Positions 1-64,000 of a stretch of DNA of 64,000 nucleotides are shown piece by piece. Both the position numbers and the translations under genes were made by a program. The stretch is from Planoprotostelium fungivorum. Taxonomy: Eukaryota; Evosea; Variosea; Cavosteliida; Cavosteliaceae. The notes under the pieces are model-generated. The model searched no databases. It worked only from the letters and a program-made list of their open reading frames with translations, and was not told where the DNA came from. The number at the start of each line of letters is the position of its first letter. Position 1 is the first letter of the stretch. Location: positions 51,215-115,214 of the forward strand of contig MDYQ01000520.1 in assembly GCA_003024175.1 (NCBI GenBank). Direction: 5' to 3'.

Positions 1-1
1 G

Positions 2-335
2 GAATTCGGTGGGGAATTTATTCTTTTTAAAGACACGGGGAGAGATATCTCGGGTAGGATGAGAAGAGGTCTTCTTCATTCTTTCTTCGAGGCAACAAAA
101 GGTGAGCAATGCTTTCTCTCTTCCACCATCTTCTCTTTTGTGATGATCGAACAAAACAAGAGACGAGTATATGCCTGAACAACCCTGTTGATAGTTTTCT
201 CTGATCACTCCATATTCATACATCTGAATCGTTGAGGACTCTCATCTGATTCTTTCCGTAGGTCTCCGAGTCCACGAGAGATTTCGTTCAGGCAAGCTCT
301 TCTTCCATCATCCTTCTCTACCACTACTTACCTGA
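2..335 (+). CDS. 3' end of an unidentified gene (5' truncated by window)
   Basis: An open frame runs from base 2 to about 101. It is followed by a GTGAGC donor at 102 and an acceptor ending at 261 (CCGTAG). The next exon continues in frame to a TGA at 333-335. The visible product is basic, about 58 residues, and contains the stretch RDISGRMRRGLLHSFF; I do not recognise it. An alternative 3' end uses a GC donor at about 291 and the TTGCAG acceptor near 452, stopping at the TAA about 30 bases later. The true 3' end is therefore uncertain. The evidence is frame continuity plus splice signals only. Confidence 0.35.
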
Positions 336-717
336 TGTCGAAAAAATATCACTGATCTGTTCAGAAGGCATATCTGTTGAAAACCATTGCATATCTGATC
401 ATATAACATAGAACGATGTTCTCTAAACGTTCATCTTCTCATTCTATTGCAGGCATTCGGCCCCGGCGATCTTTCTCCATGTAAATAAAACTGTCACGAA
501 CAACACTATTTCTCTTTTGCTAGTGGCAACGTTTCGAAACGTGTGCAACAAGATCAAAAGTTGGATGATGAGTTAAGGGATGAGAATGAATCGTTTTGTG
601 TGATCCAATCGTGACATCGATCAGTTCTTGTGATGACGCCGCATACAGAATTTCAGTTTAAGAAAAATGAGCTACATATACCGATATATCCATCTTGCGA
701 CAAATTCTGCACAACAA
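336..717. other. spacer upstream of tRNA-Glu
   Basis: AT-rich spacer between the tail of the left-hand gene and the tRNA. It has no convincing exon. It probably contains the 3' UTR of the truncated gene and the flank of the Pol III gene. Confidence 0.5.
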
Positions 718-788
718 TCCCTTATGGTGTAGCGGTAACATCCAAGACTCTCACTCTTGAGCCCCGGGTTCGACTCCCGGTGAGGGAA
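718..788 (+). tRNA. tRNA-Glu(CTC), copy 1
   Basis: A 71-nt cloverleaf. The acceptor stem TCCCTTA pairs with TGAGGGA, with discriminator A. The D arm carries the A-box-like TGGTGTAGCGG. The anticodon stem CAAGA/TCTTG closes the loop CTCTCAC, giving anticodon CTC (Glu, GAG codons). The T arm CCGGG/CCCGG holds the B box GGTTCGACTCC. There is no intron, and CCA is not encoded. The Pol III terminator is probably the TTTT at about 793-796. Two further copies lie on the minus strand at 25.9 and 48.9 kb. Confidence 0.97.
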
Positions 789-1121
789 CATCCTTTTGCT
801 TATTCGACATCATCCAATTCCCTTTTGGGACGGTTCTAAGACGACACACGAATAACTTCTCGGTGGATGGTACCCTCAGCCCATGTCTGCAGAAGTTGAA
901 GCGTATGCTGGGCGACCCTCTACCCTCTAATCAGAAGAATATCGACCACTCTGAACGAGAGTCGTTCACTTCACGATCTGGGGATATAAAGCAGATGAAA
1001 CCGAAAAATATCATCTGATCATTGTAGATGATCAAGTCGCACAGCCGACACGTTAACAACCGCGAGCTCCGACTCATTTTCGCGGTGCGTCACATCGGAA
1101 ACCTCAACATCATATACAGAC
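789..1121. other. spacer and presumed promoter of the capping-protein gene
   Basis: About 330 bases with no supported exon. They hold the Pol III terminator of the tRNA and the presumed promoter and 5' UTR of the downstream gene. No clear TATA box is visible. Confidence 0.5.
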
Positions 1122-2183
1122 ATGAGTGAACCAACACAAGAGGAGCTCATCGAGATCGCTACCAACTTCATTCTCTCTTCTCCTCCGGGAGAGTTGGGTG
1201 AGGTCGTCACGGGTGAGTCATATCCTCTCAATGGACGTCTGCAACTCCCCCTGAACCCTTCATAACCCTCCTACCATCCAATGGTTTCGCTGACTCGACG
1301 CTTTTAGATGTGAGAGCCCTCCTCCCCGATGAGAAGATGATCAACGCCTCGGCATCTAGAACTTTCAGAGAGTACAACACCGAGCAAATGATCGCTGTGG
1401 ACTCTCCCAAGGGACACAAGGTCTTGATTACAAAGTATGGAGAGGTTTCCGATTCAGAGTTCGTCGACCCCCGCGGAGGACTCGTCCTTCGTTTCGATCA
1501 CATCAAGCAGGTGATAGGACCACCTTCCATTTCTCCCCACACACTAACCTTGTGGACAGCAAGTGGTTGGCAATCGTCCCATCTCTGGAGAGCTCGAGGC
1601 CTCTACCGAGCCTCTCAGATCTGCCTTCGATAAGGCTTTCGCCGAATACGTCAAGGAACATTACCCCCAGGGTGCCGTCACCACCTACGGAAAGGGTGGA
1701 GACATCATTGTTGCCATCTCTGCCGCTCGTTTCAACTCGAACAACTTTTGGTGCGAAGCTCTTCGTCTCCTCTTTCGTTGACTCGATGCAGGAACGGAAG
1801 ATGGAGGGCCGTTTGGACGTACCACAATGGAGAGTTGACCGGTCACTTCAAGATCGTCGTTCACTACTACGAAGACGGAAACGTCCAGCTCAACACAGAC
1901 ACCACCGTGAAGGTTTCTTCTCCTTCCGCCGGAGTGAGTTATCATCCCATATCATATCATGATTTCGACTCATCCTCTATAGAGCCCGGACGCCACCGCC
2001 GCCGCTGCCGTCAAGGCCGCTCTGAAGGCAGAGCAGACCTTCCAATCCTCCCTGGAGGCCAACTACAGCACCATGGGTGATACCACGTTCAAGGCCCTCA
2101 GAAGAAAGTTGCCCATCACTCAGACCAAGATCGACTGGGACAAGATTAAGAACTACAAGGTCGCCAACACCCTTGGAAAATAG
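1122..2183 (+). CDS. F-actin-capping protein subunit alpha
   Basis: The alpha subunit of the CapZ/CP heterodimer caps actin filament barbed ends in the cytosol with the beta subunit, which is not in this window. Five exons join into about 280 codons, the usual family length. The N-terminus starts MSEPTQEELIEIATNF. The middle carries the family signature around GNRPISGELEASTEP and HYPQGAVTTYGKGGDIIVAI, and then the NGRWRAVWTY and GHFKIVVHYYEDGNVQL strands. The C-terminal helix and actin-binding tentacle end in NYKVANTLGK. Introns lie near 1213-1307, 1510-1559, 1758-1791 and 1934-1980, all GT-AG. The ATG at 1122 is the first in frame and opens a family-like N-terminus. Every conserved block is present in order, so identification is firm. 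Confidence 0.95.
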
Positions 2184-2671
2184 ACGTCTCATGTAACAAT
2201 ACACACAGATCATGTGCAGCTGGATTCGTTCTTGTCTAAAGATGTTGATGTTTCGTGTGGAAGATGTCGGTCGTCTATCGATGTCATGTGCTTAGATGGT
2301 CATCTGCCTTCATCTTCACACGTTGAACGTCTACGCTCTGAAAAAATTGGGAGAACAACTGGAACATGTCACGTCGATTACACTTCTCTGCATCTTTAAC
2401 TCCCCTGAAAGCTCTTACATTTAGAGGTATCAATATAGCCCACGTATTTCTTCAGTATGTGCTCTGCCCCCTGACATCAACTATCTGCACCCACCGATGG
2501 AAGATGAGTTGAAAGTCTTGATGACGGAAATCACAGTGTAGACGTTCATAACGGCGTTGGTGATCAACTTGAAGACCCAAGACTGATGTCTATAAAGGCA
2601 TCGTGATGACGAAATGTCTCATGTTCATATTGTGTATTTGTCACAACTTTTATTTCGATCAACCACTATGT
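2184..2671. other. convergent 3' spacer
   Basis: Lies between the 3' ends of the capping-protein gene (+) and the Cwc21/SRRM2-like gene (-). It presumably holds both 3' UTRs. The short open frame at 2214-2399 has no family signal and looks like chance. Confidence 0.5.
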
Positions 2672-3908
2672 CTATGGGCTGCTGCCGGACGATGAAGAGC
2701 TCGAAGATGAGGAGGAAGAGGGTGACCTCCTGCGTCTATCGGGGGTTCGGCTGTGTCTCTTGACGGGGGAGCGGCTCTCTCTCTTGTGTGGAGATTCTTC
2801 TCTCCTCCTCTTTGGTGATGACTCCCTCTTTCTGTTCTCGGGGCTCATGTCTTTTCTCTTCTCGATGGGTCTCTCGCGGCTGTCTCTTCTGCCTCTCTCG
2901 GGGGACCTCTCTCGGCTGTCTCTCCTCCTGTCGGGTGATGGACGTCGTCTCATATCAGGTGATGCATGTCTTCTTCTATCGGGCGAGCTCTGTCTTCTTC
3001 TGTCGGGGGAAGCTTGTCTCCTTCTATCGGGTGATGCACGTCTTCTCCTATCAGGTGATCTGTCTCTATCGTCTCTTCTTCGATCGGGTGATGCATCTCT
3101 TCTTCTATCTTCTCTAGGTTTCTCTTCTTTCTTGTCTTCGTCCTTTGAGAACTCGATCTGCTTCAGCTTCTCCATCTCGATGGCCTTCTTCTTCTCTTGT
3201 CTCTCCTCGTATTCTCTCTCCTTCTCTTGTTCAATACGATCCATCTTGGCGATCTCTTCTGCGTATCTACATGGATGGATCAGAAGGGATTATTGATTCA
3301 TCATCATCACCTTCTCTGTTCCTTCTCTTTGCGACGTTGTTCTTGAAGGTTTCTGTCGAATGCTTGACCGGAGGAGTACTCCTTGTCTATTCCCAAAGCA
3401 TCACGGAACTTGTTTATCTCCTTCTCCTTCTGCTGGGCTCTGTGGTGGCTGTCCGCTCTATTCATTTGCATCAGAGGATGCTGTCGAAAATGGATGGATC
3501 TATGCGGACGAGATGGAAGGTGTTCTCACAAGTTCATCGGCGTCTGACTGACTCTACTATCTTTGTTCAATTGTTCCCTCTTCTTCTGCAGCAGATCTTC
3601 TAATGCTTCCTCGCTCAAGCTGTCCTCCAATCACATTCATTTTCCTCGTCCTCTCTGACTCACTCTTCACGGTCCAGATATCCATTGGCCCTCGCCCATT
3701 CCATGACTTGAACCTCTATCCTTCTCTTTCTCTCATGTTCTAAGATCTCTGTGTTAGCAACCCTCTGAACGGGAGCCTTTCTCTCTGTGAGAGAGCTGTT
3801 ATAAGTCGTCCCTTGAACGCGATTCTTGTTAACGTGGGCCAGATTGCGTTGGACATAACCGTTCGTACCACTACCACGAGCAGTGGTGAGACCTATACCG
3901 TTATACAT
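2672..3908 (-). CDS. pre-mRNA splicing factor Cwc21/SRRM2-like, with RS tail
   Basis: A spliceosome-associated SR-type protein of the Cwc21/SRm300 family, which binds Prp8 and Snu114 near the catalytic centre. The start MYNGIGLTTARGSGTNGYVQ is the nearly invariant family N-terminus and fixes the ATG at 3906-3908. Exon 1 ends in GYLDRE. A short intron leads to the cwf21 helix (SEEALEDLLQKK). Further exons carry EINKFRDALGIDKEYSSGQA and then a basic coiled coil. The last exon (stop at 2672) is an Arg/Ser-rich tail made of repeated SPDRRR-type hexapeptides, ending in a run of about 20 serines. The tail is far shorter than in animal SRRM2 and intermediate between yeast Cwc21 and metazoan SRm300. 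The gene is divergent from TSC2, whose ATG is only about 115 bp away. Confidence 0.92.
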
Positions 3909-4023
3909 GTCTGTTTGTGTCTATATGTGCGGCCGCCGGCGTTGCTTTGGTCGTTATTCGAGATGCGATGCAGGACCAAAATATTGTGCCATCACAAACC
4001 AGGGAAGGAGAATAGAATACAGT

Positions 4024-7000
4024 ATGAGCCAGTCACAAGGCTCACGAGACGGTATTAAGAATGTGTTCAAGAAGTTCCAGTCGATTCTGACCAACACCAA
4101 CAATGGAAGAGACAAGACATTACGCGAGGTGAACGTCTCGCGGTACGATGAATTCGAGCTGGGAAGAGAGGAACAGAAGAGGATCACACGGGATTTCATC
4201 AGACGGCTCAGCCCTAGCGAGACCAATCGTCTTCAATACATCAAAGACTTTGAGGAATTGGTCAAGAGCTACCAGATGGACGACCTCCTCAGCCTCTGGC
4301 ACACGATAGAGGATCTGGTGCATCCCGACTCCCCGAAAGATACAGTCGAGGTCGTATTGCAGTTTCTATGTGCGTTCGTCCAAGGACAGTATCACCACCT
4401 TGGATCTCTTCGCATATGTGAGTGGCACTCTCATCGATTCACATCGGTCGACGGCGATACCACTGCATATGGAACATCATCGAAGACACGCATCGGTCTG
4501 GTTGACGATTCTATCAGCGTTATTCGGTGTCGCTCAGGATTGTGGGGGTACAATGGAAACTCGAATGAGGTTGATGCGGGCCATAACAAACGATGGAAGA
4601 GAGGTCAATCCGTTTACGGTGAGGAGAGGCAAAGGGAGACGAAAATGATTCCGTTTTCAGATGGAGATTGGACGCTGGATCATCGAAGGACTGTCTAAAC
4701 CAGACCCGCATTGCATGGACGAGTTGTTGACGTTCACTTCGAACATCATCAAATACAATTTCATCATGATGGAATCTGAAACGATATCTTGCATCATCAA
4801 GAGTGAGTCCATCACCATCATCGATCGTGAGACGATCTCACATCCATCTCAGGCATCTGCTTCATCTGCGATCATTCCACCGTCTCTTCGACTCTGGAAC
4901 AATGTCTTCGTTTCTTTGATGTCCTCGTGCGGTATGGACACATCACGCCAGACACTCTTCCCAATGTCATCTCTTCTCTCTGCAAAACAGTCAACATCGA
5001 TCAATTCACAAAGACATCGTGGCATTGCATGAATAACATATTGAAGAGTGACTACGGCTATCGAGGTGAGATACGTTAGAAGAATGGAAATCCATAACAA
5101 GATCACGTTCGTGCCTCGATCATCATCACGATGATGTCATCTACTGTTGTGATGATCATATCATGATCCATCATCGAGACATGTCGATGATGAATGAAAT
5201 ATCGTAGGTTTCACCGGCTTGACCGAACTCTTATCGAACGAGACTCACCGTTCTAACGTCGACGTCTGTAGAGGTGCCATCTTCTTCTTGTCCATGTGCG
5301 TGTGGGGACCCCACCGCATACATCCATTCCACAGCCTGTCTTATCTCATCTTACCTACCATGTATAACTCCCTGTCATCGAATCAAGGTGAGATTATTTT
5401 GTTATCGCTCGGGCTGAAAAGTGGACAGTTGTCATCTACAACGAAGTTTTACTTTCCATCCACCGCCTCATCAAGAAGTGATTCTTTTTCTTTTTTCTTC
5501 TTTCAACTTTTTTACATCATCAAATTTTCTTCTCCTTTTCTGTCGAATATTTCTCAGAAGATAACGACAGATACGGACACGAATTAAAGATGGAGTGGGA
5601 TCTACTCATCATGATCATGAAGAAGTTAGACACATTACATCCAAAGAATAATTTCTCACCCAAACGCGATCGAAATTCGCCAGCGACTGAATATCACACG
5701 ATCTACGCCGAGACCTTATCCTGCATAGGAGGTGAGAATTCAAACGGATGCCAGTTTTGATTCGATGTGATAGAACTACTGAGGAAGGATTGTTTCTATG
5801 GAGACAGACAACAGATCAACGATCTACTGGAGATGTTCGTTCAGATCCAACACGAATCGGTCGTTCTATTGTTGATCGGTGAGTCACATGCATCCGTACA
5901 TCCATTTCTGTTTTTATTCGTGGAATTACATCACGATATCATCATCTCGCTTCATTCGATGTAGAATGAGTGAAAATGAAGAATGATAACGTTATCACAG
6001 AGGATCGAGTGGAGAGGTGTAAACCTTTCTGTGATCATTGGCAGAAGAATGTGGAGACGTTAATCTCTAAATATCTCTACGGAGACGACAGACCTTCCAT
6101 TCAAGAGAAGGTGATCGTCTTCATTTCACTCACTCCATCTCATTCTTCCACGTCACGTCTCCACATTCACGTTCATTTTTACATTCACGTTATGATTCTC
6201 TTTTCATCTTTCCATTGTCACATTCATATTTTCATCTTCACCTTCTCACATTTACCTCTTCTCACACTTTCTCATCGTTACATGATTCTCATTCACTCTT
6301 TCATCTCTACATCTCTTCATTCACTTTTTCATCGTTACATGATTCTCATTCACTCTTTCACCTCTACATCTTGTCAGCCATTCTCACACATGTCTATCAG
6401 GTCATCAAAGAATTGACGAAAATGTTCGTCTCCCTCCGTGGCGTTTATGAAGACGACATGCTGCAACACATCGTCGGACAATTGACCGACTCCCAACTCT
6501 TATCTTCCTCCATAAAGAGACAGTGAGCCATCCATTGACATCACCAACGTGACACACATCCAGGATCTTACACTTTTACGTCGAAGTTGCCTCCGTCTGC
6601 TCTCCAAAATATTTCGGTGACATGTTGGAAGCCATGGACGATCTATACAAGTGATTCTACCTCTTCAATTTCTTTGTTTCCACACAAACAATCTCTGACG
6701 TCGATGTAGTGGCGAACCAAACTACCAACAATTGAAATCTGAAGTTCTCATCCGTTTGTTTGATCGCAGATTTGACCGGGTGGAAGGCCTGACGATTCCG
6801 ATCATTTATCGCAAGATATTGAACGTGCTGAGGAGAGAGGCGAGCGAGACGATTCTGTTGGGGCTGTACACTCTGCTCTTTCGTATCACGGGGGACGAGA
6901 GTCATCATCTCAAATTTGACGATCACGTGCATCCGATGATCAGACTGATGACGTCGATGAGTAAGCAGGAGAGAGGTGAATGGATCGATTTTTCATCGAA

Positions 7001-10000
7001 TTGCATTGGTGATCACGATGATCATGTGATCATGTGATCGTGTGGTCATCGTGTGCTGATGATGATGATGACACGAAGCTAACGATCCCGACAGATGACA
7101 AGACTATCAACGTAGAAGACATCATACGCTGTGCCCTCCTCCACAGCACTATCTCCCAACCTCTCTTCGTCATCATCTGGAAGGGCATTCGCAATATGCT
7201 CGTCAACGGTTTCGTCTTTCCTTTTCACTTGACCGAGACTCTCATCAGTGGTGTCTTGTCTATTCTCAGATCAAATCCACAGCCAGACTGGTTTTCCGTG
7301 AGTTTTCATCGACATTTCAACTACATCTGACATTTTGTATCAGAAGAACAGATTGAACGTGAACTACAGCATGCTGGAGATACTCAAGCTGACGCTTGGC
7401 CTACACGATCATGTTTCAAAGGACAGACAGAGAGACGTGTTGACCTGCTTCGTTCACCAGCTGAACCTCCTGGCGACAGAGACAAGCCAAGAGACCGAAG
7501 TCCGCAGGCTGCAGGAGCTATGTTTAGATTCTCTGTCCATCTGCATCTATGAATTGCGTGAGATCATATCGTTCGGCAGCTTGCAGTCACTCTTCCGTCC
7601 GCCACACTCGTGGGTGAGAGAACTCGTGGAGATCTCGAGTTACGTAGGATGACGTGTACAGGTGGGGCTGCAGAGAGATTATTTGGAGATGGTCATCTCG
7701 ATATCTCGATGCGAGTGGATGATCGAGACGATGGCGCCGCAGGATTACCGTTCTGTGTTCTTGTTCTTCCTTCCCATACTGGCCAATATCCAAGTGAGAT
7801 GATATTTCATCATATCATCATATCATCATATCATCATATCATCATATCATCATCATATCATCATCACCACATCATCACCCCGTCATCACATCGTCACCAC
7901 ATCGCCATCATCACCGTCATCATCATAACATCATCACCGTCATCATCCTATTGTACAACATTCGATCCCAACAACTCTACCTTTTCATCCATTCACAACG
8001 TTACAGAACACGAACGGCTGCAACGGTCTCGTCTTCCAAGCCCTGGGCGGGATGTTTTTATCTCTACCCAACAAATGGAGAATGGAGTTTTTCGAGTGGA
8101 TTTCGCAGAAAATTCCGGAGAACATCACAGACATTCCCATCGTGGAGGCTTTCGTAGATCTCATCTATCGCTACGCTGTGTTGATCAACGTATCACACTA
8201 CAACACGATACCGCTGCCGAGGTGGGTCAAATCATCGATGCACACATCGACATCGACGTCAACATCGTGATCAAATCGTCGAATGATGTAGATGATGGAT
8301 CTGTAACGATCGACACATCGAAGAATTGTAGATTGATGATTGGACAGTAATCTGTTTGATGGAAAGAACGATTCGCAGAGTTGGATCTCACACAATTGCA
8401 TCATCACGATACAATGTGGAGCCATGGGTTATTCAAACGTGACAGTTCGCTCACCATCATCACGCATTCAATATTCGATCTACATCCCATGTGAGTACAC
8501 ATCACGATGTTCATGATCGTGATCGTCATGATGATCGAACGCACGATCGTGTGATGATCGACTCATGTCATGACAGACGAAAACGAAGAGAAGGTGGAAT
8601 CGCAATTACATCTGTTGAGCAATGAAGAGACTGAGGTCACTCCACCTCCAATGTCACCCAAGATCCTACCCGCGGAGAACAGTCGTCCTTCAGTAAAGTG
8701 AGTTCGCATCATCATCGATCACCATCGATCGGATCATCCGATCATCATCACCATCACATGCTCCACCGCACCGGTTCATCATCGTCCATCACGATCGTCA
8801 CATCATCATCGATCGCGATCATCCGATCGACATCACCTCTGACACATTGGCCAACAGAGAATCCGACTTCATGAGTCTCCTGCGTGACAGTCTCAGCGGT
8901 GCTGGTAAGCTAGAAGAGAGCCATTACAACATCACCCGATCGAATAGTGGAGACGACGTGCAGCACAGGAGACAGTCACCTTCTTCACATCGAAGGAAAG
9001 AAGAGACAAGCAGCACTCACTCTTCTCCGAGATGTAGATCACCTGACCCCGTCGCCTCTGAACTGCAAGATCATCACCATCAGGGGAGGGACCTCAAGTT
9101 GAATCGACCGAATGCAGTGTTGTCACACATGCAACATCTCTATCCGTTCGTACATCCACAGACGACACGTGAGTTCGCATCGATGATGATGATGATGATG
9201 ATGACGATGATCAGTGTTGAGAGAGTGTGATGCTCTGAGGAGAGGCCTCTCTGTCTTGGACAGTTTACCCGGATACTGCACACACAAGATCGGAGTGTTA
9301 TACGTTGCCATCAACCAGAGTACAGAAGACCACATCCTATCGAACCAATACGGCAGCCCGGGCTATCACAAGGTGAACTTTCATTCTCTGATGATCAATT
9401 TACAAATGAAACAAAGTAAAATCGGCACTAACGAGATGACAGTTCTTGGAGAGCATCGGCAGTATCGTTCGGTTGAAGGACTGCAAGCAGTATTCCATCT
9501 ACACGGGAGGATTAGACACGGGAGAACAAGAGGAAGAAGACAACGAAGAGGCGACAGACGACATCATCTCATCACCATCTCATCCCGATGACGACACGTC
9601 ACCCTCTTCGATCCGCAGCGACAGAACGGAAGACAGGAGAGAACAGAAGAACGCAGACGGAGACTACGGTATCTACTGGATGAACTCGAACGTCTCAATC
9701 ATGTACCATGTCACGACGCTCATGCCCAACATGAGCAACGACCCGCAGTTCACGAATAAGAAGAGACACATTGGAAACGATAACGTCACCATCGTATATT
9801 CGGACTCACACAGAGACTATTCGAACGATACCGTCAGAGGGCAATTCAACTTTGTGTCCATCATCATCTACCCCATCGGCCACGGAATGTACAGAATCCA
9901 CGTGAAGAAGAAGCCAGAGGTGAAGAAGGCTCTCCTTGTCACCTGATGGAAGGACATCACATGATGCAACATTGGATGATGTGATGTGAAATTGACTCTT

Positions 10001-10279
10001 TCCAGGTGCCCGATTTTGGACCGATACCAACGCCGATGGTCGTTTCAGACAGGTCACTGGCACAGATTGTTAGACAGCTCGCCCTCAATGCAGATGTGAT
10101 GATGCGCGATGATGTCTTCTCCTCATTTCTCACAGATGGCCTGTTGGGCGTTAAACGGCGGAGAGCTATGTACAAACAATGTAGAGGAGAGGATCAGACA
10201 GATCAAGATGATCGGATCGAGGCTGGTTGAAGGCAATCAGCAGAAGGATTCGATCTTTAAGAACAATGAAAGGAGATAA
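4024..10279 (+). CDS. tsc2: tuberin (TSC2), Rheb GTPase-activating protein
   Basis: The catalytic subunit of the TSC complex, which stimulates GTP hydrolysis on Rheb and so restrains TORC1. The gene has about 20 exons with small introns. The N-terminal half (4.0-8.7 kb) is a helical HEAT-type tuberin region starting MSQSQGSRDGIKNVFKKF. A low-complexity Ser-rich linker (8.85-9.1 kb) precedes the Rap/Ran-GAP domain at 9.2-10.1 kb. Diagnostic blocks include VLYVAINQSTEDHILSNQYG, the YTGGLD loop, YGIYWMNSNVSIMYHVTTLM and KKRHIGNDNVTIVYSD. The Asn of HIGND corresponds to the catalytic asparagine thumb and is present. Introns at about 9919-10005 and 10096-10135 restore the C-terminal helix ERIRQIKMIGSRL, which matches the basic helix after the GAP domain in animal tuberin. 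The stop TAA is at 10277-10279. No TSC1 is seen here. Internal exons in the HEAT half are less certain than the GAP half. Confidence 0.92.
6215..6400 (+). repeat. imperfect tandem repeat inside a TSC2 intron
   Basis: Pyrimidine-rich intronic DNA built from CATTCACTCTTTCATC-like units. A longer unit of about 58 bp, beginning CGTTACATGATTCTCATTC, occurs twice (about 6277-6334 and 6335-6390). It lies in an intron that is long for this gene. Confidence 0.7.
7798..7945 (+). repeat. ATC-rich microsatellite in a TSC2 intron
   Basis: A run of (CATCATAT)n grading into CATCACCACATCATCACC. It lies in an intron between the exon ending LPILANIQ and the exon encoding NTNGCNGLVFQALGGMFLSL. It expands this intron well beyond the gene's usual size. 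Confidence 0.85.
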
Positions 10280-10451
10280 ATTTTGGAATCGTTGTGTCAC
10301 TCGATGATATAAGCAGCTTTGGTAGGCTCGATTCACTATCCTGCACTCTCAAATTTTATGTTTCAAATAGTGAGTAAAATTGAAACGAAATTAATTGCGT
10401 CGTTGACGATGAGATATCGAGGGACGGCATCTTGAAGAGCAGCGACCCGTG

Positions 10452-12383
10452 ATGATGGAGCCATCCGAATGTGCTGCTCCCATACCTCTAGACATATGGA
10501 ACATCATACTTCCACACTTGGCTTCAACTGACTTGTGTCCTCTGTCCTTCACATCGACTTCTCTCAGAGATATCGTGGTCTCCATCATGGACTCTCGATC
10601 GAAAAACTGGAGGCAATGTACCATTCTTCTACCCATTTACAATGTGGAGATCGCTCAATGGTGGATGGACAACATTCGATCTCCGATGCAGATAGAAGTG
10701 AAAGAAGCCGCGCGTACCGATCGGCTGGAAGTCATCAACTTGATAGGATGGTCTGAGAGAGAGTATTCGCACTACCATCAAATCATGGTCCGTCTCAATC
10801 TTCAGGGTGACGTGCGTGTGTATAGAGGTTGGAGCAACTACTTCATCTTGGCCCATGCATGTGACGCAGGAAGTGACAGAGTGGTCGAAGCTTGTCTCGA
10901 GAGAGGTTTACACTTCAACACGTGGAGCTACAAAGGTGATGCAGCACTCCACCAATGTGAGATTGAACGATCGTCAGAACAAGATGAGAGGAGTTCCTTC
11001 CAATTCTTGCAGCTCATTACCAGAGGTGGCCGTATAGACGTTCTCATCAAGGTGTCCTCTGGATATCGGACCAATCATCGATCATTCTGGAACGAAATCA
11101 TCGAAGGAGCGATAGAAGGTACTCACACAGACATCCTCTCTTGGGTGAGAGCCAACGCACCCGATGGTCTCATCGCCATCGTAGAGGGTCAGATGTGATC
11201 GTTCACCTTGTTGAAGGGATGACTCACCTGAGACAGGTACCGAATCGCATTACGAAAGAATAAGATGGATGTTCTAGACTGGCTGGTGAGACATCCATCT
11301 TGATGATGACAATGATACCATCGACCATGTGTTGATATGTCTGAAGGAGACGACGGGTGTTCCCATACATCCATACATGAGTGGATTAGAGGCAGATCTA
11401 TGTCAAGCGGCCGCTCTGTCAGGAAAAGTGGAGTCCATGCAGTGGGCGAGAGAAGTGAGGATAATACACCGACATCACGATGACAAACGTCTCAGCGAGA
11501 GTTTACGTGGGGCTTCAGCTTCTCTTCTGCTTGTCACAGTGGCAGCTTAGAGGTACCACCCTTCTCCTTTTATTCTCAACTGTTGTAGATGGTCGAATAT
11601 TGTGTCGAGAATGGTTGCCCACACGGTGGGAAGATCGGTTGGACGACGCTATCTCACGACAAGCCAGGTATCATAGAGGTAAATAAATCATTTTTAATTC
11701 AAAACGACGTGTTTTATTTCCAAAGCGATCTCGTCTGCTAACATGGAAAGGTGGTGGCCTGGTTATACGAGAGAGATCAGATACAGAGTGCATCCAACTT
11801 ACCGCTGCCATTCATAGCAAAGTGTTTTCCTCTTGTCTTGTGGCTGCACGACAGGGGGCAAACAGTGACGGATCCGTACGTACCCGTGCGTACTCGAAGC
11901 TGAACGTGTCAGGGCTATGGCTGCGATACTACACGATCGTGTCGACATTTTGGAGTGGAGTGTAGACAATAACTATCCGTTCACGATGGATCACATCAAG
12001 TGTGTCTGCTATTATGGGTCACCTTGTATGATGGATTTCCTGTGGCAGAGTGAGAAGAAAGAAAGAGCATCCAAGTGAGACGTACAGGGTCTTACGTTCG
12101 ACTCGAAATTTCAGACCGGAGAGAAAACTCGATGAAAATCGACATCGAACAATGCCACGATTCAATGATGAAGAGTTTCAGCAACATTGAGAGGTTCAAC
12201 GTTCCCGTATACATATGGTTGTTGGTGAAGAAATGGAGGCTAGAGGAAGAGACTGTGAGAACTTGGTTTGATGTAGAACCAGAGGAGATGAAGAAGAAGT
12301 GGCTGGTGAAGATGTGGGAGAGAGGAGAGAAGAGGAACGACTCGTTCACCAAGAGGGTCACTCAACTGTTTTCGAAATCGTAA
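10452..12383 (+). CDS. F-box/ankyrin-like family protein, copy A
   Basis: A multi-exon gene of unknown role. The first exon encodes about 245 residues. Residues 8-45 (LDIWNIILPHLASTDLCPLS...) look like a divergent F-box. Downstream are ankyrin-like helical pairs (AARTDRLEVINLIGW, HACDAGSDRVVEACLERGL, QLITRGGRIDVLIK, EGAIEGTHTDILSWVR). Later small exons continue the pattern (MDVLDWL; AAALSGKVESMQWARE; MVEYCVENGCPHGGK; HDRVDILEWSVDNNYPFTMD). The last exon carries FNVPVYIWLLVKKWRLEEETVRTWFD and stops at 12381-12383. The same N-terminal and C-terminal blocks occur in the minus-strand gene at 20.3-22.2 kb, so it belongs to a local family. F-box proteins commonly recruit substrates to SCF ubiquitin ligases, but no substrate can be inferred. 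Exon joins between 11.19 and 12.07 kb are tentative. Confidence 0.7.
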
Positions 12384-12625
12384 ATAGATACTGTGAGAAG
12401 ATCGTGTTGAGTCATCTACGACTGTCAATGCTCTATGTAGTATGTAGAGGGGTACTCCGTTCAGGTAATATCATCGAAAGGTTCATCATCACTGTGTCAC
12501 TTGATCATCTCCCCACCGTGACCATCATCTCACCGTCATTGCCATGATCATCATCTCATCACTACGATCACCGTAATCATCACCACCCACTGAAACAAAG
12601 CCGCACTCACTCCACACTAACAAAC

Positions 12626-13017
12626 AGCGACCTCTGAGAAAGATCACCGTGCACGACAACTTTGAGATTTTTCCTCTGAGATTCAACGATTTCCACCTCG
12701 TAGACAGATTCCACCCCGGACTCAGATCACTAGATAAGTTAGAAGAAATCAACGGAGCACCGACATCCTCTATCTCTCACTTGCCTCGCTCTCTTCGACG
12801 CGCCTATTTGAATCACTACGGACCACAAGTGAAGTGTCCTCCCTGCACCAGCCTACGGCCTTCACCAGCTAGAGGAGATGGTTTTGGAAGTGAAGGGGCC
12901 GCACGAAATGTGGTGGATGCAACCGAAGCTGGGCTGTCGGGGCTCTATCCAAAGTTGCATCGCACGGCATTGCAAGATGACGATTTCGTCGTCAACTTTA
13001 TCCAGACGAAGATTTGA
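12626..13017 (+). CDS. LRR/FNIP-like fragment, gene or gene relic
   Basis: An exon-like frame begins after the acceptor ACAAACAG at about 12627. It reads RPLRKITVHDNFEIFPLRFN and then ISHLPRSLRRAYLNHYGP. The LPRSLRRAYLN element resembles the LPxSLxxLxL pattern of Dictyostelium-type FNIP/LRR proteins. After about 12830 two frames compete. One stops at 13017. The other, entered through an acceptor near 12868, reads LEEMVLEVKGPHEMWW and runs on toward 13.37 kb. No start codon upstream is convincing. I therefore treat it as a short or decayed repeat protein of unknown function. It shares no sequence with the F-box gene before it. Confidence 0.35.
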
Positions 13018-13438
13018 TGGATCTGTTTTGCGGTATCGAACGCTTGTATGTGTGGTTACAAAGTCACCGAGGGAAGAGAGGAGGAGATATCTCACACTCG
13101 TGTTCTTGACAAGAGACGATCGATTTGAAATTAGATCATCAACATGGAATCGCCTCAATCCCGTAACAAAGACTACCACAGGGCATGATGCTGCAGTCGT
13201 GCGTGCTGCATCACGTGGTTTGGTCGTACCGATGAGAACACATCCATCGAAGCACACAGAAGGAGAAGGTCCTTCTCCTTCACGCTGTATCGTCAGCATG
13301 ACCATTTCAATACCACCATTGATTGAAGAAACTTCAATTCGCATTCTCTTTCCTTTTCCGAGAAACACGTGACGGCCACCCTGGGCAACCTGGAATCTTT
13401 TCGGAAGGCACATCATCGCATCGATCTGTCCGTAGACG
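13018..13438. other. presumed promoter region of exportin-T; no firm gene
   Basis: No exon with family similarity was found. Open frames exist on both strands (+ to 13372; - from 13647 to 12862), but neither resembles a known protein. The minus frame runs through the first exons of exportin-T. Confidence 0.4.
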
Positions 13439-16400
13439 ATGGACGAGTTCGAGTCGGCCGTGTTGGTCAGCTTCAACCCAACGGCAGATGGTGAGCATTC
13501 GAATGATTGGAATGGTGGGGTTGGTAATCTGATATCATTGTTCGCAGCGGTCCTCAGACAGAAAGCTAGTGAATATTGTGAGGCGGTGAAAGTGAACCCT
13601 GAAGGGTGGAAGTTTTGCCTGGAAAAGTTTCTCAATACGAAGACCATAGAAGTCAGATTCTTCTGTCTAGTGGTCGTTCAAGACACGATTCAATATAGGT
13701 GCTTACATATTCTCCTACCCTCGACGAATGATTGATCACATGTTTTTTATCTCACGAGGTGTCAAATGACCTGACCATACGTTGTCAGACATGATAGTCT
13801 TCCACCAGTAGACCAAGCCAATCTTCGAACAGCACTCTTACGATACATCGCAGAACACTTACCCAATGCTCAAGCAACAGAGGTATGTCTCGACATCATC
13901 TTCCACCTCCACGAGATGTTGACTCGGCAACTAGACACCTCTTAAGAACAAATTCGCTCAGATCGTCGCCCTCTTATTCAAGATGGAGTACCCTCACAAT
14001 TGGCCAAGTTTCTTCAGTGACATCTTAAGTCTGCTCTCAGTCGGTACGTTTCATCTCAGACCATCTTTTCGTGTTCTCTATCAGATCATTCGATGCAATG
14101 ATCAACCACAACTCTACATCGACGACATCAACACGCAGACTGATCGCATCACGAAGGGACCAGCTCTGTCGATATTTTCCTGCGGATCATGAGTAACATC
14201 GACGATGAGATCATCAACCAAGACATGTTGAGGAACACACAAGAAGTGGCACGCAGCACGGAGATCGTGAGTCACCTTATTCTCATTTTATTCTGATCGA
14301 CGAAAAAGAAAGATTACATGAGAGAGAAATCAATTGTAGACGTCGTCTCTGCTTGGTATCAGATCCTGGAGATGTACAAGGTGAATCACATTCAATACCA
14401 TTTTATTTCATTTTAATCTTTCCAAGACATCGGATGTACACATATGCAAGAGCTGCCTAGATAACATCCGTCGCTACATCAGTGAGGTTTCCCGCCATCT
14501 TTTTCTGAGAATCTTCAGGTTGGATCGACATCGGTCTCATCGCCAACGACCGCTTCTTCCCTCTCTTCTTCTCGTTTCTTAACGTGGAAGATTTGCGCGA
14601 GTATTCCGCCAGTTGTCTGTACGAATTGGTGTACAAGGGAATGCCTGACCCAGTCAACAAGTTGTCACTCGTGGCTCAGTTGAAGCTGACGAGCGTATTC
14701 AATGGATTGTCCATGGTGAGTCGATCATGATCACGAGATCGAACGATGTGATGTGACGATCACATGTGATGTCTTGTCTCGATTGAATCGGATGATAAGA
14801 CATACGAGATGATCATCTCATGCATCATAACCAACGCGACGTCGATGAATGAAAAGAAAAATAATATCTTCTAGACAATGAAGAAATCTAACTTGAAGAC
14901 AGAATGATGATCCAGATTTTTTAGAGGGAGTGGGAAAAGTCATCAACATCACCGGTTTAGAGATCATATCTGCCACGAAAGAGGTAAGTTCCTCTCTTTC
15001 AAATTTATTTTAAAATTTATTTTGCAGCTCGTGGCTCAGAACAACACGAACGCGGAAGTGATGAACTCTGCGAAGCACATGTTAGAAGAAGAATTCATGA
15101 TGTCTTTACGCTTCATGGACAACGATGATGACAACGTGTCACAAAGCGTCTACCCTTTCATCAACGGTTACCTCTCTTCGGTGAATTTTCTCGGAAAATT
15201 CTCGGAAATCACCACAGCTGACGTTTCGCGGCAGCTGAAATCTGCGAACGTGACTCCGCAGGTCATAGAACAACTGCAGGCCCTTCTTCCTATTATCCGA
15301 AAGAAATTGACATACGAGAACGACTGGGAGGACAAGAAGGACGAAGAAGAAGAAAAGTTTTTCAACGACCTGAGAAAGGTAAATCGATTTTATTCGATTT
15401 TATTGTTTTCTGATCCATTTCTCGTCTGTGCGTGGTAGGATGACTGATCTATCCATAGGATCTCGTTGCACTCTTGAAGCTGATCATGACCTTGTCTCCA
15501 CAATTGGTCGCACAGTTCACCCTCTCCACGCTGCAGACTGTCATCACCAATCTAAACAGTGCTACATTCCCCACCGTCGAAGTCTCAGTCTACATGCTTC
15601 TCGCTATATCTGAGGGCCCAGCCAGCAGCATCAAATCGTTGGAATCCTTCTTCGGTGAAGCTCTCGTATTGATCGCCAACAGTAGTATCCTTTCTAGAGA
15701 AAAAGCGCGCGAAAATTTTTCCTTGATTTTTCTCGGATATTTCGATGTACCCACACAGGATGGTGACTCTCACTTACTTCGACACCATCACCAAGTACAT
15801 CCGCTATTTGCCCGACAATCCGGACGTTCTCAAGAACGTTCTCGTCTCTTTCTTCGACGGAAGGTGATATCATCCTACGTAATTACGTCTCAAGTTGCGT
15901 ACAGGGGTATACGTAATACGTGTGAGACGATCAGGAGTCGCGTGTGCTATCTCTTCAGCCGAATGATTCGATCACACATGACACAGATCCAACCCTTCTT
16001 ACCTTCTATATTGGCCGCCGTCGAGGTATGCGTTCTCGTCCGATATCTTCTTTTCTTCGCGAGATGTTTCTGTCCATCTACAACGAGCCAATCTGATTCG
16101 TGCCAGCCCTTCTTGTCGCCGCAGCAGAACGGAAGCATCACGAATGAAGATCAGATCTCCATCTTTGAAGCTCTGGGTGGACTCATCGGTGGCTTACCCA
16201 GGGGTCAGCAGTCTCAATACATTGAGCCCATCATGTCCCCCCTGATCAATCAGCTGGACGGTATCGTGGTGAGTTTTCCTCCGAATTTCGGTTCGAGTAG
16301 ATTTCAAATTTTGAATCTCGAATTCAGGCGGGAAAAGCGTGGGACAACGAGACTCCCGACAAACCGATCTACACGACCACCATCATCCAGATTTTATCTT

Positions 16401-17792
16401 TGGCGGGAACGATCAGCAAGGGTGAATTTGAAATTCAAATTGGGCGGGAAAATAACGACCGCAGGTTTCGCCAACCCAGCCGGTAGAGAAGAGAGCAGCG
16501 TGTGGTTCAGAAAGATCTTGGAGACTTCTCTCATGCTACCTTCTCTCTTACCTGATCACGAAGAAATGCGACTCAAAGTTTTATTCTACATGCACCGGTG
16601 AGTTTCATTATGATGAAACCCAATCAAATTTCCCGCCGATTCTCCACGAATTCTCCATCTTTTTCCCGCCAAATTTCTCACACATCTGTAACAGAATGAT
16701 CGAGTGCCTGGGAGAGGGTGTACTGCAGTACGTTCTCTTATTGATCGAGAGGAGCTTGCCCAATTGCACACAGAAGGCCTTCTACGAGTTTGTCAGGCTG
16801 TTGAACCAATTGTCATCACGTTTTAAAGAGACGATGGTGCCCGTGGTGGACGCACTCCTGCCTCAATTGACGCAACAATTTTTCTCTTACATGGAACAAG
16901 TTCCAAAGATAGTGACCAATCCCCCCACAGAAGGGTGAGACCTCATTTTTATTTCAATTTATTTTTTTGATTTGCAGAATGAAGGAAAAAGATGAAGAAT
17001 ATCTTTTCTTCAAAAAGGATTGAATCGAATAGGGAGAGGACTGTGAGCGAATTTGAGAGGGACATATTTGAAGTGAGAAAACAATATTATTCTTTTGTTG
17101 GAATATTATTGAACAATGGAATGTGTGGTGTCTTCCGCTCCGCAGGTGAATTTATTTCATTTTATTTCGATCTGCTAACAATTCGTTCAGCGAACGTGGG
17201 TTATCTGAACAGCGTTCTACAATGCGTCCTACAAGGCTGTCGCGAGTACAGAGACATCCAGGTGATTTCTCGCCTTTTCCTCTCGTTCAAATTTTGAATG
17301 TGAACAGTCGTGCAAGTCTTGCATCATCATCATGCGAAAATTCGCGGAGAATTGGATCGGAAACGTCCCCGGCTTCAATCAGTTTCTATACGAGGAATAT
17401 GTACCTCTCATCATAGGAGAACCTCTGGGGCCTAATTTTGATCTGAACGATGCCGGTGTATCTCTGGTCAGTTCGATTTTACATCTCTTTCATCTCATCC
17501 AATCGATTCCTTCTTCGTACATTTGAATGACGAAATGGAAAAAAAGTCAGGAGATCTCTCATCTGATGACGAACAGGTGATCACGGAGATGGCAACGTCA
17601 CAGAAGACTCTATTGACTCGTTGTGGAGCCGAATTTGCCAACTACCTCAACAGCATCTACCTCCCGTCCATCGGATGCACACCTGATGTGTCCAGGGAGT
17701 ATGTGATGAGACTGGAAGGCAGTCAGCCGAAAGAGTTCCGCACTGCCTTCTATACCTTCTTGCAGTCATGGAAGAAAATAAAGAAGAGATGA
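13439..17792 (+). CDS. xpot: exportin-T (tRNA nuclear export receptor)
   Basis: An importin-beta-family karyopherin that carries mature tRNAs out of the nucleus with Ran-GTP. The start MDEFESAVLVSFNPTADG matches the MDEQALLGLNPNAD-type N-terminus. The next exon, LRQKASEYCEAVKVNPEGWK, continues the first HEAT repeat. The Xpo1-type segment FAQIVALLFKMEYPHNWPSF and the SWYQILEMY helix lie near 13.95-14.4 kb. HEAT repeats continue through EHLVAQNNTNAEV..., ISIFEALGGLIGGLPRGQQ and MIECLGEGVLQYVLLLIER. The last exon ends GSQPKEFRTAFYTFLQSWKK, typical of the family, with TGA at 17790-17792. There are roughly 18 introns, many with the T-rich motif described under findings. The window also holds three tRNA genes, but that proximity is probably coincidence. 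Confidence 0.93.
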
Positions 17793-18080
17793 TGAATTTT
17801 TGTGGGTGCGCTACAACACAGCACATGAAATTCGAGTCGTGTACGGAAACAAGATTTAGTTTCCACGTGTCTCGAATTATTGTCCACGAACACCAAAATA
17901 CCCATCACGCCAATTAACCTGGTTCCTACCGTGGATTTTATGATCGAATGTGGTCCACAATATAAAATAACGACCCAGTGAAGATAACTATGGTCTACAT
18001 TGCATTAAAGAACACGTTTCACGTGTCTGCGATAACTGAGAAGGAGAGGACATCAGAAGATAGAGGTTCATACAAGAAGC
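17793..18080. promoter_or_regulatory. 3' spacer plus 5' flank of Hsp70 copy 1
   Basis: The last 60-65 bases before the ATG (CACGTGTCT...GATAACTGAGAAGGAGAGGACA) are closely matched upstream of copy 2 (CACGTGTCTAAGATAACGGGAAGGAGAGGACA, about 36682). The duplication therefore included the proximal promoter and 5' UTR. The shared CACGTG is an E-box/G-box core. I saw no perfect ER-stress element (CCAAT-N9-CCACG). Confidence 0.5.
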
Positions 18081-20033
18081 ATGCGGTCCGGCACAATCAC
18101 ATATACTTTGGCAGTAGTCGCAATCCTCAGCATCCTCTTGCCCACGGGAGGTGCTCTTGAAGACGACCGAGTTGAATGGCCAGTCATCGGCATCGACCTT
18201 GGTACTGCCTATTCGTGTGTTAGTGTAGCCAAGGATGGACAAGTGGAAATCTTGGAGAATGATCTGGGTGATCGGTGAGCTTTGATCTCACCTCACCTCA
18301 CCACGATCACAATTGACCAAGACCTGCAGCTTGACACCTTCTTATGTGGCATTCACTGACACAGAGACACTCATCGGAGAGGCAGCCAAGAGCCAGGCCG
18401 TTGTCAACCCAGAGAACACAGTCTTTGACGTCAAGCGTCTGATGGGAAGAAAGTACAATGACCCAGAGGTGCAGAGAGACAAGAAGCTGTACCCCTTTGA
18501 GATCATCGAGAAGGACAGCAAGCCTTACATCCGTGTCACTGTGAATGGAGAGAAGAAGAGCTTCAGCCCAGAGGAGATCAAGGCCATGATACTGAGTGAG
18601 CGTATAGTTGTACCTCTCTCGTTTCACTGACACATCTTCTCACAGCCAAGATGAAGGAGACTGCCGAGGCCAAGATCGGCAAGCCCGTAAAGAACGCCAT
18701 ACTCACCTGCCCTACCTACTTCAACGACGCTCAACGTCAAGCTACCAAGGAAGCCGGTATCCTTGCTGGTCTGGACGTACAGCGGATCATCAACGAGCCC
18801 ACGGCCGCTGCCCTGGCTTACGGTCTGGACAAGAAGGGAGAGAAGAACGTCCTTGTCTTCGATCTAGGAGGTGCCTTCGATGTGTCTGTCCTCACTATCG
18901 AAGATGGGATCTTCGAGTTGCTTTCTACCAACGGAGACCCCCAATTGAGAGGAGAATACTTCGATCGAAGAGTCATCGAGCACATCCTCGAGGTGTTCAA
19001 GGAGAAGACAGGAAAGGATGCCTCCAGCAACAGAAAGGCCATCCAGAAGCTGAGACGAGAGATCGAGAAGGCCAACAGACAGCTGATCTCCCAGCACCAA
19101 GTCACCATCAAGATCGAGTCCTTCCACGACGGTCTTGACCTCACCGAGACTCTCACCCGAGTCGAGTTCGAGCAGCTCAACTCTGATCTCTTCGACAAGA
19201 TCCTCAAGCCCGTTCAGCACGCACTCGACGACGCGAAGAAGAGGAGGGATGAGATCGACGAGATTGTTCTCGTTGGAGGATCCACCCGTATGCCCAAGGT
19301 CCAGCAGCTTCTCAAGGAGTTCTTCAACGGAAAGGAACTCAACAAGGGCATCGACCCTGATGAGGCTGTAGCCCACGGAGCTGCCATTCAAGGATGGGTT
19401 CTCTCTCAACAGGATCCTTTCATTATCGTTTGTGATTCCGCCCACTTCACTCTGGGTATCGAGACCGCCGGTGGAGTGATGACTCCCATCATCCACAGGT
19501 ACACCCTCGTCCCCACAAAGAAGTCCCTAGTCTTCTCCACCTACCAGGACAACCAAGACACAGTCTCGATTAAGGTATTCGAGGGAGAGAGATCGATGAC
19601 AAAGGACAACCATTTTCTCGGAAAGTTGGAGCTCACTGGCATCCCCCCCGCTCCACGAGGAGTGCCTCAGATCGAGGTGTCCCTCTCCCAGGACTTTGAT
19701 GGTGACCTCGTTGTGTCCGTTGAGGACAAAGGGACCGGTAATAAGAATGCCATCACCATCATGATCGATGCAAGATATACCAGCGAGGAGATTGAGAGAC
19801 TCATCCGGGGAGCCGAGATCGCGGCAGAAGAGGACAAGTTGGTCAAGGAGAGAGTGGAGGCCGTGAACGAACTCGAGAACTACGAAGATGTGAAGAACGC
19901 TTTTTCCGTGGTCGTGAAGGAGACCCTGTCGTGGTCAGACGAGAATCGTTCGGTGGCTACCAAGAAAGACGTCGACGAGCTACAGAAGGGCCGCAAAAAC
20001 ATCCAATCCGTCAACTGTGTGTCAACCCGGTGA
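18081..20033 (+). CDS. divergent BiP/GRP78-type Hsp70, copy 1
   Basis: An ER-type Hsp70 paralogue of about 615 residues. Exons are 18081-18274, 18330-18595 and 18646-20033. It has a hydrophobic signal sequence ([20 protein letters not shown]), an N-terminal ATPase domain, a linker and a peptide-binding domain ([35 protein letters not shown]). Compared with canonical BiP, the phosphate-1 loop DLGTTYS reads DLGTAYS. The phosphate-2 loop DLGGGTFD reads DLGGAFD, one residue shorter and without the conserved Thr. GGEDFD reads RGEYFD. The Lys of the VKRLMGR loop and the Glu of [12 protein letters not shown] remain. In the substrate domain the usual DANGIL strand reads DFDGDL. The C-terminus ends NCVSTR with no KDEL/HDEL-type signal. 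A normal ATPase cycle is doubtful. It may be a specialised or non-catalytic paralogue, or an early decaying copy. Confidence 0.9.
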
Positions 20034-20255
20034 TAAGCCATCAGAAGGTGGTGATGGGATCGAGCAACTAGACCACGATGAGTGATAGATGAATAGAATC
20101 TTAACTGTGCTGTGTTTGTCGATCTTGTGAGATTGATTCAGCTTGTAGCATAGATGATCGCTATGCAGTTAGGTCAAGCCATATTGGAAGGCAGTGTGTA
20201 CCCTTGTTAATGAAAGAAGGAGCGATTGTTCAATGAAATCGATCTCTGCTCGAGT
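20034..20255. other. convergent 3' spacer
   Basis: Short 3' UTR region between Hsp70 copy 1 (+) and the F-box/ankyrin-like gene B (-). No gene was seen in it. Confidence 0.5.
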
Positions 20256-22193
20256 TTATTCTCTAGTCTTCTTATTCGATAAGAAGCCAAAGACCCTCTG
20301 AACGAGAGAACGAGAGTGAAACCCGTTCTTCCACACATCTTTCAACATCTTAGAAGTCAACTCTTCTGTGGGTCGATCGAACAAGGTTCTGACTTCTCCT
20401 TCGCTGACCTTCCACTTTTTCATCATCATCCACTCGTACACGGGCACGTTGAAGTTTTCGATCTTTTTAAAACAGACATCAACCATCCAATCGTGGCCTT
20501 CCTCCAGATCTCTCATCGCGATGAGACCACCTGTCGTCATGATGAACATGTGTTCATCGATCATGACGCGCTCACGTTCGAACAGCCATTCCATCATGTC
20601 TCTTGAACCGAAAGAAAAGCCGAGTTGAATGCTATCAGAAGTGAAAGGATATCCTCTGTCTAACGCCCACGTCATCACTTGTATCTGATCGAATAGAACG
20701 GTCTGCTCACACCTATCTCATCAGAACATCTGAAGAGTGAAGGAGGTGTCTCACAGTCTATCGTTGTGGATGCCTCTATCGTGAAGCCACTGAACGAGCT
20801 CGAATTTCCTCTCGAACAAGTGATGGAGCGATTGGGAGAGTACATCGTTCGGCAGACGACCGTTATCATAGAGCCAATTCAACACCTGGAGCGATCGTCA
20901 GTGTGAAGACGGTGAGTAGACGTCCACTCACTTCTATTGATCCAGCCTCCAGTGTGGTCCATTCGATGTTCTTGTTGGGGCAATCATTTTGGATGCAATA
21001 TTGTACCATCTGATGTGGAGTGAGATGGTGACAGTTTTACGTTGGGCTGACCTGCAAGTTACCACTCTGACAGGCAGCTTGGAAGCTGAAACGCCACGGA
21101 AAATCACGCTGGATGATGATCAGATGACATGATAATTTTCATCGTGTGATGATGATCGATCTCGTCACGATCGAGCATGACCGTGAAACGGCCTTCTATG
21201 GATTCTTCTTTACCTTTCGGGCCCATTGCATGACTTTGACATCACCGGAGAGTGCAGCGAACTCACACAAATCGGAATGGTTCACGGGATGTGTGATTCC
21301 ACCCTCTTCCTGATCATCATCAGCCACATCGTCACCATCGTGCACCTCTCGCTCACCAACCAATCCAAGAGATCGATTCGATTGTGTAACAGCGAGAATT
21401 TATACCTACACACGGAGCGTCATCTCACGTTCACATGATCGAGAGAGAATAGATCTCACATGCAATCGGCGAAGAACTGCGGATCATCTTGTCGTTGATG
21501 TTTCACCCACGAGATGATGTCTCTCCTTCCTCTTTGGACGGCACCTTCTAAGACATCTCTCCACACGATGTTCGGATGGACGACATTCTTCAGCGAGAAC
21601 AACTTCTTGATGATGTCCAAATGACCTCCTCGCGATATACATTGCAGAAATTCGTACTTTCTCCATTCCATCACATCTGGTCTCGTCCATCAGATCCAAG
21701 TTCCCCACGGTGAAAAGAGGTCATCACCTCTTTCATTGTCCCAAAGATCGTGTGGTACCCTCTGGAGGCATGCATCTATGACTCTCTGGGATGATGGAGA
21801 ATCACAAGCGTTGGACAAGATGTAAAGACTATTCCATCCAGTGAACGGTCGTCTCCCCTTGACATCGAGGTGGAGCATGAGTCTGTGATAATGAGAGTAA
21901 CCCGTGTCGTCCCATCCCAACAGCTCGATCACTTCCAGCTGATCGGTACGTGCGGCTTCCTTCACTTCGGCTTGTGTTGGTGATCGAATGGTGTCCATCC
22001 ACCATCGTACGATGTCTACGTTGTGAACAGGTAGGAGCATCTGTCCCCATTTTTCGTGCGAATGCCTCTCGTCGATGGCTGATCGAGCAATTTGTAGAAG
22101 GTGTTGTGATGTGAAGCAAGGTGAGCACAGATCAGATGTAGGGAGATATCGTGTGATTTCAATCCACAAGTCGGTAAAGAGTCCATCTATCAT
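20256..22193 (-). CDS. F-box/ankyrin-like family protein, copy B
   Basis: Paralogue of the gene at 10.45-12.38 kb, on the opposite strand. The N-terminus MIDGLFTDLWIEITRYLPTS is F-box-like. It is followed by LLPVHNVDIVRWWMDTIRSP and AARTDQLEVIELLGWDDTGY, aligning directly with LLPIYNVEIAQWWMDNIRSP and AARTDRLEVINLIGWSEREY of copy A. Middle exons carry FLQCISRGGHLDIIKKLF and LEGAVQRGRRDIISWVKHQ. Several short exons follow between 20.7 and 21.4 kb. The last exon has FNVPVYEWMMMKKWKVSEGE, and the stop is at 20256-20258. Exon order matches copy A, so the two are ancient duplicates rather than a recent copy. Function is unknown beyond the likely F-box and ankyrin-type helices. Internal splice sites at 20.7-21.45 kb are tentative. 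Confidence 0.7.
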
Positions 22194-22437
22194 GAAATGT
22201 GTTTGTCGTGATTGAAATGACGAGGATTTTATTTCCCGTGGCCATTCACACAGACATCATCAGCTCATGTCGTCCTCCTATTGCTGCTACGAAGCACACC
22301 ACAGGGCATGGATTTTACTGTGCTTTGCGATTGCTGTCTCTCTGTCACCGCACATGTTACTGCCAAAAACATTTCCTTCAACTGTCGCAATGTGACGAGA
22401 AGCAGTCGAAGAGAATCAAACTAACAGCAATACCGAC

Positions 22438-23499
22438 ATGGCCAACCTACTCCCAGCTGATGTGAGCTTGTACTTTGTAACATACCTATTGACACGATCA
22501 TAGATCTGGCGTTACATCATGCTGTCAGGGCTAAGTACTGCGGACATCATATGTATGGGAAGAGTCTGTCGACTACTTCATTCCGTATCGTTAAGTCCTC
22601 ATTTGTGGAGAATGCGATGGGTTCTAACATTTGGCAATGTCAAGCCAGATTCAACTCCCTCGTCTCCGTCTGAGGTGAGTCATACCAACACTGCACGATC
22701 TCACGGAATGCAGTCTCCCAAATTGGACAACGAGTACGATCTCGATGACCTCCTCAAGTCGTTTGACGAGGAGGAATCTCTACAGTCTGAGACCCATCAC
22801 TGGCGTCATTACTATCTGCAACGAATGGATGCATTCTACAAAAGATACATGGATCATCTCAAACAAGAAAGCCCATCACCCATAAGAGGGAGCGAATCGA
22901 GTTGGATTTGGGCGGGAACAAACGACAACCTCATCAGACCCGGCCAGATCAACATCATTCGCGGCCAGGTGACAATTGATCCACATCATTCATCATACAA
23001 ATTATTCACTCGGACAGATCTGGGTGAAAACAACGATCGATACACCGACGAGAAACATCCTCCTGAGATTACTCATGTTCCACGGTCCCTACAATCCCAC
23101 GAGGGACAAGAAGGTACCACCGTCTGTGATGCCATGTCTGAAGACTTCCCAGGTCTTTTTCGATATCAAGATTCCACACTCCTCTATGGCGTGGCCAAAA
23201 GAATGTGAAGGATTGGTGAGAGAGAAAGAAAAGATGAGTGAAGAGCTGAGCGTCACCACAGTTTTGGAACACCATACCGGCTGGGAAGCTGTGGAAGGTA
23301 CCGTTCCGCTACGAGATGAAAGCGATGGATATACCGGATACGACCGTTGGTATCGATTGTGAGTGCACCACGGAAGGTTTCATCGCGATCATCATCATGA
23401 TAATCATGATCATCCCGATGGATGATGTTGATGATAGACAGATGGCAACTATTCAGAATGTTATCTGAGAGCCTCACTGGAGAGTATGGTGAGCTCTAG
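22438..23499 (+). CDS. F-box protein
   Basis: Exon 1 (MANLLPAD) is spliced at GTGAGC to IWRYIMLSGLSTADIICMGR and VCRLLHSVSLSPHLWRMRW. Together these form a good F-box of about 45 residues at the very N-terminus, the Skp1-binding module of SCF E3 ligases. The rest (acidic linker, then HHWRHYYLQRMDAFYKRYM, NILLRLLMFHGPYNPTRDKK and GYDRWYRLWQLFRMLSESL) has no domain I recognise and would be the substrate-binding part. An intron at about 22971-23018 was chosen because it joins the later frame with conserved-looking composition. The simplest stop is 23497-23499. A further intron starting at the GTGAGC near 23489 could extend the C-terminus to about 23611 or 23694. Upstream 22194-22437 is promoter and 5' UTR. 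Confidence 0.65.
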
Positions 23500-23699
23500 A
23501 TGAACGACTCATCGAATAACTGCTGTGAAGATCCCACTCGGTGCACCCAAGGTCTCTGCTTTTCCTATGAAAGTTCGCCAGATCGACGCACTACGCTTAC
23601 TCGAAGATGCTTAGACTTGATGACACCATCGATCGTGCGATCCAACCTGAAGGATAGGAGTCTCTTCACCTGCAAGACATCAGACGAGAGATAAAGCAT

Positions 23700-23933
23700 T
23701 CATTTCGATTGAGGCGATGAACGGACGATTCTAGGGTGTCATTTCGTCTTCTTCCGCCACGTCTCGACTGCACGCCGAAAAATGATGAATATCCACGCGA
23801 CTCAGAATCGAGTGTTGATTTCAGGAAGTCAGAAGCCTTCGTGAATCGATTCAATGACACTCGGTGAAATAGTAGTTGTAAAACAGCGACAAGTCCTCCA
23901 CCGCTTTTTCACGACACAAGGACAACAACGAGC
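23700..23933. other. spacer upstream of the BPI-like gene
   Basis: No supported exon. It is presumably the 3' UTR of the F-box gene and the promoter of the secreted BPI-like gene. The minus-strand frames across it have no family signal. Confidence 0.4.
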
Positions 23934-25753
23934 ATGAGCGGGGTGATAAAGACTCTGTTGTGCCTGACACTCTTTGTTGCATTCGTCGCAGCCGAGCCTG
24001 GAATCAGGTAAGGTTCGATTATAAACAAGGGTCATCTGAAGATAGACAGAACGTCTGCGTCTCTCTCTCAGTTGTCAAAGTTCTTGAACGATCATGCGGC
24101 TGTTCCGATGCTGACTCCATTCACTCTCCCTGACTGTGAGATGGCGTTTCGGATGATACCTTGTTTAAGATAATCAGATTCGTACATACTTCCTTCAGGA
24201 GACGCTCCATTGTTCTCTGTGGGTATCACGTGTATGGAATCTTGTGACCCATTCTCTTCCAGTTGAGGAATAACACTTTGACCAAATTCACTTGGACTAA
24301 GGTCTTCTTCACCTCTGATGCACAGGATGTCATCAACATCCAAATGTCGGTATCTTCTATCATGATTTGATTCGAATTCGAAGAGAGGCAATTCTAAGGT
24401 AGAACAGAGGTCCTCTGAGAGGTCTATTCAAATCGGAGGTGACCATCGGCCAGGAGACTGAATCTCTCGCTCTCTCGTTCAACAAGATTGTGGTGTCTAC
24501 TACCATCAAGTTGGGCTACAACGGGACACACTCGAAGCCCACGTTCGACTTCACCTCTCTGGATGTCAACTTGACCAATGCCGTCATCCAGATTACACCT
24601 CCATCTTTGGATCAATACATCAGCTACATCAAGCAGTTCGTGAGTGGTCCATCGATACATGAAAGCCCACACGAAGACAGTCTAATTCTCCCATCTTGGT
24701 GTCGCTTGTCAACAGCATGGTGCAGTCCGCCATCAACGACGGAGACTTCCAAGTCAAGTTGGCCGCGTTGAAAACGAACAATGTCTACGCGCAGAAGATC
24801 CTCGCACACTTGAACCTTGGTGATCCTCCCTCACATCAGATGTCCCATCATCTCAAACATCTCAACATTCCATCTTAAACATCTCAAACATCTAATCATC
24901 TCATCATCTCATCATCACATCTTAAACATATCAAACATCTCATCATCTCATACGCTGATGTGAGATGATAGACTTGAGCTTCTCAGAGGCTGTCCGAGTT
25001 CAGGACGACCGAGTCATCGTTGCATTGAAGGGAGAGTTTTACTCTGACGTGACAAAGAAGACGACCTGTAAGCCGTACAGAGTTCACACGCTGAAAGAGG
25101 CCAACAAACATACGATGGATCAGTATCACAACGCAGACATGTTCGACTGTCTCCTGCACACAGTGGACGAGATCATCAACGACGTTCAACCCTGTGAGAC
25201 TATCATCATCCATCATCATCCATCATCATCCATCATCATCCATCATCGGACATTGACTGATTTCAGTCGACTTGAATGTGACTACGCAGTTATCGAAGGC
25301 AACCTTTGGCTTCACCGAGCAAGGTTTATCTCCTGCAATTGCTGGATACGTCAGGATCGAGAACGTAACAGGATTCCTTGATTTGAACGTCTCTACGCCC
25401 TTCTGCGTGAGATCATCAACACAATCATCTCAATCACATCATCAATCACATCATCAATCACATCATCGTCAATCACCATCTCACTTCTTCAGTTTGTGTT
25501 CGTTCAGCACGACCTGCAATATCTCACAGCCGAAGCCACTCATCTCAGCAATCTGGTTATTCTATCTGGCCCACCCGACATAGTCCACAGAGTACAAAAT
25601 ATTCTCTCTCAGTTGAACGAAGACTTTCCTCTCAATCGTCCAGTCATCGTGCTGAACCTTCCATTGAATGTGCCCAGCGTGGTGAACGGTCTCTTGTCTT
25701 ACGATCTCGGTCTGTACGAGGGAGGAGCGTATGCCTTTGTGGACTTGAAATAA
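23934..25753 (+). CDS. secreted BPI/LBP-like lipid-binding protein
   Basis: Exon 1 encodes a clean signal peptide (GVIKTLLCLTLFVAFVAAEP). It is followed by SASLSQLSKFLNDHAAVPML, an amphipathic start like that of BPI-fold proteins. Later exons alternate amphipathic strands and helices: FNKIVVSTTIKLGYNGTHS; VNLTNAVIQITPPSLDQYIS; LVNSMVQSAINDG; a pair of cysteines (TTCKPY, MFDCLL) that could form the fold's disulfide; and a C-terminus FPLNRPVIVLNLPLNVPSVV ending in AYAFVDLK. Pattern and length fit the bactericidal/permeability-increasing family, whose members bind lipopolysaccharide or lipids. A role against food bacteria would be inference. The intron at about 24138-24405 is unusually long and contains a minus-strand frame. 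Assignment is by fold pattern, not by a strict motif. Confidence 0.55.
24885..24960 (+). repeat. ATC-rich microsatellite in an intron
   Basis: Repeats of CATCTCATCATCTCAT/AAACATCT in an intron of the BPI-like gene. Similar tracts lie at 25200-25247 (CATCATCATC) and 25415-25480 (ATCACATCATCA), both in later introns of the same gene. Confidence 0.8.
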
Positions 25754-25873
25754 AAGGCATGGCACTCTCTGTGGAGTGCGATTGTGCGGTGTTCGATGAA
25801 TGATGGCGAGCTACTTGGTATCCCTCTATTTGAACGAGAGAAAGAGTATTCTGGCGGAGTCGGCAAAAGGATG
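25754..25873. other. 3' spacer before tRNA-Glu copy 2
   Basis: Short 3' flank of the BPI-like gene. CAAAAGG at about 25864 is the Pol III terminator side of the minus-strand tRNA (read as CCTTTTG). Confidence 0.5.
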
Positions 25874-25944
25874 TTCCCTCACCGGGAGTCGAACCCGGGG
25901 CTCAAGAGTGAGAGTCTTGGATGTTACCGCTACACCATAAGGGA
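25874..25944 (-). tRNA. tRNA-Glu(CTC), copy 2
   Basis: The reverse complement is identical across all 71 nt to copy 1 at 718-788: the same acceptor stem, CTC anticodon and B box. The immediate 3' flank AACATCCTTTTGC is also the same in all three copies, so the duplicated unit was slightly longer than the tRNA. The following 235 bases to about 26179 hold no supported exon. Confidence 0.97.
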
Positions 25945-26179
25945 TTGGTGACGCGCTGTACAAAACCTAAGTACAAAACCTGCGCAAACATTAATCATTA
26001 TGTTTAACATCCGATTGAAACATTACGATCGCGAACCCGAAACGAGATCTGTGAGTAAAAGAGAACAGCAGTAAATCGCAACGTTGTTCAAGTTGTTCTC
26101 ATGCAAACGGTCTCTGTTTGAGACGTGAGAAACTGGAGGAAAACTCGGCCCTTCCGTGCGGAGGACGTCATTTCAAGGA

Positions 26180-27265
26180 ATGTTTCTATTTGGTATCGTC
26201 ATTGGGCTCATCATCGCTGCTCTCTTTTATCACAAGAGCACCCTATTCTCAGCTATCGATCACATTCAAGTCAAACGACAGAGAAACAGAAGAACATCGA
26301 TACAATTTGGCGAAATGGACTTGACCCGCATTGCATTTTTCGAGCATCTCAGGAAGCAAGACTCTAGAAGGTGCTCTATTTCGATATCTCACATGATGCC
26401 AGTGACGACACACAATTCGGGTGAACACATTGAACATGATATTGAATCACAACAGATACACGGTCGTCGTCGACCGAAGTGGTTCTATGAGCGAAAAAGT
26501 TGGTGGATTCTTCTCGGGCTCTAAGTGGACTGAGGTGCGTATATATGATTCGAATGATGTGACTGATTGTTTCGTCAGGTTTGCAAATCCGTACAATACA
26601 TCGTTCAAGCGATCATGGCGGCTGATTCAGAAGGAGTGAGCCCACCTTTCGATCGTGAACAGAAAACGTAAGAGCTGATCCACGTTCCACCAGATGTACT
26701 TGTGGTTCTTTTCGAACGCTAAGCCAGACACTTTTAACAATCTCAAAACCACCCAAGAGGTCCGTATCATCATCACGTCATCCTCCAAATCGACCCACAT
26801 GATCCACAGGTGGTCAATGCTTTCGGCAGCGTCAACCCTTTTGGAGCGACAAAGTTGGGCAAGGTTCTCATCCCCGTGTTTGAGAGACATGCTGCGGGCG
26901 GCCGGCCAGAGAGTGTCCTCGTCATCACAGACGGCTTCCCAACAGACCCCGCTCGTCTCGTGCAAACTCTCGTTCACGCCTCGAAGGCGACACAAGACAT
27001 GACAGTGTCCATCGTGCAGGTGACCGATCATGCGTTGAAGAAGAAACGTTTTATTTCATTTTATTCACGAGAGGTGTGGTGTGATGCTCAACAGGTTGGG
27101 ACGGACACTTATGCAACGAAATACTTAGAAGAGCTTCCTGGCAAGTTAAAGGAGGCTGGCATGGTGAAGGACATTGTGGACATCACAACGACAGAAGAGA
27201 TGGATCGTCACAAGGCAAACTTGCAGACGTTGGTCGATCAGCTCATCAACGATCTGAAGGCATAA
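26180..27265 (+). CDS. VWA-domain protein, possibly membrane-anchored
   Basis: Encodes a von Willebrand factor A domain. Splicing at 26371-26455 joins FFEHLRKQDSRR to YTVVVDRSGSMSEKVGGFF, which carries the DxSxS metal-ion-dependent adhesion motif. Further exons give YIVQAIMAADSEG, MYLWFFSNAKPDTFNNLKTT, VNAFGSVNPFGATKLGKVLI (the MIDAS Thr loop) and ESVLVITDGFPTDP (the conserved TDG). The domain ends in MDRHKANLQTLVDQLINDL with TAA at 27263-27265. An in-frame ATG at 26180 gives a hydrophobic stretch (MFLFGIVIGLIIAALFYH) before the domain, i.e. a signal anchor. Starting instead at the ATG at 26315 gives a cytosolic VWA protein of the type common in amoebae and fungi. VWA domains bind ligands through Mg2+; no partner is evident. 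Confidence 0.85.
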
Positions 27266-27728
27266 AGAGATGATCGTCGCTCACATCATTGTGTTCGTAA
27301 TATGGAAAGACCACCATGTTATTGCGATGAATGTGGTAAGAGGCACTTTTTCTAAATTGAACTTCCACACAGAATTGTCTTGACAGACCCATTTCTGAAA
27401 CTGCTATGACTGTCTCGAACGGTCACCTTCTAAATCGTCTAGACTATAAATCTACATCATCTCCTTTCATCTAAGGTGATATATCTTCTCGACCTCTATG
27501 TCGCTCAATTCCGAAATGAGACGAACGACGTGCGTGCGCTGCCAATGTCGGTGGAGATCACATCACATGAGCTCATTAGAGTGTTGTAGAACAGAAAACT
27601 CGATACGAGTCTGACGTCACAGAATGTGTCGACACATGCCGGAGTTTTATGCCTCGATTTCATAAACGTCGACAACGGCCAACTTGCCACGTTTTCCATT
27701 CATCAAACAAACCACACACACAGAACAC
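27266..27728. other. spacer upstream of cyclophilin
   Basis: No supported exon. Presumably the 3' UTR of the VWA gene and the cyclophilin promoter. A 64-codon minus frame at 27505-27699 has no family signal. Confidence 0.45.
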
Positions 27729-28375
27729 ATGTCTAACCCCAGAGTCTTTTTCGATCTGAACATCGGTGGAGCCCCCGCCGGTCGCGTCACCTTCGAGGTA
27801 TGCATTCATCTCCATCTTCTATGAAAATGTGATCCTCGACAATCCATTTACATTTCCCCTTAGCTGTACGCCGATGTCGTCCCCAAGACTGCTGAGAACT
27901 TCAGAGCTCTCTGCACTGGTGAGAAGGGAACTGGAAAGTCAGGCAAGCCCCTGCACTTCAAGGGAAGCAAGTTCCACAGAGTCATCCCCGGATTCATGTG
28001 CCAGGGAGGAGATTTCACCAAGGGCAACGGAACCGGAGGAGAGTCCATCTACGGAGAGAAGTTCGCCGACGAGAACTTCATCAGAAAGCACGAGGGACCC
28101 GGTATCCTGTCCATGGCTAACGCTGGACCCAACAGTGAGTTCATCTCCATCGACCATACATTACGTAAGAGGATGATGAAATTGACACGAACACAGCCAA
28201 CGGATCTCAGTTCTTCATCTGCACTGCTAAGACCGCCTGGTTAGACGGCAAGCACGTCGTTTTCGGACGTGTCGTTGAGGGACTCGACGTCATCAGACAG
28301 GCTGAGGCTGTTGGAAGCCAGAGCGGAGCCACCTCCAAGCCCGTCGTCGTTGAGAACTGTGGACAGCTCAACTAG
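27729..28375 (+). CDS. cyclophilin A-type peptidyl-prolyl cis-trans isomerase
   Basis: A cytosolic single-domain cyclophilin of about 175 residues in three exons. The start [20 protein letters not shown] is typical. Catalytic and cyclosporin-site residues are all visible: the Arg and Phe of [20 protein letters not shown], the [10 protein letters not shown] loop, [10 protein letters not shown], the [20 protein letters not shown] block (Gln, Phe, Trp, His) and [13 protein letters not shown]. It ends [10 protein letters not shown] with TAG at 28373-28375. Introns interrupt after RVTFE (about 27799-27864) and after NAGPN (about 28134-28197). It lacks extra targeting sequences. It is one of the most conserved and probably most highly expressed genes here. 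Confidence 0.97.
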
Positions 28376-28587
28376 ATGTCGTACTTATAAACCAGTATCG
28401 TAATGGGTCGTTGATTCTTTTGACTTTCGTCTTGTGATGGCACAAGATGGTGGATGGATCGGTGGAGATCGATGCTGTGTATCGTTTAGAACTCGATCTT
28501 GCGATCTCCATGGGCCGTGATCGAATTTTAACAGAAGAGGTCAATACAGAGGAATAATAACAAAGTTTCATTGGTGGATCATCTCGA

Positions 28588-30353
28588 TCATTGAGGTGCA
28601 CTCGATGGGACTTCCTCATCGTCGTCATCTTCTTCATCCATCGGCACGTGAGATCGATATCCTGTTCTCTATTCAATTCCATGCTTTCATCGTCTCCCCA
28701 CCCATCGTGTTCCTCGTTGGATTTGGACGGTAATGATCATCGTACGTTGGTTGCATCATCGCACCATCTTCTCTCCTCTGAACTTTGTTCGGCCTCTCAT
28801 CCGGTGGAGGTGATGGAGGAACCTGAATCACATTGTCATCATGCGATCTCGTGCGAATCATCTCACTTCATCGTCGTCATCATCATAACCCTGATAGACG
28901 TTGTTGTACGTGCCGTTGACGCTCGATGGGTGGTATTGCTGTTGTGGGGAGTCCGGTCGAATAGAGTTACTTCCAGATGTGATTACTGATGGAGAAGATG
29001 AGACGATTGGACCGCCAGAAGAATAAGCACTGTCTCCTATTACTATCATCAGTTCTAGGTTCTCAATCTCCATCATGTGATGTCCGTGTCGATGTGATGG
29101 ACGTGATGTAGTCGATGAGAATCAAACCTGAATATCTCTGCACGTAAGGAGAAGGTGAGGCGACTTCGCTCAATAACTCTCTCCGACTAAGAGGTGTGGT
29201 TGGCTCTGGCGATAGATAAGAGGACCTCTTCGAACTTTGTGGAGTGATGTTCGAGCATCCATTACTGTCTCATCTTCAACGACGCGTGAGAATATAGACA
29301 TCATCACCTGTTGGGTGTCGATTTCGTGTCGGTGTCCCTTGATGAGTCACCAGATTGAGAAGAGTTATCTATGAGTGTGGCCAGCACAAAGTCAGCAGAG
29401 AACAAGTCGAAATAGTTGGTAGTAATGAGAAGCGGCCGACCACCCCTCTCGAAGCTCATCTTTAGAGGTTGACCGGCTGCGTCCCCGAAGGCCAACATGG
29501 CTTTGAATTCTGTCCATGTCTTTAGTGATGGGAGATCGTTGAACGAGATTCACCTTTCATGCAGAAGGTGATGCTTGTGTCTAAACCGACGTGGAAACCC
29601 TCGAAATCGGCGACGTCGAGCGTCAATTTCGTCTTCAACTCCTGTGGGGGGGAGATCAGTTGGACAGACGATGATCACGATTAGACCTACTCTGGTCTTC
29701 TGTTGTGTGACTGTCTCTTCTGAATGAGATTGGAGAGTGATTGCGTTCTTTGCGACGAACAGAGAGATCTCTGTGTTGCTGTTCTGAAAGTTGGACACGG
29801 CTTCCAGCATCTTCTTTGAGTGAAACTGCATGGTGTTCGTCGCCTCGTCTTTATTGTACAGAGCTAACACTGGATCGACCTCCTCGTAGGTTAGCTTGTA
29901 TACTTTACGAATGCCTGCCTCTCATATCAGTCGTTCGTGATCTACAGGGTGCATCTAAAGTAACTGCGGTGAACTCACCGTGTTTGCAAGTTAATGTGAA
30001 GACGAATCGATCCTCTACATCATCTAATCTGAGCTCGCACTGCTCTACAGTATCGAATTGCCTGAAGACCGCCTGACATGATTTGAGCTTCACCGCAAAC
30101 TTCCTCTCGTTGTTCTCGTCCAACTCATAATGATCAAAGAATTTCTGATTGAGGAAGAATGCAAAGAAGGCGACGCGGGATGAATTCAGAGTTCTTAACA
30201 CCAACTGTTTGTCAGTCAGATGATAGATGGTCCGTGCAACTCGATCACCTCCTTCCTTGTTGCATGTATGTACAGATCTTCACCGACTTTCGCGAGACAT
30301 TGTATACTCTTTGCAAATAGTTTGATGTACTTGCTGGGGATAGTGCACTGCAT
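28588..30353 (-). CDS. rad9: DNA-damage checkpoint protein Rad9 (9-1-1 clamp subunit)
   Basis: The Rad9 subunit of the PCNA-like 9-1-1 clamp, loaded at damaged DNA to activate ATR/Chk1 signalling. The start MQCTIPSKYIKLFAKSIQCL continues via a short intron from HATRKE to LVLRTLNSSRVAFFAFFL, matching the LSLRTVNSSRSAYACFLF block of animal Rad9. Further exons carry KLKSCQAVFRQFDTVEQCEL, MLEAVSNFQNSNTEISLFVA and KTKLTLDVADFEGFHVGLD. The PCNA-like second half follows: EFKAMLAFGDAAGQPLKMSF and PLLITTNYFDLFSADFVLAT. A disordered Ser/Pro-rich tail, where Rad9 is normally phosphorylated, ends in a short acidic stretch (MDEEDDDEEVPSSAPQ). The stop is at 28588-28590. It is divergent from WDR7 across about 105 bp. 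Confidence 0.9.
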
Positions 30354-30459
30354 GTGCGGTGATCGTGCCACTCCACTTTTCTAGGAAGCAACGCGTGTAG
30401 ACGAGATCCTGAAATCATAAAGTGCCATCCTTTACACATCATCACGAACACGAAACAGA
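30354..30459. promoter_or_regulatory. bidirectional promoter between rad9 and WDR7-like
   Basis: Only 106 bp separates the two divergent start codons, so both promoters must be packed into it. No TATA box is evident. Confidence 0.5.
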
Positions 30460-33400
30460 ATGGCCGACCTAGTGGTCCCCCTTGCCTTCTGGGAGGGAGC
30501 GAACACGCAGATTGGCGCTGTCACTGCATTACACGTACACAAGAAGAGTCTGATTGTGGGGGGCACTTCTTCTGGTCGTCTCTATCTATGGAGTATATCT
30601 TATCACAGTGATACACAGAAGGACAACAATAAGACGGATAGACCTACATCGGCTCAGGATTCCACACCAAATGAAGACGAGAGGATCAACATGGTGTGCG
30701 CCATGCTTGGACATAATTCAGCCATCACATCCATCAAGTCAGCTCTATATGAGGGAGAGGAATCTATCATATCAGGTTCGTGACGAGATCGTCTCCTTCT
30801 TCAAAGAAGTAGAAGTAACAGTCTGAAGCATCGCAACTTTGTTTCTCTTTCTGATCTCTCGTCAGTGTCTTCTGATGGAACCATTTGTGTTTGGAGTTTT
30901 GCAGATGGAGGTTGTCTCAATGTAGCCGAACGAGTGAGATCGTCATCGAGTCGCAAACACATCGTTACTTTTGGAAATGTGACGATCAACAGGTCCTGAA
31001 ATGTAAGCCGACGAGTATGAGCGTCTTGCCTTCGAACCATCAAGTTGCATTCGCTGGAAACAGAACATTCATAGAGATCTTCTCTCTAAAGACGATGACG
31101 GTGAGCTCGGTGACCATGTGACCATCGTTCTGATCGATAATCATCAGATCTCTTATACGTTCGCCGCTCATCAACACTGGATCAATTGTCTCTTCACGTG
31201 CGACCTCTCACGGGCAAATTCAGGTGTTACATCTGCATCTCCATCCATCTCTAAATCCATCACCCCGCCTCATCTACCTTCCTTTCCTCTTCTAATTCTG
31301 ACGACAGGCATCATGAGTCAACTCTTAATTTCGGGTGGAAGTGATGGTGTCGTCCAATTCTGGTCCATACCTACGGAGGGAGAATGCGATACACCCCTCC
31401 AGACACTCTGTCTCGACTACAACGAGCCACTCTCGCTCACCCTCGACGGTAGCAACCGCTTCTTACTGGTCGTCTTCTCAGAGCAGTGGGTTGTCTATAC
31501 AGCGAAGGCGGGAAAAGAAGTCCTCACCATCAAATGCCCCGACATCGGTGGCTGGAGGTCAGGCTCATTTATTAATCACTACTCACTCGTCGTGTGGTCC
31601 AAGGTGATGATGATGATGACGATGTCTAAATTCATTTATTCTCTTATCAAATCGTCTGAGAATAATAGGAGGGAAACGGTTACGTCTACAACCTGCCAAC
31701 CGTTCCGGCCGTGCCGTTATCGTTCCAGGCCAACAGCAGCAGCTCCTCCATCGACAAGGATAGAGAGTCGAGGAATTCCAACTCCTTCGAGAAGAACAGA
31801 CAGGACGACTTAGTCATCCAGAAACACGCACCACCTTCTAATTTCAGATCGGCCCTCCTTTCGAAACTCAATATCATAGAGCCAAGGTAATCCCCTTACG
31901 TCTCCATTTATTTCTCATTTAAAGTCGAAATCGATCTCGTATTTCTTCTCTCTTCCCACCCAACGAGAATGACACCCTCACAGCAGCACCGACGCCAACA
32001 CACCCTCTTACGTCTGCACGAATACGAGCTCTGAAGAGGACAGCAATATCTTCATCGAGTCCATCGCAGCTACGAACGGAAATCTGTTTGCAACCGGCAC
32101 TGAGATGGGAAGAATTTCCGTTTGGATCACGACTGGAACGGACAAACTCCCACCGGCGTCGAGAATCGCTCCCTGGGCCGGTACGTACATCCGACAATGT
32201 TCACCCCGTTCGTTACGCATCCAAAATCGAAGAGAATACGATCTTCTCTTTCTCTGTACGTTTTAGAAGTGACTCGTTGTAGTGAGTCGAATTGCAAAGA
32301 AGAACGAAGGTAGAGACGAATGGACTAGACCCTTCGCCATACACGGTCTACCTCCACCTAAGAGCCACAGCAAGAATCTAAATATAGCTCCACCCAACGC
32401 GACAGCCTCCACCATCGTAGAAGACCACCTCCTCTTGGTCATCGGATTTGAGGACGGGTGAGAGGCTATTTTTAGCTTTCCTCACCCTTCCAGCAACATG
32501 GTCGTCACAGCCTTACCTACAGTCGATACGACAAAGTTGAGGTACCAGACAGCCCACAAGGGTGCCGTCACTTCTCTCTTATCGCTGCCCATGGGCAGTA
32601 GAGAAGTCAGGGTAGTCTCTGGTGGCGACGATTTCGAGATCAACGTGTGGTCGATCAAGGAGAGGAGCTCTTTCCATCTGTTGTACAAGTTTCACAACCA
32701 TTTTGGACCCATCGTGTCTCTCTTCACGCCAGAGGTGGGTCCATCTACAACATGCCACGTGTGGAGTTTTATATGAATGAAATGATAGGTACCTGCTGCC
32801 TATAGAAATCTCGCGAGCTCGTCGAGGTGGAAAGATTATTTCTTCTCCATATCGAAAGACAAGACCATCGCTTTATTCTCGGTGCCGAACAACAACTGGT
32901 GAGTCTCTTTCGTTAGAGGGAGAGCTTAATGTGAACAGTCAACACGTTTACGGTGTTCATTCTTCGTTCATCACCAATGTGAAGTGGCAGATTGTGCAAG
33001 ATTACCTCATCGTAGAGTGTGACGATGGTTCTGTTTCGATCTGGGAGGTGAGTGACATTTCATCCGCCTACAACGAGGCGTTTTACCTGTCTACAACGAG
33101 ACGAATCATGATACGAATCGAATTGATTCGAATATCAGATGTCTACGGGGAGATTAGAAGCTACGGTTCACGGAGAGACAGCGAGAGAGATATTAGAATG
33201 CTCAGATAATCTCAGAATGGAACCCAGCGGGTGTGTTGAATCGATGAACGATCACTGATCGAATCAGGGACTCGGTCGATCTGTTGAACAAGAGTGTGCA
33301 TGCATTCACCATCCAATCCCAGCAAGGTACATTTTATTTCATTTTATTGTTTTATTTCGATCGAACGATCTATATGGCATATCGTCTTCTCTCTTGAAAG

Positions 33401-35936
33401 AGAAGAAATGATACGATCATCACTTCACGGAAAATAACCAGACGATCTCAAGTCCAACTCACATTCCAACCGATTCAAATTTCAAACCATTTGAAACTCA
33501 CACCTCACCAGATCCATCACCCATCCAATTGGTCTTTTTAAACATCCGAAAGCTACTCAACGATTTCGAGAGGTCGATGAAAAAGTCAAGGAGAACACTC
33601 TCCATCTCTTCTTCGAATTCATTCAACGGTGAGAAGAATACGCCGGATAATCTAGAGACCATGGGGGGTGAGGGAAGAGGAGGGAGAGGAGATTGATGGG
33701 AGTAGGTGTGCAGTCTGCGGATATTACGGCGGCTGCGTTGTCTTGCACTTCCTTTTCGGTCTTCTCGTGGTTCTTACCGTGAGTCATCATCTGATCTGAT
33801 CGACATCATCTGATCTGATCGACATCATCTGATCGTCATGATTATCATCATCATGATGAGACACTGACGTAGACAAGATGGGGCATCGAATCGAGCTTAG
33901 ACGAACTCACCAAGAGAGAATTGAGGCTCTCTCCTCCCAATCCAGAGCCATCCTTCGCCCTGCGAGGTGCAGGCGGCAGAATCACTGTCCTCGTCTCTCG
34001 ATCCACACCTTCAGGTTCAGACCGTTGGTGCAGGTGAGACGCAGAGTGTGACACTTTAGATAACACAAACAGATCCGAGAGGCTGTCTGCACTGCACACT
34101 CTGTCTGCAGCTTCTTACACGAAGCAGCTGATGAGCTTCGAGCCGTTTCAAGTGTCGACGAGTCAGCTGCTGACGTACTACTGTGCCCTGTTGGCCGATC
34201 ACATTCCAAATTATTCGATTCCTTCTTTACCCTTTTTGGCGAAATTCTGGAGGGACCCTTACGGTGGGTAAGATCGTAAATGTCGACGCTGAGATGTCGA
34301 CAGACGACGTGATGCAGGCTGCTCGGTCTATTTTCATCTCTGCGGCGGATAACATGAAAGTGGAAGCGAGGGAGGGACTCATTCGATCGACTGCATCGAT
34401 GATTCAGCAGGGGAGGGAGGATGATCATCGATTCGTCTCTGTCATCGTGTTGGCCGTATTGGGATCGCGCTATCCTGATGCACTACAGAAGGGGTGAGAC
34501 ATCGTTATATCATCGATATCTCATCGTTATATCGTCGTTATATCATCGTTATCTCATCAACCTCTCATCGTTATCTCATCGTTATATCATTATATCATTG
34601 TTATCTCATCGTTATCTCATCGGCATTACATTGTTATCTCATCGTTATCTCATCGACATTCGATTGACGATGAATAGCACGGGTGTCACCATCACGAACG
34701 AACTCGTCAGGCTACTGAACAACGAAGACCGTGTGGGTGACAACGTTGCCCTCCGAATCGCCGCCAGTGAGCTCATCGGAAAGGGTTTCTTGATTTGGAA
34801 GCCTTACATCCGTGATGTCGACGCCATCGTCAAACAATTGTTCTCGATGACGATGCTGGTCGATCCACCCTACCTCGCCACGGTATCCCATCAAGTGAGT
34901 GATGGCATCACATCGTCGATGCATCTCATCGTTGATGTGTCGCATCGTTGATGCATCGCAGGCCTTGATGTTGATTGGAGTGGCCGACCCGAAGATGTTC
35001 ATCAATTCACTCGGAGCGTTCATTACGGAAGCTTCGATTGATTCGATGAATCGACCGTCTTACAACAACAATGCATCACATCACTCTCAGGCCATCAACT
35101 GTCTGGGTGAGATGTCTCTCTTTGTCTCACGATGATACGAAAACCGCGAAGTATCTTCACATCATCATCATCATCTCATCATTCACGATGCGATCGATCG
35201 TCAGATGAGATCGCACTCGATCATCCAAACATCGATCACCCACTCATGGCGATGCATCCACTCATTCTCAACAGGAAATCTCATCCGCCAAGATCCGGTA
35301 TCCCTCGTGGCCCTCCTGCCCCGACTCATCGAAATCATCGTAAAGTCATTAGACCCTCACATCCCTTACCTGCGCGACAATTGCGTCAACGCTACAACCG
35401 GTGTCTTACACATTCTCGTCAAGAAGTATCCGATGGTGTCCTTTCACAACGACACACAGAGGCTGGCCCTCGGCAGCAGAGAGGGTGGCATCGTTGTCTA
35501 CGATCTGAAGACAGCGACAAAGTATTACACGCTCGTGGTGAGCTGATTCGAATGTCTAAACGTGCTGATGTTGAGTGGGAGGGAGATCACGGTGTTACGG
35601 CATTGAATTTCTCGCCCAACGGAAAGTGCCTCGCCTCGTACAGCATCGCGGAGAATCTTCTGAGGGTGTGGACGACGCAGACTCACTTTCTGTCCATCTT
35701 ACATTCGAATCCCACCGTTCAACATCGCATCACCATTCCAGAGACGAAGCAGAGTGAGATCATCATCACCCGATCTGGTTTCAGAATGAGATGTGTCTCT
35801 GATGACCTCGACAGAACATCTATCGCCGTTGAACTTGTTGGACCAAGTGGAGGTCAGATGGCAAGGAGAGAGGACGGTTCAATTGATTCGACAGTGGGAG
35901 TCACCCACGCTGGCGGTGCTATCCTACAAAATATAG
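30460..35936 (+). CDS. WDR7/rabconnectin-3 beta homologue
   Basis: A large WD40 protein that, with DMXL/rabconnectin-3 alpha, promotes V-ATPase assembly on endomembranes. The N-terminal beta-propeller starts MADLVVPLAFWEGANTQIGA and includes SLIVGGTSSGRLYLWSI, VSSDGTICVWSF, LLISGGSDGVVQFWSI and VVSGGDDFEINVWSI. A helical middle region (SLDELTKRELRLSPPNPEPS, MLIGVADPKMFINSLGAFIT, LVALLPRLIEIIVKSLDPHI) leads to a C-terminal pair of WD repeats (LALGSREGGIVVYDLK, GVTALNFSPNGKCLASYS). I place the last intron at 35754-35790 (37 nt), because it restores the family tail VEVRWQGERTVQLIRQW and a stop at 35934-35936. Without that splice the frame runs to 36031 with an unrelated sequence. Many introns carry the T-rich motif. 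Confidence 0.9.
34500..34675 (+). repeat. tandem repeat in a WDR7 intron
   Basis: About 12 units of TCTCATCGTTATATCATCGTTA-type sequence, with a core unit near 13 bp (CATCGTTATCTCA). It makes this one of the longest introns in the gene. Confidence 0.85.
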
Positions 35937-36076
35937 TCTCTCGTTCTTGTAATCATCGCGCCATCATCTTTTCCATTTTACATACGGATGAGAATATGTG
36001 TGATGATATGACTCTTTTCGAGGTACGATGAGAGAACACGAAGAGAACGAAGGTTTTACATCTTCATTTTCAAAGA

Positions 36077-36439
36077 TCATTGTTTCTGTTCTCTGATCCT
36101 GGCGAGACGTGCTTCCGTTTCGGCCGCCTCTTTCGCTGCCTTCGCCTTCTTATCCTCTTCCGCCTGTAGAGTTCAGAATGCATGAAGTCACTGCAATCGC
36201 ACCTTCTTCATTCTCGCTTCTAATTTGATTCGCGCCGCTTCTTCTCTCGCCTTCTGCTCATCTACTTCTCTCTCCTTCTTCTCTGCTTCAGGATCGACAG
36301 CCAACTGCCCCTTCTCCTTTCGATGTATGCGATTGATGATACGATCCTCTTCCTTCTTCAACGCCTCATCTTCTTCTTGTTTCCTCTCATTGTCTGTCTT
36401 CTGGCTCCACACAGAGGTCTCGTCAATGTGTCCACTCAT
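36077..36439 (-). CDS. small highly charged coiled-coil protein
   Basis: Two exons encode about 110 residues. Exon 1 begins MSGHIDETSVWSQKTDNERK and continues as a Lys/Glu/Arg-rich helix (EEDEALKKEEDRIINRIHRK, EKKEREVDEQKAREEAARIK). An intron of about 40 nt follows RMKKVRLQ. Exon 2 is EDKKAKAAKEAAETEARLAR ending REQKQ with the stop at 36077-36079. I do not recognise a family; charged single-helix composition alone is not diagnostic. It lies convergently only about 140 bp from the end of WDR7. The minus start codon at 36437-36439 was chosen over the upstream Met at 36460 because the following sequence looks like a true N-terminus. Confidence 0.6.
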
Positions 36440-36741
36440 CGTGCAAAAATGTGGTTTCAACTTGAAATATCATTTGTAGACCCGCTTTTCACGGCCAGCA
36501 AAACAAATCTAAAGAGGAAGGATGGACTGATACCGTTGTTCCACCCTATCTGTCTGTATGAAGCGAACGTTTCTGTCTTCTGAAACGTACATGTTTTGTA
36601 CGACAACATACGAAAAGCTCGGTTCCGTACACGCGTTCTTTTATTTGATTGCCACAAACTGTCGCACCTTGAATTCTTGTCCACGTGTCTAAGATAACGG
36701 GAAGGAGAGGACAACAACTGAGAGAGAATCGTAAAAGAAGC

Positions 36742-38721
36742 ATGCGGTCCGGCACAATCACATATACTTTGGCAGTAGCCACAATATTCAGCATCCTCTT
36801 GCCTACGGGAGGTGCTCTTGAAGACGACCGAGTTGAATGGCCAGTCATCGGCATCGACCTTGGTACAGCCTATTCGTGTGTTAGTGTTGTCCACCAGGAT
36901 GGACAAGTGGAAATCTTGGAGAATGATCTGGGTGACCGGTGAGCTTTGATCTCACCTCACCTCACCACGATCACAATTGACCAAGACCTGCAGCTTGACA
37001 CCTTCTTATGTGGCATTCACTGACACAGAGACACTGATCGGAGAGGCAGCAAAGAATCAAGCCGTTGTCAACCCAGAGAACACAGTCTTTGACGTCAAGC
37101 GTCTGATGGGAAGAAAGTACAATGACCCAGAGGTACAGAGAGACAAGAAGCTGTACCCCTTTGAGATCGTCGAGAAGGACAGCAAGCCTTACATCCGTGT
37201 CACTGAGAAGGGAGAGAAGAAGAGCTATAACCCAGAGGAGATCACAGCCATGATACTTAGTGAGTGTCTGAACGTGTCTCTCTCGTTTCACTGACACATC
37301 TTCTCACAGCCAAGATGAAGGAGACTGCCGAGGTCAAGATCGATAAGCCCGTAAAGAACGCCGTACTCACCTGCCCCACCTCTTTCAACGACGCTCAACG
37401 TCAAGCTACCAAAGAAGCCGGTATCCTCGCTGGTCTGGACGTCATACGTATCATCAGCGAGCCCACGGCCGCTGCCCTGGCTTACGGTCTGGACAAGAAG
37501 GGAGAGAAGAACGTCCTTGTCTTCGATCTAGGAGGTGCCTTCGATGTGTCTGTCCTCACTATCGAAGATGGGATCTTCGAGTTGCTTTCTACCAACGGAG
37601 ACCCCCAATTGAGAGGAGAATACTTCGATCGAAGAGTCATCGAGCACATCCTCGAGGTGTTCAAGGAGAAGACAGGAAAGGATGCCTCCAGCAACAGAAA
37701 GGCAATCCAGAAGCTGAGAATCGAAACCGAGAAAGCCAAGAGACATCTATCCTTCCAGCGCCAAGTCACCATCGAGGTCGAGTCCTTCCACGATGGCCTT
37801 GACCTCACTGAGACTCTCACCCGAGTCGAGTTCGAGCAGCTCAACTCTGATCTCTTCGACAAGATCCTCAAGCCCGTTCAGCACGCACTCGACGACGCGA
37901 AGAAGAGGAGGGATGAGATCGACGAGATTGTTCTCGTTGGAGGATCCACCCGTATGCCCAAGGTCCAGCAGCTTCTCAAGGAGTTCTTCAACGGAAAACA
38001 GCCCAACAAGGGCATCAATCCTGATGAGGCTGTTGCCTACGGAGCTGCCATCCAGGGAGGATTTCTCTCTATAGAAGACATCCTATGTTCTGTTATCCTC
38101 ACGGATTACGTTCCCCTCACTCTGGGTATCGAGACCGCCGGTGGAGTGATGACTCCCATCATCTACAAGTACACTCTCTCCCCCACAAAGAAGTCGCATG
38201 TGTTCTCCACCTACCAGGACAACCAAGACACAGTCTCGATCAAGGTATTCGAGGGAGAGAGGTTGATGACAAAGGACAACCATCTCCTCGGTAAGGTAGA
38301 GCTCACTGGCATCCCCCCCGCTCCACGAGGAGTGCCTCAGATTGAAGTGTCCTTCACTGTGGACGTTGACGGTATCCTTCACGTATCCGTCGAACACAAG
38401 GGAATCGAAAAGAGGGAATCCATCACTGTGATGAAAGGAAACCACACTTGTTGGGAGATCGATAGACTTATTCAGGAAGCCACATCAGCCGCCGAGGAGG
38501 ACCAGATAGTGAAGGACAGAGTAGAGGCCGATGTGAACGGAAACGAGAGCTATGCCTGCCATGTTAAAATGTCCAACGAAGAAAGGGTCGGTGACAAGTT
38601 GGGAGCCGAGAAAGGCGCTGTCGTGATCAGACGAGATTCGATTGAGGGTCACCAAGGACAAAGCCAACAAACATCAGAAGGACTTTTGTATGCTGACGAT
38701 GGAGGTTTCCTCAGAAAGTGA
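36742..38721 (+). CDS. divergent BiP/GRP78-type Hsp70, copy 2
   Basis: Paralogue of copy 1 at 18.1 kb with identical intron positions (exons 36742-36938, 36994-37259, 37310-38721), about 624 residues. The signal peptide is nearly identical. It has the same DLGTAYS, DLGGAFD and RGEYFD departures from canonical BiP, so these changes predate the duplication. It also changes [11 protein letters not shown] to [11 protein letters not shown]. Unlike copy 1 it keeps a good DGILHVSVE strand in the peptide-binding domain and the [14 protein letters not shown] sequence. The C-terminal third diverges sharply, ending [12 protein letters not shown] without an ER-retrieval tetrapeptide. The central ATPase exon is almost identical to copy 1 over long stretches, whereas flanking parts differ. 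This suggests recent conversion or strong constraint in the centre. Confidence 0.9.
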
Positions 38722-38968
38722 TGGTATCGAATAACCAGGTCGTGCATACTGAAGAGATGTTAATACATTCTGTTTGTTTGTGTATGTTCATTTTCCTTCG
38801 TGAATCAATCATCATAGACGATGAGAAATAAGATGAGGCAAGTGATGGCACCAAGATTTATTCGATCAGAAGGCCTCAGTAGGGACAGGCAGGTGAAAAA
38901 AGTACACATTCGCTAGATGATTCGATAGCGCGTGCAGTGCCCAACCGTACCTGGCTTATCATTGGATC

Positions 38969-39246
38969 TCATGACATCCTCACCATTCGAGGTCCTCGAA
39001 GCCCGATCGTGATGATGTCGGCTGACTTGTGACACAAGAAGTTGATACATTTAACTTCCTTCAATTTTTTGTTCGCGGAGTTCTGAACGGACGTCAGTCC
39101 ATCATGGCGATCGCATGAACCCAATAAGACAGAATGTGTGACATATACTGCACCTCAAGAGTCGATGCAGACTCACTTACGTATCTATCAACTTTGAATT
39201 TCAGGTGATCCCACATCATGGAATCTGGGCCTGGATCTTCAGACAT
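38969..39246 (-). CDS. small two-exon protein of unknown function
   Basis: Too small to stand out, but it reads as a gene. On the minus strand, ATG at 39244-39246 gives MSEDPGPDSMMWDHLKFKVD up to RY. A GTAAGTGAG donor and an acceptor ending CGTTCAG follow, and then NSANKKLKEVKCINFLCHKS continues to TGA at 38969-38971. The total is about 60 residues. The GTAAGT donor is the best in this region and the frame is kept through the splice. An alternative donor at GAATG|GTGAGG near the end could add another exon. No family is recognised. The 250 bp between it and Hsp70 copy 2 holds no other gene. Confidence 0.4.
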
Positions 39247-40252
39247 CAAGACTGTGCTGCTCAATCGAGCCTAGAGAGGGCAGAAGATCTTCTGTAGTGG
39301 AGGAAAATGGTATCAAGGCGAGGATCTCGGGGTCTCAACTCCTTTGTTTACTCTTCTCACCTCGATTGATCCTGCGGTAACGTTATAAAAAGGCGGACGA
39401 TATGTTAATCAATCAGTTCACCTAACACTTTTTGCTGACCTCTATCGCGCTGATCTTCGTAATTCTATTATTTTACTTGGAAAGAGAGGAAATCGATTTA
39501 CGAAAGGGCTCAGAGAGTGTTGCCCATATCCATCCACTTTTCACGGTTATTAGAAAGAGATCGTTGATAAGAACTGACTCACCAAAAAGACTGCCCTACT
39601 TTACGATCTGTGTTGTGATTGGGAGGTGTTCGTATCGATGCGATGCGACCATCTGATATCATCGTCAAATTATGTTATTTGGAGGTGCTGGGCTTGCATT
39701 TGAAGTTCATATTTGTTGTGGGTGGCTTCGGCTGTGTGATGTATCCCCCGCATCGCTTTGCCGTGCATAGTTAACTTCCTGCTCTACAACGATATATAAC
39801 CTGCTATTAATAAACAACTTTTAGCTTATCGTCAATTGACGGTCTCATCTTACCTGTTAGAGGTGTGGATCCATCGCTGCAACGAGTGGTACCCTTAAAC
39901 GAGCCCCGCAGCTTACAGTAGAGCCGATTGATTTTGGCAAGGCCTTGCCGGCGCTTCGAGAGGACATCACATCTTCCGCAGGACACATACGTATCCCGGA
40001 TGTCTATTATTATGCAGGTGTGAGAAAAGAGTCCGCGCAAGGTGTCTGTGAGTGGTGGATTTCCATTCTTCAGAAACAGGAATCTTGGGTCCTTTTACCA
40101 GAACACAAAGTGACCCAAAAGATAGGACAACAGATTCCTCAGAGTACGTGAGATTCCCTGGAACTGTATGACTTAAGGTGATTTGTCGCAAACCTTTTCC
40201 AAACCACATTTGTCACATTTGTTCGTCACATTCTTTCCAACCCTCTGTCCTC
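39247..40252. other. 1-kb gene-poor spacer, possibly with an RNA gene
   Basis: The longest stretch without a supported protein gene. A TATAAAAAG at about 39386-39394 (+) and TATATAA at about 39793 resemble TATA boxes. A plus-strand frame at 39432-39656 begins with a hydrophobic segment but lacks an ATG. Around 39847-39960 there is a possible structured RNA (see findings). A 68-codon frame at 39945-40151 has no recognisable similarity. Confidence 0.4.
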
Positions 40253-43200
40253 ATGAAGATGGATCGCGTGTCGCATCTGCCGACCAAGATCATAATGATC
40301 ATACTCTATGTAGCCTCAGGTGGGTCTTGTACCAATTTACACACGATCGCGGCTGATGTCACCCAGCTGCTCTCGCATACCATACCAACCAGGCTGGACT
40401 TGATTCTCAGTTCGATTCCGTGTGTATGAATGCGACATTTGGTACGCATCCGATGGCCATGACTGCCGCCAACACCTCAGCCTTGTGCTGCCTCCTCTCG
40501 GAAATTACTGCACCGACCAATCTGTCGTGCAACTCCGCCTGTCCATCGACTTGGTACTTCAACAAGACGTCCAGCCAGTGTCAGTGCCTGGACTGCATCG
40601 CTCAGAACGCCTGCTCCAACGGAGTGAGAGGATGGGACAACGTTTGCCGGTGTGACCCTTCCAATCAGGCATTACAAGGTGAGTCTGAGGCTGTGACGTG
40701 GTGCGATGATTCATCGAAGGACAGCGTCCTCGTACACGGGGGAATGGATGTTGACGAACGACTGGTCGAACACCTGTGCCAACACATCACTACGGCCGTA
40801 CACCGCCACCGCCCGTGACAATCTGGCCTTCTGCTGCGAGGATGAACTCACACTGTCCTCGTGTACCTTCCAAAGCGCATGCGAGGAGGCTTGTAAGGGA
40901 CCGTACGCGTATAATCAAGGTCACTGTACCTGCCTTTCGTGTCGGCCACGCGAAGAATGCCCATCGCTATGTCCTCATGGGATCTGTACCTGGTCAGGAT
41001 GCACCTGCCCTCCGCCAGGTTCTGCCGGGGATGGTGAGTACTCGTCCACTGCTCGTGATCCTTCTGATATCTATCAGAGCCGTTTACTTCGGACAAATTA
41101 GTGATCAAGGGGGGTTCGAGCTGTCCGGACGATTCGATTCCGGTGTCAAATTTAGATGGCAAAGCGATGTGCTGCAAACAGCTGGAGGTCGGTCTCTGTG
41201 CCTATCAGAATCAGGTGGAGCGTCTCTGTCCTGGTCACTACTCGTTCGATCGTACCAGAAATCAGTACGCGTGTCTTCAGTGTACAGATGCATCTGCCTG
41301 TCAGCCCGTCTGCCACAAGGGAATATGCTCCTGGAACGGATGCGCCGTCAATGCCTCAATACCCAATCCACGTGAATGATAACATCATCATTTGACATCA
41401 TAATATATGATAATCACATGATTATGTCGTCTCACAGGTACACAGTGGTGTACTCGGGCTTGAATAATCTGGTTGTGACGGGAGGAAACTATCGGGCGTG
41501 CAGTGTGGACTCGACTCCCTACTACGCTCCACTTCGTAACAACACGCCATACTGCTGCCAGGTGTCGGAGTCCATATTGGGTGCCTCAATATCTCTCTGT
41601 GAGCAGACGTGCGGAGGTCTCTACACGACATCCTCTGGTGGTTGTACGTGCCTCGACTGCTCTCTGCAACAGTGCAGTCCACCTTGTACCGTCGGGAGTT
41701 GTACTTGGCAGGGATGTAGCTGCCAAATATCGGGTGATACGTTTGATCGATCGTGTCACGACGTGATAATGACGTCACCGTCAGGTATTCCACCGATATT
41801 TCCCGTGGCCGTCCGGTTTTTGCAGCAAACAGTTGCCTATTCAGTTTCTTCGTGTCCTACAAACACGACGGCTTATACCTCTATATCGAATGGCGCTGGG
41901 AACTGCTGCTCTGTCCTACAAGCACTGATCAGCTGCACCATCGACCAGTGCGAGACTCTCTGTCCCGGAGAGTACAGCTTCGATTCCAACGGCTGTCAGT
42001 GTCTCTCTTGCTCCCCATACGTCTGTCAGCAGTCCTGTACCTACGGTATCTGCACCTTTGGGGGATGCACGTGTCCTATCACTGATTACAGCAGTGTGTA
42101 CAAGTGTCGATGGCATTGCATCTGACATACTCAGAAAATTTCACGGCACAGAATTTTGTTGTCCCAGCAGGTCAGGACTCCTCATGTCCCGCCAACACTA
42201 TCTCGGCCTACTCTCCCGCTCAGAATGATACTGCCAAGTGCTGCCGTGTACTTGGTTCGCTCACCTGTGACCTTCAGAGTCGCTGCGAACACACCTGTGA
42301 AGGCGGACAATACTCCTGGGATCATGGTGTCTGTCAGTGTCTACAATGCGCAGATCACGCGTGCCAACCGAACTGCACGGGAGGAACTACCTGCACCTGG
42401 TCAGGCTGCTCAGCGAGCCGGAGCGATAGTGAGATGATGCGATGACCTCTCGCGTGCTGACGACGTCGACAGGCATCATCATCACTGGTGCGAATTGGAT
42501 GGCCAGGCAGAGCAATTCGGATACTCTGTGCTTCAATTCCACTTATTCTGCAGCGTACACGTCCAATCTGTTCTCCACGGCCGAGTGCTGCTCTCCAAAC
42601 TCCGCTCCGTCAGGCATCAACCAAGCACAATGCGAAGAACAGTGCGCAGGTCCTTATGAATGGGTATCGAATCAGTGTCAATGCTTATCCTGTATCAACT
42701 TTCCCTGTACACCCTCCTGTGACTTTGGTATATGCACATTCTCCGGCTGCAGGTGTCAGTATCCAGCTACCAATGGTGAGATGCCTGTCGAGTGGAGACG
42801 ACTCTGACAGGTGATCACAGGCATCATCACTGAGGTACATCGTACCTATCCGTCGCCCTCGTACGATACTAGCTGTCCGAATGGTACCTTTGCGGGAGAG
42901 AATTACCTGACAGGTCTCCCTCAATGTTGTCACGTCATAGAGACCGACGCCTGTGGTAGCCAAGATCTGTGCGAGAGGACGTGCCCTGGTGACTACCTGT
43001 GGTCCACGTCAACTTGTCAATGTCTGGCATGCCAGGTCCAAACGTGCTCCACTGATTGTCCCTATAGCCGCTGTCGCTGGGGTGGGTGCGGACCACTACC
43101 ATATGATGACACCAGTGAGCTGTCTGAGTCTGTCGACATTCGCAAACTCACGTTGTACAGGACTTTTGAGTGGATACAATCAACGCAATACGGAGGTGGC

Positions 43201-46200
43201 CTACGACTCGAACTGCACCATTGGCTCTGCCTTCACCTGGTCACTGAAACAAACAGCCGAATGCTGTAACGTGACAGCATCTATCGTCAGGGTATCGGTG
43301 GAATACTGCGAGCTAGCCTGTCGTGGGCCGTACACGTGGTCAACCTCCACCAGGACCTGTCAGTGCCTGGCCTGTCAAACGCAAACATGTGGTCCTCTAT
43401 GCGATCGAGCCATTTGCGCATGGCAAGGTTGTCAGTATTACACACTCACCAGCCCACGTAAGTGTACACCGTCGTCACTCTGAATCATCTTTGAACTCAT
43501 CTCATCCGTACAGAAATTTCGAACGGGATTATCGATCAATTTCAGCTATTGAATCTTTATCCTTCGAGAGACGAGCTATGCCCTCGTGGTCAAGTCGCTG
43601 CATATCCGAATTTAGGCAACCGCACGGCAATGTGCTGCACGGTGACAGACCGCGTGAGCTGCGCCGTCGCTCAGTGCCAAGCGATATGTCCCGGGAAATA
43701 CTCTTGGAACTCTGGAGTCTGCACGTGCCTCGACTGTCTGATCTATCCGTGCGACAAGTGTCGACGCAGCGTCTGCACGTGGGACGGTTGCATGGAGCCT
43801 GTTCTAGCGTACGAAGGTGATCTATCTGTCACTGAAATGCACTTCCTGACCCATATCCCAGGTCCTGCCGCCAACGGTCTGAACCAGCAGCTACCACTGA
43901 ACAGCCCCTGTACATCTCTCGTGCAGGGGGGTCTCAATACGACCAAGTATTACTCGAATAGAAATGAAGCAGGCTACTGCTGCTCGTCGGATGAACTCAT
44001 CCTAGGCGTGACACAGACGGAATGTGAGAACCTATGTGGAGGCCCATACGAAATTGGTGATGGTAGGACGTGTCGCTGTCTTCAGTGTCAACAACCATAT
44101 CATGATTGCAAGGGCGGAATATTCACCTTCTCTGGATGCCGCTGCGACTCTCTCTCATACGACGATGGTGAGTGCATTCATTCTAGTAGGGGAATCGGTC
44201 CCATTGATACGAAGGAAAGGTCTGTATACGGGCCTCGCCATGCTCGAGATAGCACAAGGCCGCGATATCTGTCCAACTCCCAGTATATCCCACTCGCAGA
44301 GTGCCAATGGGTCCCTTCAGTGCTGCTTGGAGGTGCCGCTGCGTGGCTGTCAGCAGAGTTCATGTGAAAAAGCCTGTTCCGGATACTACCGTTACGAATC
44401 GAGTAATTGTGTCTGCCTCGATTGTGTCGATTACGACTGCCTAAATTCCTGCACTCTCGGTGAATGCACGACAGACGGATGCAGCTGTAGGCCTAGGACC
44501 GATAACACTACGTCGCGTGAGTGAACTCATCATCAACGGCAGGCTGACGTCATCCGACAGTTATGTACCGATCCATGCAGCCTAGGCTACAATCGGACAC
44601 AGTTTGCATCACCGGAAGGGCTTACACGGATCCTTCCCACGTTCCGCAATGTTGCGACAGTATGCACACCTCCATGGTCTGCCATTCCGCGGATGACTGC
44701 GCCTCTACGTGCGGATCGGACTTTCTCTTCGTAGCCATCAACTCCCTCTGTACCTGTCTCAACTGTACAACCAACACCTGCAATCAATTCTGTCCACGAG
44801 GCGATTGCAACCTCGAAGGTTGCAGCTGTAAACCAGCCGCCGGTGGTGTCACGTCACGTGAGGACATCCGTCATCGTGAGAAGAGAGATGATGACGTATA
44901 GGCAGTGTCATACCGCTCAATGTACCCTCGAACGGACGACCCGATGTCCTGTGGTTCCATCAGTCGAACTTATACGGATGATTCGCATATCCCACAATGT
45001 TGCCAGAAGCTCGACACATCATCCATGTTCTGCATGTCATCCGCTGACTGTGCCTCTTCGTGCAGCTCCGACTATACCTTCATTGCTTCATCGTATCACG
45101 ACAGTCCCTCTTGCACCTGCCTCAACTGTACATCTCATGTTTGCAGCCAGTACTGCCCTCTTGGACTGTGTACGTCTGACGGATGCGTCTGTCGACCCGC
45201 CACAAACAGTGAAAATGATGGTGAGTGATGTTCAATATACCGGTGTGTGCCGTTAGGACTTTCATGATGACACTCGACAGTCTCGTACGCTTCCATGCAG
45301 CCCCGATCAGGTTTCGACTCATCCTGTCACTCTGGTAAGGCATACGAAGATGACAACTTGATCGCCTCCTGCTGTAAGACACGTCAAGCCACAAAGATGT
45401 CATGTGGATCAGCGACCGACTGCGCATCCACTTGTAACTCGACGTACTATTACAATTACAACACGGGTGCCTGTTCCTGTCTCGACTGTGCTACCTACAC
45501 GTGTAATTCGTGTGATGGGCTCTGCACGTGGACCGAGATCGAATCGAATCGTGAGACACCATTTCCGTCGGGCATCTCACTGATACTCTATTGCAGTGAC
45601 GAGTCCTACGTCTCAACGGATTATATTCATCGGAGCCCCTTCAGTCATCAATTCCACCGCAGATATCGGCCTGGTCGTCTTTGTTCTGTCACGGAACGGA
45701 TCCTGTCACGACGCCAACTTCTTCTGCCGCTTCGATGACATAATCGTCCCCACGTACACTGATGATGGCTACACCTACTTCTGCATCGTACCTCAACTTG
45801 AGTTACCGGTGACACCATCGGTCACGGTGGATAACGGGAACACCTGGGTCGATGCTTCACAGACCATCCATTTTACTGACCTCGCTATGGCCTCGGAAGT
45901 CGGTAGCGAATTCACTATCCACACGAGCGGAGATAACACGACCTTGAGTTGGAGCTCCCAAGCTGATATACCTCTGGAGGCCATCATATTATACCAGGGG
46001 TGGACACACCTGAATGCTGGAGCCGATCAGCCTGCGCTATTGATGGGTCATCTCCAGGCTGTTGCCATCGGTCTCCCAGGTTCAGGTTCCATCACGCTGA
46101 ATAATAGTGATTACACAGATGAAAGTGATGGTGGGCGCTACACGATCATGCTCAGCCCTGTTCCTGTCGTGAGTTCAAGCCTCGAATGTCTCACGCGCCT

Positions 46201-48584
46201 ACTGACATGTGCCAGAATGAGACTACACGCCGTAGCCTTGGCTCACTGATAAAAAAGGTCCCACCCTCTGCCGTTTGGGGTCTCATCAAAGCCAGCTTTC
46301 AGGCTTACAAGGACGGCTCCTCGGAGCCATACATGGAATTCATCAAGAAACAGGCAAAAAAGATCGTTGGAAACAAGGCCAAAGAATACCTCGGGGCCAC
46401 CAAGAGCAAGTTGGGTGTTGGCGTCCTCTTGGGGGGATACCTTGGCATTAAATTACTCCCGGTAAAATACGGACTGGGATTGGAGTAGGTGCATTCCTCG
46501 CAGAAAGATTTGTTCAACCTGTGAAGGTGAGAATGGACGAATCGATTGACGGATCTCACACATTTGGTTCAGTGGGGCTTTAAAGCGTACAAATATACAC
46601 GTTTGGCAATTGAGACAGCTTACAACGCCCACGCTTCTCTCTGCAACTGGAACTACTGCAGTCAACTCACGTTATGATCTGGTTCAACAAAGACATCGAC
46701 AGCAACCGCGCTGAATGCATATGACCAGGCCTGCCGAAATTACATCAAGTGTCGGGACGATAATCTTGGGGACGCGGCATGTCTGTCGATATGTGCAAAG
46801 AAGGCGGTGAAGGATATCAAAGCCCTCGCAAATAACCAACCTGTCTCCTGGGACAACAATTTTCCAGACTACATCGATCACAGCCACGACGGTAACCCCA
46901 CTGGTCTAGAGAAGGTGATCCGTGGCGTCAAGTCGGCGAATCTGACACGTACATAAGGACTTTGTGAATTGGGGTGTACCTTACTTCCGTGCGGCTGGAT
47001 TTCTGGCTGGGGGATTGGACACGGATCCGTTTCCGATACAGCGGCGCTCTGTCGACTATTTGTCAGACAGACCATGTAACATACCCAAAAATTACGCTGA
47101 TTCTCCTTCTCCTTTGAGCAAACCTCTCACATCCACGTCGGGTGGCGATCCACACTTCATAAGTTTCGATAACAAATTGTTCGACATGCAGTCTGTGGGA
47201 CAATTTCTGTACCTTTCGAGTAAGACGAGTAAGACGGCAGCTACAACGCTCATTCAGGTCATGACGAAACCATGGAACACGAAAGTCAGCGGTATTGTTG
47301 GGGTGAGATTACAATGAACCACGATGACATCATTGTGATGCGGATGACAGATGGCATTCAAGTCCATATACTCCTCCGATGTCGTACAGATCAGTAGCGA
47401 CAATACTGGTACCTACGTGATACTCAACAATCGCACCGTGGACGCCGCTTCAACTGTCCAGACCCGTGGAATCAAGGTCACAGCCACCACATACAGCATT
47501 TTTTTCATAGAGATGCTAGAGGGTGTCACCATCACTGCCGTGACCAACTCTGCAGCCTGGTCGGTTAGCATAACAGTATCTGTCAGCCTACAACGTGTAC
47601 AAGGCATCCTAGGCACACTACCAATGACATGCCCGGATGGTAACGTCATCACGTCGCTGGAACCTAATCAATTTGCACCCAACTATGCATTGGGAGAATG
47701 CTGGAGAGTTACAGACAGCGACGGTACGAGTCTCTTCACCGACCCAACAGACTGGAAGGCTCCAAGGGCATGGATTGGCGGAGGCAAGAAGAGGTCTGTC
47801 AGCGATTGCAGCTCGATCAAACCGTCGGACCTGAGAGCATTTTGCGAATACGACCAGGTCCAGGATCCAGACTTGCTAGACACCATCTTCGAGACGCTGG
47901 TCAGCACAGCCGACATCATCACCCTATCTCAGGTGAGTCATCCTCTTGTGACATGAGGTAGTTGACACGGTTTACAGTTGATCATCGATTGCTCCATCAG
48001 TCCAAGCGCAAGTTCGATCGTCTTCTCTTGGAGTGTCGATGCCGAGGGTATCAGCGGGACCAGGATAGAATACGCACAATCGAATGGTGAATTGGATGGG
48101 ATGTATTCTATACATGGCTGACGCGAATGTCAGGTGACACGTGGCTTTCATCTCAGACTGCTCTGTATGATACTCACGGCACTGTCACGTTCAATGGTGG
48201 GTCGTGTTGCTCAGTAGAATCTTGTTGACGTGGTGACGGTCAGGTCTGCCTTGTGGTCAGACCTCGGTCAGAATCGCTGCCGTCGTAGCAACGCAGGGTA
48301 ACATCACATCTCCATGGACATTGCGCTCTGCTTTCCTTCCGTGCCCACCAGCACCTTATTTGGCAAGTGGTAATCAGACTCAGACTGCTCCAAATCAGAC
48401 CTCAATCACTGAACCATTGAGTCCTGATTCTACAAGTGGACGTGTCGGTATCATTGTGGGTGCAGCAGTAGGCGCTACGATTGGAGTCATTGTGATTGTC
48501 ACCATTGCGGTAGCAACTTTCCTCCTTGTGCGACGGAGAAATGCGGCACAACCAGAGCAGCCCATGGAGCTGACATGCAGATGA
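40253..48584 (+). CDS. giant cysteine-repeat/VWD type I membrane protein
   Basis: A multi-exon gene for a surface protein of well over 2,000 residues. Exon 1 (MKMDRVSHLPTKIIMIILY) is spliced at about 40320-40367 to give a signal peptide ending VASAALA. Then come about 15 tandem cysteine modules (40.4-45.55 kb), nearly one per exon. Next is a beta-rich region (45.6-46.2 kb; RIIFIGAPSVINSTADIGLV, FTIHTSGDNTTLSWSS). It is followed by a helical region with clustered cysteines (NWNYCSQL, CRNYIKCRDD, DAACLSICAKK). A von Willebrand D domain lies at 47.13-47.7 kb, with the hallmark GGDPHFISFDNKLFDMQSVG and VQGILGTLPMTCPDG. A Thr/Ser/Pro stalk precedes one transmembrane helix (VGIIVGAAVGATIGVIVIVT) and a 20-residue basic tail. 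VWD proteins (mucins, SUSD2, otogelin) act in adhesion or gel formation, so an adhesin or cell-coat role is inferred. Many N-glycosylation sites (NxS/T) are present. Confidence 0.85.
40420..45550 (+). repeat. array of about 15 cysteine-rich modules (coding)
   Basis: Each module is about 75-95 residues with the pattern C-x(12-20)-CC-x(8-12)-C-x(3-5)-C-x3-C-x(8-16)-CxCLxC-x(3-5)-C-x(2-3)-C-x(2-4)-C-x(3)-GCxC. Good examples are at 41437-41730 (CTCLDC...CTWQGCSC), 41784-42090 and 42472-42770. Modules generally sit in separate exons bounded by G|GT introns, which fits expansion by exon duplication. The last three (44563, 44905, 45283) share a SMQPR/SMYPR start, a PQCC or ASCC element and DCAS(T/S)C, so they form a younger subgroup. 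Confidence 0.85.
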
Positions 48585-48905
48585 GACAGAACACTTATCA
48601 GAGCCGACAACAGCGTCCACCCCATAAATTGTTTGCCAAAAATCTCCGACTTTGAAAGTGTTAACTTTATTATTATGTGCGGTCGTCAATAACCATCTAT
48701 GCTTTATTTGTCAACGAGAAGAGAAATCAAACATGAGTACATGATTCGGTTTTTCCGGTTGGTGGTCAAATGGTGCATTGAAAATGGATCACTTCTCTCC
48801 CGACTACTGGAATATGCACGACGAAAAAATTAGTGATCCAAATGCATGGATCGACGGTTAAATCTCCTCATATTATGTATAACAGATGGTATCAGCAAAA
48901 GGATG
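48585..48905. other. 3' spacer
   Basis: AT-rich 3' flank of the VWD gene, running to the third tRNA. No exon was seen. Confidence 0.5.
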
Positions 48906-48976
48906 TTCCCTCACCGGGAGTCGAACCCGGGGCTCAAGAGTGAGAGTCTTGGATGTTACCGCTACACCATAAGGGA
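48906..48976 (-). tRNA. tRNA-Glu(CTC), copy 3
   Basis: A 71-nt sequence identical to copies 1 and 2, with the CTC anticodon, same arms and discriminator. It has the shared 3' flank AACATCCTTTTGC (minus strand) and a 5' flank CACCAATCCC in common with copy 2. Confidence 0.97.
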
Positions 48977-49330
48977 TTGGTGACGTGTCGACATCATAAA
49001 ATGTACAAATTCGTTGCTGAGAAAAAACATGTATAACACCATTCAACTGCGTTTTCGTCAGACGATTGTCCTCTCCTAGGGTGCCAAGATGTCAACGAGG
49101 TTTTTGGGCTGATAATTATAGAGATACAATTGACGAGCTGGTCGTAGAAGCTGATTCTTCTCGTCTCCAAGGTGCAGAAGCAATCCTCACATCATATTCG
49201 ATAGCTTAGGCTCGCAGGATTGGCTCTGACGAGGGGATGATCAGAAGTAAACCAAGTACAAGTCTGACACCTTTGATGACCTCCTTACGCTAAGTTCTAC
49301 ACACGACAGATGTATCAATTCCGAAAATAT
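48977..49330. other. spacer with no recognised gene
   Basis: No supported exon, unless the minus-strand gene at 49.3-49.7 kb has a second small exon here (for example after an acceptor near 49262). Confidence 0.4.
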
Positions 49331-49669
49331 CTAAAGCTCACCGGTCGCTCGCACCCCTCCTGAGGCCACCTCTGAACTAGATCTGCGGCCACACACCGAG
49401 GGCATCGATTTCCGATAGAGAGGGTGCCTTCTATCGAGCTTTTGGACGTGTTCGTGCGTCCAGTTGGGTGGAAATGTTCCGTTGTCGTCATAGAGATGTT
49501 CATACGAAGAAAATCGGTCGAAATATCGTCGAAGTCTAAGGCCAGTCAGCCGAAACTCCATCATCAAAGCGCCCGCTCGTCGGTCCCTCATGAGGTAAAT
49601 ATATAGAATCCATAACCGATAGAGGATCGCTCGTTCTGGCAGCATCATCGGGCGCGATTCGGTAACCAT
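49331..49669 (-). CDS. possible small basic protein
   Basis: An uninterrupted frame of 112 codons, divergent from the histidine kinase (start codons 3 bp apart). It reads MVTESRPMMLPERAILYRLW, then GALMMEFRLTGLRLRRYFDR and NGTFPPNWTHEHVQKLDRRH. No family is recognised. A downstream intron with donor GTGAGC near 49340 could add a short exon. It could equally be the antisense of the kinase 5' UTR and promoter. Confidence 0.3.
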   Translation of the reverse strand: MVTESRPMMLPERAILYRLWILYIYLMRDRRAGALMMEFRLTGLRLRRYFDRFSSYEHLYDDNGTFPPNWTHEHVQKLDRRHPLYRKSMPSVCGRRSSSEVASGGVRATGEL

Positions 49670-49672
49670 TCC

Positions 49673-52600
49673 ATGCAGATGCTTCCACCACAGACGGTAT
49701 TTGATGGACCAAACGATGAACTCAATGTGAAGACGATACTCAAGATCTTGTCATCCCGCCATTTCCTGGTTATGATTGGAGGAACACTCATTCTGACCCT
49801 CGCCGTGGGCCTTACGCTATTCATCACTTACGAATTCTTCTCTTACCTATCCATCATCTTAACGGGAGCAATGTGTCTTCTCATTTTTGCAACATTTGTA
49901 TTCGCTCAATCATACTACTTGGATGGATTCTTTGTCATTCTAGGAAATGCATACTTCTTCGTGGGTATCATCCTACTCCTCATGAAGTCAGCCACTTTGA
50001 GTCTCTTAGGCGTGGAGGTGTGTAAAATATTCCATCCCATTAGACATCATCTAACTCAAAGACACAGCCGTTCTCACAAGGACAAGTTTCTCTTCAATTA
50101 GAGATAACGTCCAGAGTCATCGAGACATTTGCATTCTTTTTGGGATTAGCCCTCTGTCATCGCAGTTACAAGGGTTGGAAGGTGTGTCTGTTCCCCCATT
50201 CCCTCTTCACGGTCATCTTATCGTCATATCACTTGATGTTATGTCGTTGATCGATAGAACGTGAAGACTGATGAGAGAAGGTTGCCCTCTTACCCTTTCT
50301 TTTGTATCTAACATTCACTACGCTGGTCCTCTGTGCCATCTTCTGGTGGGAGATTTTCCCGGACGTAGTCACTGTGGTCATGAATACGGATGGCAGTTTC
50401 ACGTATACTTCCACCACATTCAGACAGGTAATTCCTCTACCATCGTCCATTTCATCACATGCAACAAGCCACATTGTCACATTAGACGTCGTCACATTCG
50501 ACATATCACATCAACACATCATCACATCACATCGTCACACTAGACATCATCACATCCGCCATATCATCACATCACACATCACCACATTAGACATCACATC
50601 AAGCACATCATCTCATCCTCCATCACGTCTCACCCTCTCCAGATCGTGGGAGCCCTGTGGTGCTTCTACTTCCTTCTCATCCTCATCTTCCTCGTCCTCC
50701 GGAGGAGACACTTCAGCAACACCGTATTGATCTTCCTCTTTGTCGGCATATCCCTGCGCCTCCTCAACCTCATCTTGAACGCCGCGAGGAGAGAATTATC
50801 TTCTTCACCTCTCGACGTGGCCAATCTTTTGACGAGGTGAAATTTCGAGTCGAATCTCGTCCGTCGTGTGGTCACGTGACACACCACCCAGGCTGGCCTC
50901 TTTCAGTTTCATCTACTTTTCCGTCGGTACTTGTATGTTGAGAGATCCACTCAGCACTCTGAATTATTCTCTCAATCTGAAGCAAGCCGCCTTGGACAAC
51001 CAAGGGGCAGTCATCGCGTGGATGATTGATCAAGTGAGGGACGACGTTCGATTCGCATCGTGATGCCACCGCAGGTTCCATCCATCTGTATTCTCACTGA
51101 CGATCAAGGATCCATCGGTCACATCAACAAGTTTGGAAACGACCTCATGAAGACCACAACGTGAGTGTCACATCGACGATGCGTCACATCACGATTGACG
51201 TCATCAGGGAGGCCATTCAGGGAGAATCGTTCTTTGATTTCATTCGATTCGAGTCCGAGTCCATGCGGCAGAACGTGCAAGATCAATTCAAACACTTGAT
51301 CAAGAACAACAGCTCGACCGGTCTCGTCGGTTTCACGTCCACGAGCACCGCTTTAGAGGGTGAAGATTGTGAAGTCTCACGAGTTGATGGAGAGCAGCCA
51401 ATCGAGTCATCGAATGGACGATCAAGTTGGTCAAGAGTGGAACTCTCATCTCCAGCAGCACTTCATCCAATAGTACGCACTTGGGGGAAGAGACTCCGAA
51501 GGGTTCTCACGCCGCTCCGACGGGTGAATCATCTCTACGTTTCGATTTTTTCCTTTTTCTCCTACTTTTATCTCTCACCTCTTATGTTTTGTTGTCTTAT
51601 TTCTTCTCTCTCTTATTATATTCTTTTATCTTTTTTTTCTCTCCTCCTGTATTTTGTTCTCCCTCTTATTGTTATCGTTCTCTTATTTCTCTCAGCATCA
51701 GAGACGGAATCGCTCGTCAACGTCTTATGTATCGGGCGTGATACCACACAAGAAATAGAGAAGGAGAGACTGCTCAGGGAGGCCAGAAATAACGCCGAGA
51801 AATTGATTCTCATGCAAGAGAATTTCATCTCCAACACTTCGCACGAGGTGAGAGAGATCCACGAGGAAGAAGACATTCACACGTGTACAGCTGCGAACAC
51901 CTCTCAATTGCATCGTTGGAGTCACAGACATCCTCCTCATGCAGGAAGATCAGAACGAAGCCGACGTCGAGATGGTGATCTTTTATTTCATTTTATTTCG
52001 TTCGAATTGGGACGGGAGGGCTGAACGGAAACCAGGTGACCATGATTAAAACCTCGGCCAATTCACTTTTGAATCTCGTGAACGATCTGTTGGAATTCGC
52101 CAAGTTGAAGCAGGGAGAGATGAAATTATTCTACGCACCGATACGATTGAGGCCATTTGTAGAGTGAGTCATCATCATCATCATCATCAGACGCACATGG
52201 TCATCAGACGCACATCGTCATCATCATCATCACAGACATCCATGTGACGTCTGTGCAGGAATGTCATCATGAGCATGAGTGTGTTGTATGAGAAGGGAGG
52301 AACTGACATGTGTTACACCATCGCGAGAAATTGCTTCGATGCCATAGAGAACGATCAAGATCGATTGGGACAGATCCTGTACAATCTCATCAGGTGAAAA
52401 TCGATCTACAACGCGCCGGTTTCAGCTGACATAAAGATAGTAATGCGGTCAAATTCACACAGATGGGGCAGATCTTAATCCACATCGAGATGGTGATGGA
52501 AGATGGCCTCAGGCGGCCCAGCAGCATGCCACACATTCGGTGAATGATCGAGATCGAGACGTTCCACTGAAATTTCGCAGATATTCCGTCTGCGATTCCG

Positions 52601-55281
52601 GTATCGGTATCTCAAAGGAGGACATGGGAAATTTATTCACGAAGTTATTCCAGAAACACGCCGCGGTGAACTACAACGAGACATTTTTTTCCGGCTGATT
52701 GTAGATAGGTCGAAAAACACGGAGGAAAGAAGGTAGGCTCAGGTATCGGTCTATCTGTGACGAAGCAGTTGGTGCAATTGATGGTGAATGAGTCTGTCGA
52801 TGTGAGATGTTGACATGGATAGGGAGGAGAAATCACTGTGGAGAGTGAAGTAGGGGTAGGCACAACGTTCACTGTCACGTTACCTGCTTTCAAAAACATT
52901 CCAAAGGTGAAGCCTTTTATTTCGATTTATTCTTTATTCTACGTGGCCGTCTCATCCAATGTCTTTGTCGTTATTCGAATCGATTGAAAACGAAAAGAAT
53001 TGAAAACGAAGAGAACGATGAAATTAATGTGGAAATAGGAGGGCATACCTTATGTTACGAATGCCAACGATCCTTATTCTGGCCCGGGCCATTTTGTCCT
53101 CATCTGCATCAAGAACGGAGCCATATTAGACATCATCAGCACATCTCTCAGCACCGAATACGGTTTCGACTGCCGGGCTTTCACCGGAGTGAGAGTTCTT
53201 CCGATCTTCCGGCATCTACACAGTTGTAGATCGATCTGACTCGGACAGGTGACGCAATTGAACGAAGCGCTGAAAGAATTCATTTCGAGCGGAGCCGTCC
53301 CAACTGTTCAGACGAAATTGTCCATCCTCATCGAGATGAAAGATCTAGCCAAATTAGACGCGGGCACCATCCGCGTTCTACAACAAGCCAAGATCGGCGT
53401 CAGGGTGAGGCCGATCCGTTCGCCAAATGAATCTGACGCTCCATCAGATCTTGATGTCCCAGGGACATCTGATGAGCTCTTCACCGAACGAGTTGCCATC
53501 TCACTTCATCAAGAAGATGAGCATCAGCGTCATACGTAAGCCGTACAATATCCACAAGATCGCATCCATGCTGAGGACAAACTTTTCGCGTGGATCGATC
53601 GACAGCGACAGAGGTTCTACACCGCAGACTTCAGCCACTTCAAACGGTGTGTCTGTTCGGAGCGTGTCGAAATCGACCGTGACGGAGAGATTCCACGGGG
53701 GTAGTAGGGGTGAGAATTGGGAATGCGTACGTACGGTACTTATTGGGACAGGCGGAGCTTCTTCCCAGGCGAGCAGTGGATCTCACGTCAGTAACATGTC
53801 GTCCAGGAGTGTATCGAGAATACCATCGGAGAGACATCTGGGTCAATCGAGGGCGTCTCATTCGTCTGAAACATCACACAAGACGCAACACACAGTGCCA
53901 GAGCCAGAGCAGGTGCGTTGTAGATCGACATCACATCAACATCACATCGATATGACATCCACTCACACGTACAGATTCCCCTGATGTCCACCCTCGACAA
54001 ACCACAGAAGACTCGATCTCGATCAGCATCCAATTCTGTGGAGATGCAAGTCATCCGACAGATCGAAGAGATATCACGCAGGACGACACCCGAATCAATT
54101 GTCTCTCCCATCCATCAAGTGACAGAAGACAGAGATAGATCCCCCACAACAACGCAACCACCCGTCTTCGATGCTGCTCCCACTCTTGATTCGAAGGAGG
54201 AGGGAGAGAGGGAGAGTGGAGAGGGAGGAGAGATGAGAGAGGAAGATACACATCAGACACCGGTCTTCTCAGCAGCACCCTCTTTCACTGCGGCAGCACC
54301 CACCTTCACAGCACCCTCTTTCACAGCAGCAGCACCTTCTTTCACAGCAGCAGCACCCTCTTTCACAGCAGCACCTTCTTTCACAGCGGCAGCACCTATC
54401 TTCACAGCCATACCCTCTTTCACACCAGCAAAGAAGAACAGCACTTCATCAGGCAACAAACAGAACGTCACATCAACAGAGAGCAGCTCTTCCATATCTA
54501 CAACCAGCACGCAGAAGACATTCGAGAGAGGATTCGTAGAGAACTCGAAATTGGACCCAGCCGGACAGAAGGCAGAAGTGAGTGGAGAATCCGTGGGACA
54601 ACGACTGACATACGACAGATGCAACTGACAGCCGCTCTGGCTCAGACTGCCATGCAAAAGAACAGCGAGAACGAGAGAGACCTGAAGATCCTCATTGTAG
54701 AGGATGACAAGACGAACCAGAAGGTGAGACTCTTTAGAAGGTGAAGCTGAGAGAGGCAGGTCCTGCAGTTGATGTTGAAGAGGATACCGGGGGTGGCTTA
54801 TGATATCGCTGAGAACGGTAGAGAGGGTGTGGAGGCGTTCATGAGGTTGAGGACAGAGGGGAAGACTTACGATGCTATCTTTATGGACAGGTGAGACAGT
54901 CTACAGCTGCAGTCTATATTATATTCTATATCACGTTCAATAGCTACATCCTACAGCTGCAGTCTACATCAAGTTCTATAGTAGCTGACAATTTCATCAG
55001 TCAGATGCCAGTCATGGATGGTGCACAAGCGACAGCTGCCATGAGAAAGATCGAAGAAGAAGAAGAGGTGACATCGAATCGGTTTTTAAGAGGTCTGACG
55101 AGTGCAGGCGACCGGTGTGAACCTGGGAAGGACATACATCGCAGCCCTCACGGCTAACGCAGTCATGGATGAGAAGAATCAACTCTTTAGAACCTTGGTC
55201 GATGATTATCTCACGAAGCCGATCAATTTCAAGACGTTTTCGGACAAGTTGGTGTGGATCAGAGAGAAGGTGGGACGATGA
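49673..55281 (+). CDS. hybrid histidine kinase with membrane sensor domain
   Basis: Multi-exon two-component kinase. The N-terminus has about seven membrane helices (HFLVMIGGTLILTLAVGLTL, LILIFLVLRRRHFSNTVLIF). Their spacing and motifs (YYLDGFFVILGNAYFFVGI, VSLQLEITSRVIETFAFFLG, WEIFPDVV) resemble the MASE3 sensor. A PAS-like segment follows (SICILTDDQGSIGHINKFGN). Splicing at 51848-51890 gives the H-box NTSHELRTPLNCIVGVTDIL, with His at 51842-51844. The HATPase part has LGQILYNLISNAVKFT, VCDSGIGIS and GSGIGLSVTKQLVQLM. A degenerate receiver-like region (52.9-53.6 kb) keeps the SVIRKPYNI element but lacks a clear Asp triad. A Ser-rich linker with (S)FTAAAP repeats leads to an intact receiver: ILIVEDDKTNQK, phospho-acceptor Asp at 54886-54888 (IFMDSQMPVMDG), YIAALTANA, DYLTKPINF. 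The stop is at 55279-55281. A further 39-nt intron at 55270-55308 could extend it to 55341. Confidence 0.9.
50440..50640 (+). repeat. ATC/ACA-rich microsatellite in a kinase intron
   Basis: A tract of CATCACATCACATCGTCACACTAGACATC-type sequence between the exon ending TYTSTTFRQ and the exon starting IVGALWCFYFLLIL. It is intronic despite open frames across it. Confidence 0.75.
54262..54435 (+). repeat. in-frame PSFTAAA repeat in the kinase linker
   Basis: About nine tandem copies of a 21-24 bp unit (CCCTCTTTCACAGCAGCAG) encode SFTAAAP/SFTAAP peptides between the first, degenerate receiver and the C-terminal receiver. Length is likely to vary between strains. Confidence 0.85.
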
Positions 55282-55777
55282 TGTGACGTCACGTTGATGT
55301 GAAAACAGATGAGAGAGCATGAGAAGAACAAAGACAAGTGAGAACAATTTTGGAGGGAAGAAGAACCACGAGGATGAGTCCTGTGAGATGTGGATATAAA
55401 GTCTTCCCGTCGTCATGCATGAATCGAAATGCTCGAACGATATGATCATGGTGCTCGTCACTCTCTTCTTCTAGAGCAGTTCAGATATAGATGTCTGTAG
55501 ATACATATAACTCTGAAGTATAGAGAATGTCCTTTGCAAAATAAGATAGAGGTTGAAGTTGTGCGAAATTCGAAATAAATCAAATTGACAATTTGTCCAT
55601 CTACAACAATTTTCGCGCCCTCAGTTCTCCCAATACAACCGACATCTCGGCTGCCATCATAACACGAGACGATTGGTCTTTCGAATCATCTCAGAACAAG
55701 GCAGTTGTATCACAGTGAAGATCCTCTGATTGAGGCAGAAACATCGTATCATATCGCGAATCACACTCAAGGTCCTC

Positions 55778-58776
55778 ATGTCCAAGGTAGGAATGCAACC
55801 GAATGGAAGAATCTGACGAGAAACAAGGCTCACCTTCGTTCGTTGAACACAAAGTTTGGAAATGTCCAATTCGAAAAGGATTCCATCCTATTTGGAAGAG
55901 ATGCAGGGTGAAACATCGACACGTAACGAAGAAGGTCGCTCACGAATGTCACAGGGACTGCGAGGTCTCCTTTCCAAATGACAAGTTAATCAGTCAGAAG
56001 CATTGCAGGATCTTCCTCGAGTCTGGATTCTATTTCGTAGAGGATCTCAGGTGCGATGAAAGAGATGGAGGTGGAAAATGATGACATCCATACAGCTCCA
56101 ATGGAACCTTCATCAATGGAGATAAGATTGGAAAATCGAACAAGAGAATCATCCACGATGGCGACGAATTGTCTCTCGTCATCAGAAACCAAGAATTGGC
56201 AAAGAAGAGACAGATGTTAGACAGTGAGTCGATCGTCCTGCATCGTGTGCATCTTCTCATCGTCTGTAGCTTTCATCGGTTACATCTTCAAAGAGAAGGA
56301 CCCCTCTGAAGAGGAAGAAGTTTACAAAGATTACGATGTCGGAGCTGAGCTAGGATCGTGAGTTTTCCATTTAGAAATCGTGCATTTCTATGTTCGCTTG
56401 TGCATCACTCTGTACAGAAACTGATCGAGATACGAATCACATGTTCATGATCGATCAGATGATCGAATCAGTCACTTCACATGTGTTCGCATCATGAAAC
56501 TCATCCTCCTCTTTCTTTTATTCATTGACCGATCAACATCATCTCATGATCGAAACATGTCGATCAGATGTGAGGAGAGTGAAACAATTGACGAAACAAC
56601 AGCGGAGCATTTGCATCGGTGAAAAAGGCCACCGATAAGAAGACAGGCGCACAAGTTGCCGTCAAGATCATAGACAAGAAGAAATTCCAACTCAACGTGG
56701 AGAGGTAAGTCCACACTTTATCCACCACACTTAATTTATTTTACACTTGATCTATCAATTTATCTATTGCGCTTTATCTACTCAACTTTATTATATTCTA
56801 TCTATTACGCTTGATCCACTACGCTTCATCTATCACTTTATAACTACACTACCCATCACACTTTATCTGTCACGTCACACGATTACATCTCATGTTGAAT
56901 AGGAAGGACCAATTAGAGGACGAAGTGAAAGTGATGCAGAAGATCGTTCATCCCCACGTATTAGGCATCTTGAAATGTTACGAGACGTCCGACTACCTCT
57001 ACCTCATCCTCGAATTGTGAGTGAAATCTCGCGTGGAATTCGACGAAATTTCGAGTCGTAAGGCTCCAGGCTGACGTGGAGAAACAGGGCGAAGGGAGGA
57101 GATTTGTTTGATAACGTGGCCAATAAGGGAAGGTACAGTGAAGACGAAGCCAAATTACTCTTCTCTCAGCTGGCATCGGCCGTAGGGTATCTTCATGATA
57201 ACGGTATCGCTCATCGTGATCTGAAGGTGAAGATTTATTTCATTTTATTCTCTCTCACTAGATGATACATTCTATTCAATTCATTCTACACACTCCGTTC
57301 TATTCCTTCCATTCCTTCTAAATCATTCATTCTATACAATTCCATTCATTCTATACGATTCCATTCATTCTATACAATTCCATTCATTCTATACAATTCC
57401 ATTCATTCTATACAATTCCATTCATTCTATCATGTCTGTTGATGAGGGACAGCCGGAGAACATATTGATGACATCCGACATGCACATCAAACTGACCGAT
57501 TTCGGTGATTTGTCACATCATCCATCGATGTTCATCCCATCAGGTTTCTCCAAACTGTTCGGCAAGCAAGTCATGAAGACCCTCTGCGGTACACCTCAGT
57601 ACGTCGGTGAGAGGCCACACGGATACGTACAGTACGTACGTACTTACGTGTGATAGCCCCCGAGATCATCTTTGCCTCGGAAGACAAGATCGAAGGTTAC
57701 TCCCCTGCAGTGGACATCTGGTCGATGGGTGTCATCTTGTGAGTCATCGTCATCATCATCTGATGTGTTCTTCGATGATGCACATCATCACGATCACCAT
57801 CATGATGTGCACATCCATAAGATATTCCACATCCACTGCGTATCTCCTCACATCGTCGATTTACTGATGATGTGACAGGTACATCATGCTGGCGGGGTCG
57901 ATGCCCTTCTCTGAAAACAGCTTCGAGGACATCAAGAAGGGAAAATACTCGATGGAACACGATGCCTTCGATGAGATATCAGATCATGCCAAGGACATGC
58001 TGAAGAGGTGAAGTCGTGTCGAGTGGATGTTGATTGATGTGGTGTAGACTCCTGACAGTAGATCCTAACAAGCGTATCACAATTCCTGGGATATTTCAAC
58101 ACGCTTGGATGAAGGTGAGTTTCATCTTCTTTATTTCGTTCTCTCACTTTTCATTTTTTTATTTCATCTAATACTTTCTCATCTTCTTATTTCACTCTCA
58201 CACTCTTTCTCTTATATCTCATCTTTCCATCATTCAGAACTAGTTCTCACTCCATCAGAACACGAAGCGAATATTCGGTGATGAAGAATTGGACGGGGCA
58301 GAGACACCTGCAGAAGAAGAGAAGAAGGCCCTCAAAGAGGACAAGTTGAGATCCAGCCCCCGCAGGAAGGCCTCCCCTCCATCTTCTCCTTCACGCAACA
58401 CGAGGTACTCTCCTCTTCTCATCGTCTCTGACATCAACAGAAACCAAGCGAAGAGGAACAGAGAGAAGGTGAACATCGAAGAAGTGAAAGAGGTGACCTT
58501 ATCTTTCTACTCTTCACTCAATCGATCAGGAGGATAGTGAAGGAGAAGAAGAAGAAGAAGCACCGAAGAAAAAGTACCGCACTCGCACGGCCCAAGCTGC
58601 TGCTTCTACTTCAGGTGAATCGAGAAGAATACACAAGAACTGAGGAATGCGAAGGAAAGGAAGAGAATAACGAGAAGAGGAGACAGACGAGGAGTCAGAC
58701 TCACGAGAGTGAAGAAGAGTTGAAGGAACCAAAGAGGTCCCTCGCATCGAGGAGGAGAAACAAGCCGACCGAGTAG
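55778..58776 (+). CDS. Chk2/Rad53-like FHA-domain checkpoint kinase
   Basis: A Ser/Thr kinase of the Chk2 family, which transmits DNA-damage signals by binding phospho-Thr proteins through its FHA domain. The FHA exons read LRSLNTKFGNVQFEKDSILF, GRDAGDCEVSFPNDKLISQK and HCRIF, then SNGTFINGDKIGK, with the key Arg (FGRD), Ser-x-x-His (SQKH) and Asn. The kinase follows: Gly-rich loop VGAELGSGAFASVKKA, VAIK-type Lys in VAVKIIDKKKF, hinge YLYLILELAKGGDLFD, GIAHRDLK|PENIL, LTDFG, TLCGTPQYVAPEI and DIWSMGVILYIMLAG. The C-terminus NTKRIFGDEELDG is followed by a Lys/Arg-rich tail that could be a nuclear signal; TAG is at 58774-58776. The start at 55778 requires a 41-nt first intron, so the N-terminus (and any SQ/TQ cluster) is uncertain. 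Confidence 0.9.
57290..57432 (+). repeat. 19-bp minisatellite in a Chk2-like intron
   Basis: Five near-perfect tandem units of ATTCTATACAATTCCATTC between about 57336 and 57432, preceded by degenerate units. They lie inside the intron that splits the HRDLK and PENIL exons. Confidence 0.9.
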
Positions 58777-58846
58777 AAAGTGTTGAAGGATATAAAATGG
58801 AAAGATACGAATTGTGTGGAGTACAAAGACACACGAGTGAAATGTA

Positions 58847-59885
58847 TTAATAGCTCCTGGGACGAAGCGAAGATGTAAAGCCACGTTTGCAATTGTCGAG
58901 CAGCTGCACCACCTCCGTGTGTCCTCCTTCTGTTGCTCTTCTCTTGGCATCGTCTAGCTGTGTAGATGTATCCAGACGAGGACGAGACAACAGTAGCTCG
59001 ACGACATCAGTGTGACCTCTTCCTGCTGCTTCTCTGATGGCGAGGTTGTTCCGTGCTGATGGGTCCACACGTGAGTCGGATAAGAGTAGCTTCACAGTCT
59101 CACTGTGGCCCATACTGGCTGCTTCCATGATGGCGTAATTGTTCATTGCTGATGGGTCCAGACGTGGGTCAGATAAGAGCACCCTGACAGTCCCACTGTG
59201 GTCATAGATGGCTGCTTCCATGATGGCGTAATTGTTCATTGCTGATGGATCCACACGTGAATCGGACAAAAGCAGCCTCACAGTTTCATTGTGGCCCCCT
59301 CTGGTAGCTTTTCCGATGGCGTAATTGTTCTGTGATGGGTCCACACGTGGATGGGACAAGAACAGCCTGACAGTCTCACTGTGACCATAACAGATGCATT
59401 CTGGATGGCACAATTGTCACTTGCTGATGGATCCACACGTGAATCGGACAAGAGCAGCCTCACAGTTTCATTGTGCCCCCCCTCTGGCTGCTTCTATGAT
59501 GGCGTAATTGTTCTGCACTGATGGGATCTACACGTCCAGCTCGGCTCGAGTCAACAGAAAGCGCAATGACTCCACATTGCCTCCTTCTACTGCCAGAAGC
59601 AGATCGTCATCACTCAGACAATCAGTCAAGCTGTCCACTGAGAACGTCAGAAGGGCTTGTCTTCTATCGAGTGTCTCACCTATGTCTTTCCACAACTTGC
59701 ACCTCAGCCGAAGGACGGCAAACTGTTTTCTCTTTGTATTGGGTGATTCCACATCCAAAGCCAAGTGCAAGATCACTTTTGTAACATCGTGACTGGAGGA
59801 GACGATACCGTTAGACGTCAGCTGTCTCCTCTGCTGCTGGAATGATGATGTCGCAGATGTTGTTCAGAATAAAATGCGGCGGCAT
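58847..59885 (-). pseudogene. decayed F-box/ankyrin-repeat gene
   Basis: Five or more ankyrin repeats of 31-33 residues share a near-identical motif (GHSETVRLLLSDSRVDPSAM, NNYAIMEAA). They end in KRGFTSSLRPRSY with the stop at 58847. Upstream, an F-box-like start (MPPHFILNNICDIIIPAAEE, ATG at 59883-59885) lies in a different frame from its continuation (VTKVILHLALDVESPNTKRK...LWKDIGETLDRR). That continuation then meets an in-frame TAG near 59530, just before a repeat reading NNYAIIEAARGGHNETVRLL. Another one-base shift separates DNCAIQNAS from YGHSETVRLFL near 59400. No GT-AG intron of plausible size repairs all three. I call it a pseudogene, though assembly errors in the repeats could mimic this. 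Confidence 0.55.
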
Positions 59886-60266
59886 TTGACCGTTCCACAG
59901 AAGCAGAACGCAGGGTTCTATCGGTGGTATTCAAACTAATAGTCTGAGATTATGCCTATGAGGATTTAGTCTGATATGCCAAGTACACGCACGGATGAAA
60001 CACGAAGATACTCTTGAAGATACAGACGTCTCCTCTATATGCTTCAAGGTGACGTGTCTTGTGGCCGCAGACGTGACTTCATTCCACATCCCTTACACTG
60101 TCTCAACATCGACGGGAGGCATGTCTATACTAGACCCACCCTTTCTATTCTCTCTTTCGTCACCGAAACGAGATCATCTCTCACATGATGCATCGCACCA
60201 CCGATTGTGATGTGCATCCTTTGTCAAAGGATGTAATCAGAAGGATGTAAAGCCGAAAACAAACGT
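59886..60266. other. spacer with no recognised gene
   Basis: Lies between the 5' side of the ankyrin pseudogene and the 3' end of the Set1-like gene. The 71-codon plus frame at 59995-60210 has no similarity that I can see. Confidence 0.45.
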
Positions 60267-63200
60267 TTAATTGAGTGTTCCACGACACTTTTCTGAACCA
60301 CACAGACAGGGAATCTTCTCGTCTTCGAGGGGAAACTTGTAATCATACGTGATCTCCTCTCCCACTTCAATGTCCCTCTTCGAATAGATGACAATCTTTC
60401 TCTGAGAGTCCACGGTGATGATCCTCGCGTAGCAGTTGGGCTGGTGATCACATCAGTCACGATGAGAGATGTGGATCGAATCACATCGCAGCAGTGGTTG
60501 ATGAAACGAGCGAGGTTGCCCTTCATGGTGGCGTCGATGATCGTGTCTTCATCGATGCGGAAGAGGTAGCTGCTGCCGATGCCAACTTTCTCGTATCTCT
60601 TCTCGCGCACATCAGCCGTCTTCTGCCGGATGATCTCCCCGATGTACTCGATCACCATGTCATTCTGTACGACATCAATCACGATGGCGAATCGAATCAC
60701 GATGACAATCGAATCACGCTGATGTGACGTCGATGATGTGAAATCGTGATCTCACTTGTTCGATGCGTTCGAGAGCGAACAGACCCCAATCGTGAATCGT
60801 CGATTTGGCAAACTTGATTCTCTTCTTTCTTCCCTTCAATTGATTGAACTTGAGCGTATCTGAATGTCCAACGATACCACTCTCCAGTGCCAATCTACAA
60901 AGACATCAACATCCATCTCATCATCATCATCATCAGGATATGAAATGATATATATCTCACCTCCTCTGATCATGTCTGCTGTTCCTGCTCGATGCGATGG
61001 ACGATGTAGCGCTGACGATCTTGTCTACCGTCGTCGTTCTGTTTTGTGTGAAGCCCTGCACCTTGCCCACGTTCAGTTTCGCTTGGTAGTAAGCCTTCAG
61101 TTTCTCCCGGCTGTACGCCTCGGTACGTGCGGCTCCGCTGGGACAAGGAAAGAGGTAAGAAAAGTCGACGAGCTCTTCTTCTATGTCTATGGTTTGGCTG
61201 CTCTTCACTTCTTCTCTCAACTTCTGTTGTGTGACTCTGATTGGGGGTGGAGGCGGTTGTGTGATCGGCAGATTCTCTTGCTCGGCCATGATGTTGGCGT
61301 AGTATTCGTCCTCGCCAGAATTTTCCGGAGAAGATTCCGAGGAAGATTCCGAGGAAGATTCTGAAGAAGATTCGTATCGAGATTTCTTGTTGCGAGGTCG
61401 AGGCGGCTGGACCATTTTGGGGCGTTGTACTATGGCTTGCAATTTCTCTTCTTCTTCTCTCTCCCTCTGCAGCTTCTCCTCGATCTCCCTCTCTTCTCTC
61501 TTCTTCTCTCTCTCTTCTCTCTTCCTCTCCCTCTCCTCTTGCTTTCTCTCCCTCTCTCTCTGCTTCTCTTCTTCTCTCTTCTCTCTCTTCTCTCTCCTCT
61601 CTTCTTCTCTCTCTCTCTTTCTCTCTTCTCTCTCCTTCTTCTCCCTGTCTTCTCTCTCCTTCTTCTCTCTCTCCTCCTGCTCTCTCTTCTCCCTCTCTTC
61701 TATCGGCTCTTCAAATTCGACCTCTGAATCGCTGGCACCATCGCTACCGCTGTCGCTGCTGCTCTCGATTCTGGCCTTCTTTCTGTCTCGTACGGTGGAA
61801 ATTTCAGATGACTTTCGATGGCGTGATAATTTTCTCGGTTGAAACATTCCTTCTTCTTCGAGGTCTCCGTTGATGTCTGAGGGGTCTGTCTTGTCCTCTC
61901 TTCTCTTCTTGAAAGAGGGTAAGGAGGACAGCTTCAGGTTGGTGTGAGTTCGGTCCTCGTGGTCGATCGTGTTGACCTGGGAGGATGAGTGGTGATCGGA
62001 TGTGTCATCGATGATGATCGTGATGAAATGATGATAATGATGGAATGAGGTGATCGCGATCATGGTTTTCTCAATGATGGATGATCGATCATCACATCGA
62101 TGATGTCGATCACGATGGTGATGATGATGTCGTCACGTTGAGATGACATACCAGTGGTTGGTCTTTCATTGGAACGACAGACGGTACATCCGATCCCTTC
62201 TTGATCCACTCTTCCATGCTCTGCACTAAAACAGGGTCCATAATGCTCCTCGTCGCACACTTGAACGCAACCGAAATTAATTTGGACACGACCAAATCGA
62301 AAGCCCTTCCCTCTATGTGCTCTTTCATCCTGACAACATCATCAGCTCATCACTTCTACATCGACTCACGCTGCGGTCAACTCTTGATTCTGCGTCACGT
62401 TCGTCTCCCTCGCGTCACTCTTTTTCACGTCTAATCTCTCCAGTTTAAGCTTCAAGTATAAGCCAGATATCTGACTGTCGTTCAGAATCCTCAGAGCCGA
62501 ATCTCGAGATTTGGCATCTTGAAACTCTACGAGCCACGCGCCGTTCCACGCGATTGTTTTCGGCCTGAAGTGACCGAAATGCCTCCTCAATTTTCCTTCC
62601 ATATCTCTGTCGTTCTTTGACAGAGAAGAGAGGATGCGAAGGAAGGGGGTCGTCTCTTCTCTCTTCGTTGTGGCGGGGAACTTTGTCGGATCTTCCGCGC
62701 GGGCCGTAACCGGAGATTCCGCGGAAGTTCCGGTGGTCTCCGGGCGCCAGGGTGGGGTGGGCTGGGAACGCCAGGGAACCGAAGGTGGTGGGGGAGGCAG
62801 CTCATCATCGACTTGCATGTCTACTTCTTCTATCTCGACTTTGGAATCTTGTCGGGTGGGTGCAGCTACTGGAGGTGGTGGCTGTTCTTGAATGGCAGCC
62901 GAAACGGCGGCGGTGAGAGATTCGTTGTGTTGGAGGCGGCTGAGGAAAGTGAGGAGAGAATAAAATGGGGTGGAGGGATTTAAAGAATAAAATTGGGACG
63001 AGGATGATGGAAAAATGGAGAGAGGAAGACAGTGGAAAGTGTGATGGCACGCGATGTCTTGACACGTTCGACTCACCGGATGCGAATGGGAGTGCCCAAT
63101 AGAAGATGATCCTGCATGGACAACATGGCCCTCGACGTCGAATTGAGATCATGATAAGAGATGATGGCAACTCCGGAGTGATTATTGCGACACGGCATCT

Positions 63201-64000
63201 CATCATCTCGGATGTAATCACTTCCAACTCTTGTGAGGCCGCAGGATAGACGATAGTAGACGCCAGAGAGTCTGTGGTCGATACTGCCGATTGTGGCGAA
63301 GTCGCGTAAGAGGAGGTTGTAATCGACGTTGTGGGATAATGATGTGATGAGGAGGGTGGGGGAGGGAGCGGCGCCCAACGAGTGGATGTCGTAGTCGTAG
63401 AGAGGGACGCGATATTCTCTTCCCTCCATTTTTTCTGTGATCCTGCATCGTGAATCATTATCACATATCACATGATATCACATCGTCGATGGTTACCTCC
63501 TGCGTGGATCTTCCGGTGTTCTCGCAGAAATATCCTCTTGTTCGGCGATGTAACCATTGATTCGAAGACGTTTGTGAATATCATCCTGCGGACTCAACAT
63601 CCAACTTCCCCCCAGATATTTACATAAATTTGTCTGCATGACGAGTCGATTGCTTCCGTCTAAGACCTGCCCACGATTGATATCACTCCATCGATGATGT
63701 GACATCACCTTTCGAACGATCTTCTTTGGTTTGAGAGGTATCGGTGAGGCCGGTGGTCTGATGGTTCGGTCGGGTGAATCATCTCTCGCATAACTGACCG
63801 ATTCAACGTACATCCTCTCCTCTTCACTTCACCTTCTCGTATCGGAAGGAGGAGGACTCGATCTCTCTTGTCTATGACTTCTATAGCTGGAGTCACCCGA
63901 ATCTCTTCTGTCCCAGGAGCGATGATGATTTTCCCCTCTTCTGTCGTCATAATAACTGCGTGATCCTCTATCATCTCGCCCAGAGTATCCACTTCGATAA
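60267..64000 (-). CDS. set1: Set1/COMPASS-type histone H3K4 methyltransferase (5' end outside window)
   Basis: A nuclear lysine methyltransferase that methylates H3 Lys4 in the COMPASS complex. Reading the minus strand from the right edge: an Arg/Ser-rich N-terminal part ([20 protein letters not shown]); then [13 protein letters not shown]...; an RRM typical of Set1 ([57 protein letters not shown]); a second, divergent RRM-like segment ([20 protein letters not shown]); a long Lys/Glu/Arg coiled coil (61.43-61.72 kb); and the N-SET region ([20 protein letters not shown]). The SET domain follows: [63 protein letters not shown] and [20 protein letters not shown]. The post-SET cysteines are in [13 protein letters not shown]. 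The stop is at 60267-60269. The combination of RRM, N-SET, SET and post-SET separates it from trithorax/MLL. No ATG can be assigned inside the window. Confidence 0.93.

Follow-up and report, generated by a model that had tools for sequence, protein, structure and literature searches.

The gene and its product

The 64 kb window, the whole stretch of DNA analysed here, comes from Planoprotostelium fungivorum (Amoebozoa, Variosea), in agreement with the 'amoeba-type' label of the original prediction. At 40253-48584 on the forward strand it holds one gene of 25 exons, which in our gene model encodes 2,370 amino acids without a frameshift (Table 1). The 24 introns measure 41-111 nt, and the 16 that bound module exons 2-16 are all in phase 1. 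The deposited P. fungivorum protein P0001 (2,472 aa) is a 99% match to the model and differs from it at three places, the rest agreeing: its N-terminus is taken from other upstream exons, which replace exon 1; it ends module 8 earlier at the 3' end; and it keeps 15 residues between modules 10 and 11, where the model has an intron. From module 1 through the transmembrane segment P0001 joins the same exons, and it is identical to the model over residues 1024-2370, as expected from the earlier claim of one continuous gene. It is very improbable that the locus is a broken gene, or more than one gene, that only gives the appearance of a single one. The different N-terminus of P0001 and the weaker sites of the introns after exons 18, 19 and 20 would fit such an arrangement, but the single open model and the joining of the exons in P0001 argue against it.

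A Kyte-Doolittle scan of the protein (19 residues, mean at least 1.6) returned two hydrophobic segments. By hydropathy, residues 8-27 resemble a signal peptide and residues 2322-2356, followed by Arg, a transmembrane segment, the two features predicted earlier for the ends of the protein. The gene thus probably encodes a membrane-anchored surface protein of 2,370 residues, which we infer from its sequence to be of type I.

P0001 carries the name 'keratin-associated protein-like'. This name is unsupported, as no keratin-associated Pfam family was found up to E 1. Keratin-associated proteins are likewise Cys-rich, but the protein described here is modular, with a signal-like N-terminus and a membrane anchor. 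The record needs renaming, because its present name hides a probable surface protein.

Table 1. Features of the gene, in window positions (C50, C96 and similar labels are Cys slots of the module)
Feature	Position	Strand	Basis and remarks
N-terminal part (exon 1 with the first bases of exon 2), residues 1-26: hydrophobic, like a signal peptide	40253-40377	+	Gene model, hydropathy; intron 40320-40366 inside; P0001 uses other upstream exons
Cys module 1 (exon 2); without C50, C96 at 40651	40367-40678	+	Gene model, module HMM
Cys module 2 (exon 3); C50 at 40862, C96 at 41006	40725-41033	+	Gene model, module HMM
Cys module 3 (exon 4); C50 at 41197, without C96, C55 and C70	41078-41371	+	Gene model, module HMM
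Cys module 4 (exon 5); without C50, C96 at 41721	41446-41733	+	Gene model, module HMM
Cys module 5 (exon 6), AlphaFold query 1; C50 at 41934, C96 at 42072	41785-42093	+	Gene model, module HMM
Cys module 6 (exon 7); C50 at 42266, without C96	42135-42428	+	Gene model, module HMM
Cys module 7 (exon 8), AlphaFold query 2 (trimmed); without C50, C96 at 42754	42473-42775	+	Gene model, module HMM
Cys module 8 (exon 9); C50 at 42952, without C96; shorter in P0001	42821-43114	+	Gene model, module HMM
Cys module 9 (exon 10); without C50 and C96	43161-43457	+	Gene model, module HMM
Cys module 10 (exon 11); C50 at 43660, without C96	43514-43816	+	Gene model, module HMM
Cys module 11 (exon 12); without C50, C96 at 44143	43862-44167	+	Gene model, module HMM
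Cys module 12 (exon 13); C50 at 44348, C96 at 44486	44220-44516	+	Gene model, module HMM
Cys module 13 (exon 14), younger subgroup; C50 at 44680, C96 at 44827	44561-44857	+	Gene model, module HMM, tree
Cys module 14 (exon 15), younger subgroup; C50 at 45031, C96 at 45190	44906-45220	+	Gene model, module HMM, tree
Cys module 15 (exon 16), younger subgroup; C50 at 45403, without C94 and C96	45281-45550	+	Gene model, module HMM, tree
Exon 17: beta-rich region, TIG-like by eye only	45597-46168	+	Gene model; no Pfam match
Exons 18-21 (part), from exon 17 to the VWD: Cys-containing, by eye mostly helical	46216-47143	+	No Pfam family over cut-off; weaker intron sites; same protein in P0001
VWD domain (PF00094), intron 47303-47350 inside	47144-47617	+	Pfam, SUSD2 alignment
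GDPH motif, predicted Asp1955-Pro1956 cleavage; Gln at +14 (47189-47191)	47144-47155	+	Sequence
Post-VWD part; SUSD2 alignment continues to TSLFT (47726-47740)	47618-47932	+	SUSD2 alignment
Exons 23-25 (part): membrane-near region	47978-48434	+	No Pfam family over cut-off
Transmembrane segment, residues 2322-2356, RRR at end	48435-48539	+	Hydropathy
Short cytoplasmic tail and stop codon	48540-48584	+	Gene model

Fifteen cysteine modules

About 15 Cys modules, one per exon, had been predicted; there are exactly 15, in exons 2-16 (phase 1-1). An HMM built from the modules, proposed earlier as a check together with a structure prediction, recovered 15 of 15 in a leave-one-out test at 35.1-73.7 bits, whereas the highest score among 500 shuffles of each module never exceeded 11.9 bits. 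When the 64 kb were translated in all six frames and searched with the HMM, it matched 13 frames, all in this gene and two of them with two modules each; the next-best score was 7.8 bits.

The module matched no known family significantly in Pfam (15 single modules), among PDB sequences, or in the protein collection, where it occurred in no other protein within the length and word limits of the searches. The view that it fits no known family thus holds within these limits. DUF4802 was the sole Pfam family listed for single modules; it appeared for one of the 15 at E 0.007 and was taken as chance. The first seven modules searched together gave no Pfam family, and NCBIfam gave none for P0001. In the genome, two module, two VWD-exon and one SUSD2 query revealed no second copy, save one chance match. 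This match (E 0.07) lies on contig C151 and contains one stop; it was rejected because the Cys pattern is missing from its translation. No relative of module 5 turned up in viral, bacterial or archaeal contigs, searched at a sensitivity that reveals close relatives only. A whole-genome search for the VWD family returned nothing and missed this gene too, and therefore says nothing about the absence of VWD domains. No paper on this protein or on amoeba VWD proteins was among the matches listed by a literature search of mostly non-subscription sources. The proposal of an undescribed surface or coat system is accordingly too wide: what was found is a single gene.

Predicted fold of the module

AlphaFold models of modules 5 and 7 agree in the element order read from them, strand-strand-helix-strand-strand. 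With CxxxC on the helix and CxC on the last strands, this order resembles that of WSC and PAN domains in both models. The spacing of CxxxC, 10-16 residues and CxCLxC is present in 14 of the 15 modules. Foldseek found no fold match for the models in the PDB at E 0.001 or better.

That the module is a far-diverged WSC/PAN domain, not a new fold, is in our view less likely than not. The element order speaks for it, as do the helix CxxxC and strand CxC, found also in yeast Wsc1, whose helix and strand are joined by C49-C69 and C53-C71 (PMC9024836); the joint loss of C55 and C70 in module 3 fits the C49-C69 bond. Like the module, WSC (yeast Wsc1, Kremen1) and PAN/apple domains are disulfide-rich extracellular units. 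However, neither sequence nor fold gave a significant match. Pfam PF01822, PF00024 and PF14295 were found in none of the 15 modules at E 1 or better. The hhalign probability was 0.3% against WSC and 0.5% against PAN_4, in a weak test that gave only 4.7% for the control pair WSC and PAN_4, which share a fold. With HMMs made from this genome, which is rich in PAN_4 and WSC stretches, the modules scored on average 2.0 bits above their own Cys-preserving shuffles for WSC, but for PAN_4 their mean was no higher than that of the shuffles, and for neither HMM did any module exceed the 99th percentile of its shuffles. Note that the WSC HMM was built from 10 of 15 fetched loci, leaving out four copies from contig C120 and one locus interrupted by an in-frame stop, and the PAN_4 HMM from seven of 15, leaving out those that were cut short or had an in-frame stop. 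Membership in WSC or PAN is thus unsupported by hhalign and by the HMM shuffles, hhalign missing the control pair as well. The module also has 11-14 Cys, compared with eight in Wsc1, carries a C-terminal CxxxCxxGxCTWxGCxC part unlike WSC and PAN, and is without the CGG motif of WSC.

Growth of the array

The younger 3' subgroup of the original prediction corresponds to modules 13-15, which are 39-50% identical (support 0.963), compared with a mean of 28.8% over all pairs. In the module tree, modules 3 and 6 are sisters at support 0.31, and modules 7 and 11 at 0.51. Across all 15 modules, neighbours resemble each other more than expected by chance (p 0.008); among modules 1-12 alone their likeness is not above chance (p 0.26). 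Where modules i and j are alike, i+1 and j+1 tend to be alike as well (rho 0.33, permutation p 0.001), and therefore blocks of several exons were probably duplicated, as judged from the sequence. Growth by exon duplication, as claimed earlier, stands as far as duplication is concerned; single exons are not the whole story.

Cysteines that vary together at module junctions

Two Cys slots, C96 (the last Cys) and C50 (an extra Cys), vary in step between neighbours. At 13 of 14 junctions, C96 of one module and C50 of the next are either both there or both missing. Both are present at nine, and both are missing at 3-4, 6-7, 8-9 and 10-11; the exception is 9-10. The pattern was noticed post hoc, among 105 slot-pair tests (63 distinct) and 13 shifts, and its Fisher p of 0.005 fails Bonferroni correction. 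Permutation of module order gave 0.0024, counting the two free ends (module 1 without C50, module 15 without C96) gave p 0.001, and leaving out modules 13-15 raised the Fisher p to 0.015. The agreement is seen only at shift +1 among the 13 shifts from -6 to +6, and within one module C50 and C96 agree in only 6 of 15. The remaining Cys are even in number in 14 of 15 modules, compared with 7 of 15 for total Cys; module 15 has an odd core count. Modules 1 and 11 each lack two of the three Cys C80/84/89, which, like the joint loss of C55 and C70 in module 3, speaks for internal pairs. The agreement at 13 of 14 junctions and the even number of remaining Cys suggest disulfide staples between neighbouring modules.

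Alternatively, the agreement may have been inherited with duplicated exon blocks, these Cys being free or bonded elsewhere. We regard this as a real contender, albeit somewhat below even chances. It draws on the block-duplication signal, the shared states in modules 12-14 and the post hoc nature of the finding. Moreover, the weakly supported sisters 3/6 and 7/11 share junction states, and the junctions are therefore not independent. On the other hand, the modules at junctions 3-4, 6-7, 8-9 and 10-11 do not form one clade, though most nodes are weak, and descent offers no obvious reason for the even core count. Part of the staple pattern may stem from duplication of exon blocks.

A diverged VWD domain nearest to SUSD2

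Among animals, mucins and adhesins carry a VWD base of the GDPH type; the FCGBP and SUSD2 work cited below concerns human proteins. The VWD of the present protein scores 24.4 bits with a long and 27.3 bits with a short query, above the Pfam cut-off of 22.9. It had been called canonical; it is a diverged domain, canonical only at its GGDPHFISFDN start. It is nearest to SUSD2, one of the animal proteins mentioned earlier (BLASTP 59 bits, 24% identity over 245 columns, YLSDRPC to TSLFT). As in SUSD2 and MUC4, which are animal membrane proteins, a GDPH VWD lies near the membrane and is followed by a C-terminal anchor; in contrast to both, 15 modules of another kind stand in front, and the protein is from an amoeba. 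AMOP (PF03782) before the VWD and C8-3 (PF23263) after it were absent up to E 10, though both were detected in SUSD2 itself, and Sushi and Somatomedin B had no Pfam match. By eye, exon 17 (TIG-like), the middle (AMOP-like) and the tail (C8-3-like) seemed collinear with SUSD2, but 84, 358 and 112 of 1000 shuffles, respectively, reached the alignment scores, and these assignments were rejected as not significant. Unlike the D assemblies (VWD-C8-TIL-E) of VWF, gel-forming mucins and FCGBP, this membrane-anchored protein lacks most of the usual Cys of the VWD, and two pieces from VWD to C-terminus gave no Pfam C8 or TIL family up to E 10. Among PDB sequences, the tail matched only FCGBP up to E 1 (E 4.8e-5, 43 residues); the 43-residue stretch alone fails to pass.

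The VWD keeps GDPH and the assisting Gln at +14, and autocleavage is therefore likely, judging by these residues. In FCGBP D10, which shares the GDPH start with its Asp and His, as well as the Gln, mutation of D or H stopped cleavage and mutation of Q reduced it (PMC10880436, section 2.4). SUSD2 is itself cleaved at GDPH, and its fragments remain joined at the surface (PMC6696261). Viper SUSD2 has Lys at +14. The same FCGBP source calls the purpose of GDPH cleavage unrevealed. A diverged, probably self-cleaving amoebozoan VWD under modules without relatives offers a distant comparison for that question.

Proposed function

The reading we prefer, at about an even chance, is a stapled, membrane-tethered rod on a self-cleaving SUSD2-type VWD, for adhesion or glycocalyx spacing. 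The array of about 1,500 residues would form the rod, a stiff one if neighbouring modules are bonded. Most modules would have about six internal disulfides, one probably linking helix C55 to strand C70, and C96 of each stapled module would bond to C50 of the next, with nine of 14 junctions stapled and the other five acting as hinges. The rod would stand on the beta-rich and helical base and the VWD. On its way through the secretory pathway, the VWD would cut its own chain between Asp1955 and Pro1956. The resulting large outer chain and small membrane chain would stay attached to each other without a covalent bond, or through disulfides that lie outside the first VWD strand. Service in adhesion or glycocalyx spacing at the cell surface is the least certain step and is proposed from architecture. 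Counted against this explanation were the post hoc staple test, block duplication, the 9-10 exception and the odd core of module 15, as well as the lack of Cys before GDPH and the Lys of viper SUSD2. We regard as tentative the fuller description of a lineage-restricted repeat, mostly stapled by dedicated inter-module disulfides, as a hinged rod on a self-cleaving SUSD2-type VWD in a unicellular amoeba.

It is improbable that the protein is a prey receptor whose modules bind fungal or bacterial walls in phagocytosis. We take Protostelium aurantium to belong to the same organism group as P. fungivorum. P. aurantium is called fungivorous in an abstract, and the abundance of PAN_4 and WSC stretches in the genome points the same way. 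So does the resemblance in element order and CxxxC/CxC motifs, PAN domains mediating protein and carbohydrate binding (PMC9024836). Against this, the module shows neither sequence kinship to WSC or PAN nor a PDB fold match, and no signalling motif was recognised in the short cytoplasmic tail.

A role as a coat, stalk or cyst-wall protein is fairly unlikely. Here GDPH cleavage would free the 15-module chain into the matrix, where the Cys array would cross-link, and a transmembrane stub would stay behind. The high Cys content (210 of 2,370 residues) would suit such a role, as would a strand before GDPH with no Cys to hold the cleaved chains. A precedent is MUC4, whose N-terminal fragment is stated to be secreted after cleavage at GDPH (PMC6696261). 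The transmembrane anchor argues against a coat, and the even core Cys count favours closed modules over free cross-linking thiols. For the stapled rod, if the staples are real, sequence alone would tell locked joints from bendable ones.

Gene structure and the deposited protein

The module gene reads as a single gene of 25 exons, with 24 introns of 41-111 nt, no frameshifts and a product of 2,370 residues. It was modeled by dynamic programming with GT..AG introns. Two introns, of 51 and 45 nt, were placed by hand at the borders between modules 4 and 5 (m4/m5) and modules 10 and 11 (m10/m11), within exons otherwise holding two modules. A full-length search, covering proteins of about 1,300-4,150 residues that share 5-residue words (6,523 candidates of 5.8 billion), returned a sole protein at E 0.001 or better. 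This is the deposited Planoprotostelium fungivorum record of 2,472 residues, named 'keratin-associated protein 10-9-like isoform 1'; the source organism is an amoebozoan (Variosea). Residues 825-2370 of our model are identical in the deposited protein apart from 15 residues that it keeps at m10/m11. The deposited protein has an earlier end of module 8 and a different N-terminus, which also contains a hydrophobic stretch and is joined via a ~220-nt intron, long for this gene. We prefer the start of our own model, because its 47-nt intron matches the other introns of the gene and its signal-like segment suits a secreted, disulfide-rich product.

Positions of the module gene and other features in the window
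Feature	Position	Strand	Remark
Module gene	40253-48584	+	
Frames giving the deposited N-terminus	about 39643-40148		may be part of another gene
tRNA-Glu (CTC)	718-789	+	
tRNA-Glu (CTC)	25873-25944	-	
tRNA-Glu (CTC)	48905-48976	-	directly downstream of module gene
1.68-kb stretch	18020-19682		
1.68-kb stretch	36682-38352		
Downstream frames	49616-54628	+	TM-like stretches
Imperfect tandem repeats	58965-59535		offsets about 93, 186, 279 bases

The module array

The original prediction of about 15 cysteine modules, one per exon, was borne out with a count of exactly 15 (exons 2-16). All 16 introns bounding these exons are in phase 1, the usual mark of exon-shuffled extracellular modules. Each module comprises 89-104 residues with 11-14 cysteines, and mean identity between modules is 28.8%. 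Leave-one-out HMMs recovered 15/15 modules at 35.1-73.7 bits, while shuffled sequences (500 per module) reached at most 11.9 bits and nothing else in the window scored above 7.8 bits. The younger subgroup anticipated at the 3' end corresponds to m13-m15 (39-50% identity, support 0.963). Growth by exon duplication had also been proposed; duplication holds, but probably not of single exons only. The similarity of modules i and j predicts that of modules i+1 and j+1 (rho 0.33, p 0.001; p 0.0024 for m1-m12), which argues that blocks of exons were probably duplicated as well.

The family of the module was not recognised within the length and word reach of our searches, in keeping with what had been expected. 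The first seven modules scanned together matched no Pfam family. When all 15 were scanned singly, one gave a match, which we took as chance. The 15-module profile found one match among PDB sequences (E 7.9), and none of 60 candidates reached E 10 in a protein search covering about 56-178 residues and shared 5-residue words. In its own genome, queries with two modules, two exons of the von Willebrand D (VWD) domain and one SUSD2 sequence matched this gene alone, bar one chance match. Thus, what had been put forward as a surface or coat 'system' comes down to one gene. The predicted order of elements within the module is WSC/PAN-like, which we count among the new points of this analysis.

Cysteines at module junctions

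The variable cysteine slots are C50, an extra cysteine between the CC pair and the helix, and C96, the last cysteine of GCxC. The state of C96 agrees with that of C50 in the following module at 13 of 14 junctions (both present at nine, neither at four); the sole discordant junction, m9-m10, has C50 without C96. At the free ends, m1, with nothing before it, is without C50, and m15, with nothing after it, is without C96. This agreement (Fisher p 0.005; permuted module order, 0.0024; two ends included, 0.001) appeared only at +1 among shifts of -6 to +6 (n = 13). Inside the same module, C50 and C96 agree in 6/15 cases. The total number of cysteines is even in 7/15 modules; without C50 and C96, an even core remains in 14/15 (exception m15).

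The simplest reading of these junction cysteines, a new point of this analysis, would be a disulfide staple linking one module with its successor, a proposal that we consider evenly poised. However, the pattern was spotted post hoc, alongside 105 slot-pair tests (63 distinct), and its p value would fail strict correction. Moreover, the junctions are not independent, because of block duplication and the weakly supported sister pairs m3/m6 and m7/m11, and p is 0.015 once m13-m15 are removed.

The VWD domain and predicted cleavage

The VWD domain, in the base that follows the modules, scored above the Pfam cut-off (27.3 versus 22.9 bits) and opens with GGDPHFISFDN. In a search with the tail, the one protein listed at E 10 or better was viper SUSD2 (E 0.19; 7,994 candidates scored, those sharing most words), aligned from YLSDRPC to TSLFT over 245 columns (24%, 59 bits). 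The SUSD2 query of the amoeba genome matched only at this gene (E 4.4e-5). In sequence, the VWD domain is closest to that of SUSD2, and the protein may function as SUSD2 does. However, we do not class it as a SUSD2 member, because scans for the AMOP, C8-3 and Sushi domains of SUSD2 gave no match and exon 17 showed no significant resemblance to the TIG-like part of that protein.

In FCGBP, mutating the Asp or His of GDPH in domain D10 stops Asp-Pro cleavage, mutating Gln4094 (Asp +14) weakens it, and an autocatalytic route is suspected (PMC10880436). SUSD2 is cleaved at GDPH and its two chains remain associated on the cell surface; here a serine protease is suspected by the authors of the study (PMC6696261). 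The amoeba protein contains GDPH (Asp1955) and has Gln at +14, whereas viper SUSD2 has Lys. Autocleavage of the amoeba VWD domain at GDPH is a fair prediction, and the tie to SUSD2-type cleavage with an assisting Gln is likewise new here.

Taken together, the N-terminal segment would direct the protein into secretion, most modules would fold with about six disulfides, staples would form at 9/14 junctions, the chain would be cut at GDPH, and a single TM segment, followed by a short tail, would hold the protein as a rod on the cell surface. We give this mechanism as a whole an equal chance of being right or wrong. Roles of the rod in adhesion, spacing or a coat are guesses from architecture.

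Other features of the window and genome

The genome contains 34 WSC and 63 PAN_4 stretches at E 0.1 or better (for example, match loci L024-L053), which may amount to a large repertoire of surface proteins that bind walls. Contigs C5 and C120 both carry a stretch with four WSC matches (L024-L031), 3/4 of them scoring equally on the two contigs, representing either a recent duplication or an assembly duplicate. Within the window, the two 1.68-kb stretches are 92% identical, and each lies within or next to a long frame that looks Hsp70-like on visual inspection. The three tRNA-Glu genes with short flanks are 98.9-100% identical. The frames downstream of the module gene also contain 'FISNTSHEVR', which we take to recall a histidine kinase H-box.
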